Shown here one piece after another: positions 1-64,000 of a DNA stretch of 64,000 bases. A model generated the notes under the pieces. The model saw only the letters and a program-made list of their open reading frames with translations, did not search any database and was not told the DNA's origin. The position numbers and the translations under genes were made by a program. Position 1 is the first letter of the stretch, and each line of letters opens with the position of its first letter. Origin of the DNA: an uncultured Sulfurovum sp. (GTDB taxonomy: Bacteria; Campylobacterota; Campylobacteria; Campylobacterales; Sulfurovaceae); contig CACVAX010000034.1 in the NCBI GenBank assembly GCA_902727935.1, positions 1 to 64,000 of the forward strand, read 5' to 3'.

Positions 1-403
1 TTGTGGTATTAAACATTTCATTCACAGATTTTGTATATCCCACAGGGACAGTTGACTTAATAATCATGGTTGCTGTTGGGTTAATTGCTAAAACATCTTT
101 AATTACTATTTCAACCAATTTAGTATTAAAATAATTTGTTTCAGGATCATAATCTGTAGGAGTAGAAATAATAATATACTCAGCATCTTTATATGCTTCT
201 TCTTTGTCTAGCGTTGCTTTAAAATTTAATTTTTTATTTTTTAAATATTCACTTATCTCTTTATCCTCAATAGGTGAAATTTTATTATTTATCATCTCAA
301 CTTTTTCAGGAATGATATCTAAGGCTATTACTTCATTGTTTTGTGCTAGTAATATTCCATTTGAAAGTCCTACATATCCTGTTCCTGCTATGGCTATTTT
401 CAT
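1..403 (-). CDS. ugd: UDP-glucose 6-dehydrogenase, 3' part missing (window edge)
   Basis: Reading the minus strand from the ATG at 403 gives 134 codons with no stop before the window edge. The N-terminus has the Rossmann motif GTGYVGLSN at residues 7-15, followed by an NEVIALDI strand and an [15 protein letters not shown] segment. These match the short (about 388 aa) Ugd class typified by E. coli Ugd. The enzyme oxidises UDP-glucose twice to UDP-glucuronate in the cytosol. It is the last visible gene of the glycan operon, 11 bp after galE. Together with galE and the amidotransferase it suggests a uronic acid in the glycan. The catalytic Cys lies beyond the edge and cannot be checked. Confidence 0.9.
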
Positions 404-414
404 TTAATTCCTTA

Positions 415-1428
415 TTATATATTATATCCTGATGGATTTTGACTTTGCCAATGCCAACCATCTCTACACATCTCATCAATTCCCAAGGTTGCTTCCCAAC
501 CTAATAGCTCTTTGGCATAAGAGGGGTCTGCAAAACAAGTAGCAATATCTCCTGCTCTTCTTGAGGCTATTTTATACGGTACTTTTTTCCCTGATGCCTT
601 TTCAAAAGCTGTTACCATCTCCAAAACAGAATAACCTTTTCCTGCTCCAAGATTCACCGTCATCACCTCAGAAAAATTTTCTAAACGCTCCAAAGCATTA
701 AGATGTCCTTTGGCTAAATCAACCACATGAATGTAATCTCTCACCCCTGTTCCATCTTTGGTATCATAATCATCCCCAAATACTGACAAGTATTCCCGTT
801 TACCCACAGCTGTTTGTGCAATAAATGGCATAAGGTTATTAGGAATACCATTAGGGTCTTCACCAATAGTGCCAGAAGCATGTGCTCCTACAGGATTAAA
901 GTAACGCAATAACACTATCTTCCACTCATTGTCAGAGACATAAACATCTCTTAATATCTCTTCTACCATTAATTTTGAACGTCCATAAGGATTGGTAGCA
1001 AAAAGAGGGAAATTCTCTAAAATAGGTGTGGTATGAGGGTCTCCATACACCGTGGCTGAGGAAGAAAAAATAATGGATTTACAATTATATTCTGCCATTA
1101 CTTCACACAAAACAGCTGAACCATTAACATTATTATCATAATACTTTAAAGGTAATTCAACTGATTCTCCCACAGCTTTGAGTCCAGCAAAATGGATAAC
1201 AGCATCTATCTTATGCTTTTCAAAAACAGCCCGTAAATCCTCTCTATTACGAATATCTCCTTCTACTACTTCTATGGGTTTATTAATAATTTTTTCGACC
1301 CGTCGAATGCTCTCTCTTGAAGCATTACAAAAATTATCAAAAACAAGCACCTCATACCCTGCTTCAATTAACAAAACAACCGTATGACTTCCAATATATC
1401 CAGCACCACCTGTTACTAAAACTTTCAT
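415..1428 (-). CDS. galE: UDP-glucose 4-epimerase
   Basis: 337 aa, the usual GalE length. The NAD-binding motif GGAGYIG is at residues 7-13, the serine cluster SSS at 122-124, and the catalytic pair is Tyr148 and Lys152 in YGRSK. These align with Ser124, Tyr149 and Lys153 of E. coli GalE. It interconverts UDP-Glc and UDP-Gal; the Campylobacter homologue (Gne) in the pgl locus also acts on UDP-GlcNAc/GalNAc, which PglA, PglJ and PglH use. The ATG directly abuts the TAG of the upstream isomerase gene, so translation is probably coupled. Sequence alone does not show whether it is mono- or bifunctional. Confidence 0.93.
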   Translation of the reverse strand: MKVLVTGGAGYIGSHTVVLLIEAGYEVLVFDNFCNASRESIRRVEKIINKPIEVVEGDIRNREDLRAVFEKHKIDAVIHFAGLKAVGESVELPLKYYDNNVNGSAVLCEVMAEYNCKSIIFSSSATVYGDPHTTPILENFPLFATNPYGRSKLMVEEILRDVYVSDNEWKIVLLRYFNPVGAHASGTIGEDPNGIPNNLMPFIAQTAVGKREYLSVFGDDYDTKDGTGVRDYIHVVDLAKGHLNALERLENFSEVMTVNLGAGKGYSVLEMVTAFEKASGKKVPYKIASRRAGDIATCFADPSYAKELLGWEATLGIDEMCRDGWHWQSQNPSGYNI

Positions 1429-2373
1429 CTAAACTCCTATGTCATAAATTTGTACAATACCCACTAAGGTTTCATCTTCCACGACCAGTAAAGAGTTTAC
1501 TTTTAGCTCTGTCATTAACTTTTGAGCCACGGCTAACTTAGCCTTACTCTCAATGGTTTTAGGATTTTTTGTCATTAAATCATAAGCTTTTAACGTAAAA
1601 AACTCTTCTTGTGATGTCTCCATTGCACGTCGTATATCACCATCGGTTACGATACCTTCAATTCTATTATTGTGCATCACAACCACTAAACCTAATCTTC
1701 CTGAAGATATTTTTTCAATTACTTGCTGAATACTACTTTTTAAATCTACTAACGGTAGATTCTCTTTTTTCATAACATCTGTTACAGTGCTTAAAAGTCG
1801 TCGACCCAAAGAACCTCCAGGATGAAATTGTGCAAAGTCTGTATCTTTAAATTCACGAAGTTCCATAAGTATAACAGCTAAAGCATCACCCATTACTAAA
1901 GTAGCTGTGGTTGAAGAGGTTGGAGCTAACTGTAAAGGACAAGCCTCCTGCTCAACAGCTACATTTAAATGACATGTAGCATTTTTAGCCAAAGTAGACA
2001 GGGGCTTTCCACTCATAGCAATAATAATATTCTCTTGAGCTTTCAAAAAAGGAATAAGTTTTAGAACCTCATCTGTCTCTCCAGAATTTGAGATTAGTAA
2101 CACAATGTCTTCTTGTTCAATCATCCCTAAATCACCATGATAGGCTTCTCCTGGATGTAAAAAAAAAGAAGGTGTTCCAGTACTCGCCATGGTAGCAGCT
2201 ATTTTTTTACCAATAATCCCCGATTTTCCCATTCCAGAAATTATCAACTTTCCTTTAGCAGCTAAAATTTTTTCTACTGCTTCTTCAAAATTAGCATCTA
2301 AATTTACAGCTAAATTAGCAATTGCTTCAGCTTCTATTTTAAAAACTTCTTTAGCTCTCTTTAAAATATTCAT
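1429..2373 (-). CDS. kdsD: D-arabinose-5-phosphate isomerase, SIS + two CBS domains
   Basis: 314 aa. The N-terminal SIS domain (about residues 38-170) carries GMGKSGIIGKKIAA with Lys50 and the HPGEAYHGDLGM signature at 73-84. Two CBS domains follow from about residue 205. It converts ribulose-5-phosphate to arabinose-5-phosphate, the first step to Kdo. The copy lies between pglF and galE, where a housekeeping kdsD would not be needed, so it may be a KpsF/GutQ-type paralogue serving a Kdo-containing glycan (inference). It is slightly shorter at the C-terminus than the usual 320-328 aa. There are no intergenic bases on either side. Confidence 0.88.
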   Translation of the reverse strand: MNILKRAKEVFKIEAEAIANLAVNLDANFEEAVEKILAAKGKLIISGMGKSGIIGKKIAATMASTGTPSFFLHPGEAYHGDLGMIEQEDIVLLISNSGETDEVLKLIPFLKAQENIIIAMSGKPLSTLAKNATCHLNVAVEQEACPLQLAPTSSTTATLVMGDALAVILMELREFKDTDFAQFHPGGSLGRRLLSTVTDVMKKENLPLVDLKSSIQQVIEKISSGRLGLVVVMHNNRIEGIVTDGDIRRAMETSQEEFFTLKAYDLMTKNPKTIESKAKLAVAQKLMTELKVNSLLVVEDETLVGIVQIYDIGV

Positions 2374-5648
<3,275 letters not shown>

Positions 5649-5652
<4 letters not shown>

Positions 5653-6257
5653 TTTGTACTTCCTTCAAATTTTTCCATACTCACCGAACCAGAAGAGCTA
5701 ATATCACTTCGTTTGATTACTTTTAAAAACGTCATCCACAATATTTTCATGTCCAGTAAAAAAGATTGATTGTCAACATACCAAATATCATACTCAAATT
5801 TTTCTTCCCAACTAATTGCATTTCGTCCATTGACCTGCGCCCAACCCGTAATACCCGGGATGACCTCATGCCTTTTTTTTTGTTCATCATTATAAAGTTC
5901 TAAATACTCTAGCAAAAGTGGTCGAGGACCGACAAAACTCATCTCTCCTTTAAGCACATTTAAGAGCTGTGGTAACTCATCTAAACTTGTTTTTCTAATA
6001 AATTGTCCCACTTTTTTTAATCTATACTCATCAGCTAACAAAACACCTTTCGCATCTTTTTCATTACTCATGGTTCTAAATTTATAAATAGAAAAAAGTT
6101 GCTCTTGATACCCTGGTCGAACTTGTTTAAAAAAAATAGGTCTTCCAATTTTAAAATAAACAAGAAGTGCTGTCAAACTAATAAAAGGTAAAAAAATCAA
6201 TAGCAAAAAAAGAGCCAATAATTTATCGAGTACTCTTTTCACTACTTTCATATACAT
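5649..6257 (-). CDS. pglC: Undecaprenyl-phosphate diNAc-bacillosamine phosphotransferase (PglC)
   Basis: 202 aa, the size of the minimal monotopic phosphoglycosyl transferase PglC. A hydrophobic re-entrant segment lies at about 11-34, followed by [14 protein letters not shown] and YKFRTM. The catalytic Asp93-Glu94 dyad is in SLDELPQ, at the same positions as in C. concisus PglC. The C-terminus has FVGPRPLL and [13 protein letters not shown]. It transfers phospho-diNAcBac onto undecaprenyl phosphate on the cytosolic face, starting the lipid-linked oligosaccharide. It lies 2 bp from pglB. Met3 is an alternative start; no strong RBS separates the two. Confidence 0.95.
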
Positions 6258-6259
6258 AA

Positions 6260-8434
6260 TTACTTGACTTTATAAATTTTACTATAAGGAGAGCTAACAA
6301 CTAACTCAAATAGGTTTTTATCATATTTACCCAACATAAACATTTGTACATAAGTTGAATTGTAAGTTTTTTTATCCATCACAATCATTTGATTATAACT
6401 CTTCAAAAAGACCACAGCATACTCTCCATCCATATGCATTAATTTTGAATCTACAAGAATTTTATCTTTTTGACCAAATGCAACCGTATCAAAGCGTTGA
6501 ACTTTTTTCTTGGTTCCTTGAAGCTCAATTTCACCTTTTATAAAATCAAAAATAATTCCATTTTGAAGTAAGACTTTAGAACCCTCTTGTTTTACAGGTT
6601 GAGTCGGATAAAAATGAATGGTTCTTTCAGCTCTTCCAGTTTTTAAATTAAGATTTCCAAACACACTTACAGTTGGAAAAATACGTAACATTCTATAAGG
6701 TAAATAGAGATAAACCTCTCTTGTTTTTTTAGGTAAGGCATAATCTTTCTTTTTTAAATCATGTAGAAATTGATTTGGACTTTTATCTGTGCTGTTAAAG
6801 AGTGTATCGGCTACCAATGAATAATTAGAGTCCACATAAGTTTCTATGGCTAATTTACTTAAATTAGCCACTTGTTGAGGTGAATCTGAAAACATCAGTT
6901 TAGACACTATATAGTTATCATGTGTATGTTTCCCACCATCAATCAAGGTATTGGTGTTGGAGTAATACCAAATAGGATAACCGTAATCCCACCAAGTGAG
7001 CGTATAATCTTTATTGGAGGCAATAGCATCCAATTTTACCAAGTCATTCACTTCAGTTTTATTCAATACCGTTGGCACTAAATAACCTTCAATATGCTTA
7101 ATATTTGGGTAAATCAAAGCCACCGTTGCCAAAATAATAAACCCATATTTAGCCAAGTTCTTATTTTTAATATTTTCTACTTTTTTATGAATTAGATCAC
7201 CTAGTATATACAAAAGATAAATAGCAGAAAGGGCAGCAACAGGTACAGCATATACCGTAAAACGTAAACCACCCCACATGGAAAATACGCCAACCCCAAT
7301 CAGTGGTAAGGCAATTAAAAAAGCTTTATGTCGCATGACTAAAAACATATAACCTATCAGACTTAAAATAACGCCTATTTGTGAACCAGATATTCTGTTT
7401 GCCATGGTCTCAAAAGGAATTGCCCCAGCTTCACGTACGGTTTGAACCACTTGATAAAACTGTAAACTTCCAGCATCCACACCTCTAACGGCATAAGCCG
7501 TAATATTTCCCCAGATAACCATGAAAATATTTGAAAAAATCAAAAAACCTACAAAAAAAACAGCAGCCATCGCAAAGAGGATTTTCTCTTCAACATCAAG
7601 CTTTAACAACAAAATAAAAATAAGCACAAAAAGTATCATTCTAACTTCAATAGGCAGCATAATCATTAAGGGGATACTCACCAACATCACCGTGGCATAT
7701 AAAGACAAAGCATTCTCTTTAAAACCCTTCGCCCCAATCGTATGTACACGTCCTTCATGTTCAAGAAACAAATAAATAACCAAAAGAACATACATGGCAT
7801 AGACCAGTGTCATTCCTTGTGAATAAAAATAAGGGTAAATAAAAATCATAAACGAAGAAAACAAAATAGCCCCGATACTTTTTCGATAGACTATTTGTAA
7901 AAAAGAGTAAAAAATCATAAATTGCATAAAGACAGAGAACATATCCGTATCGTAATACCCTACCATCGTACGGTTATAATAACTCCATGCAATGGATCCT
8001 AAAAGAGCAGCTAAAAATCCAAGCCCTGTATTTCCCATCAATCGACCCGTTAAAATAATAGGAATAACAATCAATGAAGCAATAATACCAGGTAAATAAA
8101 GTGAAACCGTATCCAATGAAAATGGTAAAAATTTAGTAGCATAGGCTGTTAACAATACCAGTCCAGGACTCACATCATAAGCACTTGCACGTTGCCTATC
8201 AAGAGCCGTTACACCATCAATAACATCTCTTGCCCCTGTTGAAAAAAAATATCCATCATTGGTATTAATCATCAACTCATTGGCATACATCATTGCAGCT
8301 TCACCTTCAAAATGAAGGGGCCAATACATGCGAACACCCATACTAAAGGCATAGGCTACAAGCATTAACAGTAATAGCAGTCCTAACTTATTTTCTAACA
8401 ACTCATTGCTAAGTATCTTATTTGTTTGTTTCAT
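6260..8434 (-). CDS. pglB: Bacterial oligosaccharyltransferase PglB (STT3 family)
   Basis: 724 aa, GT66/STT3 length. About 13 TM helices occupy roughly residues 17-445, followed by a periplasmic C-terminal domain. The catalytic signature WWDYG is at 481-485, the first-loop segment [12 protein letters not shown] at 58-70, and the metal-binding DxD motif in YYDTDMF (Asp162, Asp164). Glu335 in TVREAG is a candidate for the external-loop Glu. It transfers the undecaprenyl-linked glycan en bloc to Asn in D/E-X-N-X-S/T in the periplasm. It overlaps pglA by 17 bp. A lipoprotein packed with such sequons is encoded at 27342-29915. Confidence 0.97.
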
Positions 8435-9581
8435 TTTCTTCTCTCATTTTTAGTGCCTCATAAAGCGTTATGTACTGATGAACAACATTTTTTACATCAA
8501 ACTCATTAATCGCCATTATTCTACCATTTTCACCCATAATTTTTCGTTCATCTTCATGCTTTAAAAGATATTCTATCTTCTCTGCTAAGGATTCTGAATC
8601 TTGTATGGGTACCAAAAAACCATTTTCACCATTTTTTACCACTTCTCGACACCCAACCGTATTAGTTGTGACAATTGGTTTCGCCATCGAAGCTGCTTCA
8701 AGAAGCGTACGAGGAACGCCTTCTCGGTAACTCGGTAACACATAAATATCACTCATTGCTGTGAGTTCTAAAACATCATCTCGATGTCCCATCCAAAGTA
8801 CATCACCTGTCTGCAAAAATGCTTTATTAGCTGAAGAGGGATTTCCCTCATCTATCTCACCTACCAAAATAAACTGCACATTTGGATAATGACTCAATAA
8901 ACTAGCAGCCTCATAAAATTCACGTACTCCCTTATGCCAAATGGCTCGTGCTACCATAAGCACCACAGTTTTATTCACTAAGTCTAACTTTTTTCTTAAA
9001 ACTTGAACTGTTTCTTTCTTCACATTGTTAGGATTAAACACTTGGGTATCTATCCCAACAGATTTAATAATATGTATTTTATCTTTAGCAATAACTCTTT
9101 TGGACGCTAAATATTTTGGATCATCAGAATTAACAAAGATTACTTTGTCTGAAAAAGAAAAAACTAATTTATACAACTTCTCAATAAGTGTACGAACCAT
9201 TATGTTTTTAGGACTATCTTCAATATAAAATGACCCTAAGCCCTCAACCAAATTTATAATCTTTGGAATCTTTGCCATTTTAGCAGCTACCGTTCCATAA
9301 ATATTTGGCTTGGCTGTAAAGGTATGAATCATCTCCAACTCAAGAGGCTTAATAGCTCTATAAATATTATAAACAGCTTTTAACTCTTTCAAAGGATTTA
9401 AACTAGAGCGTTGAATTTTATACGCTACTGCTTGTATTCCATCTCTTTCAAATAACTCAAATTTATCTCCTCTTGGACAAATAGCATAAACCGTATGCCC
9501 TTGCTCAACCAACTTTTTCATAATTGGTAAACGAAAAAGATAAAGGTTTAAATCTAAGTGTGACAAAAACCCTATGGTCAT
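8418..9581 (-). CDS. pglA: GalNAc transferase PglA, GT4 family
   Basis: 387 aa. The N-terminus MTIGFLSHLDLNLYLFRLPI and the segments RSSLNP, LVEGLGSFYI and ARAIWHKGVREFYEA resemble C. jejuni PglA closely. The GT4 EX7E motif is Glu287-Glu295 in REGVPRTLLEA. PglA adds the first alpha-1,3-GalNAc to undecaprenyl-PP-diNAcBac. A start 17 bp inside pglB's neighbour region and a 4-bp overlap with pglJ indicate translational coupling. The exact sugar added in this organism could differ from GalNAc. Confidence 0.92.
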   Translation of the reverse strand: MTIGFLSHLDLNLYLFRLPIMKKLVEQGHTVYAICPRGDKFELFERDGIQAVAYKIQRSSLNPLKELKAVYNIYRAIKPLELEMIHTFTAKPNIYGTVAAKMAKIPKIINLVEGLGSFYIEDSPKNIMVRTLIEKLYKLVFSFSDKVIFVNSDDPKYLASKRVIAKDKIHIIKSVGIDTQVFNPNNVKKETVQVLRKKLDLVNKTVVLMVARAIWHKGVREFYEAASLLSHYPNVQFILVGEIDEGNPSSANKAFLQTGDVLWMGHRDDVLELTAMSDIYVLPSYREGVPRTLLEAASMAKPIVTTNTVGCREVVKNGENGFLVPIQDSESLAEKIEYLLKHEDERKIMGENGRIMAINEFDVKNVVHQYITLYEALKMREENETNK

Positions 9582-10762
9582 AATCTACTCCTCTCCAGTA
9601 CATCTATATAGGCATCTACAATTAAAGCTTTATCAAAAGACTTTGCTCGTTTTTTTGCTCTTTGTCTATAATTTTCTCTTAACTCTATATCTTTTAGCAT
9701 TAAGTTCATCATTTCTTTTAATTTATTGGTATTATTTATTGGTATAAGTATGCCATATTCGGCAACTTCATTTTTATCTTTTAACTGAAAAGCTATTTTA
9801 GAGCTAGGAGCTAAAATTTCTCGTGGTCCACTTTTACAATCTGTTGAGATTATTGGCAAAGCACAAGCCAATGCTTCTACCAAAACATTTGGAAAGCCTT
9901 CATAACTAGAAGAAAATACAAAACAATCTGATTTTGAAAAATATTTATAAGGGTTGCTATCAAAGCCTAATAAAAAAACTCTTTTTTCTAAATTTAAGAA
10001 TCGTATCTGCTCTTCTAAAGTAACTTTTAATCCACCCTCACCCAAAATAATAAGTTGTACATTTTTATTTTCTATCTTAGCAAAAGCATCTATCATCATT
10101 GTATGATTCTTACCAGTATCAAGTCGTCCTACACTTACAAAAGTAAATTTATTAAAATCAATTCCTTCTACAGGCTCTTCAGAAAGTTTTTCTATTTTGG
10201 CTAAATCAAAAGGATTATGTATCGTAGAAGTTAGTGCCAAGGGAATTCCAAAGTTCTCAGTTAAATCTTGTCTATTTCCTTCAGCATTGCAAACAATAAA
10301 ATCTGCTTTTGGATATAGTTTTTTAATCAAATACTTACTTATTTTAGAAACCAAATTATCAGCTCTGTACATCATAGAGGGGGTTGTTCTTTCACTAATA
10401 GTTGTAAATGCTTTATTTCCAAAAAGTTTAGCAAATATTGAAACATATGAAGGTCTATTCATAAATGCTAAAGATACTTCTATATTATTTTCTTGGCAAA
10501 ACTTTTTATATTTCCAGCCTAGAACAGGCAACTTTAATAACTTTAAAATGCCATGCTCATCAGGTTGTGAATTTTCTAAAAAATGTATCTTAATACTTTG
10601 TGGAATTTCATAATCTATCTTATCTCGCATTAACACTAAAGTAATATCATACTTATCTTTTAACTCCTGTAAAAGTATGGACACCACACGCTCTGCTCCT
10701 CCTCCTGCTAGAGAATAGATTAGGATTGAGAGGGTCGGCTTACTTTTTTCTTTAGACAACAA
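9578..10762 (-). CDS. pglJ: PglJ-like glycosyltransferase, GT4 family
   Basis: 394 aa. GGGAERVV lies at about residues 20-27, and there is strong resemblance to C. jejuni PglJ in YEIPQSIKIHFLENSQP, LVSVGRLDTGKNH-type and LLGFDSNPYKYFSKSDCF segments. The GT4 EX7E is in SYEGFPNVLVEALA. PglJ adds the second GalNAc, 1,4-linked, to the lipid-linked disaccharide. The gene starts 5 bp after the upstream methyltransferase and overlaps pglA by 4 bp. The polymerising transferase PglH and the branching PglI are not seen in the window, so later sugars probably come from the GT4 and GT2 upstream. Confidence 0.88.
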   Translation of the reverse strand: MLSKEKSKPTLSILIYSLAGGGAERVVSILLQELKDKYDITLVLMRDKIDYEIPQSIKIHFLENSQPDEHGILKLLKLPVLGWKYKKFCQENNIEVSLAFMNRPSYVSIFAKLFGNKAFTTISERTTPSMMYRADNLVSKISKYLIKKLYPKADFIVCNAEGNRQDLTENFGIPLALTSTIHNPFDLAKIEKLSEEPVEGIDFNKFTFVSVGRLDTGKNHTMMIDAFAKIENKNVQLIILGEGGLKVTLEEQIRFLNLEKRVFLLGFDSNPYKYFSKSDCFVFSSSYEGFPNVLVEALACALPIISTDCKSGPREILAPSSKIAFQLKDKNEVAEYGILIPINNTNKLKEMMNLMLKDIELRENYRQRAKKRAKSFDKALIVDAYIDVLERSRL

Positions 10763-10767
10763 AATAA

Positions 10768-11580
10768 TTAACTTCTTTTTTGACCAATATAATTATAGTG
10801 CGTAAAAAATAGTGATAAAAATTTAGGAAATACTTTTTCAAAAATTAATAGCTTATCAAAATAATGACTATTAGGAAAAATTCTAAAATACTCTATACGC
10901 TTGTTCTCAATAGTATATTTTTTAAAATTTTTTATTAACCTTCTAGCAGTTAATACGCGTTCATTACCATAAGGACGTTTTAAACCTTGACTATCAGTAT
11001 GATAATTAATGGTTTCAAAACCTCTTTGTTTAAAAAGTGCTAATTGAATTAAAGGATTTAGTGCATTTGATTCTGAAATAACCAAGTAGCCATTTGGCTT
11101 TAAGAGCAACGATATTTTTTCAGAAACCATTTCTCTTGGCTCTAAATGATGATAAGCTTGTTCTATCCAAATAAGATCATATTGCTCTACCTCGTCCAAT
11201 TCTAATACAGAAATATTTTTAAAATCACAATTTAACTTTGTATCTAACTGTTTTTCCATAACATCTTTTCGACACTTAGCTGTATTCACCCGTTTATCAT
11301 CAATATCTATACCCAAAACATTTGCACCATGCAATGCCATAAAAAGAGATTCACTTCCTAAACCACATCCAACTTCTAAAACCTTGGGATTATCAATTTT
11401 TGATAATATTTTCATTGCTCCTTCTAATTGTTTATCATAAAAATATTGTATTCGAGGAGGAAAACTCTTTAAATAACTTGTATAATACCTATTAAAAAGC
11501 GTTTGCTCTTCCTCCTCTAATAGTGCATTATTAAACCAAATCATTAAAAACTCTGATGGGGATTGTATATTATGAAACAT
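10768..11580 (-). CDS. Class I SAM-dependent methyltransferase
   Basis: 270 aa. Motif I is KVLEVGCGLGSESLF at 66-80, followed by the ribose-binding acid in VLGIDIDDKRV (about 92-95). The motif IV region is YDLIWIEQAYHHLEP, and LLKPNGYLVISES is motif VI. This is the Methyltransf_11/25 fold, usually acting on small molecules or glycans. There is no TM segment. It sits between asnB and pglJ with an 11-bp overlap. A glycan O- or N-methylation role is inferred from position. The substrate cannot be told from sequence. Confidence 0.8.
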   Translation of the reverse strand: MFHNIQSPSEFLMIWFNNALLEEEEQTLFNRYYTSYLKSFPPRIQYFYDKQLEGAMKILSKIDNPKVLEVGCGLGSESLFMALHGANVLGIDIDDKRVNTAKCRKDVMEKQLDTKLNCDFKNISVLELDEVEQYDLIWIEQAYHHLEPREMVSEKISLLLKPNGYLVISESNALNPLIQLALFKQRGFETINYHTDSQGLKRPYGNERVLTARRLIKNFKKYTIENKRIEYFRIFPNSHYFDKLLIFEKVFPKFLSLFFTHYNYIGQKRS

Positions 11581-13456
11581 GTTTACTCCTTTTACTAATA
11601 TATTGCTTGTACCACAACTGAAAAACTAAAACATACCAAAGTTTATTGACATTTAATGCTTTATTTTTTTTCAACTTTTGGTGTTCTTGCTGTACATATT
11701 TATAATCAAATAAATTATGTTCTTCTAAAGCTTCTTTCTTTAAATGTTCTTCAAAAAGACTAGATAAGTCATTAGCAAACCACTCAAACATTGGGATAGC
11801 AAAGCCTTTTTTAGGTCGATTAATCATCTCTTGGGGAATATATCTTTCTAAGACTTTTCTTAGTAAATACTTTGAATCTCCATTTTTATATTTAAATTCA
11901 AAAGGAACTTGTGCCATAAACTCAGCTATTCTATGGTCAAGCAAAGGCTCTCTTCCCTCAATAGAGACTGACATGGTGGCTCTATCTACTTTTGTTAAAA
12001 TATCATCAACCATATAACGATGATAATCCCATAACATCATTCCTTGCATGGGCGTATCTTTTTGACCTATTTCAAAAGCTTTTTCTTCAATTTGATGCTT
12101 ATGGTTTAACAATGATGAAAGCTCGTAATTTTTTGAGGTATGCACAATTGCCTCATACATATTTTTCCATGAATCATTAGCCAGTACTTCCCTAAACTGT
12201 AAAAAACGATGTTGTAACAACGCATTTCTTATTAAAAAAGTTACAACTTTTTGACTTGGAATATTCATTAAAAAACCTAAAACTTTTCGCATAACTTTAG
12301 GTATTTTATGTATCTTTTTCCCTACACGATTCATGACCCAATAACGCTCATACCCACAAAAGATCTCATCACCACCATCAGCAGAAAGTACCACTTTAAT
12401 ACCTGCTTCTTTTGCCATTTTACTCACCAAGGTTGTTGGAATAGCACTACTATCACCAAAGGGTTCATCATAAATATCCACAAAACTTTTTAAAATCTCT
12501 TTGGCTTCTTTTACTCCTAAAAATTTTTCAGAATGGGTCGTTCCTAAATGCTTAGCCACCTCCTTAGCAAAAGTTGCTTCATTATACTTGCTCTCTTCAA
12601 AACCTATCGTAAAAGTATGAATGTTTCCGTGATGTTTTTGAAGTATCGCTGCCACAATAGAACTGTCTATGCCTCCACTTAAAAAAACCCCAACAGGTAC
12701 ATCTGAAATCATACGATATTTAAAAGCATCAATTAAAAGTGCTTCTAATTCATTAACCAATTCTTCTTCTGTTTTCTTAAATTTTGGACGTTCAAAAAAA
12801 GGTAAAATAGACCAATATTCAGAAATATCTAAAGTCATTTGTTTTAAATTAAAGGTTAAATAGTTTCCAGCAGGGACTTTGTAACACTTTTCAAATATAG
12901 ATAAATTTGATGAAATGTAGCCAAACTGAAAAAATTCATGCAATGCATCTTTAGAAATCTCTAAATTATGTCGATACGCCATAATGGGTTTTAATTCACT
13001 CGCAAAAACAAATACCTCCCCATCAAAAAAATAATAAAGAGGCTTAACCCCTACTCTATCCCTTATAAGTACTAAATCTAAAGAGTTTATATCATAAATA
13101 GCAATAGCAAACATACCTATAAATTTATCTACTGCTTTTATACCCCAAGCATGATAAGCTTTTAAAATAACTTCACTGTCCGTATCTGAAATAAAAGTAT
13201 AATCTAACTCTACTAACTCTTGACGAATCTCTTTAAAATTATAAATCTCTCCATTATAAACCATACGTAAATGTTCAAATATCATAGGCTGATGTCCTAA
13301 TGAACTTAAATCTAAAATAGAAAGTCTAGCATGTCCTAAAGAGATTCCAGACTCTTCATAAACTCCCTTATCATCTGGACCTCGATGCTCTATGCTTTCA
13401 AGCATATTTTCTAAAACATCAGAGTTTTGTCCATTAAAACCTACTATTCCACACAT
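11570..13456 (-). CDS. asnB: Asparagine-synthase-like glutamine amidotransferase
   Basis: 628 aa. The class II glutaminase domain begins with Cys2 (MCGIVGF), which fixes the start, and includes RGPDD, NGEIYNF and DTDSEV. The synthetase domain has the PPi loop SGGIDSS at 260-266 and the downstream DGGDEIF motif. In cytosolic metabolism AsnB amidates aspartate, but homologues of this length inside O-antigen and glycan clusters (WbpS-like) amidate uronic acids of nucleotide or lipid-linked sugars. With ugd in the same operon, amidation of a glucuronate-type residue is plausible (inference). It overlaps the GT4 by 13 bp and the methyltransferase by 11 bp. Confidence 0.88.
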   Translation of the reverse strand: MCGIVGFNGQNSDVLENMLESIEHRGPDDKGVYEESGISLGHARLSILDLSSLGHQPMIFEHLRMVYNGEIYNFKEIRQELVELDYTFISDTDSEVILKAYHAWGIKAVDKFIGMFAIAIYDINSLDLVLIRDRVGVKPLYYFFDGEVFVFASELKPIMAYRHNLEISKDALHEFFQFGYISSNLSIFEKCYKVPAGNYLTFNLKQMTLDISEYWSILPFFERPKFKKTEEELVNELEALLIDAFKYRMISDVPVGVFLSGGIDSSIVAAILQKHHGNIHTFTIGFEESKYNEATFAKEVAKHLGTTHSEKFLGVKEAKEILKSFVDIYDEPFGDSSAIPTTLVSKMAKEAGIKVVLSADGGDEIFCGYERYWVMNRVGKKIHKIPKVMRKVLGFLMNIPSQKVVTFLIRNALLQHRFLQFREVLANDSWKNMYEAIVHTSKNYELSSLLNHKHQIEEKAFEIGQKDTPMQGMMLWDYHRYMVDDILTKVDRATMSVSIEGREPLLDHRIAEFMAQVPFEFKYKNGDSKYLLRKVLERYIPQEMINRPKKGFAIPMFEWFANDLSSLFEEHLKKEALEEHNLFDYKYVQQEHQKLKKNKALNVNKLWYVLVFQLWYKQYISKRSKHVS

Positions 13457-14553
13457 TTAATAATCTCTTTTTCTGTGTTTTTCACCATTTTCTCGATTGA
13501 AAAATTCTCAACAACCCCTTTTCGACTCTCTTCACCTAAAAACTTATAATCTTTTGCTAACATCTCCACTAACCCATCATATAAACTATCTACCTCTTTA
13601 GCTTCAACTACAACACCATACTCATCAACTATTAAAGCACTATCTCCCACATCTGTAACCACACAAGCTAAAGATGAAGACATTGCTTCTGCTATACTAT
13701 TAGAAAACCCTTCACCAAAAGAGGCAGAGACAGCTATGTCAAAACCACTATAAATATCCTCTACATTCTGTTGCTGACCTAACCAAAAAAATCTCTTCTC
13801 ATTGTACTCACCTAAAATGTACTCACACTTACTTTGTATCTCTTGGCTACCTCCTCCAACAGATACAAAATAAACATTTTCATACTCAGTAACAATTCGT
13901 TTTGCTACTTCACTGAAAATTAAATAACCTTTTATTTTATCAAGCCTCGCAACCATTCCAATAACAATATCGTCTTTATTTAAACCATATTCATTTCTAA
14001 GCAATTTTCTTTTTTCATTATCTCTCTGAAATCGATTAGTATCAATACCGTTGGCAATAACAACTGCCTTTTGCATATCAAAGCCATGCTCTTTGTGATA
14101 TTCAATTGAAGCAAAAGAATTTGAAATAATTTTATCTACTTTTGAAGAAAACTTTTTTTGTAACCAAAAGATTCCACGTGAAACTTTTCCGTACTGACTC
14201 CAATCTTTATCTGAAGTTCGAAATCCCCATATAATCTTAGTTTTTTTAGGTTTTGCCCATAAAGAAAAAAGGCTCATCTCTCCTAAAAAGCTATAAATAA
14301 CACTAGGATTAACCTCTTCTATAAGTTTAGAATAATTTTTATAAAAACTATAAAAATCATATCTTCCTTGTTTTTGAAAATTAACATATGTAATATTAGA
14401 AACATTTTTAATAAGTGGCTCTTGAATCCCACCATACATGGTACAAACAGTTACTTCAAATTTAAATTTATCGATGTGTTTAACCAACTCTATAAACTGT
14501 TTTTCAGCACCACCAATGTCTAAGGAACGAATGGCTAACAATACTTTTATCAT
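13444..14553 (-). CDS. Glycosyltransferase, GT4 family
   Basis: 369 aa. GT-B fold hallmarks are the N-terminal IRSLDIGGAEKQF (GGAEK at 14-18), a central VGMVARLDKIKG strand and the donor-binding EX7E in FGEGFSNSIAEAMSS. It is cytosolic and peripheral, with no TM segment. As a retaining GT4 in the pgl operon it probably adds a sugar after PglJ. The donor and linkage cannot be assigned. It overlaps asnB by 13 bp and the GT2 by 4 bp. The sequence is strikingly AT-rich, like its neighbours up to 17.3 kb and unlike the lsrK region next to them. Confidence 0.85.
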   Translation of the reverse strand: MIKVLLAIRSLDIGGAEKQFIELVKHIDKFKFEVTVCTMYGGIQEPLIKNVSNITYVNFQKQGRYDFYSFYKNYSKLIEEVNPSVIYSFLGEMSLFSLWAKPKKTKIIWGFRTSDKDWSQYGKVSRGIFWLQKKFSSKVDKIISNSFASIEYHKEHGFDMQKAVVIANGIDTNRFQRDNEKRKLLRNEYGLNKDDIVIGMVARLDKIKGYLIFSEVAKRIVTEYENVYFVSVGGGSQEIQSKCEYILGEYNEKRFFWLGQQQNVEDIYSGFDIAVSASFGEGFSNSIAEAMSSSLACVVTDVGDSALIVDEYGVVVEAKEVDSLYDGLVEMLAKDYKFLGEESRKGVVENFSIEKMVKNTEKEIIKCVE

Positions 14554-15482
14554 TTTATTAATACCTTTTGATAGACTCTTATATCAACAAGAAAAATCAA
14601 CAGTAACAACAAATTTTTAAACATCAATGTTCTTAATAACTCTCTAATAACTCTATATTTTTTTACCTGAATCAGTTTTAAATAATACCCATAAACATTT
14701 TTATATTTTGCAACTACTTTCCAAAACCATAAATTTAATTTAGAAATTTGACTATGCTTTAAAGCATAAGAGTACAGATTGTCATACAGGCTAAGATTTA
14801 AGGTAAAGTCTTCAATACTACTATTTTGCGATGCATTAGAAGAGTGATGATTCCAAACGCCTACAAAAATATCTAAAAAAGCGACTTGATTATTTAACAA
14901 AATTTTTAAAAGAGACTCCCTATCAGAACTAAGAACATTAGATTCATAAAACCCCAACTCTAATGCTTTTTTACGTTTATATAAAGACGCCAGATGAGGT
15001 ATCTCTATATTCTTATAAATAGTCTCTAAAAAAAGACTATTCCCTTCCAATATTCCTTCTTTTAAATGCTCATTTTTATACCTATATTCTTTATCTAAAT
15101 TTTCTTTATATACTATCTGTTTACCAAAAACCAATACCAAATTATCATGATTTTTAATAAATGTAATCGCTTTTTCAATAAATGTTTTATCTTTAAAGTA
15201 ATCATCTCCATCTAAATTAATTACCCATTCTCCATGTGCTAATTCATTCAATAAAAAATGATAATTTTTCACTCGACCAAGAGGGTGACTATTATGCAGG
15301 TAATGGATATCTTTTTTAAACTGTTGATTTACAATTTCTTCTGTTAGGTTATCAGTTGAATCATCCGAAACTATAATCTCTATATTAGAGTAAGTTTGAG
15401 CTAAGACACTCTTAATACTTTTGACGATATATTGAGATTGATTGTAGGTTGGAATCATAACCGTTACCAATGGAAGCGACAC
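14550..15482 (-). CDS. Glycosyltransferase, GT2 family
   Basis: 310 aa. The GT-A fold starts with LVTVMIPTYNQSQYI at 5-19, then IEIIVSDDSTD (nucleotide binding) and the DxD metal site in NLDGDDYF (Asp91-Asp94). A hydrophobic stretch near the C-terminus (about 288-303, FKNLLLLLIFLVDI) could anchor it to the membrane. It is an inverting transferase predicted to extend or branch the lipid-linked glycan. PglI, the C. jejuni branching glucosyltransferase, is also GT2, but I do not see enough similarity to call it PglI. Confidence 0.83.
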   Translation of the reverse strand: MSLPLVTVMIPTYNQSQYIVKSIKSVLAQTYSNIEIIVSDDSTDNLTEEIVNQQFKKDIHYLHNSHPLGRVKNYHFLLNELAHGEWVINLDGDDYFKDKTFIEKAITFIKNHDNLVLVFGKQIVYKENLDKEYRYKNEHLKEGILEGNSLFLETIYKNIEIPHLASLYKRKKALELGFYESNVLSSDRESLLKILLNNQVAFLDIFVGVWNHHSSNASQNSSIEDFTLNLSLYDNLYSYALKHSQISKLNLWFWKVVAKYKNVYGYYLKLIQVKKYRVIRELLRTLMFKNLLLLLIFLVDIRVYQKVLIK

Positions 15483-15484
15483 AC

Positions 15485-16087
15485 CTACCTCTTTTCCAAC
15501 TCAAAGTAAATTTCATAACATGGAAACAGATAAACAAAGATTTCTTCATATAACTCTTGCATATATCGGTTCAAATTAAAAAATTTTTGAAAAATCTTTT
15601 TAATGATGTTTCTAAACCTAAAAGGCGAAGCAAATATAATTTGTATATCAGCCTGATAAAATTCAATAGAATTATAATACTTTGGAACAGTTCTTTTAAA
15701 TAAATTATTTTTAGTAAAATAACTTAATGTGTATAAACCCCATAATGACTTATGGGTATAATCACTATAAAAATAAGGATTTGAAAAGTGGGGTACCGTT
15801 CCTATAAGCCTTCCATTCTTTTTAAGCACTCTAAAAATTTCTGACATAAAAAACTCTAAATCTTCAAGATGTTCTAAAAAATGATAAGCATGAATAATAT
15901 CAACTGAATTATTTTCTAAAAAAATTAAACCTTTTGTTAAATCTGTCCGATAATCAACTGATGATTTTTCACAAATATCAATACCTATAGCACGATTATC
16001 TTTTTTAATTTCACCTGGTCCAAGCTCGATAATAACCAATTCATTATTTTTTATTTTCTTATCTATTATTTCATTGATTGCATTCAT
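15485..16087 (-). CDS. Class I SAM-dependent methyltransferase (Methyltransf_11 type)
   Basis: 200 aa. A degenerate motif I, ELGPGE, is at 21-26, with GIDICE following. DIIHAYHFLEHLEDLEFF and IFRVLKKNGRLIGTVPHF (motifs IV-VI) are typical of glycan-locus methyltransferases. The YFTKNNLFKRTVPKYYNSIEF-type tail is common in O-antigen clusters. This second methyltransferase of the operon overlaps wzx by 4 bp and lies 2 bp from the GT2. The substrate is unknown; a sugar hydroxyl is the usual target in this context. Confidence 0.78.
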   Translation of the reverse strand: MNAINEIIDKKIKNNELVIIELGPGEIKKDNRAIGIDICEKSSVDYRTDLTKGLIFLENNSVDIIHAYHFLEHLEDLEFFMSEIFRVLKKNGRLIGTVPHFSNPYFYSDYTHKSLWGLYTLSYFTKNNLFKRTVPKYYNSIEFYQADIQIIFASPFRFRNIIKKIFQKFFNLNRYMQELYEEIFVYLFPCYEIYFELEKR

Positions 16088-17328
16088 AAACTTTCTCTCC
16101 TATAAATCTCGACAAAATATCTCCATATAATAAAATACTGTAATGCCACAACAACAATGACCATTCCTATTGTGTTCCAAAACATAATGCCTAAAGGGAC
16201 AAGTATTATATTTAAGATCATAATATCTCTTACAATTTGACTGATTTTTTTACTTTGTAGTTTTGTCACCATTACTTGTCCATATAAAGTACTAAAAGGT
16301 GTTGTGAAAATTAAAAACAGAAGAATATAATAAATCTCCTCTATTTCATTGCACATGCTTCCATTCACAAAGATTATAATTTCTTCTGTAAAAATATACA
16401 TTATTAAAAATAAAAAAGAAGAGATGCCTAAATAAACAAAACTAACTTTTTTAAGAAAAAGCATAAATTCTATTTTTTTATTTTGATACAACTTTGCCAT
16501 AAAAGGATATATAGCTTGATTCGCAGGAATAAACAATCCTACTACTACATTAATTATTCTCTCTGCAATTGAATAATACCCAACCGTAGTAGTATTCGTT
16601 AAAATTCCTAACAATAAAACATTAGTTGCTCTGTATAAATTAACAAACATTTGAGCTTTAAATAAATCCCAACCATCCACAAGATAATGCTTTAATCTTT
16701 CAGAAGATTGCATTCTAAACTGAACATTAAAGTGATTATGTATAATCCACAAAGACCAAAAACCCACCAAAACAAAACCTAAAGAAGTAAATAAAGGCAC
16801 TAAATAAAAATCACTTTTTTCTTGAACAAACACAAAAATAGCCACAGTAAAAATAGATTTTGCAACAATATTTAAATATGTAATATACTTCATCTTCTCC
16901 ATACCCTGAAAAAACCATACAGGGAAAAGAGCTTGTCCAATAACCAACCCAAAAGAGATAAGATAAACTTCCCAGTCTTTAGCAAGTTTATCAAAAGTAA
17001 AAACAATCGATGCCAACAATAAAAAACTAAAAATCATTAATATCATTTTAATACTCATCACAGCTGAAAAAATTTCAATAACTTTCTCTTTATTTTCTCG
17101 ATGAATAGAAATTTCACGTGTTGCTGTTAAATTAAATCCATAATCTGTAATAATATTAAAATAGGATATCAGAGCCGTAGCAAAAGCCAAAAGTCCAAAA
17201 TATTCTATTCCCAAAACTCTCACCAAATAAGGAAAAGTAAGTAAAGGTAAAATATAATTAACACCTTGTAGTGATGCTAATGAGAAAAAATTTGATAGTA
17301 ATCTTTTTTTATCGCTACGCTCTATCAA
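16084..17328 (-). CDS. Wzx/RfbX-type lipid-linked oligosaccharide flippase
   Basis: 414 aa, almost entirely hydrophobic, with about 12 TM helices. The N-terminus SNFFSLASLQGVNYILPLLT and YLVRVLGIEYFGLLAFA is the signature of the RfbX/Wzx (MATE-like) polysaccharide exporters. It should flip the undecaprenyl-PP-glycan to the periplasmic face, where PglB acts. In Campylobacter this job is done by PglK, an ABC transporter. No ABC transporter gene is in the window, so this is the likely functional replacement. First gene of the operon, with a promoter-like -10 about 38 bp upstream. Confidence 0.87.
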   Translation of the reverse strand: MIERSDKKRLLSNFFSLASLQGVNYILPLLTFPYLVRVLGIEYFGLLAFATALISYFNIITDYGFNLTATREISIHRENKEKVIEIFSAVMSIKMILMIFSFLLLASIVFTFDKLAKDWEVYLISFGLVIGQALFPVWFFQGMEKMKYITYLNIVAKSIFTVAIFVFVQEKSDFYLVPLFTSLGFVLVGFWSLWIIHNHFNVQFRMQSSERLKHYLVDGWDLFKAQMFVNLYRATNVLLLGILTNTTTVGYYSIAERIINVVVGLFIPANQAIYPFMAKLYQNKKIEFMLFLKKVSFVYLGISSFLFLIMYIFTEEIIIFVNGSMCNEIEEIYYILLFLIFTTPFSTLYGQVMVTKLQSKKISQIVRDIMILNIILVPLGIMFWNTIGMVIVVVALQYFIIWRYFVEIYRRESL

Positions 17329-17365
17329 TCTTTTTTACTTTATATTAATTTAAAATTGCTTAAAA

Positions 17366-17371
17366 ATTATA
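17366..17371 (-). promoter_or_regulatory. Predicted -10 element for the pgl glycan operon
   Basis: On the minus strand this reads TATAAT within TTGGGTATAATTTTT, with a T-rich upstream stretch as in epsilonproteobacterial sigma-70 promoters, which often lack a clear -35. It lies 38 bp before the flippase ATG, in the 121-bp gap after lsrK. This is the only spacer above 11 bp before the whole glycan operon. Confidence 0.5.
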
Positions 17372-17449
17372 CCCAAGAATAATTAATAAAACAAACGTAA
17401 CAAAGCCCATAAAACATTACTCCAATTCTTATGTTTTTCTCTATGAAAA

Positions 17450-19003
17450 CTATAAACCAGGAGCTTTCCACATACTCTCCGTCAACCCTCTATCCACCAA
17501 AACCAACTGCTCCACATAAACTTCTTGCCAATGTTCAGCTATGGCTTCATACTTTTTAAAGTTTTCACGGCAAGGAATATATTCTCTGTCCCAAACCACC
17601 AATTGTCTTGAAGCTTCAACCATTGTGTCGTAAATACCAGCCCCAACACCAGCAGCCATGGCAGCACCTAAGGCTGTGGCTTCGGTTACTTCGGGGATCT
17701 TTACTTTACACCCTGTTACATCAGCCAATATTTGACACCATAACGCCCCTTTACTTGCCCCACCAGCAAAGACAATCTCTTTAATCTCTATGTTCGTAAA
17801 TTCTTCAATTTTTTTCAAATTAATCGCTGAGACAATGCAGGCATTCTCTTGTAAAGAACGAAACATCGAAGCTCGGTTACAAACCTCAGGGTCAATCGAA
17901 AGATTTAAAAAACTTGGACTGGCATGGTACCAACGTCCATACTTCATGCTATCTGAGAAAATCGGCACAATACCATGAGAGCCCACAGGAACTTTCGCTG
18001 CTTTCTCTTCCAACACAGCATAAGTATCGATACTTCGTTCTTTGGCTTCGAGCTTTTCCATGTCACAAAATGCATCTCTAAACCAACGCATGACTAAACC
18101 TGAGAAAAAAGTAATGCCTTCGGCTTGCGACAACTCTTCGACCACATGAGGATTTACACGAATGCCCATGTTTTCAGGAACTTTCGCATCGGAAGGGATG
18201 TTCACCACTTGTTGCCAAAATGAACCACCAAGGATTGCCACGTCACCCTCTTTGGTCACACCAAGACCAGCAGCACCCAACTGAACGTCACCACCACCCA
18301 TGACCACTTCGGTATTGGCTGACAAACCTACGTCCATGTTCATAACCTTGCCCATGACCATACCAACTTCTAAGACAGGAGGAAAAATGTCATCTTTTAA
18401 ACCTACTCGGCTTGCCATTTCAGCCACCCACGTACGCTCTTTGAGTGAAAACACTCCTGTTGTTCCACCATTTGAAGGATCCGTAGCAATCACACCCGAA
18501 AGTTTAGCTAATACCCAATCACCAATCATCGAAATGGAAGCGACTTGTTCATAGAGTTCAGGCTCATTATTTTTAAGCCACATAATTCTTGGTAAAGCAC
18601 CCAAAGCAAAGGTCTGACCAGAGAGTGCATAAAACTCCTCTTCGATCCCCACAAAATTTTCTTTTAAATACTTCACCTCATCAGCTGCTCGTGCATCCAC
18701 ATTGGCAACAGCCCAAAGCTCTTTACCTTCTGCATCATAAAGCACAATACCCTCACGCATAGACGTTGCCGAAACAGCTAAAATATCTTCAGTATCAATA
18801 CCAGCCAAGCGAATAGACTCTTGAATACACCCTACGGTAATGTCCCAGTTTTTTGTTGTGTCAAAGGTCATAGAGTTAGGAACTCCTTCCACTTCAAGAT
18901 GTGTCCATTCCTCTTGTGCTACAGAGATTTGATTTCCGTTGGTATCAAAAAGTACAGCACGTACCGAGCCTGTTCCAGCGTCTATTGCCATTAGGTATTT
19001 CAT
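17450..19003 (-). CDS. lsrK: Autoinducer-2 kinase (LsrK-like), FGGY family
   Basis: 517 aa. The FGGY ATPase fold starts with LMAIDAGTGSVRAVLFD. Segments MREGIVLY, ANVDARAA, GGGDVQLGAAGLGV, GGSFWQQVVN, VMRWFRDAFC, VPIFSDSMKY and the extreme C-terminus SMWKAPGL match enteric LsrK nearly word for word. LsrK phosphorylates the open form of autoinducer-2 (DPD) at C5 in the cytosol. It is the third gene of an operon with an LsrG-like protein and a class II aldolase. The Lsr ABC importer and LsrR are absent from the window. Base composition is clearly less AT-rich than in the adjacent glycan genes, which suggests separate history. Confidence 0.88.
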   Translation of the reverse strand: MKYLMAIDAGTGSVRAVLFDTNGNQISVAQEEWTHLEVEGVPNSMTFDTTKNWDITVGCIQESIRLAGIDTEDILAVSATSMREGIVLYDAEGKELWAVANVDARAADEVKYLKENFVGIEEEFYALSGQTFALGALPRIMWLKNNEPELYEQVASISMIGDWVLAKLSGVIATDPSNGGTTGVFSLKERTWVAEMASRVGLKDDIFPPVLEVGMVMGKVMNMDVGLSANTEVVMGGGDVQLGAAGLGVTKEGDVAILGGSFWQQVVNIPSDAKVPENMGIRVNPHVVEELSQAEGITFFSGLVMRWFRDAFCDMEKLEAKERSIDTYAVLEEKAAKVPVGSHGIVPIFSDSMKYGRWYHASPSFLNLSIDPEVCNRASMFRSLQENACIVSAINLKKIEEFTNIEIKEIVFAGGASKGALWCQILADVTGCKVKIPEVTEATALGAAMAAGVGAGIYDTMVEASRQLVVWDREYIPCRENFKKYEAIAEHWQEVYVEQLVLVDRGLTESMWKAPGL

Positions 19004-19017
19004 ATTATTTTTCCGTT

Positions 19018-20190
19018 TTATTTTTTCAATTTCGCCTGTTCAAGTTCCCAATACTCCATCTCAAAACTGTCTTGCAGTGAAATACTCACGTACCCACCCA
19101 GCTTATCAGCATGGAGTACAGCCATCATAGTGTGTTCAACCACATCATTTAAAACCGAACACTCTTTTTCATTTTTCCCAAACAACACCACACCAAAGTT
19201 TTTAACCACAGCATAATTTGGTGCTGGATTTAGCATTATCTCACCATTTGCATGTTTTTCAAAATATGCTGTGTAGTCATTCACATACTTATTCAAAGCC
19301 TCTTCTATATTCTCATTAATAATCAAAGGAACACGCTTGGTTCGAATAATATGTTCAGGTGTCAACACCCCACGAGTAGCGCGCATGTAAATTTTTTCTT
19401 GAGAAGCATAATTCACAGCTAAAGGTGTTTGATTAATTTTCATAACCACCTCATACCCTTTTGCTTCGTTCATTAAACTTTGCAATTTCTCAACATCTAA
19501 CACACCTGTAGGTTCGGTAACACCGAACACAACTTCAGCATTTTCTTTTAAAAAATCTTCTGCCAAACTTACAGCATCTATCATCTTATCATACGACTTT
19601 TTAGCATCATCATCAAAAGTAAAAATTCCATGATTATGTAAAATAATTCCCTCACACACATCCCAATCAAAATCACGTGTCATCTTGAAAATTTCGTGTG
19701 CCAAAATAAAACCTGGCATGATGTACGGAACCACTAAAAAGTTAGGAAAAACCTTCTCGATGTTCTCTTTACCCGTTACAGAGTTTGACATGGTCACCAC
19801 AGCATCGGCATGGGTATGATCAACCACTTTAAAAGGAATGAGTGCATGAAGTATCGCTTCAACCGAAGGGTTTGGAGCAGTATTATCAATCATGGCTGCT
19901 TTTTGTCCCGAAACCATGTCGGTGTCACTTAACTCTTCTAAGGCTGCCATCTCTAACAATGTCGACATTTTTACGGGTGCAAAACCCTCTTCTTTGATGG
20001 ACACTAAATCCCAACCAGAACCTTTAACAAAAAGAATCTCTTCCCCTTCAACCATGGATTTAACCGAGGTATTTCCCCCTCCATGCAGTACCAATTCATC
20101 AGAACGGCCCAATAAGTTTGAAGAGAAAACACGCAGTTCTAAATCTGTTTTATAAGCACTTGCTTCCTCTGCTGTCCATAAATTCTTCAA
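19018..20190 (-). CDS. Class II aldolase/adducin-family protein
   Basis: 390 aa. The zinc-site histidines of class II aldolases are visible: His125 and His127 in VVDHTHAD and His185/His187 in LHNHGIF. The catalytic-type Glu111 is in NPSVEAILHAL, and the phosphate-binding HGGGNTS is at 36-42. The N-terminal domain resembles the aldolase half of RhaD-type bifunctional aldolase/dehydrogenases, but the dehydrogenase half is missing. It lies 14 bp before lsrK and 2 bp after the LsrG-like gene. In this setting it may cleave phospho-AI-2 or its isomer, a role played by the unrelated LsrF in enterics. That role is inference. Confidence 0.85.
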   Translation of the reverse strand: MKNLWTAEEASAYKTDLELRVFSSNLLGRSDELVLHGGGNTSVKSMVEGEEILFVKGSGWDLVSIKEEGFAPVKMSTLLEMAALEELSDTDMVSGQKAAMIDNTAPNPSVEAILHALIPFKVVDHTHADAVVTMSNSVTGKENIEKVFPNFLVVPYIMPGFILAHEIFKMTRDFDWDVCEGIILHNHGIFTFDDDAKKSYDKMIDAVSLAEDFLKENAEVVFGVTEPTGVLDVEKLQSLMNEAKGYEVVMKINQTPLAVNYASQEKIYMRATRGVLTPEHIIRTKRVPLIINENIEEALNKYVNDYTAYFEKHANGEIMLNPAPNYAVVKNFGVVLFGKNEKECSVLNDVVEHTMMAVLHADKLGGYVSISLQDSFEMEYWELEQAKLKK

Positions 20191-20192
20191 AA

Positions 20193-20480
20193 CTAACCTA
20201 ACACTTCAAGTTCATCAGAATATTTATGCTCACAGTAAGGCTCATACGACGACTTATACACAGCATAATGTGCTGAAGCTTTATGACCATCAAGTGCTGA
20301 TTCATCTCTCCATGACTCTACTGCCATAAACTTTCTAGGGTTGTTCTCATACTGAAAAATATCATAAAAAATACAACCATCCGATGCTTTGCTTGGTACA
20401 ACCATTGCTGAAAGTAACTCTTTCATTTTGGCTTCACTTCCCTCTTTTGCTATAAATGTTACGCGTTTTGTTATTGTCAT
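20193..20480 (-). CDS. LsrG-like antibiotic-biosynthesis-monooxygenase (ABM) domain protein
   Basis: 95 aa, a single ferredoxin-like ABM domain. It has the FIAKEGSEAKMKELL helix, a FYDIFQYENNPRKFMAVESWRDESALDGHKAS-type core and a conserved HYAVYK. LsrG, the phospho-AI-2 isomerase, is of this family and size. Its linkage to lsrK supports an LsrG-like role, although ABM proteins are diverse and quinol monooxygenases look similar. The start is supported by GGAG located 8 bases upstream of the ATG. It is the first gene of the three-gene operon. Confidence 0.75.
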   Translation of the reverse strand: MTITKRVTFIAKEGSEAKMKELLSAMVVPSKASDGCIFYDIFQYENNPRKFMAVESWRDESALDGHKASAHYAVYKSSYEPYCEHKYSDELEVLG

Positions 20481-20512
20481 TTTATTACTCCATAATATGT
20501 TATTTTTTATGG

Positions 20513-20518
20513 ATTATA
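20513..20518 (-). promoter_or_regulatory. Predicted -10 element for the lsrG-like/aldolase/lsrK operon
   Basis: The minus strand reads GCTATAATCC, a perfect TATAAT, 33 bp before the ATG of the LsrG-like gene and just past the stop of ligE. This lets the operon be transcribed on its own. No obvious LsrR-like inverted repeat is seen in the 46-bp spacer. Confidence 0.5.
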
Positions 20519-20526
20519 GCAAAATA

Positions 20527-21345
20527 TCATGGAGTCTTTCGAACACGTAAAAAGACAGGAAACTTAGGGTTACCATACTTAGTAAAACCATTGTATTTAA
20601 AAGTGATTTCTGAGCCAATACTCGGTGGGTCTTTTCGCTCTTTATCACTTAAGCCTGAACCAATCTTCAACGTTCTGCCTTTCCATTCACAACGTAAAGC
20701 ACCCACCAAACCTTCAAACTTTCCCTGCCCTTTGGTGTAGCCAACTATTTTGCATTCATCATCTTGCGAGCTTTTAACTTTTAAAGCCTTGGCACTACGT
20801 TTTCCAACATACAAAGCATTCGGTTCACGCACCACCAAACCTTCAGCACCCTTAACATCCATCTCTTTTAAACGTTGCTCCAAATGCTCAGAACCTTTAC
20901 AAACTATTTGGGGAATGACTTTTATAAATTCATTTGGATTTTTATGCAACCACTTTTCCAAAACTTCTAACCTCATCAACAAGCCACCTTCTTGATGAGG
21001 CACTTCAAAAATCTGATAGCTCAATTCTAGCCATCCTTCATGCCCTTCTTGCCGATTAACAATGGAAATAACATTTTCAAAATCCCCACGCTTAGTCCAA
21101 AGCTCTCCATCTATCTCAAAAGGTGGGAAGTTTTTTGTAAAAAAATCAGGAGCAGCAAATATTTTGCCATTTCTTGAAACAAGCTCTTTCCCATTCCAGT
21201 ACGCACGAACCCCATCGAGTTTTTCACTCATCAGCCAGTTCGTGACATTAACATCAGCATGATAATTTTTTAAAAGTAATAAATTTGGTTTTTGTGCCTC
21301 AATCCATACAGTAATCAATAAAAGAAAAGTGAACTGTTTTAACAT
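20527..21345 (-). CDS. ligE: Periplasmic ATP-dependent DNA ligase (LigE type)
   Basis: 272 aa. A hydrophobic N-terminal signal (about residues 1-18, ending WIEAQ) precedes the minimal ligase. Motif I is EKLDGVR with the adenylated Lys42, followed by RNG, FEIDGELW (motif III), AEGLVVREP (motif IV) and ALKVKS (motif V). A short OB-fold domain ends the protein. The small size and leader are the marks of Lig E proteins of naturally competent proteobacteria, thought to act on extracytoplasmic or incoming DNA. The gene follows panC by 17 bp. Confidence 0.88.
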   Translation of the reverse strand: MLKQFTFLLLITVWIEAQKPNLLLLKNYHADVNVTNWLMSEKLDGVRAYWNGKELVSRNGKIFAAPDFFTKNFPPFEIDGELWTKRGDFENVISIVNRQEGHEGWLELSYQIFEVPHQEGGLLMRLEVLEKWLHKNPNEFIKVIPQIVCKGSEHLEQRLKEMDVKGAEGLVVREPNALYVGKRSAKALKVKSSQDDECKIVGYTKGQGKFEGLVGALRCEWKGRTLKIGSGLSDKERKDPPSIGSEITFKYNGFTKYGNPKFPVFLRVRKTP

Positions 21346-21362
21346 TTAAAACGCTTCAACAC

Positions 21363-22199
21363 TTATATCCACAAGTTATCAATCAAGCGTGTATGCCCCA
21401 CTCTAGCAGCTACTAAAATAATCGTATTACCAATTTCAACTTCATCAATGGCTTGAAATTGGCGATTCACTAAAGCAATGTATTCAATATCCACCTCATT
21501 TAAAACCTCTCGCATAACGCTTTCAATTGCCTTCACTTTTAACTCTTTTTGCATCACTAATTCCGTAGCTTTTCGTAAAGAACGTGAAAGACTCAACGCT
21601 CTCACTCGCTCTTCTTTACTTAGATAAGCATTACGACTGCTCAAAGCCAAACCATCAGCACTGCGAACAATGGCACAAGGAACAATCTCTACATTGATAA
21701 AATAGTTTTTTACCATTTGCGTAATCAATGCTAACTGTTGGGCATCTTTCTTACCAAAATAGGCTCTAAAGATGCTAGGTTTATGATAAGCAATAAGATT
21801 TAAAAGCTTCATAACCACTTGTAACATGCCATCAAAATGCCCTGGACGTTTTGCCCCCTCTAAGATAAATCCTCTTTTAGCTGGTGCTGTGATACTTAAT
21901 TCATCTGCTTCATACATCATCTCTTTGTTGGGCATAAAGAGGACATCCACTCCTGCTAATTGACAAATTTTTTTATCGGCTTCTTCTTTTCTTGGGTAAG
22001 CGTCTAGGTCTTCTCCTTCTAAAAACTGTGTGGGATTCACAAAAATAGAAACTACCACAAAGTCATTGTTGCTTTTTGCTTGTCGAATAAGACTTAAATG
22101 TCCTTCATGCAAAGCCCCCATGGTGGGTACAAAACCTACCGAGCCATTAAAATTTGCTGTCTGTTCAAAAAGTTCTTCGATAGAGTTGACGATAATCAT
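21363..22199 (-). CDS. panC: Pantothenate synthetase
   Basis: 278 aa, standard length. The HIGH-type motif is His31-His34 in [15 protein letters not shown], and the KMSKS-equivalent region is [31 protein letters not shown] and GHTRLIDN-type segments are characteristic. It condenses pantoate and beta-alanine using ATP in the cytosol, the last step of pantothenate synthesis. panD, which supplies beta-alanine, is two genes upstream on the same strand. A terminator-like hairpin between ybaB and panC suggests separate or attenuated transcription. Confidence 0.97.
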
Positions 22200-22248
22200 G
22201 ATAATTTCCTTGGAGGGTATAAAAGTGTGTTTGTGTTGTAGATAAAAT

Positions 22249-22274
22249 TACATTGGAGCAAGTACCCCAATGTA
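22249..22274 (-). terminator. Rho-independent-like terminator after ybaB
   Basis: An 8-bp perfect stem TACATTGG/CCAATGTA with a 10-base loop, followed on the minus strand by ATTTTAT. It lies 15 bases past the ybaB stop, and would end the panD-ybaB transcript before panC. Confidence 0.6.
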
Positions 22275-22288
22275 TTTAAATGATGGAA

Positions 22289-22603
22289 TTACTGTCCACC
22301 AAAAGGATTCATTCCACCCATCATTCCCATAGCTTGGGATTTTTTATTGGCTTCAACCATTTTAAGTACTTCATTAGTAGCTGACATTAAAAGGATTTGC
22401 AATGAAGATTTATCATCCATTAAAGAGTCATGAATGCTAATATCAGTAATTTCATTTGCACCATTAGCTGTAACCTCAACCATACCACCACCAGCTTTGG
22501 CTGTCATGCTAATGTTTTTAGATTGCTCTTCCATCTCTTGTGCTTTTGACTGAAGATCTTTCATCATATCAGCCATTTTACTCATGTCCATATTTTCAAA
22601 CAT
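22289..22603 (-). CDS. ybaB: YbaB/EbfC-family nucleoid-associated protein
   Basis: 104 aa. The N-terminal coiled segment (MADMMKDLQSKAQEMEEQ) and the central GGGMVEVTANGANEITDISI beta core are the family signature. The C-terminus is glycine/methionine-rich. YbaB/EbfC forms tweezer-like dimers that bind DNA. The usual partner dnaX-recR is not nearby. The ATG overlaps the panD stop by one base. Confidence 0.93.
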   Translation of the reverse strand: MFENMDMSKMADMMKDLQSKAQEMEEQSKNISMTAKAGGGMVEVTANGANEITDISIHDSLMDDKSSLQILLMSATNEVLKMVEANKKSQAMGMMGGMNPFGGQ

Positions 22604-22971
22604 TATGTTAATCCTTTAAATTCTTGAGCAATTGAGTTGTCATCTTCTAAAATAACAATTTTTGGTTCAAAAGTATCTGCTTCTTCTTCACTCATAGACG
22701 CATAGGCAATAACAATAATCTTATCCCCAACATGTACTTTTCGAGCAGCTGCCCCATTTAAACACATCTCTTTTTTTCCAGGTTCACCTGGGATAATATA
22801 GGTTGAAAAACGCTCACCGTTATTAATGTTAACAATATCTATTTTCTGACCCACACGCATGTTTGCAGCATCTATTAACTCTTGGTCAATGGTAATAGAA
22901 CCTACATAATGTAAGTTTGCTTCTGTGACTGTGGCTCTGTGAAGTTTACTATAGAGCATGGTAATATTCAT
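22603..22971 (-). CDS. panD: Aspartate 1-decarboxylase
   Basis: 122 aa. The self-cleavage site Gly24-Ser25 in HYVGSITID is in the same place as in E. coli PanD. Ser25 becomes the pyruvoyl cofactor. [12 protein letters not shown] holds the catalytic Tyr/Thr region, and [12 protein letters not shown] is conserved. It decarboxylates aspartate to beta-alanine for PanC. First gene of a minus-strand unit with ybaB. Confidence 0.96.
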
Positions 22972-23134
22972 AAAAAATCTCTCCTATAGAGTTGTACTTG
23001 GTTTATTCTCTATTTTCTGTATTATACCAAATTAATATTTACTGAAACTTCATATGATTTTTTCTTTTCAAGGCTAAAAATAAATAGTGCAAACGTTACA
23101 TAAAAAGCGACAAAAAAGAAAACTTTTTAACAAC

Positions 23135-23180
23135 TGTCAATATTTAAGATAATTATTGACAATAGTGTATATGATGTCAA
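23135..23180. promoter_or_regulatory. Candidate operator: three alternating TGTCAA/TTGACA arms
   Basis: TGTCAATA (23135-23142) and TATTGACA (23154-23161) form a perfect 8-bp inverted repeat with an 11-base spacer. A third arm TGTCAA (23175-23180) pairs with the TTGACA core at 13 bases. They lie 25-70 bp before the DUF3050 start, where a regulator could sit. The binding protein is unknown. Confidence 0.4.
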
Positions 23181-23204
23181 AAAATGAATAAGGTGAACAC
23201 CGTT

Positions 23205-23993
23205 ATGTCTAATTTTCCTCTCGAAGAGATAAGCCAATTACAACAAAAACTTTCTGAACATCCTGTCTATGATGCAATCAAAAATCTTGATGATTTAACT
23301 ATTTTTATGCAACATCATGTTTATTCTGTATGGGATTTTATGTCCTTGGTAAAATACCTTCAAAATGAATTTGCCCCCAATAAAACCCCGTGGATGCCTC
23401 ATGGTGACCCAATGATTCGACGGTTTATCAATGATATTGTACTCGAAGAAGAATCCGATGAAGGATTAGCCCTAGCAGATGGGACGACCACCTATATTAG
23501 TCATTTTGAACTTTATCTAATGGCAATGGAAGAGGTCAAGCCAAATTCTTCAGCTAGCATACAAAAATTTATTAAAAAAGTTCGTAAAAGCTCATTAAAC
23601 AAAACATTAAACAAAAAACTAGCCCCTTCTCCAGCTAAAAAATTTATGAAAACCACCTTTAATTTTATAAAAACGGATAAACCTCATGTTATTGCTGCTG
23701 CTTTTGCTTTTGGTAGAGAACATATTATTCCAACCATGTTCCGTGCATTAATTAAAAAAATGAATATTAGTAAAGAAGAAGCTACAGCATTTCACTATTA
23801 TTTAGCACGGCATATTGAACTCGATGGTGACCATCATGGACCACTCTCACTAAAAATGATAGATATTCTCTGTCAAAACGACCCTAAGAAAATTTTAGAA
23901 GCTAAAAATACAGCCATTTATGCCATTGAAGCACGTATTAAGTTTTGGGATGGTGTTTTAAAGGCAATAGAAAAGAGTAGAAAAAGTTTTTAA
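23205..23993 (+). CDS. DUF3050 protein, heme-oxygenase-like fold
   Basis: 262 aa from the ATG at 23205, which has AAGGTG 9 bases upstream. An in-frame ATG at 23184 lacks an RBS. MQHHVYSVWDFMSLVKYLQ is the DUF3050 signature, and the C-terminal HIELDGDHHGPLSLKM region supplies conserved acid and histidine residues of the kind seen in heme-oxygenase-like di-iron proteins. It is a cytosolic protein with no TM segment and an unknown reaction. It stands alone, with a candidate operator upstream and a perfect palindromic terminator at its end. Confidence 0.8.
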   Translation: MSNFPLEEISQLQQKLSEHPVYDAIKNLDDLTIFMQHHVYSVWDFMSLVKYLQNEFAPNKTPWMPHGDPMIRRFINDIVLEEESDEGLALADGTTTYISHFELYLMAMEEVKPNSSASIQKFIKKVRKSSLNKTLNKKLAPSPAKKFMKTTFNFIKTDKPHVIAAAFAFGREHIIPTMFRALIKKMNISKEEATAFHYYLARHIELDGDHHGPLSLKMIDILCQNDPKKILEAKNTAIYAIEARIKFWDGVLKAIEKSRKSF

Positions 23994-24009
23994 ACTTTTT
24001 CTACTTTTT
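23976..24009. terminator. Bidirectional terminator, perfect 14-bp palindrome
   Basis: Left arm 23976-23989 and right arm 23992-24005 are exact reverse complements with a TT loop, and T runs on both sides. The hairpin contains the stop of the DUF3050 gene and serves the convergent ferredoxin-like gene. A second copy of the right arm follows (24006-24024). Confidence 0.75.
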
Positions 24010-24026
24010 AAACTTTTTCTACTTGC

Positions 24027-24401
24027 CTACTTAGCCTGTGAAGCAGGGTCAATAGGCTCACCCCACATTTGTTCTGGAATAACATACTCTTCTACCACAT
24101 TACCCCCAATAATATGCTCGTCAATAATACGTGTAATTTTCTCTTTGGTTAACTGAACGTACATTACATGTCCGGGTTCTACCATCATCACTGGTCCTTG
24201 AAGACAACGCCCTAAACAACCTGTCTGAATAGGCTGAACATTACCAATAATACCTTTTTGCATTAGCGTCATTGATAAATGTTGCATCAGCTCTTTTGAT
24301 TCTGGATTACTTTCACTCACACAACTTGGTTTTGGCATTCCTGGAGGGGCAGATTGTTGACATTTGAACATAAAAAATGCTGGTTGAGGGATACTCATCA
24401 T
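24027..24401 (-). CDS. Thioredoxin-like [2Fe-2S] ferredoxin
   Basis: 124 aa. Four cysteines (Cys14, Cys27, Cys62, Cys66) are arranged as in thioredoxin-like 2Fe-2S ferredoxins: FKCQQSAPPGMPKPSC and TGCLGRCLQGPVMMVEPGHVMY. The partner or electron acceptor is unknown. It is convergent with the DUF3050 gene. Homologous domains occur in NuoE and HoxE, but here the domain stands alone. Confidence 0.85.
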   Translation of the reverse strand: MMSIPQPAFFMFKCQQSAPPGMPKPSCVSESNPESKELMQHLSMTLMQKGIIGNVQPIQTGCLGRCLQGPVMMVEPGHVMYVQLTKEKITRIIDEHIIGGNVVEEYVIPEQMWGEPIDPASQAK

Positions 24402-24470
24402 TATAAATTCCTTGTAAATTTTTAATTAGGAGTATATTACTCTTATTTAAAATAAAAATTACTTAAAGTT

Positions 24471-24497
24471 AAAAAGAAGCATTTTATACTTCTTTTT
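24471..24497 (-). terminator. Terminator after the TSP3 lipoprotein operon
   Basis: Stem AAAAAGAAG/CTTCTTTTT (9 bp, 9-base loop) lies 8 bases past the stop of the 938-aa lipoprotein and is followed on the minus strand by TTTTTAAC. It marks the end of the ompA-lipoprotein-lipoprotein unit. Confidence 0.55.
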
Positions 24498-24504
24498 TCG
24501 TTAC

Positions 24505-27321
24505 CTATGGTAAATAAGCTGTCGTTCCTCTAAAGCCTATTCCATTGGTACTATTGAGTAAATCTGAATCGCTTCCTGTTGTTCCTTGGAGTAAATAAAG
24601 CAGTGTTCCCCCTCGAACAGTTACAGCGTAATTATCTTTAAAGATACCAACCCCCATACCAACATCTAACGCTGCATTTGCACCATAGTCTGGACTGCTA
24701 TCATTATAACGTATAGTGTCCATGTCAACCCCCCACCAACTTTCGACATCATCCAAAGAAAACTTAACAGTACCAGAAGCATCTACCAACCATATTAATT
24801 CTTTTAAATACTCCTTCTGTCCTGCACCAAATTCATAAATCGTGTCACTGTAGCCATTAAGGGGTATGTTCTTATCAATCCCCAATAGATTATTTGTTAA
24901 AGTTTTTCCATCACCACCATTAGCAACATTGGCATTTAACAATTTACTAATTTGTGCATACTGTTTGTGTGTCAACAAGCCTAAAGGTTTTGCACTGCTA
25001 AATTGACTTAAACTTGCCATGGCTAAATAGGCTGAAAGGGATGAGCTTCTTGGATTTAAATTTGCATAGTCATTAGAAAACGAGATCACTTTTCCTTTTA
25101 AAGTATCTACCAAATTTTCACTCATATAACCTTGTAAACTCTCTGAAGTATTGGAAAGCGTAAAATATTTATCAATAAAAACATTGTAATTGCCTACAAT
25201 ACTAATAATCTTTGCTGAAGCAATTTCAGCACCTGTTTCTCTGGCTTGATAACGTGATGTCCAAAAACCTGTTTCATTGATACCATCTTCATCTACATCA
25301 AACCCACCAGGAATGTAAACAAATCCGTCATCAAGCATCTTGACATTTCCAGCTTCTTCAAATATCCATGAACAACGTTTATTAGCATCTAAAGGATCAC
25401 CTTCTGTACATTCGGCTTCTTTAATATTAACTTGTCCATCACCATCTGAATCATTATTTGGATTATTGTTACTCACATCTTTATCATCAAATACACCATC
25501 ATTATCACTGTCTAAAATACTTGACTCTAAGGCATCAATAATACCATCACCATCACTATCTTGAATCCCTTCATCAAGATCATTAATCCCATCTCCATCA
25601 CTATCAGCTAACAAAGGATTTGTTCCTAAATGAAGTTCAGCTTCATCGGTTAATCCATCATTATCGTCATCAATATCAGAATCATCATTAATGCCATCTC
25701 CATCAGCGTCTAGCCCATTATCAAGAACACCATCGCCATCCACATCAGCGTCAGCAGAGTCTTTAATTCCGTCTCCATCCGTATCTGTTCCATTGTCAAT
25801 TATTCCATCACCATCAATGTCAGCATCTACCCCATCAGGTATGCCATCACCATCGGTATCAGGGTTGGTACTATTCGCATCGATATTATCAGCAATACCA
25901 TCATTATCATCATCTGTATCATGTAAATCATTAATTCCATCAGAGTCACTGTCAATACCATTGTCTACAACACCATCACCATTAATATCTGCATCAGCAC
26001 CATCTTTAATGCCATCATTATCAATGTCATCATTATTATCATTGGGGTCAATGGCATCAGCTAGTCCATCGGTATCACTGTCTCTATTGTTATCAATCAC
26101 ATCTTGTTCATCTGTAATGCCATCACCATCAGCATCATTACCATTATCAGCAATGCCATCGCCGTTCACATCGACATCAGAGAGGTCATTAATACCATCT
26201 CCATCGGTATCAATACCATTATCGCTTATTCCATTACCATCTACATCAGCATCTACTCCATCTGGAATACCATCACCATCACTATCATAATTGGCATCAT
26301 TGGGATCTTTATCGTCTAACAAGCCATCATTATCATCATCGTTATCATGTTCATTGTTAATGCCATCACCATCAAAATCTTCTCCATTGTCAAGAACACC
26401 ATCGCCATCCACATCAGCATCAGCAGAGTCTTTAATCCCGTCTCCATCTGTATCTGTTCCATTGTCAATCGTTCCATCACCATCAATGTCAGCATCTACC
26501 CCATCAGGTATATCATCGCCATCGGTATCAGAATTAGTACTATTTGCATCTATATTATCAGCAATACCATCATTATCATCATCCGTATCATGTAAATCAT
26601 TAATTCCATCAGAGTCACTGTCAATACCATTGTCCACAACACCATCACCATTAATATCTGCATCAGCACCATCTTTAATGCCATCATTATCAATGTCATC
26701 ATTATTATCATTGGGGTCAATGGCATCAGCTAATCCATCGGTATCATTGTCTCTATTGTTATCAATCACATCTTGTTCATCTGTAATGCCATCACCATCA
26801 GCATCATTACCATTATCAGCAATGCCATCACCGTTCACATCGACATCTGACACATCATTAATACCATCTCCATCGGTATCAATACCATTATCGCTTATTC
26901 CATTACCATCTACATCAGCATCCACTCCATCTGGAATACCATCACCATCACTATCATAATTGGCATCATTGGGATCTTTATCGTCTAACAAGCCATCATT
27001 ATCATCATCGTTATCATATTCATTGTTAATGCCATCACCATCAAAATCTTCTCCATTGTCAAGAACACCATCTCCATCTACATCAGCATCAGCAGAGTCT
27101 TTAATCCCGTCTCCATCCGTATCTAATCCATTGTCAATTGTTCCATCGCCATCAATGTCAGCATCTACCCCATCAGGTATGCCATCGCCATCGGTATCAA
27201 TAACTTCAACTACCCCAGCCACATTGGAATTACTAGAAGTGTTTGCTCTATCTGAACCACAAGCAACGAACCATAAGCTTAAACCAGCAAGTAAAAAGAT
27301 ATTAAATAATTTTTTTTTCAT
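24505..27321 (-). CDS. TSP3-repeat surface lipoprotein with FGE-like C-terminal domain (938 aa)
   Basis: The N-terminus has a lipoprotein signal with lipobox WFVAC followed by GSDR. Residues about 40-650 are calcium-binding thrombospondin-type-3-like repeats (DTDGDGIPDGVDADIDGDG and variants), very rich in Asp and Gly, including a 223-residue block duplicated in tandem. The last 280 residues form a globular domain shared with the 857-aa neighbour. It starts VYIPGGFDVDEDG-NETGFWTSRYQAR and ends YAVTVRGGTLL-GIGFRGTTAYLP, resembling the formylglycine-generating-enzyme/C-type-lectin fold. Two DANST sequons for PglB are present. It is probably displayed on the outer membrane; its ligand or enzyme activity is unknown. 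Confidence 0.85.
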   Translation of the reverse strand: MKKKLFNIFLLAGLSLWFVACGSDRANTSSNSNVAGVVEVIDTDGDGIPDGVDADIDGDGTIDNGLDTDGDGIKDSADADVDGDGVLDNGEDFDGDGINNEYDNDDDNDGLLDDKDPNDANYDSDGDGIPDGVDADVDGNGISDNGIDTDGDGINDVSDVDVNGDGIADNGNDADGDGITDEQDVIDNNRDNDTDGLADAIDPNDNNDDIDNDGIKDGADADINGDGVVDNGIDSDSDGINDLHDTDDDNDGIADNIDANSTNSDTDGDDIPDGVDADIDGDGTIDNGTDTDGDGIKDSADADVDGDGVLDNGEDFDGDGINNEHDNDDDNDGLLDDKDPNDANYDSDGDGIPDGVDADVDGNGISDNGIDTDGDGINDLSDVDVNGDGIADNGNDADGDGITDEQDVIDNNRDSDTDGLADAIDPNDNNDDIDNDGIKDGADADINGDGVVDNGIDSDSDGINDLHDTDDDNDGIADNIDANSTNPDTDGDGIPDGVDADIDGDGIIDNGTDTDGDGIKDSADADVDGDGVLDNGLDADGDGINDDSDIDDDNDGLTDEAELHLGTNPLLADSDGDGINDLDEGIQDSDGDGIIDALESSILDSDNDGVFDDKDVSNNNPNNDSDGDGQVNIKEAECTEGDPLDANKRCSWIFEEAGNVKMLDDGFVYIPGGFDVDEDGINETGFWTSRYQARETGAEIASAKIISIVGNYNVFIDKYFTLSNTSESLQGYMSENLVDTLKGKVISFSNDYANLNPRSSSLSAYLAMASLSQFSSAKPLGLLTHKQYAQISKLLNANVANGGDGKTLTNNLLGIDKNIPLNGYSDTIYEFGAGQKEYLKELIWLVDASGTVKFSLDDVESWWGVDMDTIRYNDSSPDYGANAALDVGMGVGIFKDNYAVTVRGGTLLYLLQGTTGSDSDLLNSTNGIGFRGTTAYLP
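25862..27199. repeat. 669-bp tandem duplication inside the 938-aa lipoprotein gene
   Basis: Two copies (25862-26530 and 26531-27199) are nearly identical. Landmarks such as atcggtatca recur at 25852, 26521 and 27190, exactly 669 bp apart. A partial third copy runs to about 25.7 kb. Each copy encodes 223 residues, so the frame is kept. Such repeats can expand or contract by recombination and may collapse in short-read assemblies. Confidence 0.9.
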
Positions 27322-27341
27322 TTTTGAGTTCCTTTAATTTC

Positions 27342-29915
27342 TTAATATAAATAGTCAGTCGCTGCTCTAAAACTAATTCCATTCGTGAGTCCAGCATCAT
27401 CCGTTAAGGCACCTGAAATACCTTGGGTAACATCTAAAATTGTTCCACCTCTTACAATCACAGCATAGGAGTCTTTTTCAGGTCCAATTCCATTTCCTAA
27501 ATCTTGTGTGGTATTTGCTCCAGAATCAAAAGCCTTAAACTTACTAGGATTAGCATCCCACCAATCAGGAACATCCTCGGCAAAGGTAAATGTGTCTACA
27601 AAAGTATTGGTATTTACAGTTTGTCTCAATTGTACAAGGTTTCGTACAAACTCTTTTAAATCTTCTCCAAATTCATCAATAATTAAATTGTAAGTGAAAA
27701 GAGGAACATTAGGGTCTCGTCCTAAAACTCCGTTACGAATATGCCTTCCATCCCCTAAGAGTCCATTTTCATTAGGAGTGACTAAATCGGCATCCAATAA
27801 CATTTTTACATGCATGTATTGTTTATGAGAAGGCATCGTAATGTTAATATCAAGTGCCTCACCATTTTCATCTCTTAAAACATATCGATCAAGACAAACC
27901 TCTGCTAAATAAGGGGTAAAATTTGAAATTCTCTCTATTCCAGCAATACTTTCTTCATCAAAAATCAATTCACTTCCAGCAACAACGCCTGTCTCTTTTA
28001 AGGGGGCTTCATTGTAACTTAGCACATCAACATTTCGATTCAAAACTTTAAATTTTTTAGAGAGATATTGATTCACATTACCAACATCTTCAATAACACT
28101 TTGGCTACTAATTTCTATGCCTGATGCTCTTGCTTGATATCGTGAAATCCAAAAACCACCTTCATTAATACCATCACCATCCACATCAAAACCTCCAGGA
28201 ACATAAGAGTAACCATGCGAAGTTAAAACTTGACCTACATGACTGTCAAAAATATAAGGACAAGCCTTTGTTGCATCTACAGCATCCCCTTGAGTACAAT
28301 TATTCTCAAAGCTATTAGACTGTCCATCACCATCACTGTCATTACTTAGGTCTAAGGCATTAATCACATCTGATACTGGTGTAGGTAGTCCATCTTTTGC
28401 TGGATTCTCATTAGCTCCTCCAGTCAAAGTTTCAGGTGTTGTGAGACAGCTCACATTTAAATCGTTTGTAGCATAAGAATAAACCTCAATCCCATCTGCC
28501 ACACTATCTTCATCCGTATCACTATTACTTGCATTTGTTTCATAGTTAAGAATTTCAAAACCATCTAAAAGACAATCCCCATCTGTATCAGCATTGCTTA
28601 CATTTGTATCATAAATATTAACTTCTTGACCGTCTAACAAACCATCACCGTCCGTATCAGTATTACTTAAATTACTATCATAAACATTAATTTCTTCACC
28701 GTCTAACAGACCATCACCGTCCGTATCAGCATTGCTTACGTTACTATCATAAATATTAATTTCTTCACCGTCTAATAGACCATCACCGTCCGTATCAGCA
28801 TTGCTTACATTGGTATCATAAATATTAATTTCTTCACCGTCTAATAGACCATCACCATCAGTATCAGAACTACTGGCATTGGTATCATAAATATTTATCT
28901 CATCTCCATCTAATAGACCATCGTTATCACTGTCATTACTCTCAGGGTTTGTACCATAAATATCTCGTTCATCACTGTCCACGATTCCATCACCATCACT
29001 GTCAATTACTAAGTTAGGGTCTAACGCATTGATAACATCTGTTCCATCATTTGGTCTGTTATCCATAGCAGGTTGCGTGTTATGCCCCCCAACTAATGTT
29101 TCTGGTATGCTCAAACAAGTACTATTAATTTCCGTCAAGCTATAAGAATAAATCTCAATACCATCAGCTCTTCCATCAGCATCTGTATCACTGTTACTCG
29201 CATTCGTTTCATAATTTAAAACTTCAAAACTGTCCAATAAACAATCTCCATCAGTATCAGAACTACTGGCATTGGTATCATAAATATTTATCTCATCTCC
29301 ATCTAATAGACCATCGTTATCACTGTCATTACTCTCAGGGTTTGTACCATAAATATCTCGTTCATCACTGTCCACGATTCCATCACCATCACTGTCAATT
29401 ACTAAGTTAGGGTCTAACGCATTGATAACATCTGTTCCATCATTTGGTCTGTTATCCATAGCAGGTTGCGTGTTATGCCCCCCAACTAATGTTTCTGGTA
29501 TGCTCAAACAAGTACTATTAATTTCCGTCAAGCTATAAGAATAAATCTCAATACCATCAGCTCTTCCATCACCATCGGTATCACTGTTACTCGCATTCGT
29601 TTCATAATTTAAAACTTCAAAACTGTCCAATAAACAATCACCGTCCGTATCAGAACTACTGGCATTGGTATCATAAACATTTATCTCATCACCATCTAAT
29701 AGACCATCGTTATCGGTATCATTTTTATCAGGGTTCGTATTATAAATTTCTCTCTCATCACTATCTGATATACCATCACCATCACTGTCGTTATCAACAA
29801 CTCCTAAAACACCACTTGAACTATTATTCTCACTTCCAGCCCTATCTGAACCACAGGCATTCAAAAGCAACATTAGTATTAGCATAAAAATTATTATTTT
29901 AATTTTTCTCATCAT
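27342..29915 (-). CDS. Sequon-rich TSP3-repeat surface lipoprotein (857 aa)
   Basis: Signal peptide with lipobox LLNAC (lipid Cys21) followed by GSDR. Residues about 40-545 hold around 17 repeats of the TSP3/EF-hand-like kind, DTDGDGLLDGEEINIYDTN. The last 300 residues are the same FGE-like domain as in the neighbouring lipoprotein (YVPGGFDVDGDG-FWISRYQAR to VIVRGGTIL-ISFRAATDYLY). I count 19 sequons D/E-X-N-X-S/T, the acceptor of PglB, mostly one per repeat. Asn346, 369, 392, 415, 438 and 461 are exactly 23 residues apart. It overlaps ompA by one base (TAATG), so expression is coupled. Surface adhesion or matrix display is a guess. Confidence 0.88.
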   Translation of the reverse strand: MMRKIKIIIFMLILMLLLNACGSDRAGSENNSSSGVLGVVDNDSDGDGISDSDEREIYNTNPDKNDTDNDGLLDGDEINVYDTNASSSDTDGDCLLDSFEVLNYETNASNSDTDGDGRADGIEIYSYSLTEINSTCLSIPETLVGGHNTQPAMDNRPNDGTDVINALDPNLVIDSDGDGIVDSDERDIYGTNPESNDSDNDGLLDGDEINIYDTNASSSDTDGDCLLDSFEVLNYETNASNSDTDADGRADGIEIYSYSLTEINSTCLSIPETLVGGHNTQPAMDNRPNDGTDVINALDPNLVIDSDGDGIVDSDERDIYGTNPESNDSDNDGLLDGDEINIYDTNASSSDTDGDGLLDGEEINIYDTNVSNADTDGDGLLDGEEINIYDSNVSNADTDGDGLLDGEEINVYDSNLSNTDTDGDGLLDGQEVNIYDTNVSNADTDGDCLLDGFEILNYETNASNSDTDEDSVADGIEVYSYATNDLNVSCLTTPETLTGGANENPAKDGLPTPVSDVINALDLSNDSDGDGQSNSFENNCTQGDAVDATKACPYIFDSHVGQVLTSHGYSYVPGGFDVDGDGINEGGFWISRYQARASGIEISSQSVIEDVGNVNQYLSKKFKVLNRNVDVLSYNEAPLKETGVVAGSELIFDEESIAGIERISNFTPYLAEVCLDRYVLRDENGEALDINITMPSHKQYMHVKMLLDADLVTPNENGLLGDGRHIRNGVLGRDPNVPLFTYNLIIDEFGEDLKEFVRNLVQLRQTVNTNTFVDTFTFAEDVPDWWDANPSKFKAFDSGANTTQDLGNGIGPEKDSYAVIVRGGTILDVTQGISGALTDDAGLTNGISFRAATDYLY
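28861..29646. repeat. 393-bp tandem duplication inside the 857-aa lipoprotein gene
   Basis: Copies at 28861-29253 and 29254-29646 differ at only a few bases, and a partial third copy begins at 29647 (gtatcagaac recurs at 28861, 29254 and 29647). Each copy encodes 131 residues with four PglB sequons. Near identity suggests recent duplication or ongoing homogenisation. Confidence 0.92.
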
Positions 29916-31006
29916 TATTTACCTTTAGGATAAAAAAGTTCAGCTTCAATACGGCGATTTGATGCTCGTCCACTGGCCGTCTTATTTGTGGCTATTGGCA
30001 TACTTTCACCTCTTCCAAATGCTTCTAATCTTGCAGGACTAATACCATAGTTGCGTAATGCATTTAACACAGAGTTTGCCCTTCTATCTGAAAGTGCTAA
30101 ATTATGCGTAGCCGTACCTTTACTATCCGTATGTCCTGTAATCCTAACAGTACTTCCCCTATTATTTAAAAGAAACTGTGCAAACTTATGAACTTGACCC
30201 ATGGACAAGGCTCTAATTTGGGCAGAGTTTGTTTCAAAATTAATTCTTAACGTGGTTTTAACAGGACAACCATAATTATCTACACTAAAACTACAAGGGG
30301 TAGCAGGACATTGGTCAAGGCTGTCAGTGACACCATCTCTATCAAAATCAGGTGCTGAAATTTTGATGGGACAAGCATTATTATTACTATGTACCACGGA
30401 CACTTGAGAGCTTATAGGTTGAGGTCGCACAATAATAGGTTGTTGCTGAATTACTCTGGGTTGTTGTATCACTCTTGGGACTACTTTTTTAACTACTGGT
30501 GCTACACCAATGGGCATACTAATACCAGCTGTTAGCATAAACTCATTATTTTCATCATTACCTCCAATAATTTGAAGCACTTTACCCTCCACACGTGCCT
30601 TAAAACCTTTTTCTAGGTCTACTTTAAGACCTGCTCCACCTTGAACAAAAGGATGACTTTCAAAAACATCTTTTGTCCCTCCACTGACATATTCATACCC
30701 CACACCAGCCACAGCATAAGGAGTGGTATTAGTACTGTTTTCATACTCATATACCCCATTTATGGAAGCTTTCACTAAGGCACTGGCTTTATCATTCTTT
30801 ATACTAGTATAGTCTATATCAACCCTCGGTGCTACGATATATTTATTATCTTGATAGCTTAATCCAATACTAGGATTTTCAAATTTATTGCTATCTTCAT
30901 TTTTCGTTGAGTTTATCCCAATATTAATGCCAAGTTCACGCTCAATATTTGTCGCATTTAAGAGTGTAATACTCACAACAAAAGAGAATATTATTATTTT
31001 AAACAT
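29915..31006 (-). CDS. OmpA-family outer-membrane protein with a TSP3 linker
   Basis: 363 aa. A signal peptide (about 1-18, ending LLNA) precedes an eight-strand-type beta-barrel domain (to about 175). A Pro/Gln/Val-rich linker with RVIQQPRVIQQQP follows, then a single TSP3 unit DFDRDGVTDSLDQCPATP and the OmpA peptidoglycan-binding domain (FETNSAQIRA, TGHTDSKGTATHNLALSDRRA, GRGESMPIATN). It links the outer membrane to peptidoglycan. First gene of an operon with the two TSP3 lipoproteins, which suggests that the three form a surface complex (inference). Confidence 0.93.
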   Translation of the reverse strand: MFKIIIFSFVVSITLLNATNIERELGINIGINSTKNEDSNKFENPSIGLSYQDNKYIVAPRVDIDYTSIKNDKASALVKASINGVYEYENSTNTTPYAVAGVGYEYVSGGTKDVFESHPFVQGGAGLKVDLEKGFKARVEGKVLQIIGGNDENNEFMLTAGISMPIGVAPVVKKVVPRVIQQPRVIQQQPIIVRPQPISSQVSVVHSNNNACPIKISAPDFDRDGVTDSLDQCPATPCSFSVDNYGCPVKTTLRINFETNSAQIRALSMGQVHKFAQFLLNNRGSTVRITGHTDSKGTATHNLALSDRRANSVLNALRNYGISPARLEAFGRGESMPIATNKTASGRASNRRIEAELFYPKGK

Positions 31007-31273
31007 TTTTACTCCTTATTCTAAATAAAAACTTTAACATACAATTTAGTATCAAATGGTAAATAAATCATTATTTTTTAAAAAATTAAAAATTATTTAT
31101 GATTTTGATAACATATTCCAATATCTAAAGAGATAAAAATATTATATTTTGTTGATAGTGATATTTTTTCCTATAAAAACCCTTAGATTGTGTCTTAATA
31201 GTTCACATATTTTCAAATATTACAATATGAGTAATTATTTCCTTTTCAAGTAAGCTTTGGCTACCATATCACC

Positions 31274-33061
31274 ATGAATAAATTAGAGACCCTACAACAC
31301 TACTTTGGACATGATAGTTTCAGAGAACAACAAGAAGAAGTGATTGATGCGATTTTAAATCAACAAGACCTTCTTATGATTCTTCCCACAGGAGGAGGTA
31401 AATCGCTTTGTTATCAACTTCCCTCTTTGCTTATGTCGGGGGTCACGGTGGTTATCTCTCCTCTTTTGGCACTGATGCATGACCAAGTCGTCGCCCTCAA
31501 AGGCAATGGCATTGCTGCAGCCATGTTAAGCTCCATGCAAACCCTAGAAGAGGCTAGAGAGATAGAACAACAATTAAGAACCAATCAAATAAAACTGCTC
31601 TATGTCGCCCCTGAACGCTTGATGAATAACTACTTTTTAACTTTTTTACTCGATTTAAACATCAACTTTTTTGTGGTAGATGAAGCCCACTGTGTGAGTG
31701 AGTGGGGGCATGAGTTTAGAGAACATTATCGAATGCTCTCACAACTCAAAATCTCTTTTCCCACTGCTACCATTGCAGCTTTTACAGCCACAGCGACTGA
31801 ATTGGTACGTGAAGATATTTTAAACAACCTTAATCTACAAAATCCTAAAGTGGTCACAGGGTCACTCTTTAGAGAAAATTTAACCATAACAGCCAAACAC
31901 CGACAGAGTGATGGACGAAAACAACTCTTAAGCTTTTTAGATGAGCATAAAAAAGAAGCAGGTATTGTCTATGCTTTTTCAAGAAAGCAGACCGAAACAA
32001 CAGCACTTTACCTCCAAAAACAAGGCTACAAAGCTGCAGCTTATCATGCAGGACTCCCAACAGAGGTAAAAAACAGCGTTTTTAAAGAGTTTGTTGCCGA
32101 TGAAATCGACATTGTGGTCGCTACCATTGCCTTTGGGATGGGGATTGACAAATCCAACATTCGTTTTGTGGTACATCTGAACTTACCCAAAACCCTAGAA
32201 AACTACTATCAAGAGATAGGACGGGCAGGACGTGATGGGCTAGAAGCAACAACTTTATTGCTTTTTTCCACAGCAGATATGGTGCAACAAAAAGCTTTCA
32301 TAGAAGAGCTTCCCGATTCACCCTACAAAGAGAATGCTTTTGAAAAAATCAATACCATTTCACGTTTTGCAAACGCTGAGTCGTGTCGACATCAACAGAT
32401 AGCCACCTATTTTAATGACACTATTGAGGCATGTGGTGACAAATGTGATAACTGCATTAGCCCTGATAAAAATAAAATAGACATCACCACCGATGCACAA
32501 AAATTACTTTCAGCCATCTACCGAACCAAACAATCCTTTGGCTTGTTATATGTTATTGATGTTTTACGAAAAAGCAAAGAGCAACGCATTTTAAGCAACC
32601 AACATGATAAGCTTTCAGTTTATGGTATTGGTGAAAATCTTTCCAAAACACAGTGGCAAACCATTGGTGATAAGCTTTTAGAACTCGGAGCCATTGGCAT
32701 AGGCGAACATAAAGTGTTCGTTTTAAAAGAGCGAGGCATAGAGATTTTAAAAGGCAATGAAGCCGTTGATATTAGAGCATCACGCCTTATGATAGCCAAA
32801 GCCAAAAAGAAAAAAGTAGACTATTTTGATGACTATGAAGTCGATGTTTTTGACAAATTTAGAGCCTTAAGAAAAGAGATTGCCCTGCAAAACAAAGTAC
32901 CTCCCTATGTTGTCTTCTCTGACAAAACACTCAAAGAACTCTCAAACATTATGCCGTCTAATAAAGCAGAGATGTTAGAAGTTCATGGCATTGGACAGGT
33001 TAAGTTTGAACGCTATGGAAGAGCTTTTTTAGAACTGATTGAGGAGATAGAAAATGCCTAA
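31274..33061 (+). CDS. recQ: ATP-dependent DNA helicase RecQ
   Basis: 595 aa. Walker A is PTGGGKS at 38-44 and the DEAH box is at 136-139 in VVDEAHCVSEWGHEF. Motif VI is QEIGRAGRDG. The RQC zinc site has four Cys (SCRHQQ, EACGDKCDNC). A C-terminal HRDC domain follows (FRALRKEIALQ, MPSNKAEMLEVHGIG). It unwinds DNA 3'-5' in recombination and fork repair. It overlaps rnhB by 8 bp and diverges from ompA across a 267-bp AT-rich spacer in which I see no other feature. Confidence 0.97.
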   Translation: MNKLETLQHYFGHDSFREQQEEVIDAILNQQDLLMILPTGGGKSLCYQLPSLLMSGVTVVISPLLALMHDQVVALKGNGIAAAMLSSMQTLEEAREIEQQLRTNQIKLLYVAPERLMNNYFLTFLLDLNINFFVVDEAHCVSEWGHEFREHYRMLSQLKISFPTATIAAFTATATELVREDILNNLNLQNPKVVTGSLFRENLTITAKHRQSDGRKQLLSFLDEHKKEAGIVYAFSRKQTETTALYLQKQGYKAAAYHAGLPTEVKNSVFKEFVADEIDIVVATIAFGMGIDKSNIRFVVHLNLPKTLENYYQEIGRAGRDGLEATTLLLFSTADMVQQKAFIEELPDSPYKENAFEKINTISRFANAESCRHQQIATYFNDTIEACGDKCDNCISPDKNKIDITTDAQKLLSAIYRTKQSFGLLYVIDVLRKSKEQRILSNQHDKLSVYGIGENLSKTQWQTIGDKLLELGAIGIGEHKVFVLKERGIEILKGNEAVDIRASRLMIAKAKKKKVDYFDDYEVDVFDKFRALRKEIALQNKVPPYVVFSDKTLKELSNIMPSNKAEMLEVHGIGQVKFERYGRAFLELIEEIENA

Positions 33062-33593
33062 ACTCTGTGGCATAGACGAAGCAGGAAGAGGTCCTCTTGC
33101 AGGTGACTTGGTCATGGCAGGAGTTATTTTACTTAACGATGTTGAAGGACTCATGGACTCCAAAGTGCTTTCTGAAAAAAAACGTGAAGCCCTTTATCCT
33201 CAGATTATTACAAACTCTCTCTACCACCTTGTCTCTTTTTCTCCACAACAAATCGACCAAGAGGGATTAAGCAAATGCCTAGCCCAAGGCTTAGAAAGCA
33301 TCATGCAAAACCTAGAAGCCCAAGTTTACCTTTTTGATGGTAATCAAACTTTTGGGGCAATAGGCATTTCCACCATGGTCAAAGCCGATAAAAAAATCCC
33401 TGAAGTCTCAGCTGCGAGTATCTTAGCCAAAGTCACCCACGACCGTGCCATAGTCAAAGCCTCTAACCTTTACCCCCTCTATGGTTTTGAAAAACACAAA
33501 GGTTATGGCACAAAAGCACACATAGAAGCCATCAAAAAATATGGCTATTGCGATTTACATCGACGCTCTTTTAAGATAAAAAATAAAGAATAA
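33054..33593 (+). CDS. rnhB: Ribonuclease HII
   Basis: 179 aa. The active-site acids are Asp8 and Glu9 in CGIDEAGRGPLAG, the Asp in YLFDGNQ (about 94) and the Asp in AKVTHDRAI (about 128). It nicks the RNA strand of RNA-DNA hybrids and removes misincorporated ribonucleotides in the cytosol. Slightly short versus the usual 190-200 aa but complete, with the KHKGYGTKAHIEAI and HRRSF C-terminal motifs. Its start is nested in the recQ end. Confidence 0.96.
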   Translation: MPKLCGIDEAGRGPLAGDLVMAGVILLNDVEGLMDSKVLSEKKREALYPQIITNSLYHLVSFSPQQIDQEGLSKCLAQGLESIMQNLEAQVYLFDGNQTFGAIGISTMVKADKKIPEVSAASILAKVTHDRAIVKASNLYPLYGFEKHKGYGTKAHIEAIKKYGYCDLHRRSFKIKNKE

Positions 33594-33661
33594 GATTTAC
33601 TTTTTTGTCCTAAATTATGTTACCATTTCTTAATGTTTAATTAGAAAAAAGGGGAAACATT

Positions 33662-36067
33662 ATGTCTAATTCTAAACTTTATACTTTTTGGTTACCAATG
33701 GTTGACTTTACAGAGATGCATCATAAATTAAATGATGAGGAGATTAAAAGACTTCTTGAAAAATTAAAGAAAATTAAGTTCACAAGTAATCCAAGAAAAG
33801 TGACCTTACGAGACTTTGAATATCATAGGATTGAGTTTTACAAGAAGTTTAAAGTTGAAAGTGGAACACATCTTATAAAATTTGATTATTCAGGTCAATC
33901 CATTATTATTGATTCGATGGGGTTTTTTTATATTGAAACCAATGAAGAGACGTATAAAGAAGTTTTTGAGTTTATCATTAAAATTTTGAGTGAAAAAACC
34001 AAAGAGTTTATAAAGTTTACCTTTTTAAATGATGATATTGCTTGTATGGAAAAAATAGAAGATGATGAAAAAGAGGTTTTTTATAATTTTCTTAACAGCA
34101 TTAAAACTACTTTTCCAAACATTGAAAATATCATATTACAAACTATTGAGTATCGCTTATTTCATAAAAATCAAAACGAAGAAAATTCATCTATTCAAAA
34201 GTTTAAGTTAACACTCAAAGAGAAAGCTTTTAATAACAATGAAATTACCGATTTTAGTAACATTATTAACCGAAACATTGTTAATTTGGTTGAAAAAAGT
34301 CTTTTTTATACCCATGGATTGCATTATGAACAAGGTGAAATTTATGATTTAAAAATTTTTTCCAATCCCGTGATAGATGAACTTGTTGAACATTTTAGCT
34401 TAGAACTTCACTCAATAAATTATACACCTACTCAATTAGCTAAAGAAAAAAAGGAGATTTTAACAAGTGTTATCAAAAAGGCTATTCAAGATACGATAGA
34501 AGAAGAAACGTTATTGGTATTTTTAAAGCAGACAAAAAATGAATATTTAACAAAGGTCTTTGATAAAATTAGTGAAGTTAACAAAAGTATTGAAAATCTC
34601 CATTCACAAATATTAGCCATTGAGAACCTTAAAGATGAAAATAACAGTAAATGTTCTACCAATAGTGAAGAAGAAATTGAAATTTTTATTCAAAAACTCT
34701 TACAGGTGATTCCAAAATTTAAAATTATTGATACTAAAATTAAAAATGCCTACTACATTAAAGTGGGTAATATTACCACCAGTACTCAAATGCTCAAAAG
34801 TGAACTCATTGAAAATACGCTTTTTTATGAGAAGTGGAAATCAGCAATTTCTTACTTTGAAGACATGGCGATAGAAATTAAAGAAGTCTTAATCATTTAT
34901 CATCAAAATAAAAGCATTAAAGAGTTAGAAAACATTGCTTATTATGAAAACTATAAATCGGACTTAGAAGATATTAAAGACATCCAAGAAAATAAGGACT
35001 TATTAACAGCTAATACCCGAAGTTATATAGATACGATTGTTCTTGTTATTGCAACTACAGCCTTAGCAGGAGAAGCTCCTATTTTTCAATTGGAAGACAC
35101 TAAGAAATTGGTAGAACTTAAAGCTTCTTCTCTTTTTCCATCTGTATGGAATGCAGGAGAAATCTTTGTTAATATAGTAATTTATGCTTCTCTTTTAGGA
35201 TTGATTTATTTCTTTTTTATTAAAATTAAAGGTTGGAAAAAAATAGGTAAATTTTTTAAAAGTATTTGGACGAACTTAATAAAAAGTCTTATCAATAAGT
35301 TTATGTCAACTTGGTCATTTAACAAGAGTAAAGAAAATAGTGCCATGAGTTATTATCACTTTGAAAACTCAGACTATGATAAACATGAACATCGTTCCAG
35401 TAAACCCATTTATACCTACAATGATAACAATCAAGAAAATAAGAAGAAAGAAGCTTTAAGCATCACTTACAATGAAATTTATTCTGCTTATATTTTGATG
35501 AAAAGATTAAAAGAAAAAAGTGTTAGCAAACACATTAATGGTGAATCTCAAAACTACCCTTTGTTTCCCCATATATTAAAGAATATTTATACCTATAAAG
35601 AACCCGTTCGTGTTCGAGAAAATTATCGAATTTCACGTACGGACAAAATGAACATTAAAATTTTGTATCGTTATAAAATAACTGAATTGGAGCTAAAAAC
35701 TTTTTTAGAAGAGATTCAAAAAGATAAGGATTTTATTGCGTACTATAGTCAAGTAGTATATCAAGAAAAAAATGATGCATTAAAAACAGTGAATGAAATG
35801 AGGCAAGAGCTAAAAGAGGCAATAGAAGAGATAAAATTAAACCTTTATGTTGTTTACTCTTTTAATTTAAAATTTAAAGCACGTAACAAGGCTAAATATA
35901 CGTATACGGTTATGAAAGACCAGTTTAGAGTGCATTATCATATTAATAAGTTACCGTATACCAAAGATTCAGAAAATCAAGTTGAACCCTTGCAACAAAA
36001 AATAGCTGAACTTATCTATATCTACTTCTTGGCACGTTTAAAAAACTTTGATTATCTCGACAATTAA
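33662..36067 (+). CDS. Unknown large protein with central two-TM hairpin and coiled coils
   Basis: 801 aa, not recognised. Residues 1-160 look like a globular alpha/beta domain (KVTLRDFEYHRIEFYKKF, SGQSIIIDSMGFFYIETNEE). Residues about 255-450 are charged and helical with coiled-coil character. Two hydrophobic segments at about 455-470 and 500-522 are separated by a short loop. A Lys-rich stretch (522-550) follows TM2, then a mixed helical domain to the C-terminus. The layout suggests an inner-membrane protein with two large cytosolic parts. A good RBS (ggggaaac) lies 5-11 bases upstream. No enzyme motif is evident. It stands alone between rnhB and ccp. Confidence 0.7.
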   Translation: MSNSKLYTFWLPMVDFTEMHHKLNDEEIKRLLEKLKKIKFTSNPRKVTLRDFEYHRIEFYKKFKVESGTHLIKFDYSGQSIIIDSMGFFYIETNEETYKEVFEFIIKILSEKTKEFIKFTFLNDDIACMEKIEDDEKEVFYNFLNSIKTTFPNIENIILQTIEYRLFHKNQNEENSSIQKFKLTLKEKAFNNNEITDFSNIINRNIVNLVEKSLFYTHGLHYEQGEIYDLKIFSNPVIDELVEHFSLELHSINYTPTQLAKEKKEILTSVIKKAIQDTIEEETLLVFLKQTKNEYLTKVFDKISEVNKSIENLHSQILAIENLKDENNSKCSTNSEEEIEIFIQKLLQVIPKFKIIDTKIKNAYYIKVGNITTSTQMLKSELIENTLFYEKWKSAISYFEDMAIEIKEVLIIYHQNKSIKELENIAYYENYKSDLEDIKDIQENKDLLTANTRSYIDTIVLVIATTALAGEAPIFQLEDTKKLVELKASSLFPSVWNAGEIFVNIVIYASLLGLIYFFFIKIKGWKKIGKFFKSIWTNLIKSLINKFMSTWSFNKSKENSAMSYYHFENSDYDKHEHRSSKPIYTYNDNNQENKKKEALSITYNEIYSAYILMKRLKEKSVSKHINGESQNYPLFPHILKNIYTYKEPVRVRENYRISRTDKMNIKILYRYKITELELKTFLEEIQKDKDFIAYYSQVVYQEKNDALKTVNEMRQELKEAIEEIKLNLYVVYSFNLKFKARNKAKYTYTVMKDQFRVHYHINKLPYTKDSENQVEPLQQKIAELIYIYFLARLKNFDYLDN

Positions 36068-36154
36068 AATCATTTAAACTTATAATAAAGATAATTTAAG
36101 CTGTATATCTATATACTAATGGATAAAAATTATCAACTAAAAGGATTTTTCATC

Positions 36155-37201
36155 ATGATTAAAACAAAACTTATAGGGATGTCACTGCTGTTATCTTCAG
36201 TGCTTTTTGCAAGTAATACCACTAGCCTAAATACAGATGAAGCACTGCTAACAAAGGTCAAAAAAGCAGGTATCAAAAGTATACCTAAAAGTCAAACAGA
36301 AATCAACAAGCTCATTGACCCAAACGGTATTATTAGCGAAGCAAAAGTAAACCTTGGAAAACAACTTTACTTTGAACCAAGACTCTCTAAAAGTGGTATT
36401 ATCTCTTGTAACACCTGTCATAATCTTGGATTGGGTGGTGCTGATGGCGTGGCTGCAGCTGTTGGACACAAATGGATGGCGAACCCAAGTCATCTTAACT
36501 CACCAACCGTTTACAATGCTGTCTTTTATGATTCTCAATTTTGGGATGGAAGAAGCCACAGTTTAGAACATCAAGCCCAAGGACCAATGCAGGCAGAACC
36601 AGAGATGGCCTCACCTCAAGAGCTTGTTATTAAACGAATCAACTCTATTCCTGAATACGTAGATGCGTTTAAAAATGCTTATGATAAAAACGTAAGCATT
36701 GACTTTGAAACCATTACGGCTACCATTGGTCTTTTTGAAAGAACCCTTGTAACACCTTCAAAGTTTGATGACTATTTAAATGGAGACAAAAATGCTTTAA
36801 ATAAAGAAGAGAAAGAGGGATTACATCTATTTGTAGACAAAGGGTGTGCTACTTGTCACAATGGTATTGCATTGGGTGGGAAAATGATGCCATTCCCAAT
36901 TGTTAAACCTTATAAGTTTGCCGATTTAGGGGATTTTAAAGGAGATAAAAATGGTATGGTAAAAGTACCAACCCTTAGAAATATCACGGAGACAGCTCCT
37001 TATTTCCACAACGGAGCAATCTGGAGTTTAGCTGACAGCATCAAAGAGATGGGAAGCACGCAGCTAGGCATAGAGTTTAGCGAGGCAGAAACCAAAAAAC
37101 TTATTAGCTTCTTAAAGACGCTTAAAGGTAGAAAACCAGAAATTACCTACCCACAACTGCCAGAAAGTTCAGCAAGTACCCCAAAACCTGATTTTAACTA
37201 G
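36155..37201 (+). CDS. ccpA: Di-heme cytochrome c peroxidase
   Basis: 348 aa from the ATG at 36155. An upstream ATG (36119) adds 12 polar residues before an obvious signal peptide (IGMSLLLSSVLFASN) and has no RBS, whereas aaaggat lies 10 bases before 36155. Two heme c motifs are visible: CNTCH in the N-terminal domain and CATCH in the C-terminal domain. The conserved LGKQLYFEPRLS, TVYNAVFYDSQFWDGR and VPTLRNITETAPYFHNG segments fit the CcpA/MauG family. It reduces periplasmic H2O2 with electrons from cytochromes. Confidence 0.94.
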   Translation: MIKTKLIGMSLLLSSVLFASNTTSLNTDEALLTKVKKAGIKSIPKSQTEINKLIDPNGIISEAKVNLGKQLYFEPRLSKSGIISCNTCHNLGLGGADGVAAAVGHKWMANPSHLNSPTVYNAVFYDSQFWDGRSHSLEHQAQGPMQAEPEMASPQELVIKRINSIPEYVDAFKNAYDKNVSIDFETITATIGLFERTLVTPSKFDDYLNGDKNALNKEEKEGLHLFVDKGCATCHNGIALGGKMMPFPIVKPYKFADLGDFKGDKNGMVKVPTLRNITETAPYFHNGAIWSLADSIKEMGSTQLGIEFSEAETKKLISFLKTLKGRKPEITYPQLPESSASTPKPDFN

Positions 37202-37211
37202 TCTCCAAACA

Positions 37212-37233
37212 TAGCCTCTTTTTAAAGAGGCTA
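37212..37233. terminator. Terminator between ccpA and the OM peptidase
   Basis: A perfect 10-bp stem TAGCCTCTTT/AAAGAGGCTA with a TT loop starts 11 bases after the ccpA stop. It is followed by AGTTATT. The convergent peptidase gene ends at 37264, so it may act for both strands. Confidence 0.65.
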
Positions 37234-37263
37234 GTTATTCAATTCATTTCTCCAAATTTCCTT

Positions 37264-39921
37264 TTAAAAATTTACACCAACAAGTACCTTAAGTTTATCC
37301 TTGTCACGTACATCTTTATTGTGAACCCACTCTAAGCGTAAAGGAAATTCTAGTTTATTGAGCAGTACCAAATCTAACTCTGTTCCCAAAATACGCTCAT
37401 AATAAGTTTTTTGTAGGGTATTCGAAAAATCTATATCATAAATTCGCTGTTTTACATAAAGTGACTCACGCTGTAAAGACAAGGGAAAAGAGTAAAAATA
37501 GTAAGAAGCATCAAAAACTTTCGCTAACGAAAATTCAGCCATTTTTACTTCTTGGGCATAGGTTGTTGAGGAGAAACTTGGTACATTTACGGTGGCTTTA
37601 TCTGATTGTAATGAAGAAAACCCTTCTCTAAGTTCTATTCCTTTCTCTTCATAAACATTAACCTCATCACTTTTCATATAAGTAGCTTTTGCCCCCACAT
37701 AGCTTTGCCAAGGTAAATCTTGTTTAAAAGCATATGTTCCACCAAACATACTAGCCTCTCTATCACTACTTCCAAAAAATGAGAGTGCATTCAAAGAGTT
37801 AGCATATTTAGAGAAACCAAACTGTTTGCCATTACTAATATTAAAAGAGAGTGTTAACGGCTCTCTATAAATGTTATCATAATCTTTGGTATAGGCTAAA
37901 ACACTGTCACCTTTCCAATATCCAGAAGCTAAGAAGGGCAATCGTAAATAAGCATCATAACCCACGTCTCTTTTATCTTGGGTTCTAAATTCATTCTTTT
38001 TATAAACCCCATAAAATGCAGCACCATATTCAAGTTGATGCACTTGGCTCTCATAACGCAAACCTGCCACATCACGTTCATCATTATGCGAGAGAACCAA
38101 GGCTAAAGAGTTTTGAAGCAGAGGGTCAGCTAAGTTTGCTTGTAGGTCGATACCCCAACCTGTATATTCACCATAGGTCAATGCCTGATTCAGCGAACTG
38201 TATTTTAGTGCTTTAAAAGCATTATATTCTTTGGCTTTTAAAGGCTCTTTAGCACTTAAAAATGCCTTCTCTGCTAAGCCTTTACTTAAAAAACCACTCT
38301 GTTGAGGTAAATCTTTACGATGACTTAAGCCTTTATGCTTTTCCAGTTTTATTTTACGATATGCATAACCCTTAGCATCAATACTCACCACCAAAGCTTC
38401 TGTGTTATTAATAAGTTTTAAATCAATCACATCATCGGCTAAAGTCACACGTTCTATTTCTCCTGCATTGAGCCTGTAAGCTGTGCTACCATGTTCAGAC
38501 GACGCTATAAAATAAACCAATCCTTCCTTATCAACATCTACCACAAAACCATAATGTCCCTCAAACGAGACGAGTGCTGTTTTATTTTTATATAAAGTAC
38601 GCTTTTTTTCTACTTGTTTAAAATAATACAAATCTTCTTGATTCACATGCACCGAGGAGTGAGCTTGGGTATAAAATACGCCATCTACATAAACTTGTGG
38701 TGTTTCTATGGATTGTGGTACATCAAAATAAACCTCTTTTCCAGAAGCTGTAAAGCCTTGTACGGCTTTGCCTTCAAAACCTTTTTGAAGATACCCCTCT
38801 TTATCAAACAAACCCATCTCTATTGTCACAGGTGAAGTTTTGGCAGAAGCTTGTGAATAATACTTTGCATCACGCTTAAAAACCTCTCCTACTCTCCACG
38901 AACCTTGTTTAAAGTTTGACATCATTTTGGCTCTATTGAGGCTAAAAACTTTCGATGCTGATTTATTATCTCCTACCAAGGTATAAATCTCATCTCCGTC
39001 TCTATTTAAAGGCACAAAAATTTGACTGTGTAAAAGTACTTGACCTTTGGTTACTTGAAACGCAACATGTTTTTGTTTCACCTCTTCCACAAATTCAGCT
39101 AACAATACTTCAAAAGTTTTTCCATACTGTTCTTTAAAGATGGCATTAGAGAAAAAAGGAAAAGCTTGTGAAGCGTAAGTTTTAAAATAGCCATTTAACT
39201 TTTCTATGCCATAACGTTCCAGTAAAAACTGATGAAAAAATCCTCCCACCAAGTAAAATTTTTCACCATAAGGAAAAGTTAATGTAGGGTTTACCATCAG
39301 AGCAGGAGTAATTTCTCCAGCTTTTGCCAATGCCACCACTTCAGCCAAAGCATAACCAGAAAAAAGTCGTCCACCATTTCCAAAACGTGATTCATTCATC
39401 ACAGCATTACCCTCTAAGATAAAGCTATTTTCTAAAACATTGGGAAGAGGAAAAAGTGGTAAAAAACCTAAAAAAGAGACAGGGGTATTTCCCAAAATTT
39501 TATGGCTGTTTTTAGAAAGAAAATTTTCTTTAGGGTTCAATTGAAAATTATGAGCTGTTTCATGAATCACCAAAGTTTTTAACCAAGAGGTACTTGAAAA
39601 ATAGTCGATGTAACTCGCCCCTGCTCCATAAAAAATTTGCATATTATTTGGCACTTGTGTCGAAAAACCATTGGCAATTTGATTATTACTAGATGCTAAG
39701 CCTACAGAGAGTTCATCATCGAGCTTAAAACCATACTCTTTTTCATACCCGTCCATAATCTCTTCTTGATACGCTTTCATATTGGGCATTAAAGAAGCAT
39801 GTTCATCGGCATAAATATAAGAAAGCTCTTTTTCTTCAGCAACAAAATAATCGTCAGGTACTACCACCCCTGCTTTGAGAAAAAGGGTTGTCAGGATTAA
39901 AAAGAAGAGGTTTTTTTGCAT
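37264..39921 (-). CDS. Outer-membrane gluzincin-type metallopeptidase with C-terminal beta-barrel
   Basis: 885 aa from the ATG at 39921, which gives a clean signal peptide (MQKNLFFLILTTLFLKAG) and has AAGG 7 bases upstream. A longer frame to 39957 overlaps the ATPase gene. The zinc motif HETAH is at 120-124, and the downstream LEGNA (Glu169) gives the third ligand typical of gluzincins. The middle (about 290-560) is rich in short beta strands like a TolB-type propeller. The last 300 residues alternate aromatic and polar strands and end in Phe, as outer-membrane barrels do. A periplasmic or surface protease tethered by its own barrel is the likely picture. Substrate unknown. Confidence 0.75.
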   Translation of the reverse strand: MQKNLFFLILTTLFLKAGVVVPDDYFVAEEKELSYIYADEHASLMPNMKAYQEEIMDGYEKEYGFKLDDELSVGLASSNNQIANGFSTQVPNNMQIFYGAGASYIDYFSSTSWLKTLVIHETAHNFQLNPKENFLSKNSHKILGNTPVSFLGFLPLFPLPNVLENSFILEGNAVMNESRFGNGGRLFSGYALAEVVALAKAGEITPALMVNPTLTFPYGEKFYLVGGFFHQFLLERYGIEKLNGYFKTYASQAFPFFSNAIFKEQYGKTFEVLLAEFVEEVKQKHVAFQVTKGQVLLHSQIFVPLNRDGDEIYTLVGDNKSASKVFSLNRAKMMSNFKQGSWRVGEVFKRDAKYYSQASAKTSPVTIEMGLFDKEGYLQKGFEGKAVQGFTASGKEVYFDVPQSIETPQVYVDGVFYTQAHSSVHVNQEDLYYFKQVEKKRTLYKNKTALVSFEGHYGFVVDVDKEGLVYFIASSEHGSTAYRLNAGEIERVTLADDVIDLKLINNTEALVVSIDAKGYAYRKIKLEKHKGLSHRKDLPQQSGFLSKGLAEKAFLSAKEPLKAKEYNAFKALKYSSLNQALTYGEYTGWGIDLQANLADPLLQNSLALVLSHNDERDVAGLRYESQVHQLEYGAAFYGVYKKNEFRTQDKRDVGYDAYLRLPFLASGYWKGDSVLAYTKDYDNIYREPLTLSFNISNGKQFGFSKYANSLNALSFFGSSDREASMFGGTYAFKQDLPWQSYVGAKATYMKSDEVNVYEEKGIELREGFSSLQSDKATVNVPSFSSTTYAQEVKMAEFSLAKVFDASYYFYSFPLSLQRESLYVKQRIYDIDFSNTLQKTYYERILGTELDLVLLNKLEFPLRLEWVHNKDVRDKDKLKVLVGVNF

Positions 39922-39922
39922 C

Positions 39923-41656
39923 TTAAACCTTAAACCCCATACTCTTAACCCCATCAAACGAAGAACCCAACTCTTTTTCTATTTCATTTAAAAAATCTTT
40001 CATGCTAAAAACGCTCTCTTCTCTCACAGCTACAACATAGGCTGTATTCCGAACCACAAGATTAATCTGTCCTCCTGTTAACTCATGTCGAGCCAATGCA
40101 TCCACATCAAAACCTTCTTCATAATCTGCATTTTCAGGAAGCATAAAGTGCCATAAACGACCTCGTTGCTTTTTTCCTGGTTTTTTAAATTCAAGCTTAT
40201 GGTTAAAACGTCGTGAAAAGGCTTTGTCAATGTTGTCAAGTAAGTTGGTTGTGGCAATTAAAATACCCTCAAATTGCTCAATCTGCTCTAAAAAAATGTT
40301 TTGCATTTGATTGTGCATTTTATCAGCAGAAGAACCTGCTCCTTGAGTTCGTGAACTTAAAAATTGGTCAGCTTCATTCAGTAGTAAAATTGGGTCTACT
40401 TTTGCTTTTTTACTTAAAGTTTTAAAATCATCAAAAATTTTACGAACATTTTTTTCACTTTCTCCCACATACATAGAAAGAATCTTAGAACAGTCAAACG
40501 ATAAAATCGGTCGTTTTAAAGTTTTCGCCAAAGAGATGGCCGTCATGGTTTTTCCTGTTCCAGGATGTCCATAAAAAATAATACGTGCATCAATTCCTTT
40601 ACGTTTGTCTTTAATGCCCCAAGCTTTTAATTTGGCATAAACATCTTTGTCCACTTGTTTGATGATGGTGTTTAACACTTCTCTTGTTTTAGGATGAAGT
40701 ACCACATCGCTTAAGTTGGTAGTGGGTTGTAAATATTCAAATAATTCTTGTTCTTCTACCAATTTGTCCAGCTTTAATTTCGTGACTTCTTTCTTTTTAT
40801 TGGGATGAATTATCCTTTGTAAAATATCTTCTTGTAAATAAAACGAACGCGAAATTCCTCCAAACATATTGAGTATCTCTTCATAGTCAATAATATTTTT
40901 ACTAATCAATTTTGAACCATCTTCAAGTAAAGAACGATTTCTAATTTTGTCATATTCATCCACCGAGATAATTTCAATAAGCGTATTCATGTCCCGAAAC
41001 TGACCTTCGCCACCCGAATATTCTTCTTTTAAGAGTGCTAAAAAAATCCGTTGTTCTTTTTCATCAAATGCATACTCTTTAAAAAATTCTTCCACCACAA
41101 TTGGCTCTTTTGTGATTTTTAAACGCTCGATAATACGCCCAGAAAGTAAAAGCAATTTACTTTTCAAACGTCCTTCAGAAAGCGAATTTTCTAAAAAACC
41201 CTGTTTAGAAGTAGCCATTTTATATACCAATTCAATCACGTCAAATTGATCTTGTAAATACTCCAAATGGTCAGTATAAGGTTTAATATCTGGCAAAAAT
41301 ATTTCCAATGACCCCTCTTCTAGCAAACGTAAAAGACTCAGGGTAGGAGCAACTGAAGTGTTTAAGATTTCAAGTTGTGAGACTTCTTGTACTTTAATTT
41401 GTCCAAAAGAAATCTGCACTATCCAGCCCATATCCATAAGATTTTTAATCACCAAAAGATAATTTAAATAATCATAACTTTCATATTCAAAATTATCTTG
41501 AAGAATATCCAACACAGCTGTCTCTTCAATACCTTTAACATAGCGTCTACAAATGTATTGTAAAATTTTTGCTTCTTGACGTGTGGATTTTAAATGGGGG
41601 AAGATTTTAGCTTTAGTAACATTTTTTGCTTCTATAAAATTTATGAGATACTTCAA
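39923..41656 (-). CDS. AAA+ ATPase (Vps4/spastin-like core) with N-terminal helical region
   Basis: 577 aa. Walker A is GHPGTGKT at 363-370. The Walker B strand reads PILLLNEADQF, with Asn427 in place of the usual Asp before Glu428, a variant common in the NEAD subgroup of this family. Sensor-1 is ATTNLLDN and an SRRF arginine-finger motif follows. The N-terminal 340 residues are mostly helical and look winged-helix-like. It is cytosolic, with no signal peptide. It ends 1 bp before the peptidase start, so the two are co-transcribed, although they act in different compartments. Function unknown. Confidence 0.8.
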   Translation of the reverse strand: MKYLINFIEAKNVTKAKIFPHLKSTRQEAKILQYICRRYVKGIEETAVLDILQDNFEYESYDYLNYLLVIKNLMDMGWIVQISFGQIKVQEVSQLEILNTSVAPTLSLLRLLEEGSLEIFLPDIKPYTDHLEYLQDQFDVIELVYKMATSKQGFLENSLSEGRLKSKLLLLSGRIIERLKITKEPIVVEEFFKEYAFDEKEQRIFLALLKEEYSGGEGQFRDMNTLIEIISVDEYDKIRNRSLLEDGSKLISKNIIDYEEILNMFGGISRSFYLQEDILQRIIHPNKKKEVTKLKLDKLVEEQELFEYLQPTTNLSDVVLHPKTREVLNTIIKQVDKDVYAKLKAWGIKDKRKGIDARIIFYGHPGTGKTMTAISLAKTLKRPILSFDCSKILSMYVGESEKNVRKIFDDFKTLSKKAKVDPILLLNEADQFLSSRTQGAGSSADKMHNQMQNIFLEQIEQFEGILIATTNLLDNIDKAFSRRFNHKLEFKKPGKKQRGRLWHFMLPENADYEEGFDVDALARHELTGGQINLVVRNTAYVVAVREESVFSMKDFLNEIEKELGSSFDGVKSMGFKV

Positions 41657-42013
41657 GGTCTATTCCTAAATGGTTATTTAAATTATTATAGCTAAAAAAA
41701 TTGGAATATTTTGAAGTTTCGATAACTCTCAACAGTCTCTTTTAATGAGTCTAGGGAAATAGGGAGTATAGTGGTATGAAGTTAAAAGTCATCGTATGAG
41801 AGCCACTAAAAAAAGGGAAAAATAATGTAACTCTCATAGGAATATTATAGCAACTAATTAGCAATAACAATAGGAAAAATCAAATTATTTTAAATATTTC
41901 TTAAAAAATAAATCTTAATATACATTTTATATTATACAATATACAGAGAAGCATTTATTGTGCTTAATATTATTTATATCTGTTCTACATCCAAGAATTA
42001 AGGGGAGTAAAAG
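41657..42013. other. 357-bp AT-rich spacer with nested inverted repeats
   Basis: No plausible gene. It holds TATGAGAG (41795-41802) paired with CTCTCATA (41831-41838), and AGTGG (41770-41774) paired with CCACT (41803-41807), so two alternative hairpins share one segment. The last 120 bp are almost pure A/T and probably include the promoter of the nuclease-like gene. Confidence 0.4.
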
Positions 42014-43498
42014 GTGAAAAATAAGGGTTTTAAAAATGAACAAGAACTCATTGAGGCACTCAATCAAAGATATTTTGCACAACTTAACCCCAATTTACAA
42101 CGACTTATTCACCAAACTTTCCAAAATCACGAAGGGTTAATTCATTGTCAATCTCAAGCAGGAGTCAACAAAAGTGATATCAAGATTAGCATTGCTAATG
42201 AGTCTCATACCTACTCAGTAAAGATGGGAAAAGGTAACAGCATTCACCAAGAACCCTTGGAGGATTTTTTAACATTTCTCACTCAAGAACATCAACTGGA
42301 CGTACAAACAAAAAGCTATCTTCAAGCGTTCATTTGGGCAGATGGTTCAGTTGATGGCACAGGTGCAATTACAGAACGTATCTCTGCTCGTAAATTTAAA
42401 AAACGAAATCCTGAGAAAATAAAACATATTCAAAACTATTTTAATGGCATAAAAAATGTGTTAATCCAACGCTTTCTCATAAAAGGGGTAGCTTCTAACG
42501 CTTCAGCCGAATACCTCTACTATGGAACAGCTAGAAAAGGCATTGTTTGTAAAAGTACTGATATTGTAAAATGGGTCAGCCAACATAAAAGCAGAGGGGT
42601 TCTTAGCATTGGTAAACTTACCCTTCAAGCATGGAATAGAAATCTCAAAGGAAAAAAAAGAGCCGAAAAAAAAAGAGGTATTGTTCAAATAAAATGGGGT
42701 GGACTCAAAAAAGACCTTAGAAAAATAGCCAAAGTCAACTTAGGCAAACAACAAGAGATAGACTTTGTCAAAACCCTTAACCAAAAAGAGAAACTAAGAT
42801 ACTGGAAAACTTTAGGTTTAGAACCTAGCTCTCATTATGCCATTCGCGTCATTTCTCAAAAGTATGGAAAAGTAAACCAACGAAAAGTGTGGGCAAAAGC
42901 AGATGCCTTCATCGCCAAAGGCATTGTTCCACTAAACTATCTGAAACTCAATGACTTTTTCTTAGATGAAAACGATATTAAAAAATTTAATTTGAGTCCC
43001 ATTGCACAAACAGGTATCTCCATTAAACAAAACGACTCCACCCAATACCAAATCTTAAAAATTGCTCCCTCGACCTTTGAAAAACTTTTTAGTTCAAATA
43101 TGTTAGGTGCTGGAGCTTCCATGTATTACAAAAAAAAGAAAAAACTACCACTCAATAGCAACATTTTAAAAGCATGGAACATCAACGAAGAGGATTTTTT
43201 TGCTTACTACACACAAAAACTCCAACTCCCCATTAATTCAGTGGTGCATAGCAACTGTCAGAAGTGCCTCAAACAGATTAAACGCTATGCTAACAAAGAG
43301 ATAGCCAAACGGATTAAAGAGAACCCCACACTTAGTAACTTTATCTTCTTGGGCATTGGTAATTTTCAAGAACCGTTTACAGCTCCTTGGCTTTTTGAGC
43401 AGAGTCTACTTCAAAAGAACTACCGAATTCCTTTTAGTGTTACCACAGGTTCAGGACGCAGTAAAGGAAAATGTACCATTGTGATAAAACCCAAATAG
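42014..43498 (+). CDS. Restriction-endonuclease-like protein (predicted PD-(D/E)XK nuclease)
   Basis: 494 aa from a GTG start with a strong RBS (AGGGGAG, 6 bases upstream). Residues 40-85 read as a PD-(D/E)XK core: Asp55 in SDIKISI, then YSVK (Lys70), and MGKGNSIHQEPLEDF with Glu80. This K-x-G-x-GNS-HQE block is seen in several restriction-like families. The remaining 400 residues are basic, with many Lys/Arg-rich helices (KGKKRAEKKRG) and a GSGRSKGKCTIVIKPK end, which fits DNA binding. There is no methyltransferase beside it. It converges with yraN with zero spacing. The specific function is inferred. Confidence 0.6.
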   Translation: MKNKGFKNEQELIEALNQRYFAQLNPNLQRLIHQTFQNHEGLIHCQSQAGVNKSDIKISIANESHTYSVKMGKGNSIHQEPLEDFLTFLTQEHQLDVQTKSYLQAFIWADGSVDGTGAITERISARKFKKRNPEKIKHIQNYFNGIKNVLIQRFLIKGVASNASAEYLYYGTARKGIVCKSTDIVKWVSQHKSRGVLSIGKLTLQAWNRNLKGKKRAEKKRGIVQIKWGGLKKDLRKIAKVNLGKQQEIDFVKTLNQKEKLRYWKTLGLEPSSHYAIRVISQKYGKVNQRKVWAKADAFIAKGIVPLNYLKLNDFFLDENDIKKFNLSPIAQTGISIKQNDSTQYQILKIAPSTFEKLFSSNMLGAGASMYYKKKKKLPLNSNILKAWNINEEDFFAYYTQKLQLPINSVVHSNCQKCLKQIKRYANKEIAKRIKENPTLSNFIFLGIGNFQEPFTAPWLFEQSLLQKNYRIPFSVTTGSGRSKGKCTIVIKPK

Positions 43499-43846
43499 TT
43501 ACAGGGTCACATTTTCTAAAAACTCAATCTCACCCGAACGCACCACAATTAAGTCTATGGAGAAAACCATGTCTAAGTTTTTTGCTTTCATGTAATAATA
43601 GGCCGAATTAATTACTTTACGTTGTTTTGCACGAGTAAAATTATAGATAGGGTCAAAGTCTGCCTCAGAAGATTTTACCTCTATAAAGTGTAAAACATCT
43701 TCATACATCGCCACAATATCTATCTCACCTAGTTTTCGTGCATAATAGTTCTGCTCCACGATGGTAAAACCCTCTGCTTCTAAAAAAGCTACAGCGAGGG
43801 TCTCATTTTGAGACCCAATAAGGGTATTCATTTTACTTTTTTGCAT
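43499..43846 (-). CDS. yraN: YraN family (UPF0102) endonuclease-like protein
   Basis: 115 aa. The family signature is GSQNETLAVAFLEAEGFTIVEQNYYARKLGEIDIVAMYEDVLHFIEVKS. The predicted PD-(D/E)XK site is GEID plus FIEVKS. YraN proteins resemble Holliday-junction resolvases in fold, but their role is not settled. It lies 21 bp after the formate dehydrogenase gene, in the same direction. Confidence 0.92.
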   Translation of the reverse strand: MQKSKMNTLIGSQNETLAVAFLEAEGFTIVEQNYYARKLGEIDIVAMYEDVLHFIEVKSSEADFDPIYNFTRAKQRKVINSAYYYMKAKNLDMVFSIDLIVVRSGEIEFLENVTL

Positions 43847-43867
43847 TGTAGCTCCTTGTACTAAGGT

Positions 43868-45943
43868 TTAAGCACAAACTACCTCAACCTGAATCGATTT
43901 AAACGCAGCCGTCATAATTAGTTCATCACTCTTATCACCAAAAATAAAATTTAGTTTTGAATCAGCATGGTGAAAAGTGGTATAAAGTGTTTTTGGACGT
44001 ACTTTGTCGGTAAATTTTACAGTTAATGGATTTGTTTCACCATACTCCGTTTTTAAAATCACCTTTTTAGAAGTAAAGTCAGCAGCATCATCTTCGTGTA
44101 CTAACAAAATATCTTCGGTATGTTTTTTCATTAACTTGTTGGTGTATTTCGTTTGTGCCGAATTGTTATAATGTGCCATAATACGCCCGGTGGTTAAATG
44201 GTAACCCTTTAGCTCACTCTTTACAATCTCTTCTATCATTCCTGAGAGTTTATAGCCATGGTATCTAAACGCACCAATGCCATCTTTGGTTCGAAAGTCT
44301 TCTCGATGAAGCACTGGCGTACCTTTTCCTTCTTGGGTAATTGGCCATGAGATTCCTTGCTTTTCATTATCACGAAGCACTTTATAGGATGCCCCTTTAA
44401 ATCTATTCGTTGCAGTACGACGTACATCTTCCCAAATATCTTCCGACGAATTAAACTCGTAACCTCCTCCCATCTTTTCATCAAGCAGTTTAATCACTTC
44501 CCAATCATCAGGTAAATCAGAGCTTACTAGAGGGGTTGAAAGATGTACTTTTCGCATAGCATTAATATAAATACCTGTTTTTTCATAAGCCGACTTCACC
44601 CCCACCACAATGTCTGCACGCTCTGCAATGTCCGTCATAAATAACTCTTGCACAAAAATAAGCTCTAAGTTCTCAAAAGCTTGGGTAAGCTTATTAATAT
44701 TCGGATGAATATGCGTTAAATCTTCACCAATGTTCAGTACCCCTTTAATTGTACCATCAAGCATTCCATCTACCAGTTGAGGGGTCATAAGCCCCACCTC
44801 TTTAGGTGCTTGATAATCGGGTGCATAGTACGGAAGCATTCCCATATCACATGCCCCTTGCACATTGGTTTGTCCTCTTAAAGGCATTACCCCTGCACCA
44901 TCTTTACCAATGTTCCCCGTCATCAATGCCAAATGCACAATCGCCATAACAGCATATGAGCCATCCACATGTTCAGTAATGCCAAGACCCCAAAGAATCA
45001 AAGACTTTTTAGTCGCATACTCACGGGCAATCTCTGGAAGCATGTCTGCCAAATATTCATAGCCCTCTACTTCTCTAAAAAACTCAGGGTTCGCATAGGG
45101 GTCACTTAAGATATTCTCTTTAAAATGCTCAAAATTTTTGGTTCGGTTTTTAATAAAATCTTTATGATAAAGCTCTTCACTAATAATCGTATACGCTATC
45201 ATGTTTAAAACCAATAAGTTTGATTCATGAGGAATAACAGCTTTGTATTTTGAGAATTTATGCAATTTAATATCACGTACATCAAAACACGCTATTCCTG
45301 TACCATTTTGAGAAGCTTTAATCATACGATTTCCCACAATAGGATGGGCTTCAGTCGTATTTGAACCCATCACTATCATAAACTCTGTTTTATAAATATC
45401 ATCAAATGGATTCGATGCAGCACCCTCACCAATCGTCAAACGCATTCCCTTAAGTGATGGAGAATGACAAACCCTTGCACAGTTATCCACATGAGGAGAG
45501 TTTAATGTGTAGCGTGTAAATTTTTGAAAGTAATAAGCCGACTCACATGAGCTTCTAGCCCCACCCAAAGAACAGATGGACTTCTCACCATGATTGGCTT
45601 GAATGTCTTTAAGTTTCATAGCACCTGCTGTGGTGGCACTCTCTAAATCCGTTTCATACCAAGTATCATCCAACTCTCTTAAATTAGTAGCAATAGCCTC
45701 TTTAATAGCAGGGTTCTTCTCTAAAAAGCTTTTTCGTATACGAGGGGTTCTTATCCGTTCATCAGCATCTACAAAATCAAAACCATACTTCCCTTTAACA
45801 CAAAGGTTTCCTTCAGAAGTTGCTCCATCTGGATGTGCAAAAATCTTTTTAATCTTATTTTCCTTTGTATCAACATGAGCAGCGATGTCACACCCTACCC
45901 CACAATACGCACACACACTGTCTATGGTTACCATATTTTCCAT
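43868..45943 (-). CDS. fdhA: Molybdopterin formate dehydrogenase catalytic subunit, Cys type
   Basis: 691 aa. An N-terminal [4Fe-4S] site has Cys11, Cys14, Cys18 and Cys48 (CAYCGVGC, CVKGKYG). The active-site segment NCARVCHSPSLKGM has Cys159-His160 where E. coli FdhF has Sec140-His141. NapA/NasA enzymes have different signatures here. LRGQTNVQGACDMG and GRIMAHYNN belong to molybdopterin-binding parts. It oxidises formate to CO2 (or the reverse). No twin-arginine leader is present, so it is cytosolic. No FeS, cytochrome or NAD subunit gene lies nearby. Confidence 0.88.
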   Translation of the reverse strand: MENMVTIDSVCAYCGVGCDIAAHVDTKENKIKKIFAHPDGATSEGNLCVKGKYGFDFVDADERIRTPRIRKSFLEKNPAIKEAIATNLRELDDTWYETDLESATTAGAMKLKDIQANHGEKSICSLGGARSSCESAYYFQKFTRYTLNSPHVDNCARVCHSPSLKGMRLTIGEGAASNPFDDIYKTEFMIVMGSNTTEAHPIVGNRMIKASQNGTGIACFDVRDIKLHKFSKYKAVIPHESNLLVLNMIAYTIISEELYHKDFIKNRTKNFEHFKENILSDPYANPEFFREVEGYEYLADMLPEIAREYATKKSLILWGLGITEHVDGSYAVMAIVHLALMTGNIGKDGAGVMPLRGQTNVQGACDMGMLPYYAPDYQAPKEVGLMTPQLVDGMLDGTIKGVLNIGEDLTHIHPNINKLTQAFENLELIFVQELFMTDIAERADIVVGVKSAYEKTGIYINAMRKVHLSTPLVSSDLPDDWEVIKLLDEKMGGGYEFNSSEDIWEDVRRTATNRFKGASYKVLRDNEKQGISWPITQEGKGTPVLHREDFRTKDGIGAFRYHGYKLSGMIEEIVKSELKGYHLTTGRIMAHYNNSAQTKYTNKLMKKHTEDILLVHEDDAADFTSKKVILKTEYGETNPLTVKFTDKVRPKTLYTTFHHADSKLNFIFGDKSDELIMTAAFKSIQVEVVCA

Positions 45944-46129
45944 TTAAAAATCCCTTTGAAATTTGTTTTTATCTGCCATTTTACACATTATAAGACGCTA
46001 ATACAATATTTTTGAGCTTTTTAAGAACAGATTTATAATTCGGAGTATTTTTATCCTATTTTTACTTAAAGGCAAGATTAGTTTAAGCATAATCAAGTAT
46101 TATCGCCAAAATTAACAACAAGGATTTAT

Positions 46130-46384
46130 ATGTCAACAATTAACCTAGATAGAGAATGTGGATGTTTCAGAAGAAGTAACTTGGAAAACAATACAAGTTT
46201 TGAATCTAAAGACGATGCATTAATGCAAGCACAAGCAATGGTAAACCACATGAACACAAAATTTTGTAGTAAACATGGTTTTACTTTAAGTGAAGATGGT
46301 GAAAACTTTAGTATTACTATGGGTCAACCTGTACGACAAGCTGCTCCATCTGGTGGATGTTGTGGTGGTGGTCACTGTGACTAA
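46130..46384 (+). CDS. Small Cys-rich protein, probable metal binding
   Basis: 84 aa with a good RBS (AAGGAT) 7 bases upstream. Seven of its residues are Cys: an N-terminal ECGCFRR, a central FCSKHG and a C-terminal GGCCGGGHCD tail, like tails that bind Ni, Zn or Cu. It diverges from fdhA, so the two share a 186-bp regulatory spacer. I do not recognise a named family. The tail suggests a metal chaperone or sensor. Confidence 0.75.
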   Translation: MSTINLDRECGCFRRSNLENNTSFESKDDALMQAQAMVNHMNTKFCSKHGFTLSEDGENFSITMGQPVRQAAPSGGCCGGGHCD

Positions 46385-46403
46385 AGCTTAGGCTTTAACA
46401 AAT

Positions 46404-46429
46404 TAGGTTTGATACTCTCAAACCTATTT
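46404..46429. terminator. Bidirectional terminator between the Cys-rich gene and yajQ
   Basis: Perfect 9-bp stem TAGGTTTGA/TCAAACCTA with a 5-base loop, flanked by A and T runs. It overlaps the yajQ stop codon and lies 20 bases past the Cys-rich gene. Confidence 0.7.
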
Positions 46430-46921
46430 AAAATTCCCAAACACCAACGGTGCTTTTAAGTCAAGTGTCTTAACTTCGGTCATAACAGCCTGTAAATCAT
46501 CAATCTTCTTTCCTGTAACACGGACTTCATCACCTTGAATCGAAGGCGTTACTTTAATCTTCATCGCTTTAATGGCTTTGACTATCTCTTTGGCTTCATC
46601 TTTTTCAATACTGTCTACTATTTTGTAAATAATTTTAGTATTTCCTCCAGAAATTCCTTCGGTTTTAACCTCTTCGAGTGACTTTCCAGCAATGTTTCTT
46701 TTAATGAGTTTTGAGATGAGTATGTCTTTTAACGCATCAACTTTATCCTCGGAAGAAGAGCTAAGAGAAACTACTTTTCCTGCTTCATTCAGTTTAATCT
46801 CTGCCACAACACCTTTGAAGTCAAAACGTGTTTTTATCTCTTTTTGTGCCATAATAACAGCATTTTTCATCTCCATCATGTCCAATTTAGCTGTAATGTC
46901 AAAGTAATGTTCTTTTGCCAT
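46424..46921 (-). CDS. yajQ: YajQ family nucleotide-binding protein
   Basis: 165 aa. The family signature is the N-terminal FDITAKLDMMEMKNAV and RFDFKG, and the end is VTGKKIDDLQAVMTEVK. Two ferredoxin-like domains are expected. Some YajQ proteins bind cyclic di-GMP and regulate transcription; others bind nucleotides or RNA. Single-gene unit with a terminator at its 3' end. Confidence 0.95.
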   Translation of the reverse strand: MAKEHYFDITAKLDMMEMKNAVIMAQKEIKTRFDFKGVVAEIKLNEAGKVVSLSSSSEDKVDALKDILISKLIKRNIAGKSLEEVKTEGISGGNTKIIYKIVDSIEKDEAKEIVKAIKAMKIKVTPSIQGDEVRVTGKKIDDLQAVMTEVKTLDLKAPLVFGNFK

Positions 46922-47056
46922 AATTTTTCCTCATATCGATATTTTTTTGTATTTTAACGATAGCTCTATGTTAGCTACCTTACAAACAGTAAACAAACAA
47001 TATGTTATAGTTCTCTACTGCCACTTACAAAGTCATATTTAACTCTTTTTATTTTA

Positions 47057-47081
47057 AATAGTACCGTAGTACAGTACTATT
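47057..47081 (-). terminator. Terminator-like hairpin after aas
   Basis: Stem AATAGTAC/GTACTATT (8 bp, 9-base loop) begins 11 bases past the aas stop and is followed on the minus strand by TTAAAAT. The loop contains another GTAGTAC copy, so an operator is an alternative reading. Confidence 0.45.
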
Positions 47082-47091
47082 GTTAAAAAGT

Positions 47092-50000
47092 TTAATTCAG
47101 CAATTCCAACGCCAACTTTTTAGCCCCTTTAAAATCAGCCTTACCCGTACCCAACTTAGGAACTTCATCCACTTTAAAATAATGACTAGGAACAAAGAGA
47201 GGGTTCAACCCTAAAGCTTTTACTTCTTCTTTTAAAACCTCTAGCTCTTTTTCACCTTCTAAGAGCAGTAGCAGTTTTTCACCTTTTTTCTCATCAGGAA
47301 TGGCTGTTATGGCAAAGTGGTCGTGATCGCCCATTAGTTTTCTTATTTCGGCTTCTACCAAACCAAGGCTTACCATCTCTCCCCCAATTTTAGCAAAACG
47401 ACTGTAACGGTCTACAATGCTTAAAAATCCATCATCATCAACATGACCTTTATCTCCTGTGACATACCAGCGTATGCCCTCTATTTCTTTGATGAATGTC
47501 TCTGTTTTCTCTTTGGCTTTTAAATAACCTTTCATAACTTGAATTCCACCAATAAGTATCATTCCATCTTCACCTCGTTTGAGTTCTTCAAAACTCTCTG
47601 GGTCAACAATTTTAATGGCTGTTCCTGGTAGAGGTAGCCCAATGCTTCCTGGTTTTAGACCCACTTGCACATGATAAGTATTAGGCACGATGGCATCATG
47701 CACATTACATGAAGCTGCTGGTGCTGTTTCAGTTGCTCCATAGCCTTCCCAAATCTCTTTTCCAAAACGTGCTTTAAAGAGTTGGTTTATCTCTTTGGGT
47801 AACTTCTCTGCTCCTGCAATGACCATGCGTAAGTTTTCAAACATCTTAGGGTGTATTTTTTTATTTCTAGCATAAAGTCTAAAGAAGGTGGCTGTGGCAA
47901 ACAAAAAGGTTGCTTGATACTTGTGTGATAATTTAGCAATGCCCAGTCCATCTGTGGGATCAGGATGACAAATAACAGGAATGCCTTCTATCAGTGGGGC
48001 AAAGGTCGTAACTGTAATGCCAAAAGAGTGAAAAATAGGGAGTGTTCCCAACATAACATCGGACTCTTTAGGATTAATAACATTGATAAACTGCTTAATA
48101 TTCCCCACAATATTTTGATGACTAAGTTCAATGCCTTTTGGTACGCCTTCAGAACCACTTGAAAATAAAATGGCAACTGTTTGGGTGTTGGGTACTTCTT
48201 GTACATAACATTTAGAAAGTAAGCAAGTTGGTAAAAATTTGGCTTGTAGAAAAGTACCTATTTGCTCAACTTTAGAAATGGTCGTTTTAATCTCTTCCAA
48301 ATAAAGTAGTTCTACTCCTTCTAATGCTTCTTTTAAATCAAACCCCTTGGCTTTTAACTTGGTCATAAACTGTGTTGAAGTGACTATTTGTTTTATCTCT
48401 GCTAATTCAATGGCATGTTTTAAACTCTGCGTTCCTGATGAATAATTTAGGTTCACAATGGTTTTACCCAAGGTGAGCGTTGCCATATTGGCAATGCTTC
48501 CACCTGCTGCTGTAGGGATAATAAGTCCAATGTTTTGCTCTTCTCCAAACAATTTTTTAAACTTTTTTCGCATCAAAAGGACAGCCGTGATAAATTTATA
48601 ACCTGAAAGTTCCACGCCTGTAGAGTCTGCAATGCTTAATTTAGAGCCTACTTGTTTTGCCTCTTTAATCCATAGCTTCGGCAAAGTCTCTGTTCTGCTT
48701 ATGTAAGATTTCCATGACAAGGTAGAGAGTTTAAGCACTTCTTCTTTAACATCAACTGCTTTACTTTGAATGGATAAGGGTTTTCCAAAACTTACAGCCA
48801 CATCAGATAAAGCTTTTGCTTTTATTTTATCTTCGGCATGTGAAAATTTTCCTTCCCATAAACCACGCAGATAAAAAGGAATAATAACGGCATTTTCTAC
48901 CTCACCCACTGCGAGTTCAAAACCTTTTTGAAACTTGCCAATGTGTCCATTACGCGTTAAGTGTCCTTCTGGAAACAGGGCTACCATATCCCCATTGTTT
49001 AACGCTTCACCCACTACTTTTAGAGCATTTTTCCCTCCACGAGATGAAATGGGAATGGCTTTAAAAAATTTAAAAATCGGTTTAAAATACCATAGTTCAT
49101 AATAACTTCTGTCTATCACAAAACGAATGGGTCGAGGAGTGGCTATTTGTAAAAATGCCCAATCTAAAAATGAAACATGATTCCCTAAAAGTAAGACGCC
49201 TTTTTTAGCTTTTAAATTGTCTAAACCTTGCACTTCAAAGTCATAAAAAAGACCAAAAGTAACGCGTACTAAAAACTGTACCAACTCATGGGCTAAATGT
49301 TTAAGGGCATAGATAAAGCCTAACAAAGCCACCACAGCCACAAAAACAAAAAGTGAAGTACTTTCTAAACCAATATAGGCAAACAGTGTGGTCAGAAGTA
49401 AAAAGAGAAACATAAAAATATACTGTACAAAATTGTTTCCTGCCAAGACTTTACCCATCATTCTTTTAGGGGTTAGAAGCTGAATAATGGTATTTAAAGG
49501 GACAATAAACAAACCAGAAAATAATCCATAAAGAAAAAACACAAAGCCTATGGTATAGAGTGATTCCAAAGTAGGTAAAAGAAAGAGTGAGAGTGCCACC
49601 CCAATAGCCCCAAATGGAATTAGACCCACTTCAATAAAACGTTTTGAAAACTTGCTAACCAACAACGAACCAGCCACAATTCCCAAACCAGAAAGTGCTA
49701 AAAGTCCATTGATAATGACGGTATTGTCTATGCCAAGATTAGACTTAACATGTGCTCCAAAAATGGCAATTACCAATTGTGAAATACCCCAAAAAATAGA
49801 GAGTCCAATAATCGAAAGCCATACGGTTTGAGATTTTTGAAGCAATTTGAAATTACCTCGAAGATACGTTAGATTAAGATATTTTTGAACTTTAAACTCC
49901 ATACTTTTTTGCGTGGCTATCTTATTACTTAACTTTAAAGCAAAAAGAAATTCTACCACCGAGGCTAAAATGAGTGCAAAACCAAGGGGATAAACTGACT

Positions 50001-50532
50001 GTAAAATAGCACTTGCCTCGTTAGTGTTTTCAGCTAAAAATTGTTCAAAGAAGACAGAATAAACCATGCCCCCTGCTAAGATAGCCACAATGGTAACTGA
50101 CTGAACAAGTGCGTTCGCAGGGGTTAAAAGTTTTTTACCCACCATCTCTTTGATAAGTCCATATTTTGCTGGGCTATAAATGGCTGATTGGGCTGCCAAG
50201 ACAAAAGTCAAGGCAAATGCCATCCAAAACCATCCCATAATATATGAAAGTAAAATAAAGGTGGTAATCACAATGGCAAATAAAGAAGCAAACCGTATAA
50301 TTTGTACTTTATCGTATTTGTCACTTAAAAACCCTGCTGGAGAAAACAATAAAATAAAAGGCAAAAGAATTAAGGCATTGACAATGGCTGTTAGAATAAT
50401 TAAATCACTGCCATCATAGGCTTTTAAAATGGTATTTTGTAACACTATTTTATGCCCTAAGTCTGTCATGGCATTTAAAAATACAATGAGAATATAAGGC
50501 GTGAATCCTGCTATTTTAAAAAGGTTTTTCAT
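47092..50532 (-). CDS. aas: Three-domain 2-acyl-GPE acyltransferase / acyl-ACP synthetase (LplT-Aas fusion)
   Basis: 1146 aa. Residues 1-415 form an MFS/LplT-like lysophospholipid flippase with about 12 TM helices. Residues about 425-635 are a PlsC-type acyltransferase with HX4D in NHVSFLDWAF and LFPEGHLTRNG. The rest is an AMP-binding acyl-ACP synthetase (FSSGSEGVPKGIELSH, GYGATETAPAASCN, YVTGDKGHVDDDG). It imports lysophospholipid and re-acylates it at the inner membrane. In E. coli LplT and Aas are separate proteins; the fusion occurs in other proteobacteria. It overlaps the MerR gene by 4 bp. Confidence 0.95.
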   Translation of the reverse strand: MKNLFKIAGFTPYILIVFLNAMTDLGHKIVLQNTILKAYDGSDLIILTAIVNALILLPFILLFSPAGFLSDKYDKVQIIRFASLFAIVITTFILLSYIMGWFWMAFALTFVLAAQSAIYSPAKYGLIKEMVGKKLLTPANALVQSVTIVAILAGGMVYSVFFEQFLAENTNEASAILQSVYPLGFALILASVVEFLFALKLSNKIATQKSMEFKVQKYLNLTYLRGNFKLLQKSQTVWLSIIGLSIFWGISQLVIAIFGAHVKSNLGIDNTVIINGLLALSGLGIVAGSLLVSKFSKRFIEVGLIPFGAIGVALSLFLLPTLESLYTIGFVFFLYGLFSGLFIVPLNTIIQLLTPKRMMGKVLAGNNFVQYIFMFLFLLLTTLFAYIGLESTSLFVFVAVVALLGFIYALKHLAHELVQFLVRVTFGLFYDFEVQGLDNLKAKKGVLLLGNHVSFLDWAFLQIATPRPIRFVIDRSYYELWYFKPIFKFFKAIPISSRGGKNALKVVGEALNNGDMVALFPEGHLTRNGHIGKFQKGFELAVGEVENAVIIPFYLRGLWEGKFSHAEDKIKAKALSDVAVSFGKPLSIQSKAVDVKEEVLKLSTLSWKSYISRTETLPKLWIKEAKQVGSKLSIADSTGVELSGYKFITAVLLMRKKFKKLFGEEQNIGLIIPTAAGGSIANMATLTLGKTIVNLNYSSGTQSLKHAIELAEIKQIVTSTQFMTKLKAKGFDLKEALEGVELLYLEEIKTTISKVEQIGTFLQAKFLPTCLLSKCYVQEVPNTQTVAILFSSGSEGVPKGIELSHQNIVGNIKQFINVINPKESDVMLGTLPIFHSFGITVTTFAPLIEGIPVICHPDPTDGLGIAKLSHKYQATFLFATATFFRLYARNKKIHPKMFENLRMVIAGAEKLPKEINQLFKARFGKEIWEGYGATETAPAASCNVHDAIVPNTYHVQVGLKPGSIGLPLPGTAIKIVDPESFEELKRGEDGMILIGGIQVMKGYLKAKEKTETFIKEIEGIRWYVTGDKGHVDDDGFLSIVDRYSRFAKIGGEMVSLGLVEAEIRKLMGDHDHFAITAIPDEKKGEKLLLLLEGEKELEVLKEEVKALGLNPLFVPSHYFKVDEVPKLGTGKADFKGAKKLALELLN

Positions 50533-51206
50533 TTTTCTATCTCCTTGTTTTTTTGCTCCATCTGTCTTTGATGCTCTTTCATGGTATGCATGTTAAAGAT
50601 ATAAGGTTTTAATCTCAAAATAGCATCAAAAAGAAGTTCATAATGTTCATTGTTTAGCTGTTTATCACTCTCTAACATCTCTGCACCCAATGCATATTCT
50701 ATTTCTGCCATTTTTAAGGCTGAAGCTACATAAGCATCAAAAAGTTTTTCATTTAGGTTTAAAGCTTTGGCTCTTTTAAACAAGGCTACCAACTTTAACT
50801 CTGTCGATGAAAAGCCTTTTTTTTGTTTAAACAACCAACCTTTAGTAAGATAGGCATCTAACTCTTTTTGCGTAAGTTCGGAAAGTTCTAAAAAATCTTC
50901 ATCTTCATACCATATGGCATTGGGACTTCCAGCCATCAACTCCAACGAACGTAACATCATAGAAAAATCATCAGAAAAGGTAAACTTGTTTTCTTTAAAA
51001 ATTTCTTGAATTTGTGCAATGGTATAAGAAAACTGATTTTGTAGATACTTAATAAACTTAATAATATTAATACACGATTCATCATAAAGATGAAGGTTTG
51101 GTTTAGGCTTTTGGGGTTCGGGTAAAAGCCCCTCTTTGACGTAAAACAAAATAGTCGATTTACGCTCTCCTGTTTGCTCCATAAGGTGTTTCATTTTTAA
51201 TGACAT
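50529..51206 (-). CDS. MerR-family transcriptional regulator
   Basis: 225 aa from the ATG at 51206, chosen because GGAG lies 6 bases upstream. The next Met codons (51209, 51218) are too close to it or upstream of it. The N-terminal winged helix reads MKHLMEQTGERKSTILFYVKEGLL and YDESCINIIKFIKYLQNQF. The C-terminal half is helical with no metal-binding Cys. It is 4 bp upstream of aas in the same unit and probably regulates it (inference), with a lipid-related ligand possible. Confidence 0.85.
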   Translation of the reverse strand: MSLKMKHLMEQTGERKSTILFYVKEGLLPEPQKPKPNLHLYDESCINIIKFIKYLQNQFSYTIAQIQEIFKENKFTFSDDFSMMLRSLELMAGSPNAIWYEDEDFLELSELTQKELDAYLTKGWLFKQKKGFSSTELKLVALFKRAKALNLNEKLFDAYVASALKMAEIEYALGAEMLESDKQLNNEHYELLFDAILRLKPYIFNMHTMKEHQRQMEQKNKEIEK

Positions 51207-51346
51207 CATTAACTCCATATTTTAAAAAGCATAGTATAGATTAAAATCTCATAATTGTCAAGTGTCACTCTACACTTTTAAACTAATTTGTTTTATAAAG
51301 CTATTTGGCTATAATTTTTGACAATTAAATTTAAATGGATTATCTC

Positions 51347-52174
51347 ATGAAAAAAATCTTACCCCTCCTAATTTTTGCTTTCATAAGCACACAGGCACAA
51401 GTACTTGATGCCATTGCCATTGATGTTGAGGGTGAACCCATTACTACCCTGGAAATCCAAGCTGTACAGCAAAAACTCAAAATGTCCAAACAAGCTGCTG
51501 TAGAGACACTTATTAAAGACCGACTTGAAAAATCAGCCATTAAAAAAGCTAATATTGTCATTTCCAGAGAAGAAGTACAGGCCAAAGTCAATGCCATTGC
51601 TGCTTCTAAAGGTTTATCAGAAGCAAAGATGAGAGAACTCTTGACACAAAAAGGCTTAACCTGGTCAACTTACATAGAACAGCTAACTACTGAAATGAAA
51701 AAAGAACGTTTTTTTCAAGAAGTTATCTTATCAACCATTGATCGACCCAGTGATGATGAGTTAGAGAACTACTACAATACCCACAAAGAAGCCTTTTCAA
51801 ATGCCGTACGCCAAATGAGTTTAGTGGCTTATAAAAGTGACTCAGCGATGGCATTACAACAAGCCATGTCCAATCCTATGCAACCCACTCAAGGCGTCAG
51901 TAAAGAAAATATCTTAGCCTCTTCCAATGAAATGAGTCCAGCTCTTTTAAATTTGATAGACAATACAAGCATCAATACCTTTACCAAACCTGTTAAAACA
52001 GCCCAAGGATTTATGGCATACTATGTTAAATCAAAAGGTTCAGGACAAACTGGTTTTGCAGCTGTCAAAAATGCTGTGGCTGCTCGTTGGGTACAAGAAC
52101 AACGTATTCAAGCAGGTCAAGACTTTCTAAACAAACTAAAATCAAATGCGAAAATTCGTGTTATACGTCTATAA
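51347..52174 (+). CDS. SurA-like periplasmic chaperone / peptidyl-prolyl isomerase
   Basis: 275 aa from the ATG at 51347, where the signal peptide begins ([18 protein letters not shown]). A SurA-N-type helical domain occupies about 25-140 ([31 protein letters not shown]-like pattern). The parvulin region (about 150-250) is degenerate, with [13 protein letters not shown] as its clearest remnant. It probably helps outer-membrane proteins fold, as PEB4/CBF2 do in Campylobacter and Helicobacter. It lies 23 bp before dcd. Confidence 0.82.
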
Positions 52175-52197
52175 GAATAAGAAAAGGTACTAAATAT

Positions 52198-52764
52198 ATG
52201 GGATTAAAAGCAGATAGCTGGATACGTGAAAAGTCAATCAATGAAGCAATGATAACGCCATTTTGTGAGGCACTCAAAGGTGAAGGAGTGGTCTCTTACG
52301 GACTTAGCTCTTATGGTTACGACATTCGTGTGAGTGATGAATTTAAAATTTTTACCAACATTAATGCCGAGGTCGTTGACCCAAAAGATTTCAATGAAAA
52401 CAATGTTGTGGACTTTAAAGGCGATGTCTGTATTGTTCCTCCTAACTCTTTTGCTTTGGCTAGAACCATAGAGTACTTCAAAATGCCCACCGATACATTG
52501 GCCATCTGTTTAGGAAAAAGTACTTATGCCCGTTGTGGGATTATTGTCAATGTCACCCCATTTGAACCAGGATTTGAAGGACACATTACCATTGAGATTT
52601 CAAACACCACCCCTCTTCCTGCCAAAATCTATGCCAACGAAGGCATCGCCCAAGTGCTGTTCTTACAAGGTGATGAGCAGTGTGAAACTACCTACTCTGA
52701 TAGAAAAGGAAAATACCAAAGTCAAACAGGCATTACCTTACCACGTATTCTAAAAGAATCTTAA
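52198..52764 (+). CDS. dcd: dCTP deaminase
   Basis: 188 aa from the ATG at 52198, which has AAAAGG upstream. The in-frame ATG at 52087 lies inside the SurA-like gene. Family signatures are [13 protein letters not shown], the [10 protein letters not shown] strand, [10 protein letters not shown] and the catalytic Glu in [12 protein letters not shown]. The end is [16 protein letters not shown]. It deaminates dCTP to dUTP in the cytosol for dTMP synthesis. Confidence 0.96.
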
Positions 52765-52823
52765 GCTCACTTAAGGTTATTAGAATATAATAATCTCTAA
52801 CAAATTTATTAAAAGGAAGTACC

Positions 52824-53288
52824 ATGGGTTTTTTTGATTTTGTATCAAACGCAGGTAAAAGTGTATTAGGTAAGGGTGATGATTCTGCTAATATTAAAGA
52901 AGAGATAGAGAGTAGTTTTGAAAATATACCTGTAGATGGTTTGGTTGTTACCGTAGAAGAGGACACAGTGACACTCGCTGGAATTGCACAAGATTATCCT
53001 AGCAGAGAAAAAGCAATTTTAATTGCTGGAAATATTGAAGGTATTGCACAAGTCAATGCTGACCAACTGGTAACCTTAGAACAAATATCTGAAGAGAACG
53101 TACGTGATATTCCAGAGGAAATTTTTTATAGTATTGTCAAAGGTGATACCTTATGGGAAATTGCTACGAAGTTTTATGATGATGGAAGTAAGTACACGCA
53201 TATTGTCGATGCAAATATTGAAGTTATTAAAGATGCTGACCTCATCTATCCGGGTCAAACCATTAGAATTCCTGAAGTTCTTGCTTAA
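52824..53288 (+). CDS. kbp: BON-LysM potassium-binding protein (Kbp/YgaU)
   Basis: 154 aa. Starts MGFFDFVSNAGKSVLGK as in E. coli Kbp. A BON domain (about 25-90, VTVEEDTVTLAGIAQDYPSREKA) is followed by a LysM domain (about 104-152, YSIVKGDTLWEIATKFY to IYPGQTIRIPE). There is no signal peptide, so it is cytosolic, as Kbp is. Kbp binds K+ and is made under salt stress. It stands alone, with a terminator shared with minE. Confidence 0.9.
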   Translation: MGFFDFVSNAGKSVLGKGDDSANIKEEIESSFENIPVDGLVVTVEEDTVTLAGIAQDYPSREKAILIAGNIEGIAQVNADQLVTLEQISEENVRDIPEEIFYSIVKGDTLWEIATKFYDDGSKYTHIVDANIEVIKDADLIYPGQTIRIPEVLA

Positions 53289-53300
53289 GTTTAAAACAAT

Positions 53301-53325
53301 AAAAGTGCCTACTTAGGCATTTTTA
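53301..53325. terminator. Bidirectional terminator between kbp and minE
   Basis: TGCCTA (53306-53311) and TAGGCA (53314-53319) form a perfect stem with a CT loop, flanked by AAAAG and TTTTT. It contains the minE stop codon, a compact shared terminator. Confidence 0.75.
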
Positions 53326-53549
53326 TCTAACTCTACATCAATCGCAAGTGCTTCTACTTCGCCATCAACTTCTTTACGAATTTCAACATCTTTCACACCA
53401 ACATACTTTTGAACTACTTTTATAATTTCTGCTTTCATTTCATCCATAAATGGGTAACCATTAGTTCTGTCTCTGTCAGACATAATTGCGATGGTCAATC
53501 TATCTTTTGCCACAGTGGCACTTTTTTTATTTTCAAAAAATCCAAACAT
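53313..53549 (-). CDS. minE: Cell division topological specificity factor MinE
   Basis: 78 aa. The N-terminal FGFFENKKSATVAKDRLTIAI (membrane-targeting and MinD-binding helix) and SDRDR plus MKAEIIKVVQKYV are typical. It drives release of MinD from the membrane and thus Min oscillation. It abuts minD (one-base overlap), in the order minC-minD-minE. Confidence 0.96.
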   Translation of the reverse strand: MFGFFENKKSATVAKDRLTIAIMSDRDRTNGYPFMDEMKAEIIKVVQKYVGVKDVEIRKEVDGEVEALAIDVELDKNA

Positions 53550-54361
53550 TATTTAAACATTCCTGTTATTTTTTTAAATAAACCAGCATCTGAAACTTCA
53601 ATATTTTTCATGTCAACTTTTTGCCCACATAAACGACCAGCAATACGTATGTATGCTTGACCTGCTATAGACTTTTTATCTAAGACAACTGGTTTTCCTT
53701 GGTTAGATGCATCAATAACTCCTCTATCTTCTGGAATTTTTCCAAGTAATTTAATGTTTAAAATCTCTAAAATATCATCACTTCTTAACATTTCACCACT
53801 CTCAACCATATCTGCAACAATACGGTTAATAATTAAATATTTTGCTACTTCATCACCTGCTTTTACTTTGGCTGATTTAGAATCTAAAATTCCAATGGCT
53901 CTGTCAGCATCTCTAATGGAAGAGACTTCAGGGTTTACAACCACAATGGCAGCATCAGCAAACTCAATGGTATGTTCATAACCACTTTCAATACCAGCTG
54001 GAGCATCCAAAATAATAAAATCAAAACTATCTTTTAACTCTGAAACTAATTTCTCAACTTTGGCAGAATCCAATACAGATTTATCTTTGGTTTGTGAAGC
54101 AGCTAAGAAATCTAAATTTTCGTTTACTTTACTTTTGATAAGTGCTTGTTTTAAGTTTGCTTCACCTTCCATTACTTGTACCATATCATAGACAACACGG
54201 TTTTCTAAACCCAGAACCATATCTAAGTTTCGTTGACCAATATCAAAGTCTACCACGACACATTTTTTATTATTAAGTGCAATTCCTAAACCAAGGTTTG
54301 CTGTGGCTGTTGTTTTTCCAACCCCACCTTTTCCACTAATTACTGCGATTACTATGCCCAA
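53549..54361 (-). CDS. minD: Septum site-determining ATPase MinD
   Basis: 270 aa. Deviant Walker A GKGGVGKTT at 10-18, DFDIGQRNLDM at about 39-49, and LDAPAGIESG for the Walker B region. The C-terminal amphipathic helix LFKKITGMFK targets the inner membrane. With MinC it blocks Z-ring assembly away from midcell. It overlaps minC by 10 bp. Confidence 0.98.
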   Translation of the reverse strand: MGIVIAVISGKGGVGKTTATANLGLGIALNNKKCVVVDFDIGQRNLDMVLGLENRVVYDMVQVMEGEANLKQALIKSKVNENLDFLAASQTKDKSVLDSAKVEKLVSELKDSFDFIILDAPAGIESGYEHTIEFADAAIVVVNPEVSSIRDADRAIGILDSKSAKVKAGDEVAKYLIINRIVADMVESGEMLRSDDILEILNIKLLGKIPEDRGVIDASNQGKPVVLDKKSIAGQAYIRIAGRLCGQKVDMKNIEVSDAGLFKKITGMFK

Positions 54362-54981
54362 TTTGTCTCCTTTTTGAGTACTGGGGTAATGATGATTTCA
54401 TTATTTTTTAATTCTACTCTATTTAATTTATCTTCTAATAAACCATTATCAACTTCAACATCATGAAAAACTATATTGGCTTTAGGGGAAGCTTTTAGTA
54501 ACATATAATTACCATCACAACGAATTGAGCCTTCTACTACGCTCATAATAATTACATTACCTCTAACCCTAACCGTTGCACCACTGTTGATACGACCTAA
54601 AAGTAACAAGTCATCTTCCACATACACTTCACGTCCACTACGAATCATTTCATCTAATACGGTTAAATTATTTTGTAGTTGATTTGACAATTTAGCAATT
54701 TCATTTTTAGCTATTTCTGCCGAAATATTTGCATCAGCTTCTTGCATCTTCATCTCTTCTTCCAAAGCTTTTCGTGTTCGACCTTTTGGTAAGTGCATGT
54801 TATGTAGATATTTAAGTTTTTTATCTTCTAAATATTGGCGAATTTTTTTAGAAAGCTCCCCTTCTATAAGAATTAGGTGGTCCTTAAAGAGCATATGATT
54901 GTTATCAAAAAAGTCCATAAATTGTAGTTCATCATTAACAGTTGTTTCAAATACTTTAATTGAATATTGCTTACTTTTCAA
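54352..54981 (-). CDS. minC: Septum site-determining protein MinC
   Basis: 209 aa. The C-terminal beta-helix is clear: GREVYVEDDLLLLGRINSGATVRVRGNVII. The N-terminal FtsZ-binding domain is divergent, as is usual. A charged Glu/Lys/Ala helix links them at about 90-105. It inhibits FtsZ polymerisation when recruited by MinD. First gene of minCDE; a 133-bp spacer separates it from the divergent pqiA-like gene. Confidence 0.93.
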   Translation of the reverse strand: MKSKQYSIKVFETTVNDELQFMDFFDNNHMLFKDHLILIEGELSKKIRQYLEDKKLKYLHNMHLPKGRTRKALEEEMKMQEADANISAEIAKNEIAKLSNQLQNNLTVLDEMIRSGREVYVEDDLLLLGRINSGATVRVRGNVIIMSVVEGSIRCDGNYMLLKASPKANIVFHDVEVDNGLLEDKLNRVELKNNEIIITPVLKKETNWA

Positions 54982-55114
54982 AAGAATTCCTACTGTTATA
55001 ATTTATTAAAAGCCTTCTATCAGTTTAGCTGTTTTTCTATTAATGCATGTTTTAAAAAACTCTATAGAAAGCATTTTTTAGACTTTTATAATAAATAAGT
55101 CGTCATAATCTAAC

Positions 55115-55990
55115 ATGCATAAACTAATACAGCCTTTAAAAATTTTAATAATGTTTGGCTTACTTTTTCTCATGAGTTACTTTGGATTTAAGACCTACCA
55201 GGAAGCTAAAAAATATGAAGTATATACCACCAATATCGCTGCTGTAGGGGATGCTAATAGTTTAGCCCATGAAAGAATAGATGCGTTTACTGAGATTATT
55301 TCACTGGGTTTAGTTAAAAATGAGACTAAGGTAGCCTTTAGTAAACTAAAAGATAAACAACTCTCTGCTAAAATACAAAGTCAGCAATACTTTTATTATT
55401 TCTTAATTTCACTAGGAATGGTCACGCTTTTTACCTTTACCTGTACCATTAGAGTAGCAGCCATGTCACTTAGTGCTGCTACTTTTATTTCACTTATTTA
55501 TGGTTTGCTCAACCCTATTCTTATGGTGACCATACAAAAAGAAGTAGAGTATTTAGGCAATGTTATTTTATCTTTTGAGTCAAAAGGTATTATTGGCTCA
55601 ATTAGCAAACTCTATGAAAGTGGAGAACTCGCTGTTTCTTTTACCATTTTACTCTTTTCTATTCTTCTGCCTGTAGTAAAAAGTCTTACCTTAACTTTTA
55701 TGCTAATTTTTCATCAAAGTTCGTGGAATAGTAAACTCGTTGCTTTTTTTAAACACATTGGTAAATGGTCGATGTTAGATGTTTTTGTGGTGGCAACTTT
55801 TTTAGTTTATTTCACCAGTAATACAGGGGGGATTAGCCAAGCAGAAATACAAGTGGGACTTTATTTCTTTTTAATCTATGTTATTTTATCCATGATTACA
55901 GCCATCTTAACCCACAACCTTTTAGAAAGTACCCATGAAAATGAGACTAAATCACCATCTTTACATCCTTATGATCTGAAAAGGCTTTAA
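55115..55990 (+). CDS. PqiA-like inner-membrane protein
   Basis: 291 aa. A first TM (about 10-27) is followed by a periplasmic loop, then four TM segments from about residue 93. HIGKWSMLDVFVVATFLVYF matches the C-terminal signature of paraquat-inducible protein A. PqiA-type proteins associate with MCE lipid-transport proteins, but no MCE gene is nearby and the usual duplicated, zinc-ribbon form is not seen. The last 44 bp overlap the convergent DUF493 gene. Confidence 0.78.
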   Translation: MHKLIQPLKILIMFGLLFLMSYFGFKTYQEAKKYEVYTTNIAAVGDANSLAHERIDAFTEIISLGLVKNETKVAFSKLKDKQLSAKIQSQQYFYYFLISLGMVTLFTFTCTIRVAAMSLSAATFISLIYGLLNPILMVTIQKEVEYLGNVILSFESKGIIGSISKLYESGELAVSFTILLFSILLPVVKSLTLTFMLIFHQSSWNSKLVAFFKHIGKWSMLDVFVVATFLVYFTSNTGGISQAEIQVGLYFFLIYVILSMITAILTHNLLESTHENETKSPSLHPYDLKRL

Positions 55991-56216
55991 ATATTTTATC
56001 TCTATCCATTTGAGATTCTACTTTACAGGTCATATTTAAAGAGTGAAACTTCCCTTTACTCGAAGTGTTTCCAGCTTTAGTTTTATAGGCTCGTTCTCCA
56101 ACAATATCAAAAATACAAGCCTCTAAGGCTATTTTATCCGTTCCAATTACTTTATATCCCCATTCACAAGGGTATTCTATCTCTGGTCTTTCACAAGAAT
56201 TATCGTCTAAAATCAC
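55947..56216 (-). CDS. DUF493 (YbeD/HP0495-like) protein
   Basis: 89 aa. [14 protein letters not shown] at about 15-28 and the [15 protein letters not shown] beta core match the ACT-like DUF493 family. A small cytosolic alpha/beta protein with a suspected regulatory role. It overlaps moaC by 17 bp upstream and pqiA by 44 bp at its 3' end. Confidence 0.87.
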
Positions 56217-56670
56217 CTGATTTACCTCCTGATTTTTCTTCTAATTGAATGTCTCTTATTACCATCCCTTTATCAATCGCTTTTAACATATCATAAATGG
56301 TGAGTAAACCTAAACTTACACCTGTTAAAGCTTCCATTTCTACGCCTGTTTGACCTTTAAGCTTAACTGTTAAAGTTAATTTAAAACCAGGAAGTTCAAC
56401 TAACTCCTCAACATCTGTTTTAATAGAAGAGAGCATTAAAGGATGACACATAGGAATCAAAGAGCTGGTCTGCTTAGCTCCTTGAATCGCTGCAATTACA
56501 GCCGTTTGTAATACAGGACCTTTTTTAGCCGAGTTTGTAACCACAGCATCATAAGCACTTTGCGTGACTTCTATAATACCAGAAGCAACTGCCACCCTTG
56601 TTGTTTCATCTTTACCTGAAACATCCACCATCTTTGGCTTATTGTTTTCATCTAAATGTGTTAAATTCAT
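56200..56670 (-). CDS. moaC: Cyclic pyranopterin monophosphate synthase
   Basis: 156 aa. [39 protein letters not shown] and the [20 protein letters not shown] block with KAIDKGM are family hallmarks. It completes cyclic pyranopterin formation with MoaA in molybdenum cofactor synthesis, which the formate dehydrogenase at 43.9 kb needs. The promoter region is the 197-bp AT-rich spacer shared with the wza-like gene. Confidence 0.97.
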
Positions 56671-56867
56671 ACATTACCTTTATTTTTTAATAAAACTTTT
56701 ATAAAAAAGAAATTATTATCTATTATTAACAATTTTATTTATATTTAAAACATAATATTAAATAAAAAAAAATATTACTTAGTTTAAAATAACTTTTTAA
56801 CATAATCTTACATAGTTTCTGTTATTATTTTAACTGTTTAATAAACTCATGGAATGGAGATATTGGA

Positions 56868-57605
56868 ATGAAATACCTTTTATTAATAGCAATTATAGCA
56901 TTTTCTGGTTGTAGTTCAAAGAATGATTATGTACTCTTTAACAAAGCACATGAATCAAAACAAGAAATTACAACGGAAGTTAAAAATATTCAATTTGAAT
57001 ATAAAATTCAACCTTATGATAGAGTCTCAATTATTGTCTATAAGCACCCCGAATTAAGCTCCACAACCATTGGTAACTCACAATTTGAAAGGGGTCTTCT
57101 TGTAAATTCAAAAGGCTATTTACGTTTACCTCTTATCCAGAAAATTCAAGTCGCAGGTTTATCTCAAACAGAGGCTGAAGTCGCCATTTCAGATGCGTAT
57201 AGAACCTATCTTAAACATCCTGATATTCAAATTGAGGTCATTAATAAACGGGCTTATGTTATAGGTGAAGTAAAACAACCTGGTGAAATTCCATTGCTCA
57301 ATGAACGCCTTTCTTTATTACAAGTTCTTGCAAAAGCTGGAGACATGACCGATTCAGCCAATCGAAATTCTATACTTATACTCAAAAATGGACAAATGTC
57401 TAAAGTCCATACACGCATTGTGAATTTAACCGATGCCAATGCTATTATGACAGCTAACCTTATGATAGAACCCAATGACATTGTCTATGTTATGCCAAAT
57501 GAAATGAAAGCGTTCAATACACGTGTTAATGAAATTTCTCCTATCTTTACGCTTATTAGTGGTATTTTACAACCATTTGTAAACATTAAATTTTTGTCTA
57601 ACTAA
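56868..57605 (+). CDS. Polysaccharide export lipoprotein (Wza/OPX family, short)
   Basis: 245 aa. Lipoprotein signal with FSGC (Cys15). The poly-export domain begins YKIQPYDRVSIIVYKHPELS, followed by LVNSKGYLRLPLIQKIQVAGLSQTEAE and a SLBB-type domain (KRAYVIGEVKQPGEIPLL). It lacks most of the long C-terminal region of E. coli Wza (379 aa), so it may need another outer-membrane pore. It is the first gene of the exopolysaccharide/capsule cluster, with GGAG 11 bases before the ATG. Confidence 0.88.
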   Translation: MKYLLLIAIIAFSGCSSKNDYVLFNKAHESKQEITTEVKNIQFEYKIQPYDRVSIIVYKHPELSSTTIGNSQFERGLLVNSKGYLRLPLIQKIQVAGLSQTEAEVAISDAYRTYLKHPDIQIEVINKRAYVIGEVKQPGEIPLLNERLSLLQVLAKAGDMTDSANRNSILILKNGQMSKVHTRIVNLTDANAIMTANLMIEPNDIVYVMPNEMKAFNTRVNEISPIFTLISGILQPFVNIKFLSN

Positions 57606-57640
57606 TACATGATTCATAACTATTGAAAGGAAACTTAAAG

Positions 57641-59956
57641 ATGAAACGAAATCACCAAGAACTAGAGTTTAAAACCATCAGTAATATTTTAAAAAACTAT
57701 AAGTGGTCTATTATCTTCATCGTCCTCCTTTCCATTTTATTTGCTTATCTCTATATTTATTTTAAAACACCAACTTATCAATCTTACTCCATTATCAAAG
57801 TAAAATCTGATAACAAAATGAAGTCTGGTGATTTAATTAATAACACGAGTTCAACCAAAGGAACAAAAGATGTCTTAGAAGAAATCTCTCTTTTAAAGAC
57901 ATTTAAAATTAATAATCACTCTTTAGACTCGGTAGACTTTAAAGTTCAATATTATAAAGATGATTATTATAAAAAAGTTGAACTTTTTGCACATAATATA
58001 CCCATTTCAATTCGTAATATTAAGATTTCAGATCCAAGTATTATCGGTAAAATGTTAACCATCACCCCTCACGCTAATGGCTATACTTTAAGTTATACCA
58101 TGCCCTATTTTGATAAACTCAAAAAAAGTGTTTTAAAGCGTAGTCAATTTAACTTTGATACATTAGCCAATAACGCTTATGGAAAAAAAATAAAAAATAA
58201 ATTTTTTAAACTACAAATTAATCAAAACTTTAAATTTGACCATCCCATACATATTAAAATCCAAGGTTCTAAAAGAGACATCTTTCAAATGTTTATTCAA
58301 AAAAGACTTACGGTTAAACAACTTGAACAAGACACCTCACTCATTAAAATCTCCTTTGAAGATACTGTTCCTCAAAGAGCCAACCAATATGTGAATGCTT
58401 TAACAAAAAGTTTCATTGACTATAGTATAGAGAGTAAAAATAACCATAATAGTAAAACCTTAAATTTTATTACCCAAGAATTAAAAAAAATTAAACAAGA
58501 ATTAAAAAATTCTGAACAAGAACTCGAATCACATCAAGTTTCAAAAAACATTGTACAACCCTCTGATCAAGCCAGTATCTATATTAAAAACCTAAGTGAT
58601 ATAGAAATTAAAATTTCAGAAAATAAATTGAAGAAAAAGCTTATTAGCAACCTCATTAGCTTTATTAAAAGTAATTATAACTTAGATGCCATCGCCCCTT
58701 CGGTCGCAAAACTAAATGATAATAACACACTTGAACTCATTAGCAAACTTCAAAACAATCAAATAAAAGAAGAAGAACTACAATTAGAATACACCAATGA
58801 ATATCCTGAATTAAAAACCATAAAAAATCAAATTTCTAAAATTAGAAACCAAATAGAATACAATCTAAAGAGTTTAAGTACCAATATTGACTATGAAAAT
58901 ACCAATTTTTTACAAAGAAAAAACTCTTATGAAAATGAAATGAAAAAACTTCCTTCTAAAGAGAGAGAACTCGTTAACATCAAAAGAAACTATGAAGTAA
59001 AATCAAAAATGTATGAATATTTACTCAAAAAAGAAGCTGAAAACAATATTATACAACTCTCTACTTTCTCTGATTACCAAATTATTGATGATGCCTATAC
59101 TCCAAATGTTCCTGTCAGTCCTAAAAAATTATTAATTATGGCAACAAGCATACTCTTAGGCTTATTATTTGCGACGATACTTTCTCTTATTCGATATTCA
59201 AGAAATGCTTATATTCGTAATAAACAAGATATTGAACAAATGACTTCCCTCCCTATCTATGGAAGTATTCCCTACTATAAGCAAATAAAAAATAAGATTT
59301 CAATTCACAAAGAATTAAAATCACCTTTCTCAGAAGCCTTTAGAACATTACGTACAAACTTACAATTTATTAGTAATAAAGATGAGGGTAAACTTATGCT
59401 CATAACATCTACCATTGCAGGAGAAGGTAAGAGTACCACAGCAGCGAATTTAGCCACTATTCTTGAAATGGCAAAATATAAAACCATTGTGGTTAACTTC
59501 GACTTAAGAAAACCAACCCTCCATAAATTTTTTGACATTAGCAATGACAAGGGTATCAGTAGCTTTTTATCAGGAAGGGACTCTCTCCATGAAATCATAA
59601 TACCCACGGAATATGCGAACTTAGACATTATTCCCTCTGGACCCATTCCTACAGACCCCTCAGAGCTTATTTTCTCTAAAAAGCTACCTTTATTATTTAA
59701 ACAACTCAAAGAGTCTTACGAGTACATTATCATAGATACAGCTCCCATAGGTATTATTAGTGATACCAAGACACTGATGCAATACAGTGATTTAAATCTT
59801 ATTATTATTCGTCAAGATTATGCAAAAAAAGAGTTTATTCATACCCTAGAAGAGATGATTGAGAAACATCAATTTAAAAATATTGGGCTTATACTCAATG
59901 CCTCAAAAGGCGTAGCTGGAGAATACGGATATGGTTACAGTTACGAGTATAAATAA
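57641..59956 (+). CDS. Wzc-type polysaccharide co-polymerase / tyrosine autokinase
   Basis: 771 aa from the ATG at 57641, which has GAAAGGA 10 bases upstream. An in-frame TTG at 57623 overlaps that RBS. TM1 is at about 26-46, followed by a long periplasmic coiled-coil region (about 270-450) and TM2 (about 495-520). The cytosolic BY-kinase has Walker A (IAGEGKSTTAAN), Walker A' (VVNFDLRKPTLH) and Walker B (YIIIDTAPIG). The C-terminus has five closely spaced Tyr (EYGYGYSYEYK) for autophosphorylation. It controls chain length and export with the Wza-like protein. Confidence 0.92.
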   Translation: MKRNHQELEFKTISNILKNYKWSIIFIVLLSILFAYLYIYFKTPTYQSYSIIKVKSDNKMKSGDLINNTSSTKGTKDVLEEISLLKTFKINNHSLDSVDFKVQYYKDDYYKKVELFAHNIPISIRNIKISDPSIIGKMLTITPHANGYTLSYTMPYFDKLKKSVLKRSQFNFDTLANNAYGKKIKNKFFKLQINQNFKFDHPIHIKIQGSKRDIFQMFIQKRLTVKQLEQDTSLIKISFEDTVPQRANQYVNALTKSFIDYSIESKNNHNSKTLNFITQELKKIKQELKNSEQELESHQVSKNIVQPSDQASIYIKNLSDIEIKISENKLKKKLISNLISFIKSNYNLDAIAPSVAKLNDNNTLELISKLQNNQIKEEELQLEYTNEYPELKTIKNQISKIRNQIEYNLKSLSTNIDYENTNFLQRKNSYENEMKKLPSKERELVNIKRNYEVKSKMYEYLLKKEAENNIIQLSTFSDYQIIDDAYTPNVPVSPKKLLIMATSILLGLLFATILSLIRYSRNAYIRNKQDIEQMTSLPIYGSIPYYKQIKNKISIHKELKSPFSEAFRTLRTNLQFISNKDEGKLMLITSTIAGEGKSTTAANLATILEMAKYKTIVVNFDLRKPTLHKFFDISNDKGISSFLSGRDSLHEIIIPTEYANLDIIPSGPIPTDPSELIFSKKLPLLFKQLKESYEYIIIDTAPIGIISDTKTLMQYSDLNLIIIRQDYAKKEFIHTLEEMIEKHQFKNIGLILNASKGVAGEYGYGYSYEYK

Positions 59957-60678
59957 TGTTTTTAACTTCTCTCTTTAAAAAAAAGACCTATCAAAACCCT
60001 TTTAAGGTTGATATCCACTCTCACTTACTTCCAGGTATTGATGATGGAGCTCAAAGCTTAAAAGAGTCTTTATCCCTTATCAAACAATTTCATTTATTAG
60101 GATACAGTAAACTTATCACCACCCCCCATATCATCAGTGACTACTACCCCAATAATAGAGAAATCATTACAGAAAAGCTCCATACGGTAGAAGAAGCCCT
60201 CAAAGTAGAAGAGATAGATATTTGCCTTGAAGCAAGTGCAGAGTACTATGCTGATATGAATTTTTTATATTTAATAGAAGATGAAGAGTTATTGACCTTT
60301 ATGAATCATTATGTTTTATTTGAAACAGCGTATATGACAAAACCTTTAATACTAGAAGAGATTATTCGTAATTTACTTCAAAAAGGTTATATTCCTGTAT
60401 TGGCACACCCTGAGCGTTATACCTATCTTCATCATGATATAGAAGCGTATAAAAGACTCAAAGCTTTAGGGGTACTTTTTCAAGTCAATGCAAGGTCTCT
60501 CTACGCCAAATCTGGGTCTACTTCAAAAATAGCCCTTCAATTAATTAAGCAAGGTCTTGTTGATTTTATTGGCAGTGATGCACATAGAATGAGGGACATT
60601 AACAAATTGGAATCTTTTTTAAAAAGTAGCACTTGTCAAAAAATGATTAAACTCAATAATATAAAAAATAATTTTTAA
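59956..60678 (+). CDS. PHP-domain tyrosine-protein phosphatase (CpsB/YwqE type)
   Basis: 240 aa. Metal-binding residues include His21 and His23 in DIHSHLLPGIDDG, the TTPHI motif, HPERY (about 153-157) and the C-terminal GSDAHRM. This manganese-dependent phosphatase family dephosphorylates BY-kinases. Gram-positive capsule loci use it, while E. coli pairs Wzc with the unrelated low-molecular-weight Wzb. It overlaps the kinase stop by one base (TAATG). Confidence 0.9.
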   Translation: MFLTSLFKKKTYQNPFKVDIHSHLLPGIDDGAQSLKESLSLIKQFHLLGYSKLITTPHIISDYYPNNREIITEKLHTVEEALKVEEIDICLEASAEYYADMNFLYLIEDEELLTFMNHYVLFETAYMTKPLILEEIIRNLLQKGYIPVLAHPERYTYLHHDIEAYKRLKALGVLFQVNARSLYAKSGSTSKIALQLIKQGLVDFIGSDAHRMRDINKLESFLKSSTCQKMIKLNNIKNNF

Positions 60679-60695
60679 AATTTCAAAGGATATTA

Positions 60696-61733
60696 ATGCT
60701 TTATAACAGAGTAAAAGAAGACTTATTAAAAAATAAAAGAACATGGCTTATCACAGGTGTCGCAGGATTTATTGGTTCTAACCTTGTGGAAGCACTTCTA
60801 AAATTAAACCAAAATGTTATTGGACTTGATAATTTTTCAACAGGACATAAATATAACTTAAGCCATATTCAATCCTCTGTAACTTCCAAAGAGTGGCAAA
60901 ATTTCACTTTTATTGAAGGGGATATTGTCGATTTTGAGACCTGCCAAAACATTACCCAAGGGGTTGATATTATCTTACATCAAGCTGCTTTGGGTTCTGT
61001 TCCACGTTCTATTGATAACCCTGTACTTAGCAACCACAACAATGTAACAGGCTTCTTAAACATGTTAACAGCAGCCAAAGACAACGGGGTTAAACGCTTT
61101 GTCTTTGCTTCCTCCTCTTCTGTTTATGGTGATTCCCAAGAGTTACCCAAAGTTGAAGAGCGAACAGGAAATCTTCTCTCTCCTTATGCTGTTACCAAAT
61201 ATGTCAATGAACTCTACATGGGTGTCTTTCAAAAATGTTATGGCATGGAAGCGATTGGACTGCGTTATTTTAATGTCTTTGGAAAACGCCAAGATCCCAA
61301 TGGTGCGTATGCAGCTGTTATACCAAAGTGGATAGGACAAATTCTTGAAGGGGAAGAGGTATTTATCAATGGAGATGGTGAAACGAGTCGTGACTTTACC
61401 TACATCGACAATGTCATTCAAGCCAATATTTTGGCAGGAACAACCACCAATCAAGAAGCCTTTGGTCAAGCCTTTAACACAGCTGTTGGAGGAAGAGAGA
61501 CCCTCAACAACCTCTATTCAGCCATTAGCAAAGGGATTAAAGAAAATTTACCCAACTTAGAAATCAAAGCCCCAATCTATAGAGATTTTAGAGCTGGAGA
61601 CATTCGTCACTCTAATGCAAATATTGATAAAATGCAAGACCTATTAGGGTACGAACCAACGCATAATTTAGAAAGTGGTTTAAAAGAATCCATCGCATGG
61701 TACATCGAAGATATTAAAGGAAAAAACGCATGA
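60696..61733 (+). CDS. wbpP: UDP-N-acetylglucosamine 4-epimerase (WbpP/TviC type)
   Basis: 345 aa. NAD site GVAGFIGSN at 21-29, serine cluster SSSS at 139-142, catalytic Tyr164 and Lys168 in [34 protein letters not shown] and FRAGDIRHS match P. aeruginosa WbpP closely, and WbpP prefers N-acetylated UDP-sugars. It supplies UDP-GalNAc (or its uronate) for the surface glycan. It overlaps the dehydrogenase by 4 bp. Confidence 0.92.
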
Positions 61734-62971
61734 ATAAAATTGCAGTAATCGGCTTAGGCTATGTAGGCTTACCCTTGGCACACGCCTTTTCAGAAAAATA
61801 TGAAGTGGTAGGTTTTGACATCGCCCAATGGAGAATAGACGAACTTCGTGCTGGTATAGACAGAACCTTAGAACTCTCAACCGAACAAGTCAATCAAGCC
61901 ATTGCTAATAAAATGAAATTTACCAATATCTTAGAAGAGATAGCCGATTATAATATTTATATTGTCACTGTTCCAACCCCTATTGACAAACACAAAAAAC
62001 CCGATTTAACCCCTTTAATTAAAGCCTCTGAATCGATTGGAAAAGTGCTTAAAAAAGATGACATTGTTATCTATGAATCCACCGTCTACCCAGGTGCTAC
62101 CGAAGAAGATTGTGTACCTGTTTTAGAGAAAATCTCAGGCTTAAAATTTAATGTTGACTTTTTCTGTGGTTACTCCCCTGAGCGTATTAACCCAGGTGAT
62201 AAAGAGCATACCGTTACGAAAATTCTAAAAGTAACAGCAGGTTCAACCCCTGAAATAGGAAAAAAAGTAGATGCTCTTTATGCCTCTATCATTACAGCAG
62301 GAACTCATTTAGCACCTAGCATTAAAGTAGCCGAAGCTGCCAAAGTCATCGAAAACTCACAAAGAGACATTAACATTGCCTTTGTCAATGAACTCTCCAT
62401 GATATTTAATCGACTAAACATTGATACCAATGCAGTCCTTGAAGCAGCTGGAACAAAATGGAACTTTTTACCTTTTAGACCAGGATTGGTGGGTGGACAC
62501 TGTATTGGCGTTGACCCTTACTATTTAACTCATAAAGCTCAAGAAGTGGGCTATAACCCTGAAATTATTTTAGCAGGAAGACGACTCAATGATAACATGG
62601 GCATCTATGTCGCCAATCAAGTGATTAAACTCATGATAAAAAAAGGACAAAAGATAGAAGGTTCTAAAGTTTTAGTTTTAGGTATTACGTTTAAAGAAAA
62701 TTGTCCAGACATTAGAAACTCACGGGTAATTGATGTTATTCGAGAACTTCAAGACTTTGGGTGTGATGTTGATGTAAGTGACTATTGGGCTGATAAAGAT
62801 GAAGTTCAAAAAGAATATAATTTGGAACTCAAAAATAATGTTAACTCAAATAACTATGATGCTGTTGTTTTAGCTGTAGCACACGATAAGTTTAAAGATT
62901 TAATTTTAGATGATAAGCAAGTTATTTTCGATATTAAATCCGTACTTAAAAACTCAACACATTCATTGTAA
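61730..62971 (+). CDS. wbpO: UDP-N-acetylhexosamine 6-dehydrogenase (WbpO/TviB type)
   Basis: 413 aa. Rossmann motif [10 protein letters not shown] at 8-17, VTVPTPID at 79-86, [18 protein letters not shown], and the catalytic Cys258 in [15 protein letters not shown]. The C-terminal domain has [20 protein letters not shown]. It oxidises the C6 of UDP-GalNAc or UDP-GlcNAc to the uronic acid. Paired with WbpP it should provide UDP-N-acetylhexosaminuronic acid, as in Vi antigen and O6 synthesis. Last gene of the plus-strand cluster; no glycosyltransferase or polymerase follows within the window. Confidence 0.93.
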
Positions 62972-63021
62972 TTACTAAATTTCGTGTTCGTGTTTTAGCC
63001 TAAGAAAAAATAAATATTATC

Positions 63022-63046
63022 ATAGCTATGAAAGTAACATAGCTAT
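63022..63046 (-). terminator. Terminator after the MqnA/MqnD-family gene
   Basis: Perfect 9-bp stem ATAGCTATG/CATAGCTAT with a 7-base loop, followed on the minus strand by GATAATATTTATTTTTT. It lies 24 bases past the stop codon at 63071. Confidence 0.6.
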
Positions 63047-63070
63047 CTCTAGCACCCTCTCGATGGTGAC

Positions 63071-63943
63071 TTAACTATTCCGTAACGCTTCATACTCTCT
63101 AGGAATCAAATACTCCTCAGTCTTCATAGGCTGGAAGAACACACCCTTCTTATAACCAATCTCATAGAGCTTATCTAAGGCTTTTAGTTGTAGTTTGGAA
63201 AGCTCTACAGATTCATCCGAAGCATACATGTCTAAGTACTTGGTTAACATCTCTGACGAAATTCTTACCAAGTTTTCATCTTCAAGCCGTGTACAAAGCT
63301 CTTCTTTTTTAGCATTGGCAACTTTCACCCCATCTATGAGGATGTTTTCAATGTCAATTGCTTGATTTAAAGGAATAGAACGACGAATTGCCATACCACC
63401 AAGAGGTAACGGTAAACCCTCACCTGCTAACTCTACCCAAATGTCCCAAAGCTCTTTTTCTACCTCTAAACTTTCATCAAAATCCAAAATTGACTCATGA
63501 ATCAGCACACCAGCATCTACCTCACCATTTACCACAGCCATCTCTATCTCTAAAAAGTCCATGTAAACAGGTCGTGCATCAGGGTAATAAATTTTAAATA
63601 GCATCGCATTGGTAGTGTATTCACCCGAAAGTGCTACTCTAAAGTTTCGTTTGAGTTTTTTATCTTTGCGTTTAATAAGTTTTGGGCCATATCCATCACC
63701 AAAACTAATGGCTGTTCGGAGCATGGCATATTCATTTTTGATAAAAGGATACATCCCAAAACTAATGGCAGTTACATCATAAATCCCAGCCATGGCATCT
63801 TCGTTTAAGGTCTCAATATCCAAAGCAATGTTTGAAAACTCATAATCTTTTGTCTCAACCCAGCCAAATTTAATGGCATAGTACATAAATATATCGTCAG
63901 CATCGGGGGAGTGGGCAAGTTCTATCTGTTTTATATTTGGCAT
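63071..63943 (-). CDS. MqnA/MqnD-family protein (futalosine menaquinone pathway)
   Basis: 290 aa from the ATG at 63943. A GTG at 63955 would add four residues, and neither has a strong RBS. The N-terminal HSPDADDIFMYYAIKFG, DIETLNEDAMAGIYDVTAISF, YGPKLIKRK and LPLPLGGMAIRRS segments follow the periplasmic-binding-protein-like fold of MqnD (1,4-dihydroxy-6-naphthoate synthase). There is no signal peptide, which fits a cytosolic enzyme rather than a solute-binding protein. MqnA has a related fold, so MqnA versus MqnD is not decided by reading alone. Confidence 0.7.
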   Translation of the reverse strand: MPNIKQIELAHSPDADDIFMYYAIKFGWVETKDYEFSNIALDIETLNEDAMAGIYDVTAISFGMYPFIKNEYAMLRTAISFGDGYGPKLIKRKDKKLKRNFRVALSGEYTTNAMLFKIYYPDARPVYMDFLEIEMAVVNGEVDAGVLIHESILDFDESLEVEKELWDIWVELAGEGLPLPLGGMAIRRSIPLNQAIDIENILIDGVKVANAKKEELCTRLEDENLVRISSEMLTKYLDMYASDESVELSKLQLKALDKLYEIGYKKGVFFQPMKTEEYLIPREYEALRNS

Positions 63944-64000
63944 TTTGTATTTCACTTATAATTTTTGATGTATTTTATCCTAAACAATCTCTATAAAACA

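Follow-up and report, generated by a model that had tools for sequence, protein, structure and literature searches.

A Sulfurovum lipoprotein with a predicted N-glycosylation site in every typical TSP3 repeat unit

Why does a bacterial calcium-repeat lipoprotein carry a candidate N-glycosylation site in each of its typical repeat units, and is it an acceptor of the oligosaccharyltransferase (OST) encoded nearby? The question is raised by P0001, an 857-aa protein with thrombospondin type 3 (TSP3) repeats and 19 extended sequons, whose gene occupies 27342..29915 on the minus strand of the window, i.e. of the whole stretch of 64,000 nucleotides that was analyzed. An initial annotation had described it as a purpose-built, densely N-glycosylated surface display scaffold. 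The reading that we favor, with a probability of roughly 0.6, is that P0001 is an exported lipoprotein whose TSP3 stalk has been kept as an acceptor that offers the resident PglB many sites.

The lipoprotein and its genomic context

P0001 is defined by its open reading frame and by a match to the TSP3_bac profile (Pfam: PF18884; 5.3e-30, 103.3 bits, gathering cut-off 25). Its hydrophobic N-terminal signal (29847..29915, minus strand), read by eye, ends at lipobox Cys21 (LNAC followed by GSDRA), with a slightly atypical Asn at position -2. In most TSP3 lipoproteins of the same locus (29847-29915 in the window; homologs L038-L053, L117 and L120), the sequence runs on from the lipobox Cys as C-G-x-D/N-R-A, possibly a signal for sorting or for export to the surface. 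The repeat array (residues 43-488; 28452..29789, minus strand) comprises 13 typical 23-aa TSP3 units, and the C-terminal domain (residues 526-857; 27345..28340, minus strand), which is conserved within the genus, contains the sequons at Asn539 and Asn691.

Profile searches with the C-terminal domain of P0001 returned no Pfam or PDB family match. The domain is common to both TSP3 lipoproteins of the window (27345-28340 and 24508-25455), the second copy likewise being without a Pfam or PDB match. Its tail, RGG...GFRAAT, recalls the end of FGE-sulfatase domains, below significance. An FGE-sulfatase-like (C-type-lectin-like) head, suspected from RGG...GFR, gained no support in any profile search; hhalign of the domain against FGE-sulfatase gave a probability of 2% (E 0.022), confined to this tail. 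Two AlphaFold2 models were discarded, namely that of the C-terminal domain (pLDDT 30, with the two window paralogs as sole input) and that of the repeat block (pLDDT 64, an improbable all-beta solenoid). Assignment to the gliding lipoprotein CglD (NF033765) was also rejected, the score of 76.4 bits covering the repeat region only and the equivalog cut-off being 400.

Throughout the genus, the locus has the gene order RecQ - OmpA - TSP3 lipoprotein - 2Fe-2S ferredoxin - PanD. Most often there is a single TSP3 lipoprotein; the window has two. The second one is a paralog of 938 aa (24505..27321, minus strand), whose C-terminal domain is 43% identical to that of P0001. Upstream of P0001 lies an OmpA-family protein with a TSP3 linker (29915..31006, minus strand). 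Because the start codon of P0001 and the stop codon of OmpA overlap (TAATG) and the paralog lies close downstream, the genes for OmpA, P0001 and the paralog look like one operon. Just as the initial annotation stated, the paralog contains two extended sequons and the OmpA protein none. The closest homolog of the 938-aa paralog (82%) is found in genome G022, where the position expected for a P0001 ortholog (L052, about 3920-6350) is a run of N (assembly gap or masked).

Density of extended sequons

According to a scripted count, P0001 contains 24 core N-X-S/T sites, and 19 sites of the extended form D/E-X-N-X-S/T (X not Pro), located at Asn31, 65, 84, 107, 133, 196, 215, 238, 264, 327, 346, 369, 392, 415, 438, 461, 487, 539 and 691. 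The number and every position agree exactly with the earlier count by eye, including six consecutive sites spaced 23 residues apart (Asn346, 369, 392, 415, 438 and 461). Shuffling, which had been proposed as a check, does not reproduce such counts: 10,000 whole-protein shuffles of P0001 yielded a mean of 2.5 sites (SD 1.5) and a maximum of 13. Because P0001 is a repeat protein, this null is too lenient; it was therefore supplemented by a unit-level comparison with other TSP3 proteins and by a column permutation, and a strong sequon excess persists under both of these stricter comparisons.

The base rate of the genome was estimated from a sample of 283 proteins, encoded in the window and in 20 other stretches of the same genome. 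Among the 282 other proteins, the next richest has 3 extended sequons. Per 100 aa, P0001 has 2.2 extended sequons, compared with 0.35 in signal-bearing proteins without transmembrane (TM) segments, 0.07 in cytoplasmic proteins and 0.05 in the membrane-protein class, these classes being set by crude hydrophobicity. Signal-bearing proteins without TM segments thus have about five times the cytoplasmic density in this sample. The claim that the density of P0001 is not a by-product of composition is supported as regards TSP3 composition, in that TSP3 units elsewhere and the other sampled proteins of the genome are far poorer. An extended sequon on an exported protein is expected of a PglB acceptor, and P0001 presents 19 of them.

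Organization and copying of the repeat array

A typical TSP3 unit consists of DxDxDGxxDxxExxxY and a 7-residue linker up to the next Asp; all 13 units of P0001 contain at least one extended sequon. Two types of unit can be distinguished. In type A, the Pro is retained and the sequon lies towards the end of the linker, Y-x-T-N-P-[D/E]-x-N-D-[S/T] (GTNP-D/E-x-N-D-S/T); in type B, another residue takes the place of the Pro and the sequon comes earlier, Y-[D/E]-[T/S]-N-[A/V/L/S]-[S/T]. The arrangement in two registers, noted earlier, is real and recurs in two orthologs from two other species of the genus, L117 (a fragment, from genome G013) and L038 (from G003). In L117 the order is A-B-A-B, followed by a degenerate A; L038 likewise contains units of both types, of which some are degenerate. 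Since both arrays are mixed in this way, the ancestral array of the clade was probably a dimer of one A and one B unit, each with its own sequon.

Much of the array in P0001 consists of copies. A 131-aa segment, which holds one unit of type A, two of type B and an EINST-containing linker, occupies residues 43-173 (29397..29789, minus strand) and is repeated at residues 174-304 (29004..29396, minus strand). The two copies differ at 25 of 393 nt, corresponding to 12 synonymous and 8 non-synonymous codons, and 324 bp are exactly identical (CDS nt 345-668 and 738-1061, offset 393 nt). A third, partial copy (residues 305-465; 28521..29003, minus strand) runs into the tandem 23-aa units that bear Asn346-461. 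By descent, the sequons form about seven classes: {31}, {65, 196, 327}, {84, 215, 346, 369, 392, 415, 438}, {107, 238, 461}, {133, 264, possibly 487}, {539} and {691}. Because the 131-aa segment was duplicated and the 23-aa units were amplified, the 19 sites overstate the independent evidence. Hence, "purpose-built" is too strong a term for sites that go back to about seven classes, mostly through copying.

The phylogeny of the C-terminal domain groups P0001 with L039 and L038 (100/99), and places L040 and L041 as their sister with weaker support (90/89). Of the typical units, 13/13 carry an extended sequon in P0001, 4/4 in L117 and 6/8 in L038; the fractions for other homologs of the genus are 2/9 (L041), 1/15 (L040) and 1/40 (L048), together 4/64 units. 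L039, although of the same clade as P0001, has just 4 sites. In CLLDxFE, the one unit that is clearly orthologous among these proteins, P0001, L040 and L041 have a sequon and L038, L039 and L048 have none, i.e. three of six lack it. Sequon-poor sister homologs with kept repeats occur in pglB-positive genomes. Homologs that keep the repeats and lose the sequons had been named in advance as evidence against a glycosylated scaffold; they exist in part, since the sister same-locus proteins L040 and L041, and also L048, fit this description, whereas L117 and L038 retain their sequons. A homolog in G002 (L045, 5073-7952) has 11 extended sequons in another, DGDGIND-type repeat context, many of them EDNDS or DNNNT; pglB was not detected in G002, an 83%-complete draft.

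The exact 324-bp duplication, the near-identical 131-aa copy and the small number of classes are what would be expected if one or two ancestral units had held a sequon by chance and tandem duplication had multiplied it, without glycosylation being selected for and whether or not PglB modifies some of the resulting sites. Sister homologs without sequons, and clade units that have lost theirs, fit this account as well. We nevertheless regard it as unlikely, albeit worth serious consideration. Diverged units of P0001 often differ by 6-14 nonsynonymous codons of 23, yet D/E, N, non-P and S/T are kept; DKNDT and ESNDS in type A units are separated by three replacements, each of them sequon-compatible. 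Furthermore, both registers are kept in orthologs whose arrays are organized differently, and the sequons at Asn539 and Asn691, which lie outside the repeats, are also kept in L038 and L039.

Sequons in other TSP3 proteins

Outside the genus, extended sequons were found in 2/23 units from the rest of the phylum, 1/86 from Bacteroidota, 4/87 from archaea and 1/22 from other bacteria. A comparison with other TSP3-repeat proteins had been suggested earlier; its outcome, above all for Bacteroidota, is that sequons are not generic to TSP3 units. The Bacteroidota set stems mainly from a family search centered on the genome of an Ulvibacter locus, and STT3 was absent in the two Bacteroidota genomes examined directly. 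A scan of named genomes was probed partly with the peptide DKNDTDND, which biases towards sequons; hence, this family-search set, and not the named-genome loci, served as the main background.

For the column permutation, 24 distinct clade units from three species were used: 20 sequon units were observed and 6.2 expected, and none of 20,000 permutations reached the observed number. Position 17 (-2) is acidic in 14/14 units with a non-Pro residue at +1, compared with 0/10 Pro units. In the non-Pro units, position 21 (+2) is exclusively S/T, and D/E as well as S/T interchange freely. The p-values of the permutation and the covariation are too small, because related units are treated as independent, and the covariation pattern may descend from only two founding unit types.

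These comparisons also bear on the idea that D/E-T-N-A/V-S/T is a local turn or capping motif that has replaced GTNP in this clade and matches the PglB sequon by coincidence. Units of both types conserve the Asn and the Tyr before it, which a structural turn would predict. However, a motif of this kind is nearly missing in the TSP3 units of Bacteroidota and other bacteria, and the second, shifted sequon in Pro-type units of the same array would be left unexplained, which makes the idea improbable.

PglB and the pgl-like locus

The window encodes a PglB oligosaccharyltransferase of 724 aa (6260..8434, minus strand), which aligns with C. lari PglB from end to end. Its gene lies 19 kb from that of P0001; a cognate OST is thus present in the same genome. 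In an alignment with 5ogl, the equivalents of C. lari PglB E319, R331 and WWDYG are conserved, and the STT3/PglB core (PF21436) is recognized with 144 bits at a cut-off of 23. The NCBIfam equivalog ProtGlycPglB is matched with 470.6 bits, far below the cut-off of 1300; we therefore consider the protein a divergent PglB and not the Campylobacter equivalog. Arg331 contributes to the rule of an acidic residue at -2 but is not its sole determinant (PMC4894442). Work cited in PMC6025236 identified PglB proteins of related vent bacteria, among them Sulfurovum lithotrophicum, as OTases.

Further genes on the minus strand encode a PglF-like dehydratase (2374-4161), a PglE-like aminotransferase (4152-5252), a PglD-like acetyltransferase (5245-5652), a PglC-like phosphoglycosyltransferase (5649-6257), a GT4 and a PglJ-like glycosyltransferase (8418..10762), and a Wzx-type polysaccharide flippase (Polysacc_synt; 16084..17328). 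Also located in the region 4152-17328 are two methyltransferases and a gene resembling asparagine synthase. The genes scanned did not include a PglK-type ABC flippase, and the locus is therefore better described as pgl-like than as a copy of the Campylobacter one. Given the Wzx-type flippase, the asparagine-synthase-like gene and the two methyltransferases, the glycan is probably unlike the C. jejuni heptasaccharide.

Of 34 genomes of the genus, the PglB core domain was detected in 26, in G018 as a fragment. It was not detected in G013, the home of the sequon-rich L117, a 94%-complete draft in 390 contigs, whose fragmentation makes this absence not firm. Use of the sites by a non-PglB factor, e.g. 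another glycosyltransferase, or Asp/Asn/Ser-rich linkers that merely tune calcium binding, would accord with the result for G013, but is very improbable, since the locus may be missing from that draft and bacterial OSTs of the PglB type characteristically demand an acidic residue at -2.

Proposed function

The acceptor reading is supported by the lipoprotein signal, the sequons in 13 of 13 units, the two registers, their retention (partly lost) in orthologs, and the PglB recognition residues in the window. Few independent events, the losses in the CLLDxFE unit, the sequon-poor sisters, L039, and the lack of a detected pglB in the G013 draft count against it. With a predicted site in all 13 repeats, far above relatives outside the clade, P0001 looks like a stalk evolved for sugar coating. 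What stands of the glycosylated scaffold proposed initially is a density beyond TSP3 composition, the two registers and the nearby PglB; the term purpose-built overstates the case, and the sequon-poor sister homologs in part speak against the scaffold.

During export, the stalk would pass PglB in the periplasm. From glycosylation onward, we infer that PglB would attach glycans at the linker Asn between calcium sites, at intervals of about 23 residues, either ahead of calcium binding or in the course of it. The lipoprotein would then attach to the outer membrane next to the OmpA protein encoded with it, a surface placement predicted from the lipobox, and its C-terminal domain would be displayed at the end of a glycan-coated stalk. 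The glycans may stiffen the stalk, shield it from proteases, or alter surface charge and hydration, and repeat duplication would raise the number of sites. Whether the protein is, more specifically, a mucin-like, PglB-dependent stalk, with the N-glycosylation site built into the calcium-repeat unit in two alternating registers so that each duplication adds one glycan, appears evenly balanced from its sequence.

Most known PglB targets carry one or few glycans, and it is difficult to interpret what the loss of one site means. If its sites are occupied, P0001 would offer a tractable case for the purpose of general bacterial N-glycosylation. It would be a dense bacterial N-glycoprotein made by a periplasmic OST, the natural counterpart of engineered multi-sequon acceptor tags, and would link N-glycosylation both with the calcium-dependent folding of the stalk and with variation in repeat copy number.

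Comparison with known systems

Among the 15 papers ranked highest in a literature search on thrombospondin type 3 together with Campylobacter N-glycosylation and sequons, none was listed as containing the TSP3 term. Like P0001, the acceptors of Campylobacter-type PglB (C. jejuni CmeABC, H. pullorum glycoproteins) bear D/E-X-N-X-S/T on exported proteins, in genomes with pglB and pgl-type genes. CmeA, CmeB and CmeC have two sequons each (PMC6478998), and six glycosites are distributed over five proteins in H. pullorum (PMC6025236). With one or two sites per protein, none of these examples has a sequon in every repeat unit, as P0001 does.

PF18884 TSP3 proteins, e.g. lipoproteins of the CglD/MtsD type, resemble P0001 in having a lipoprotein stalk made of calcium-type DxDxDGxxDxxE units, each about 23 residues long, and CglD is the best NCBIfam match of P0001. 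Their ordinary units read GT(N/D)P and, unlike those of P0001, almost never have an extended sequon. The same-locus homologs of the genus share synteny, the CGxDRA lipobox, the TSP3 array and the C-terminal domain with P0001, but sequon saturation is confined to P0001, L038 and the L117 fragment.

Examples of a repetitive bacterial exoprotein that is densely glycosylated at Asn are the adhesins HMW1, with 31 Asn glycosylation sites (PMC2877744), and EtpA, with about 1 glycan per 24 residues (PMC11463764); this density is near the one predicted site per 23 residues of P0001. These adhesins differ in that cytoplasmic, hexose-adding enzymes of the HMW1C/EtpC type act on plain N-X-S/T in proteins of two-partner secretion, with neither PglB, lipoprotein nor TSP3 involved. 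They would be the closest functional analog of P0001, by means of a different enzyme. What appears to be new in P0001 is a putative PglB-type acceptor whose predicted sequon belongs to the calcium-repeat unit itself.
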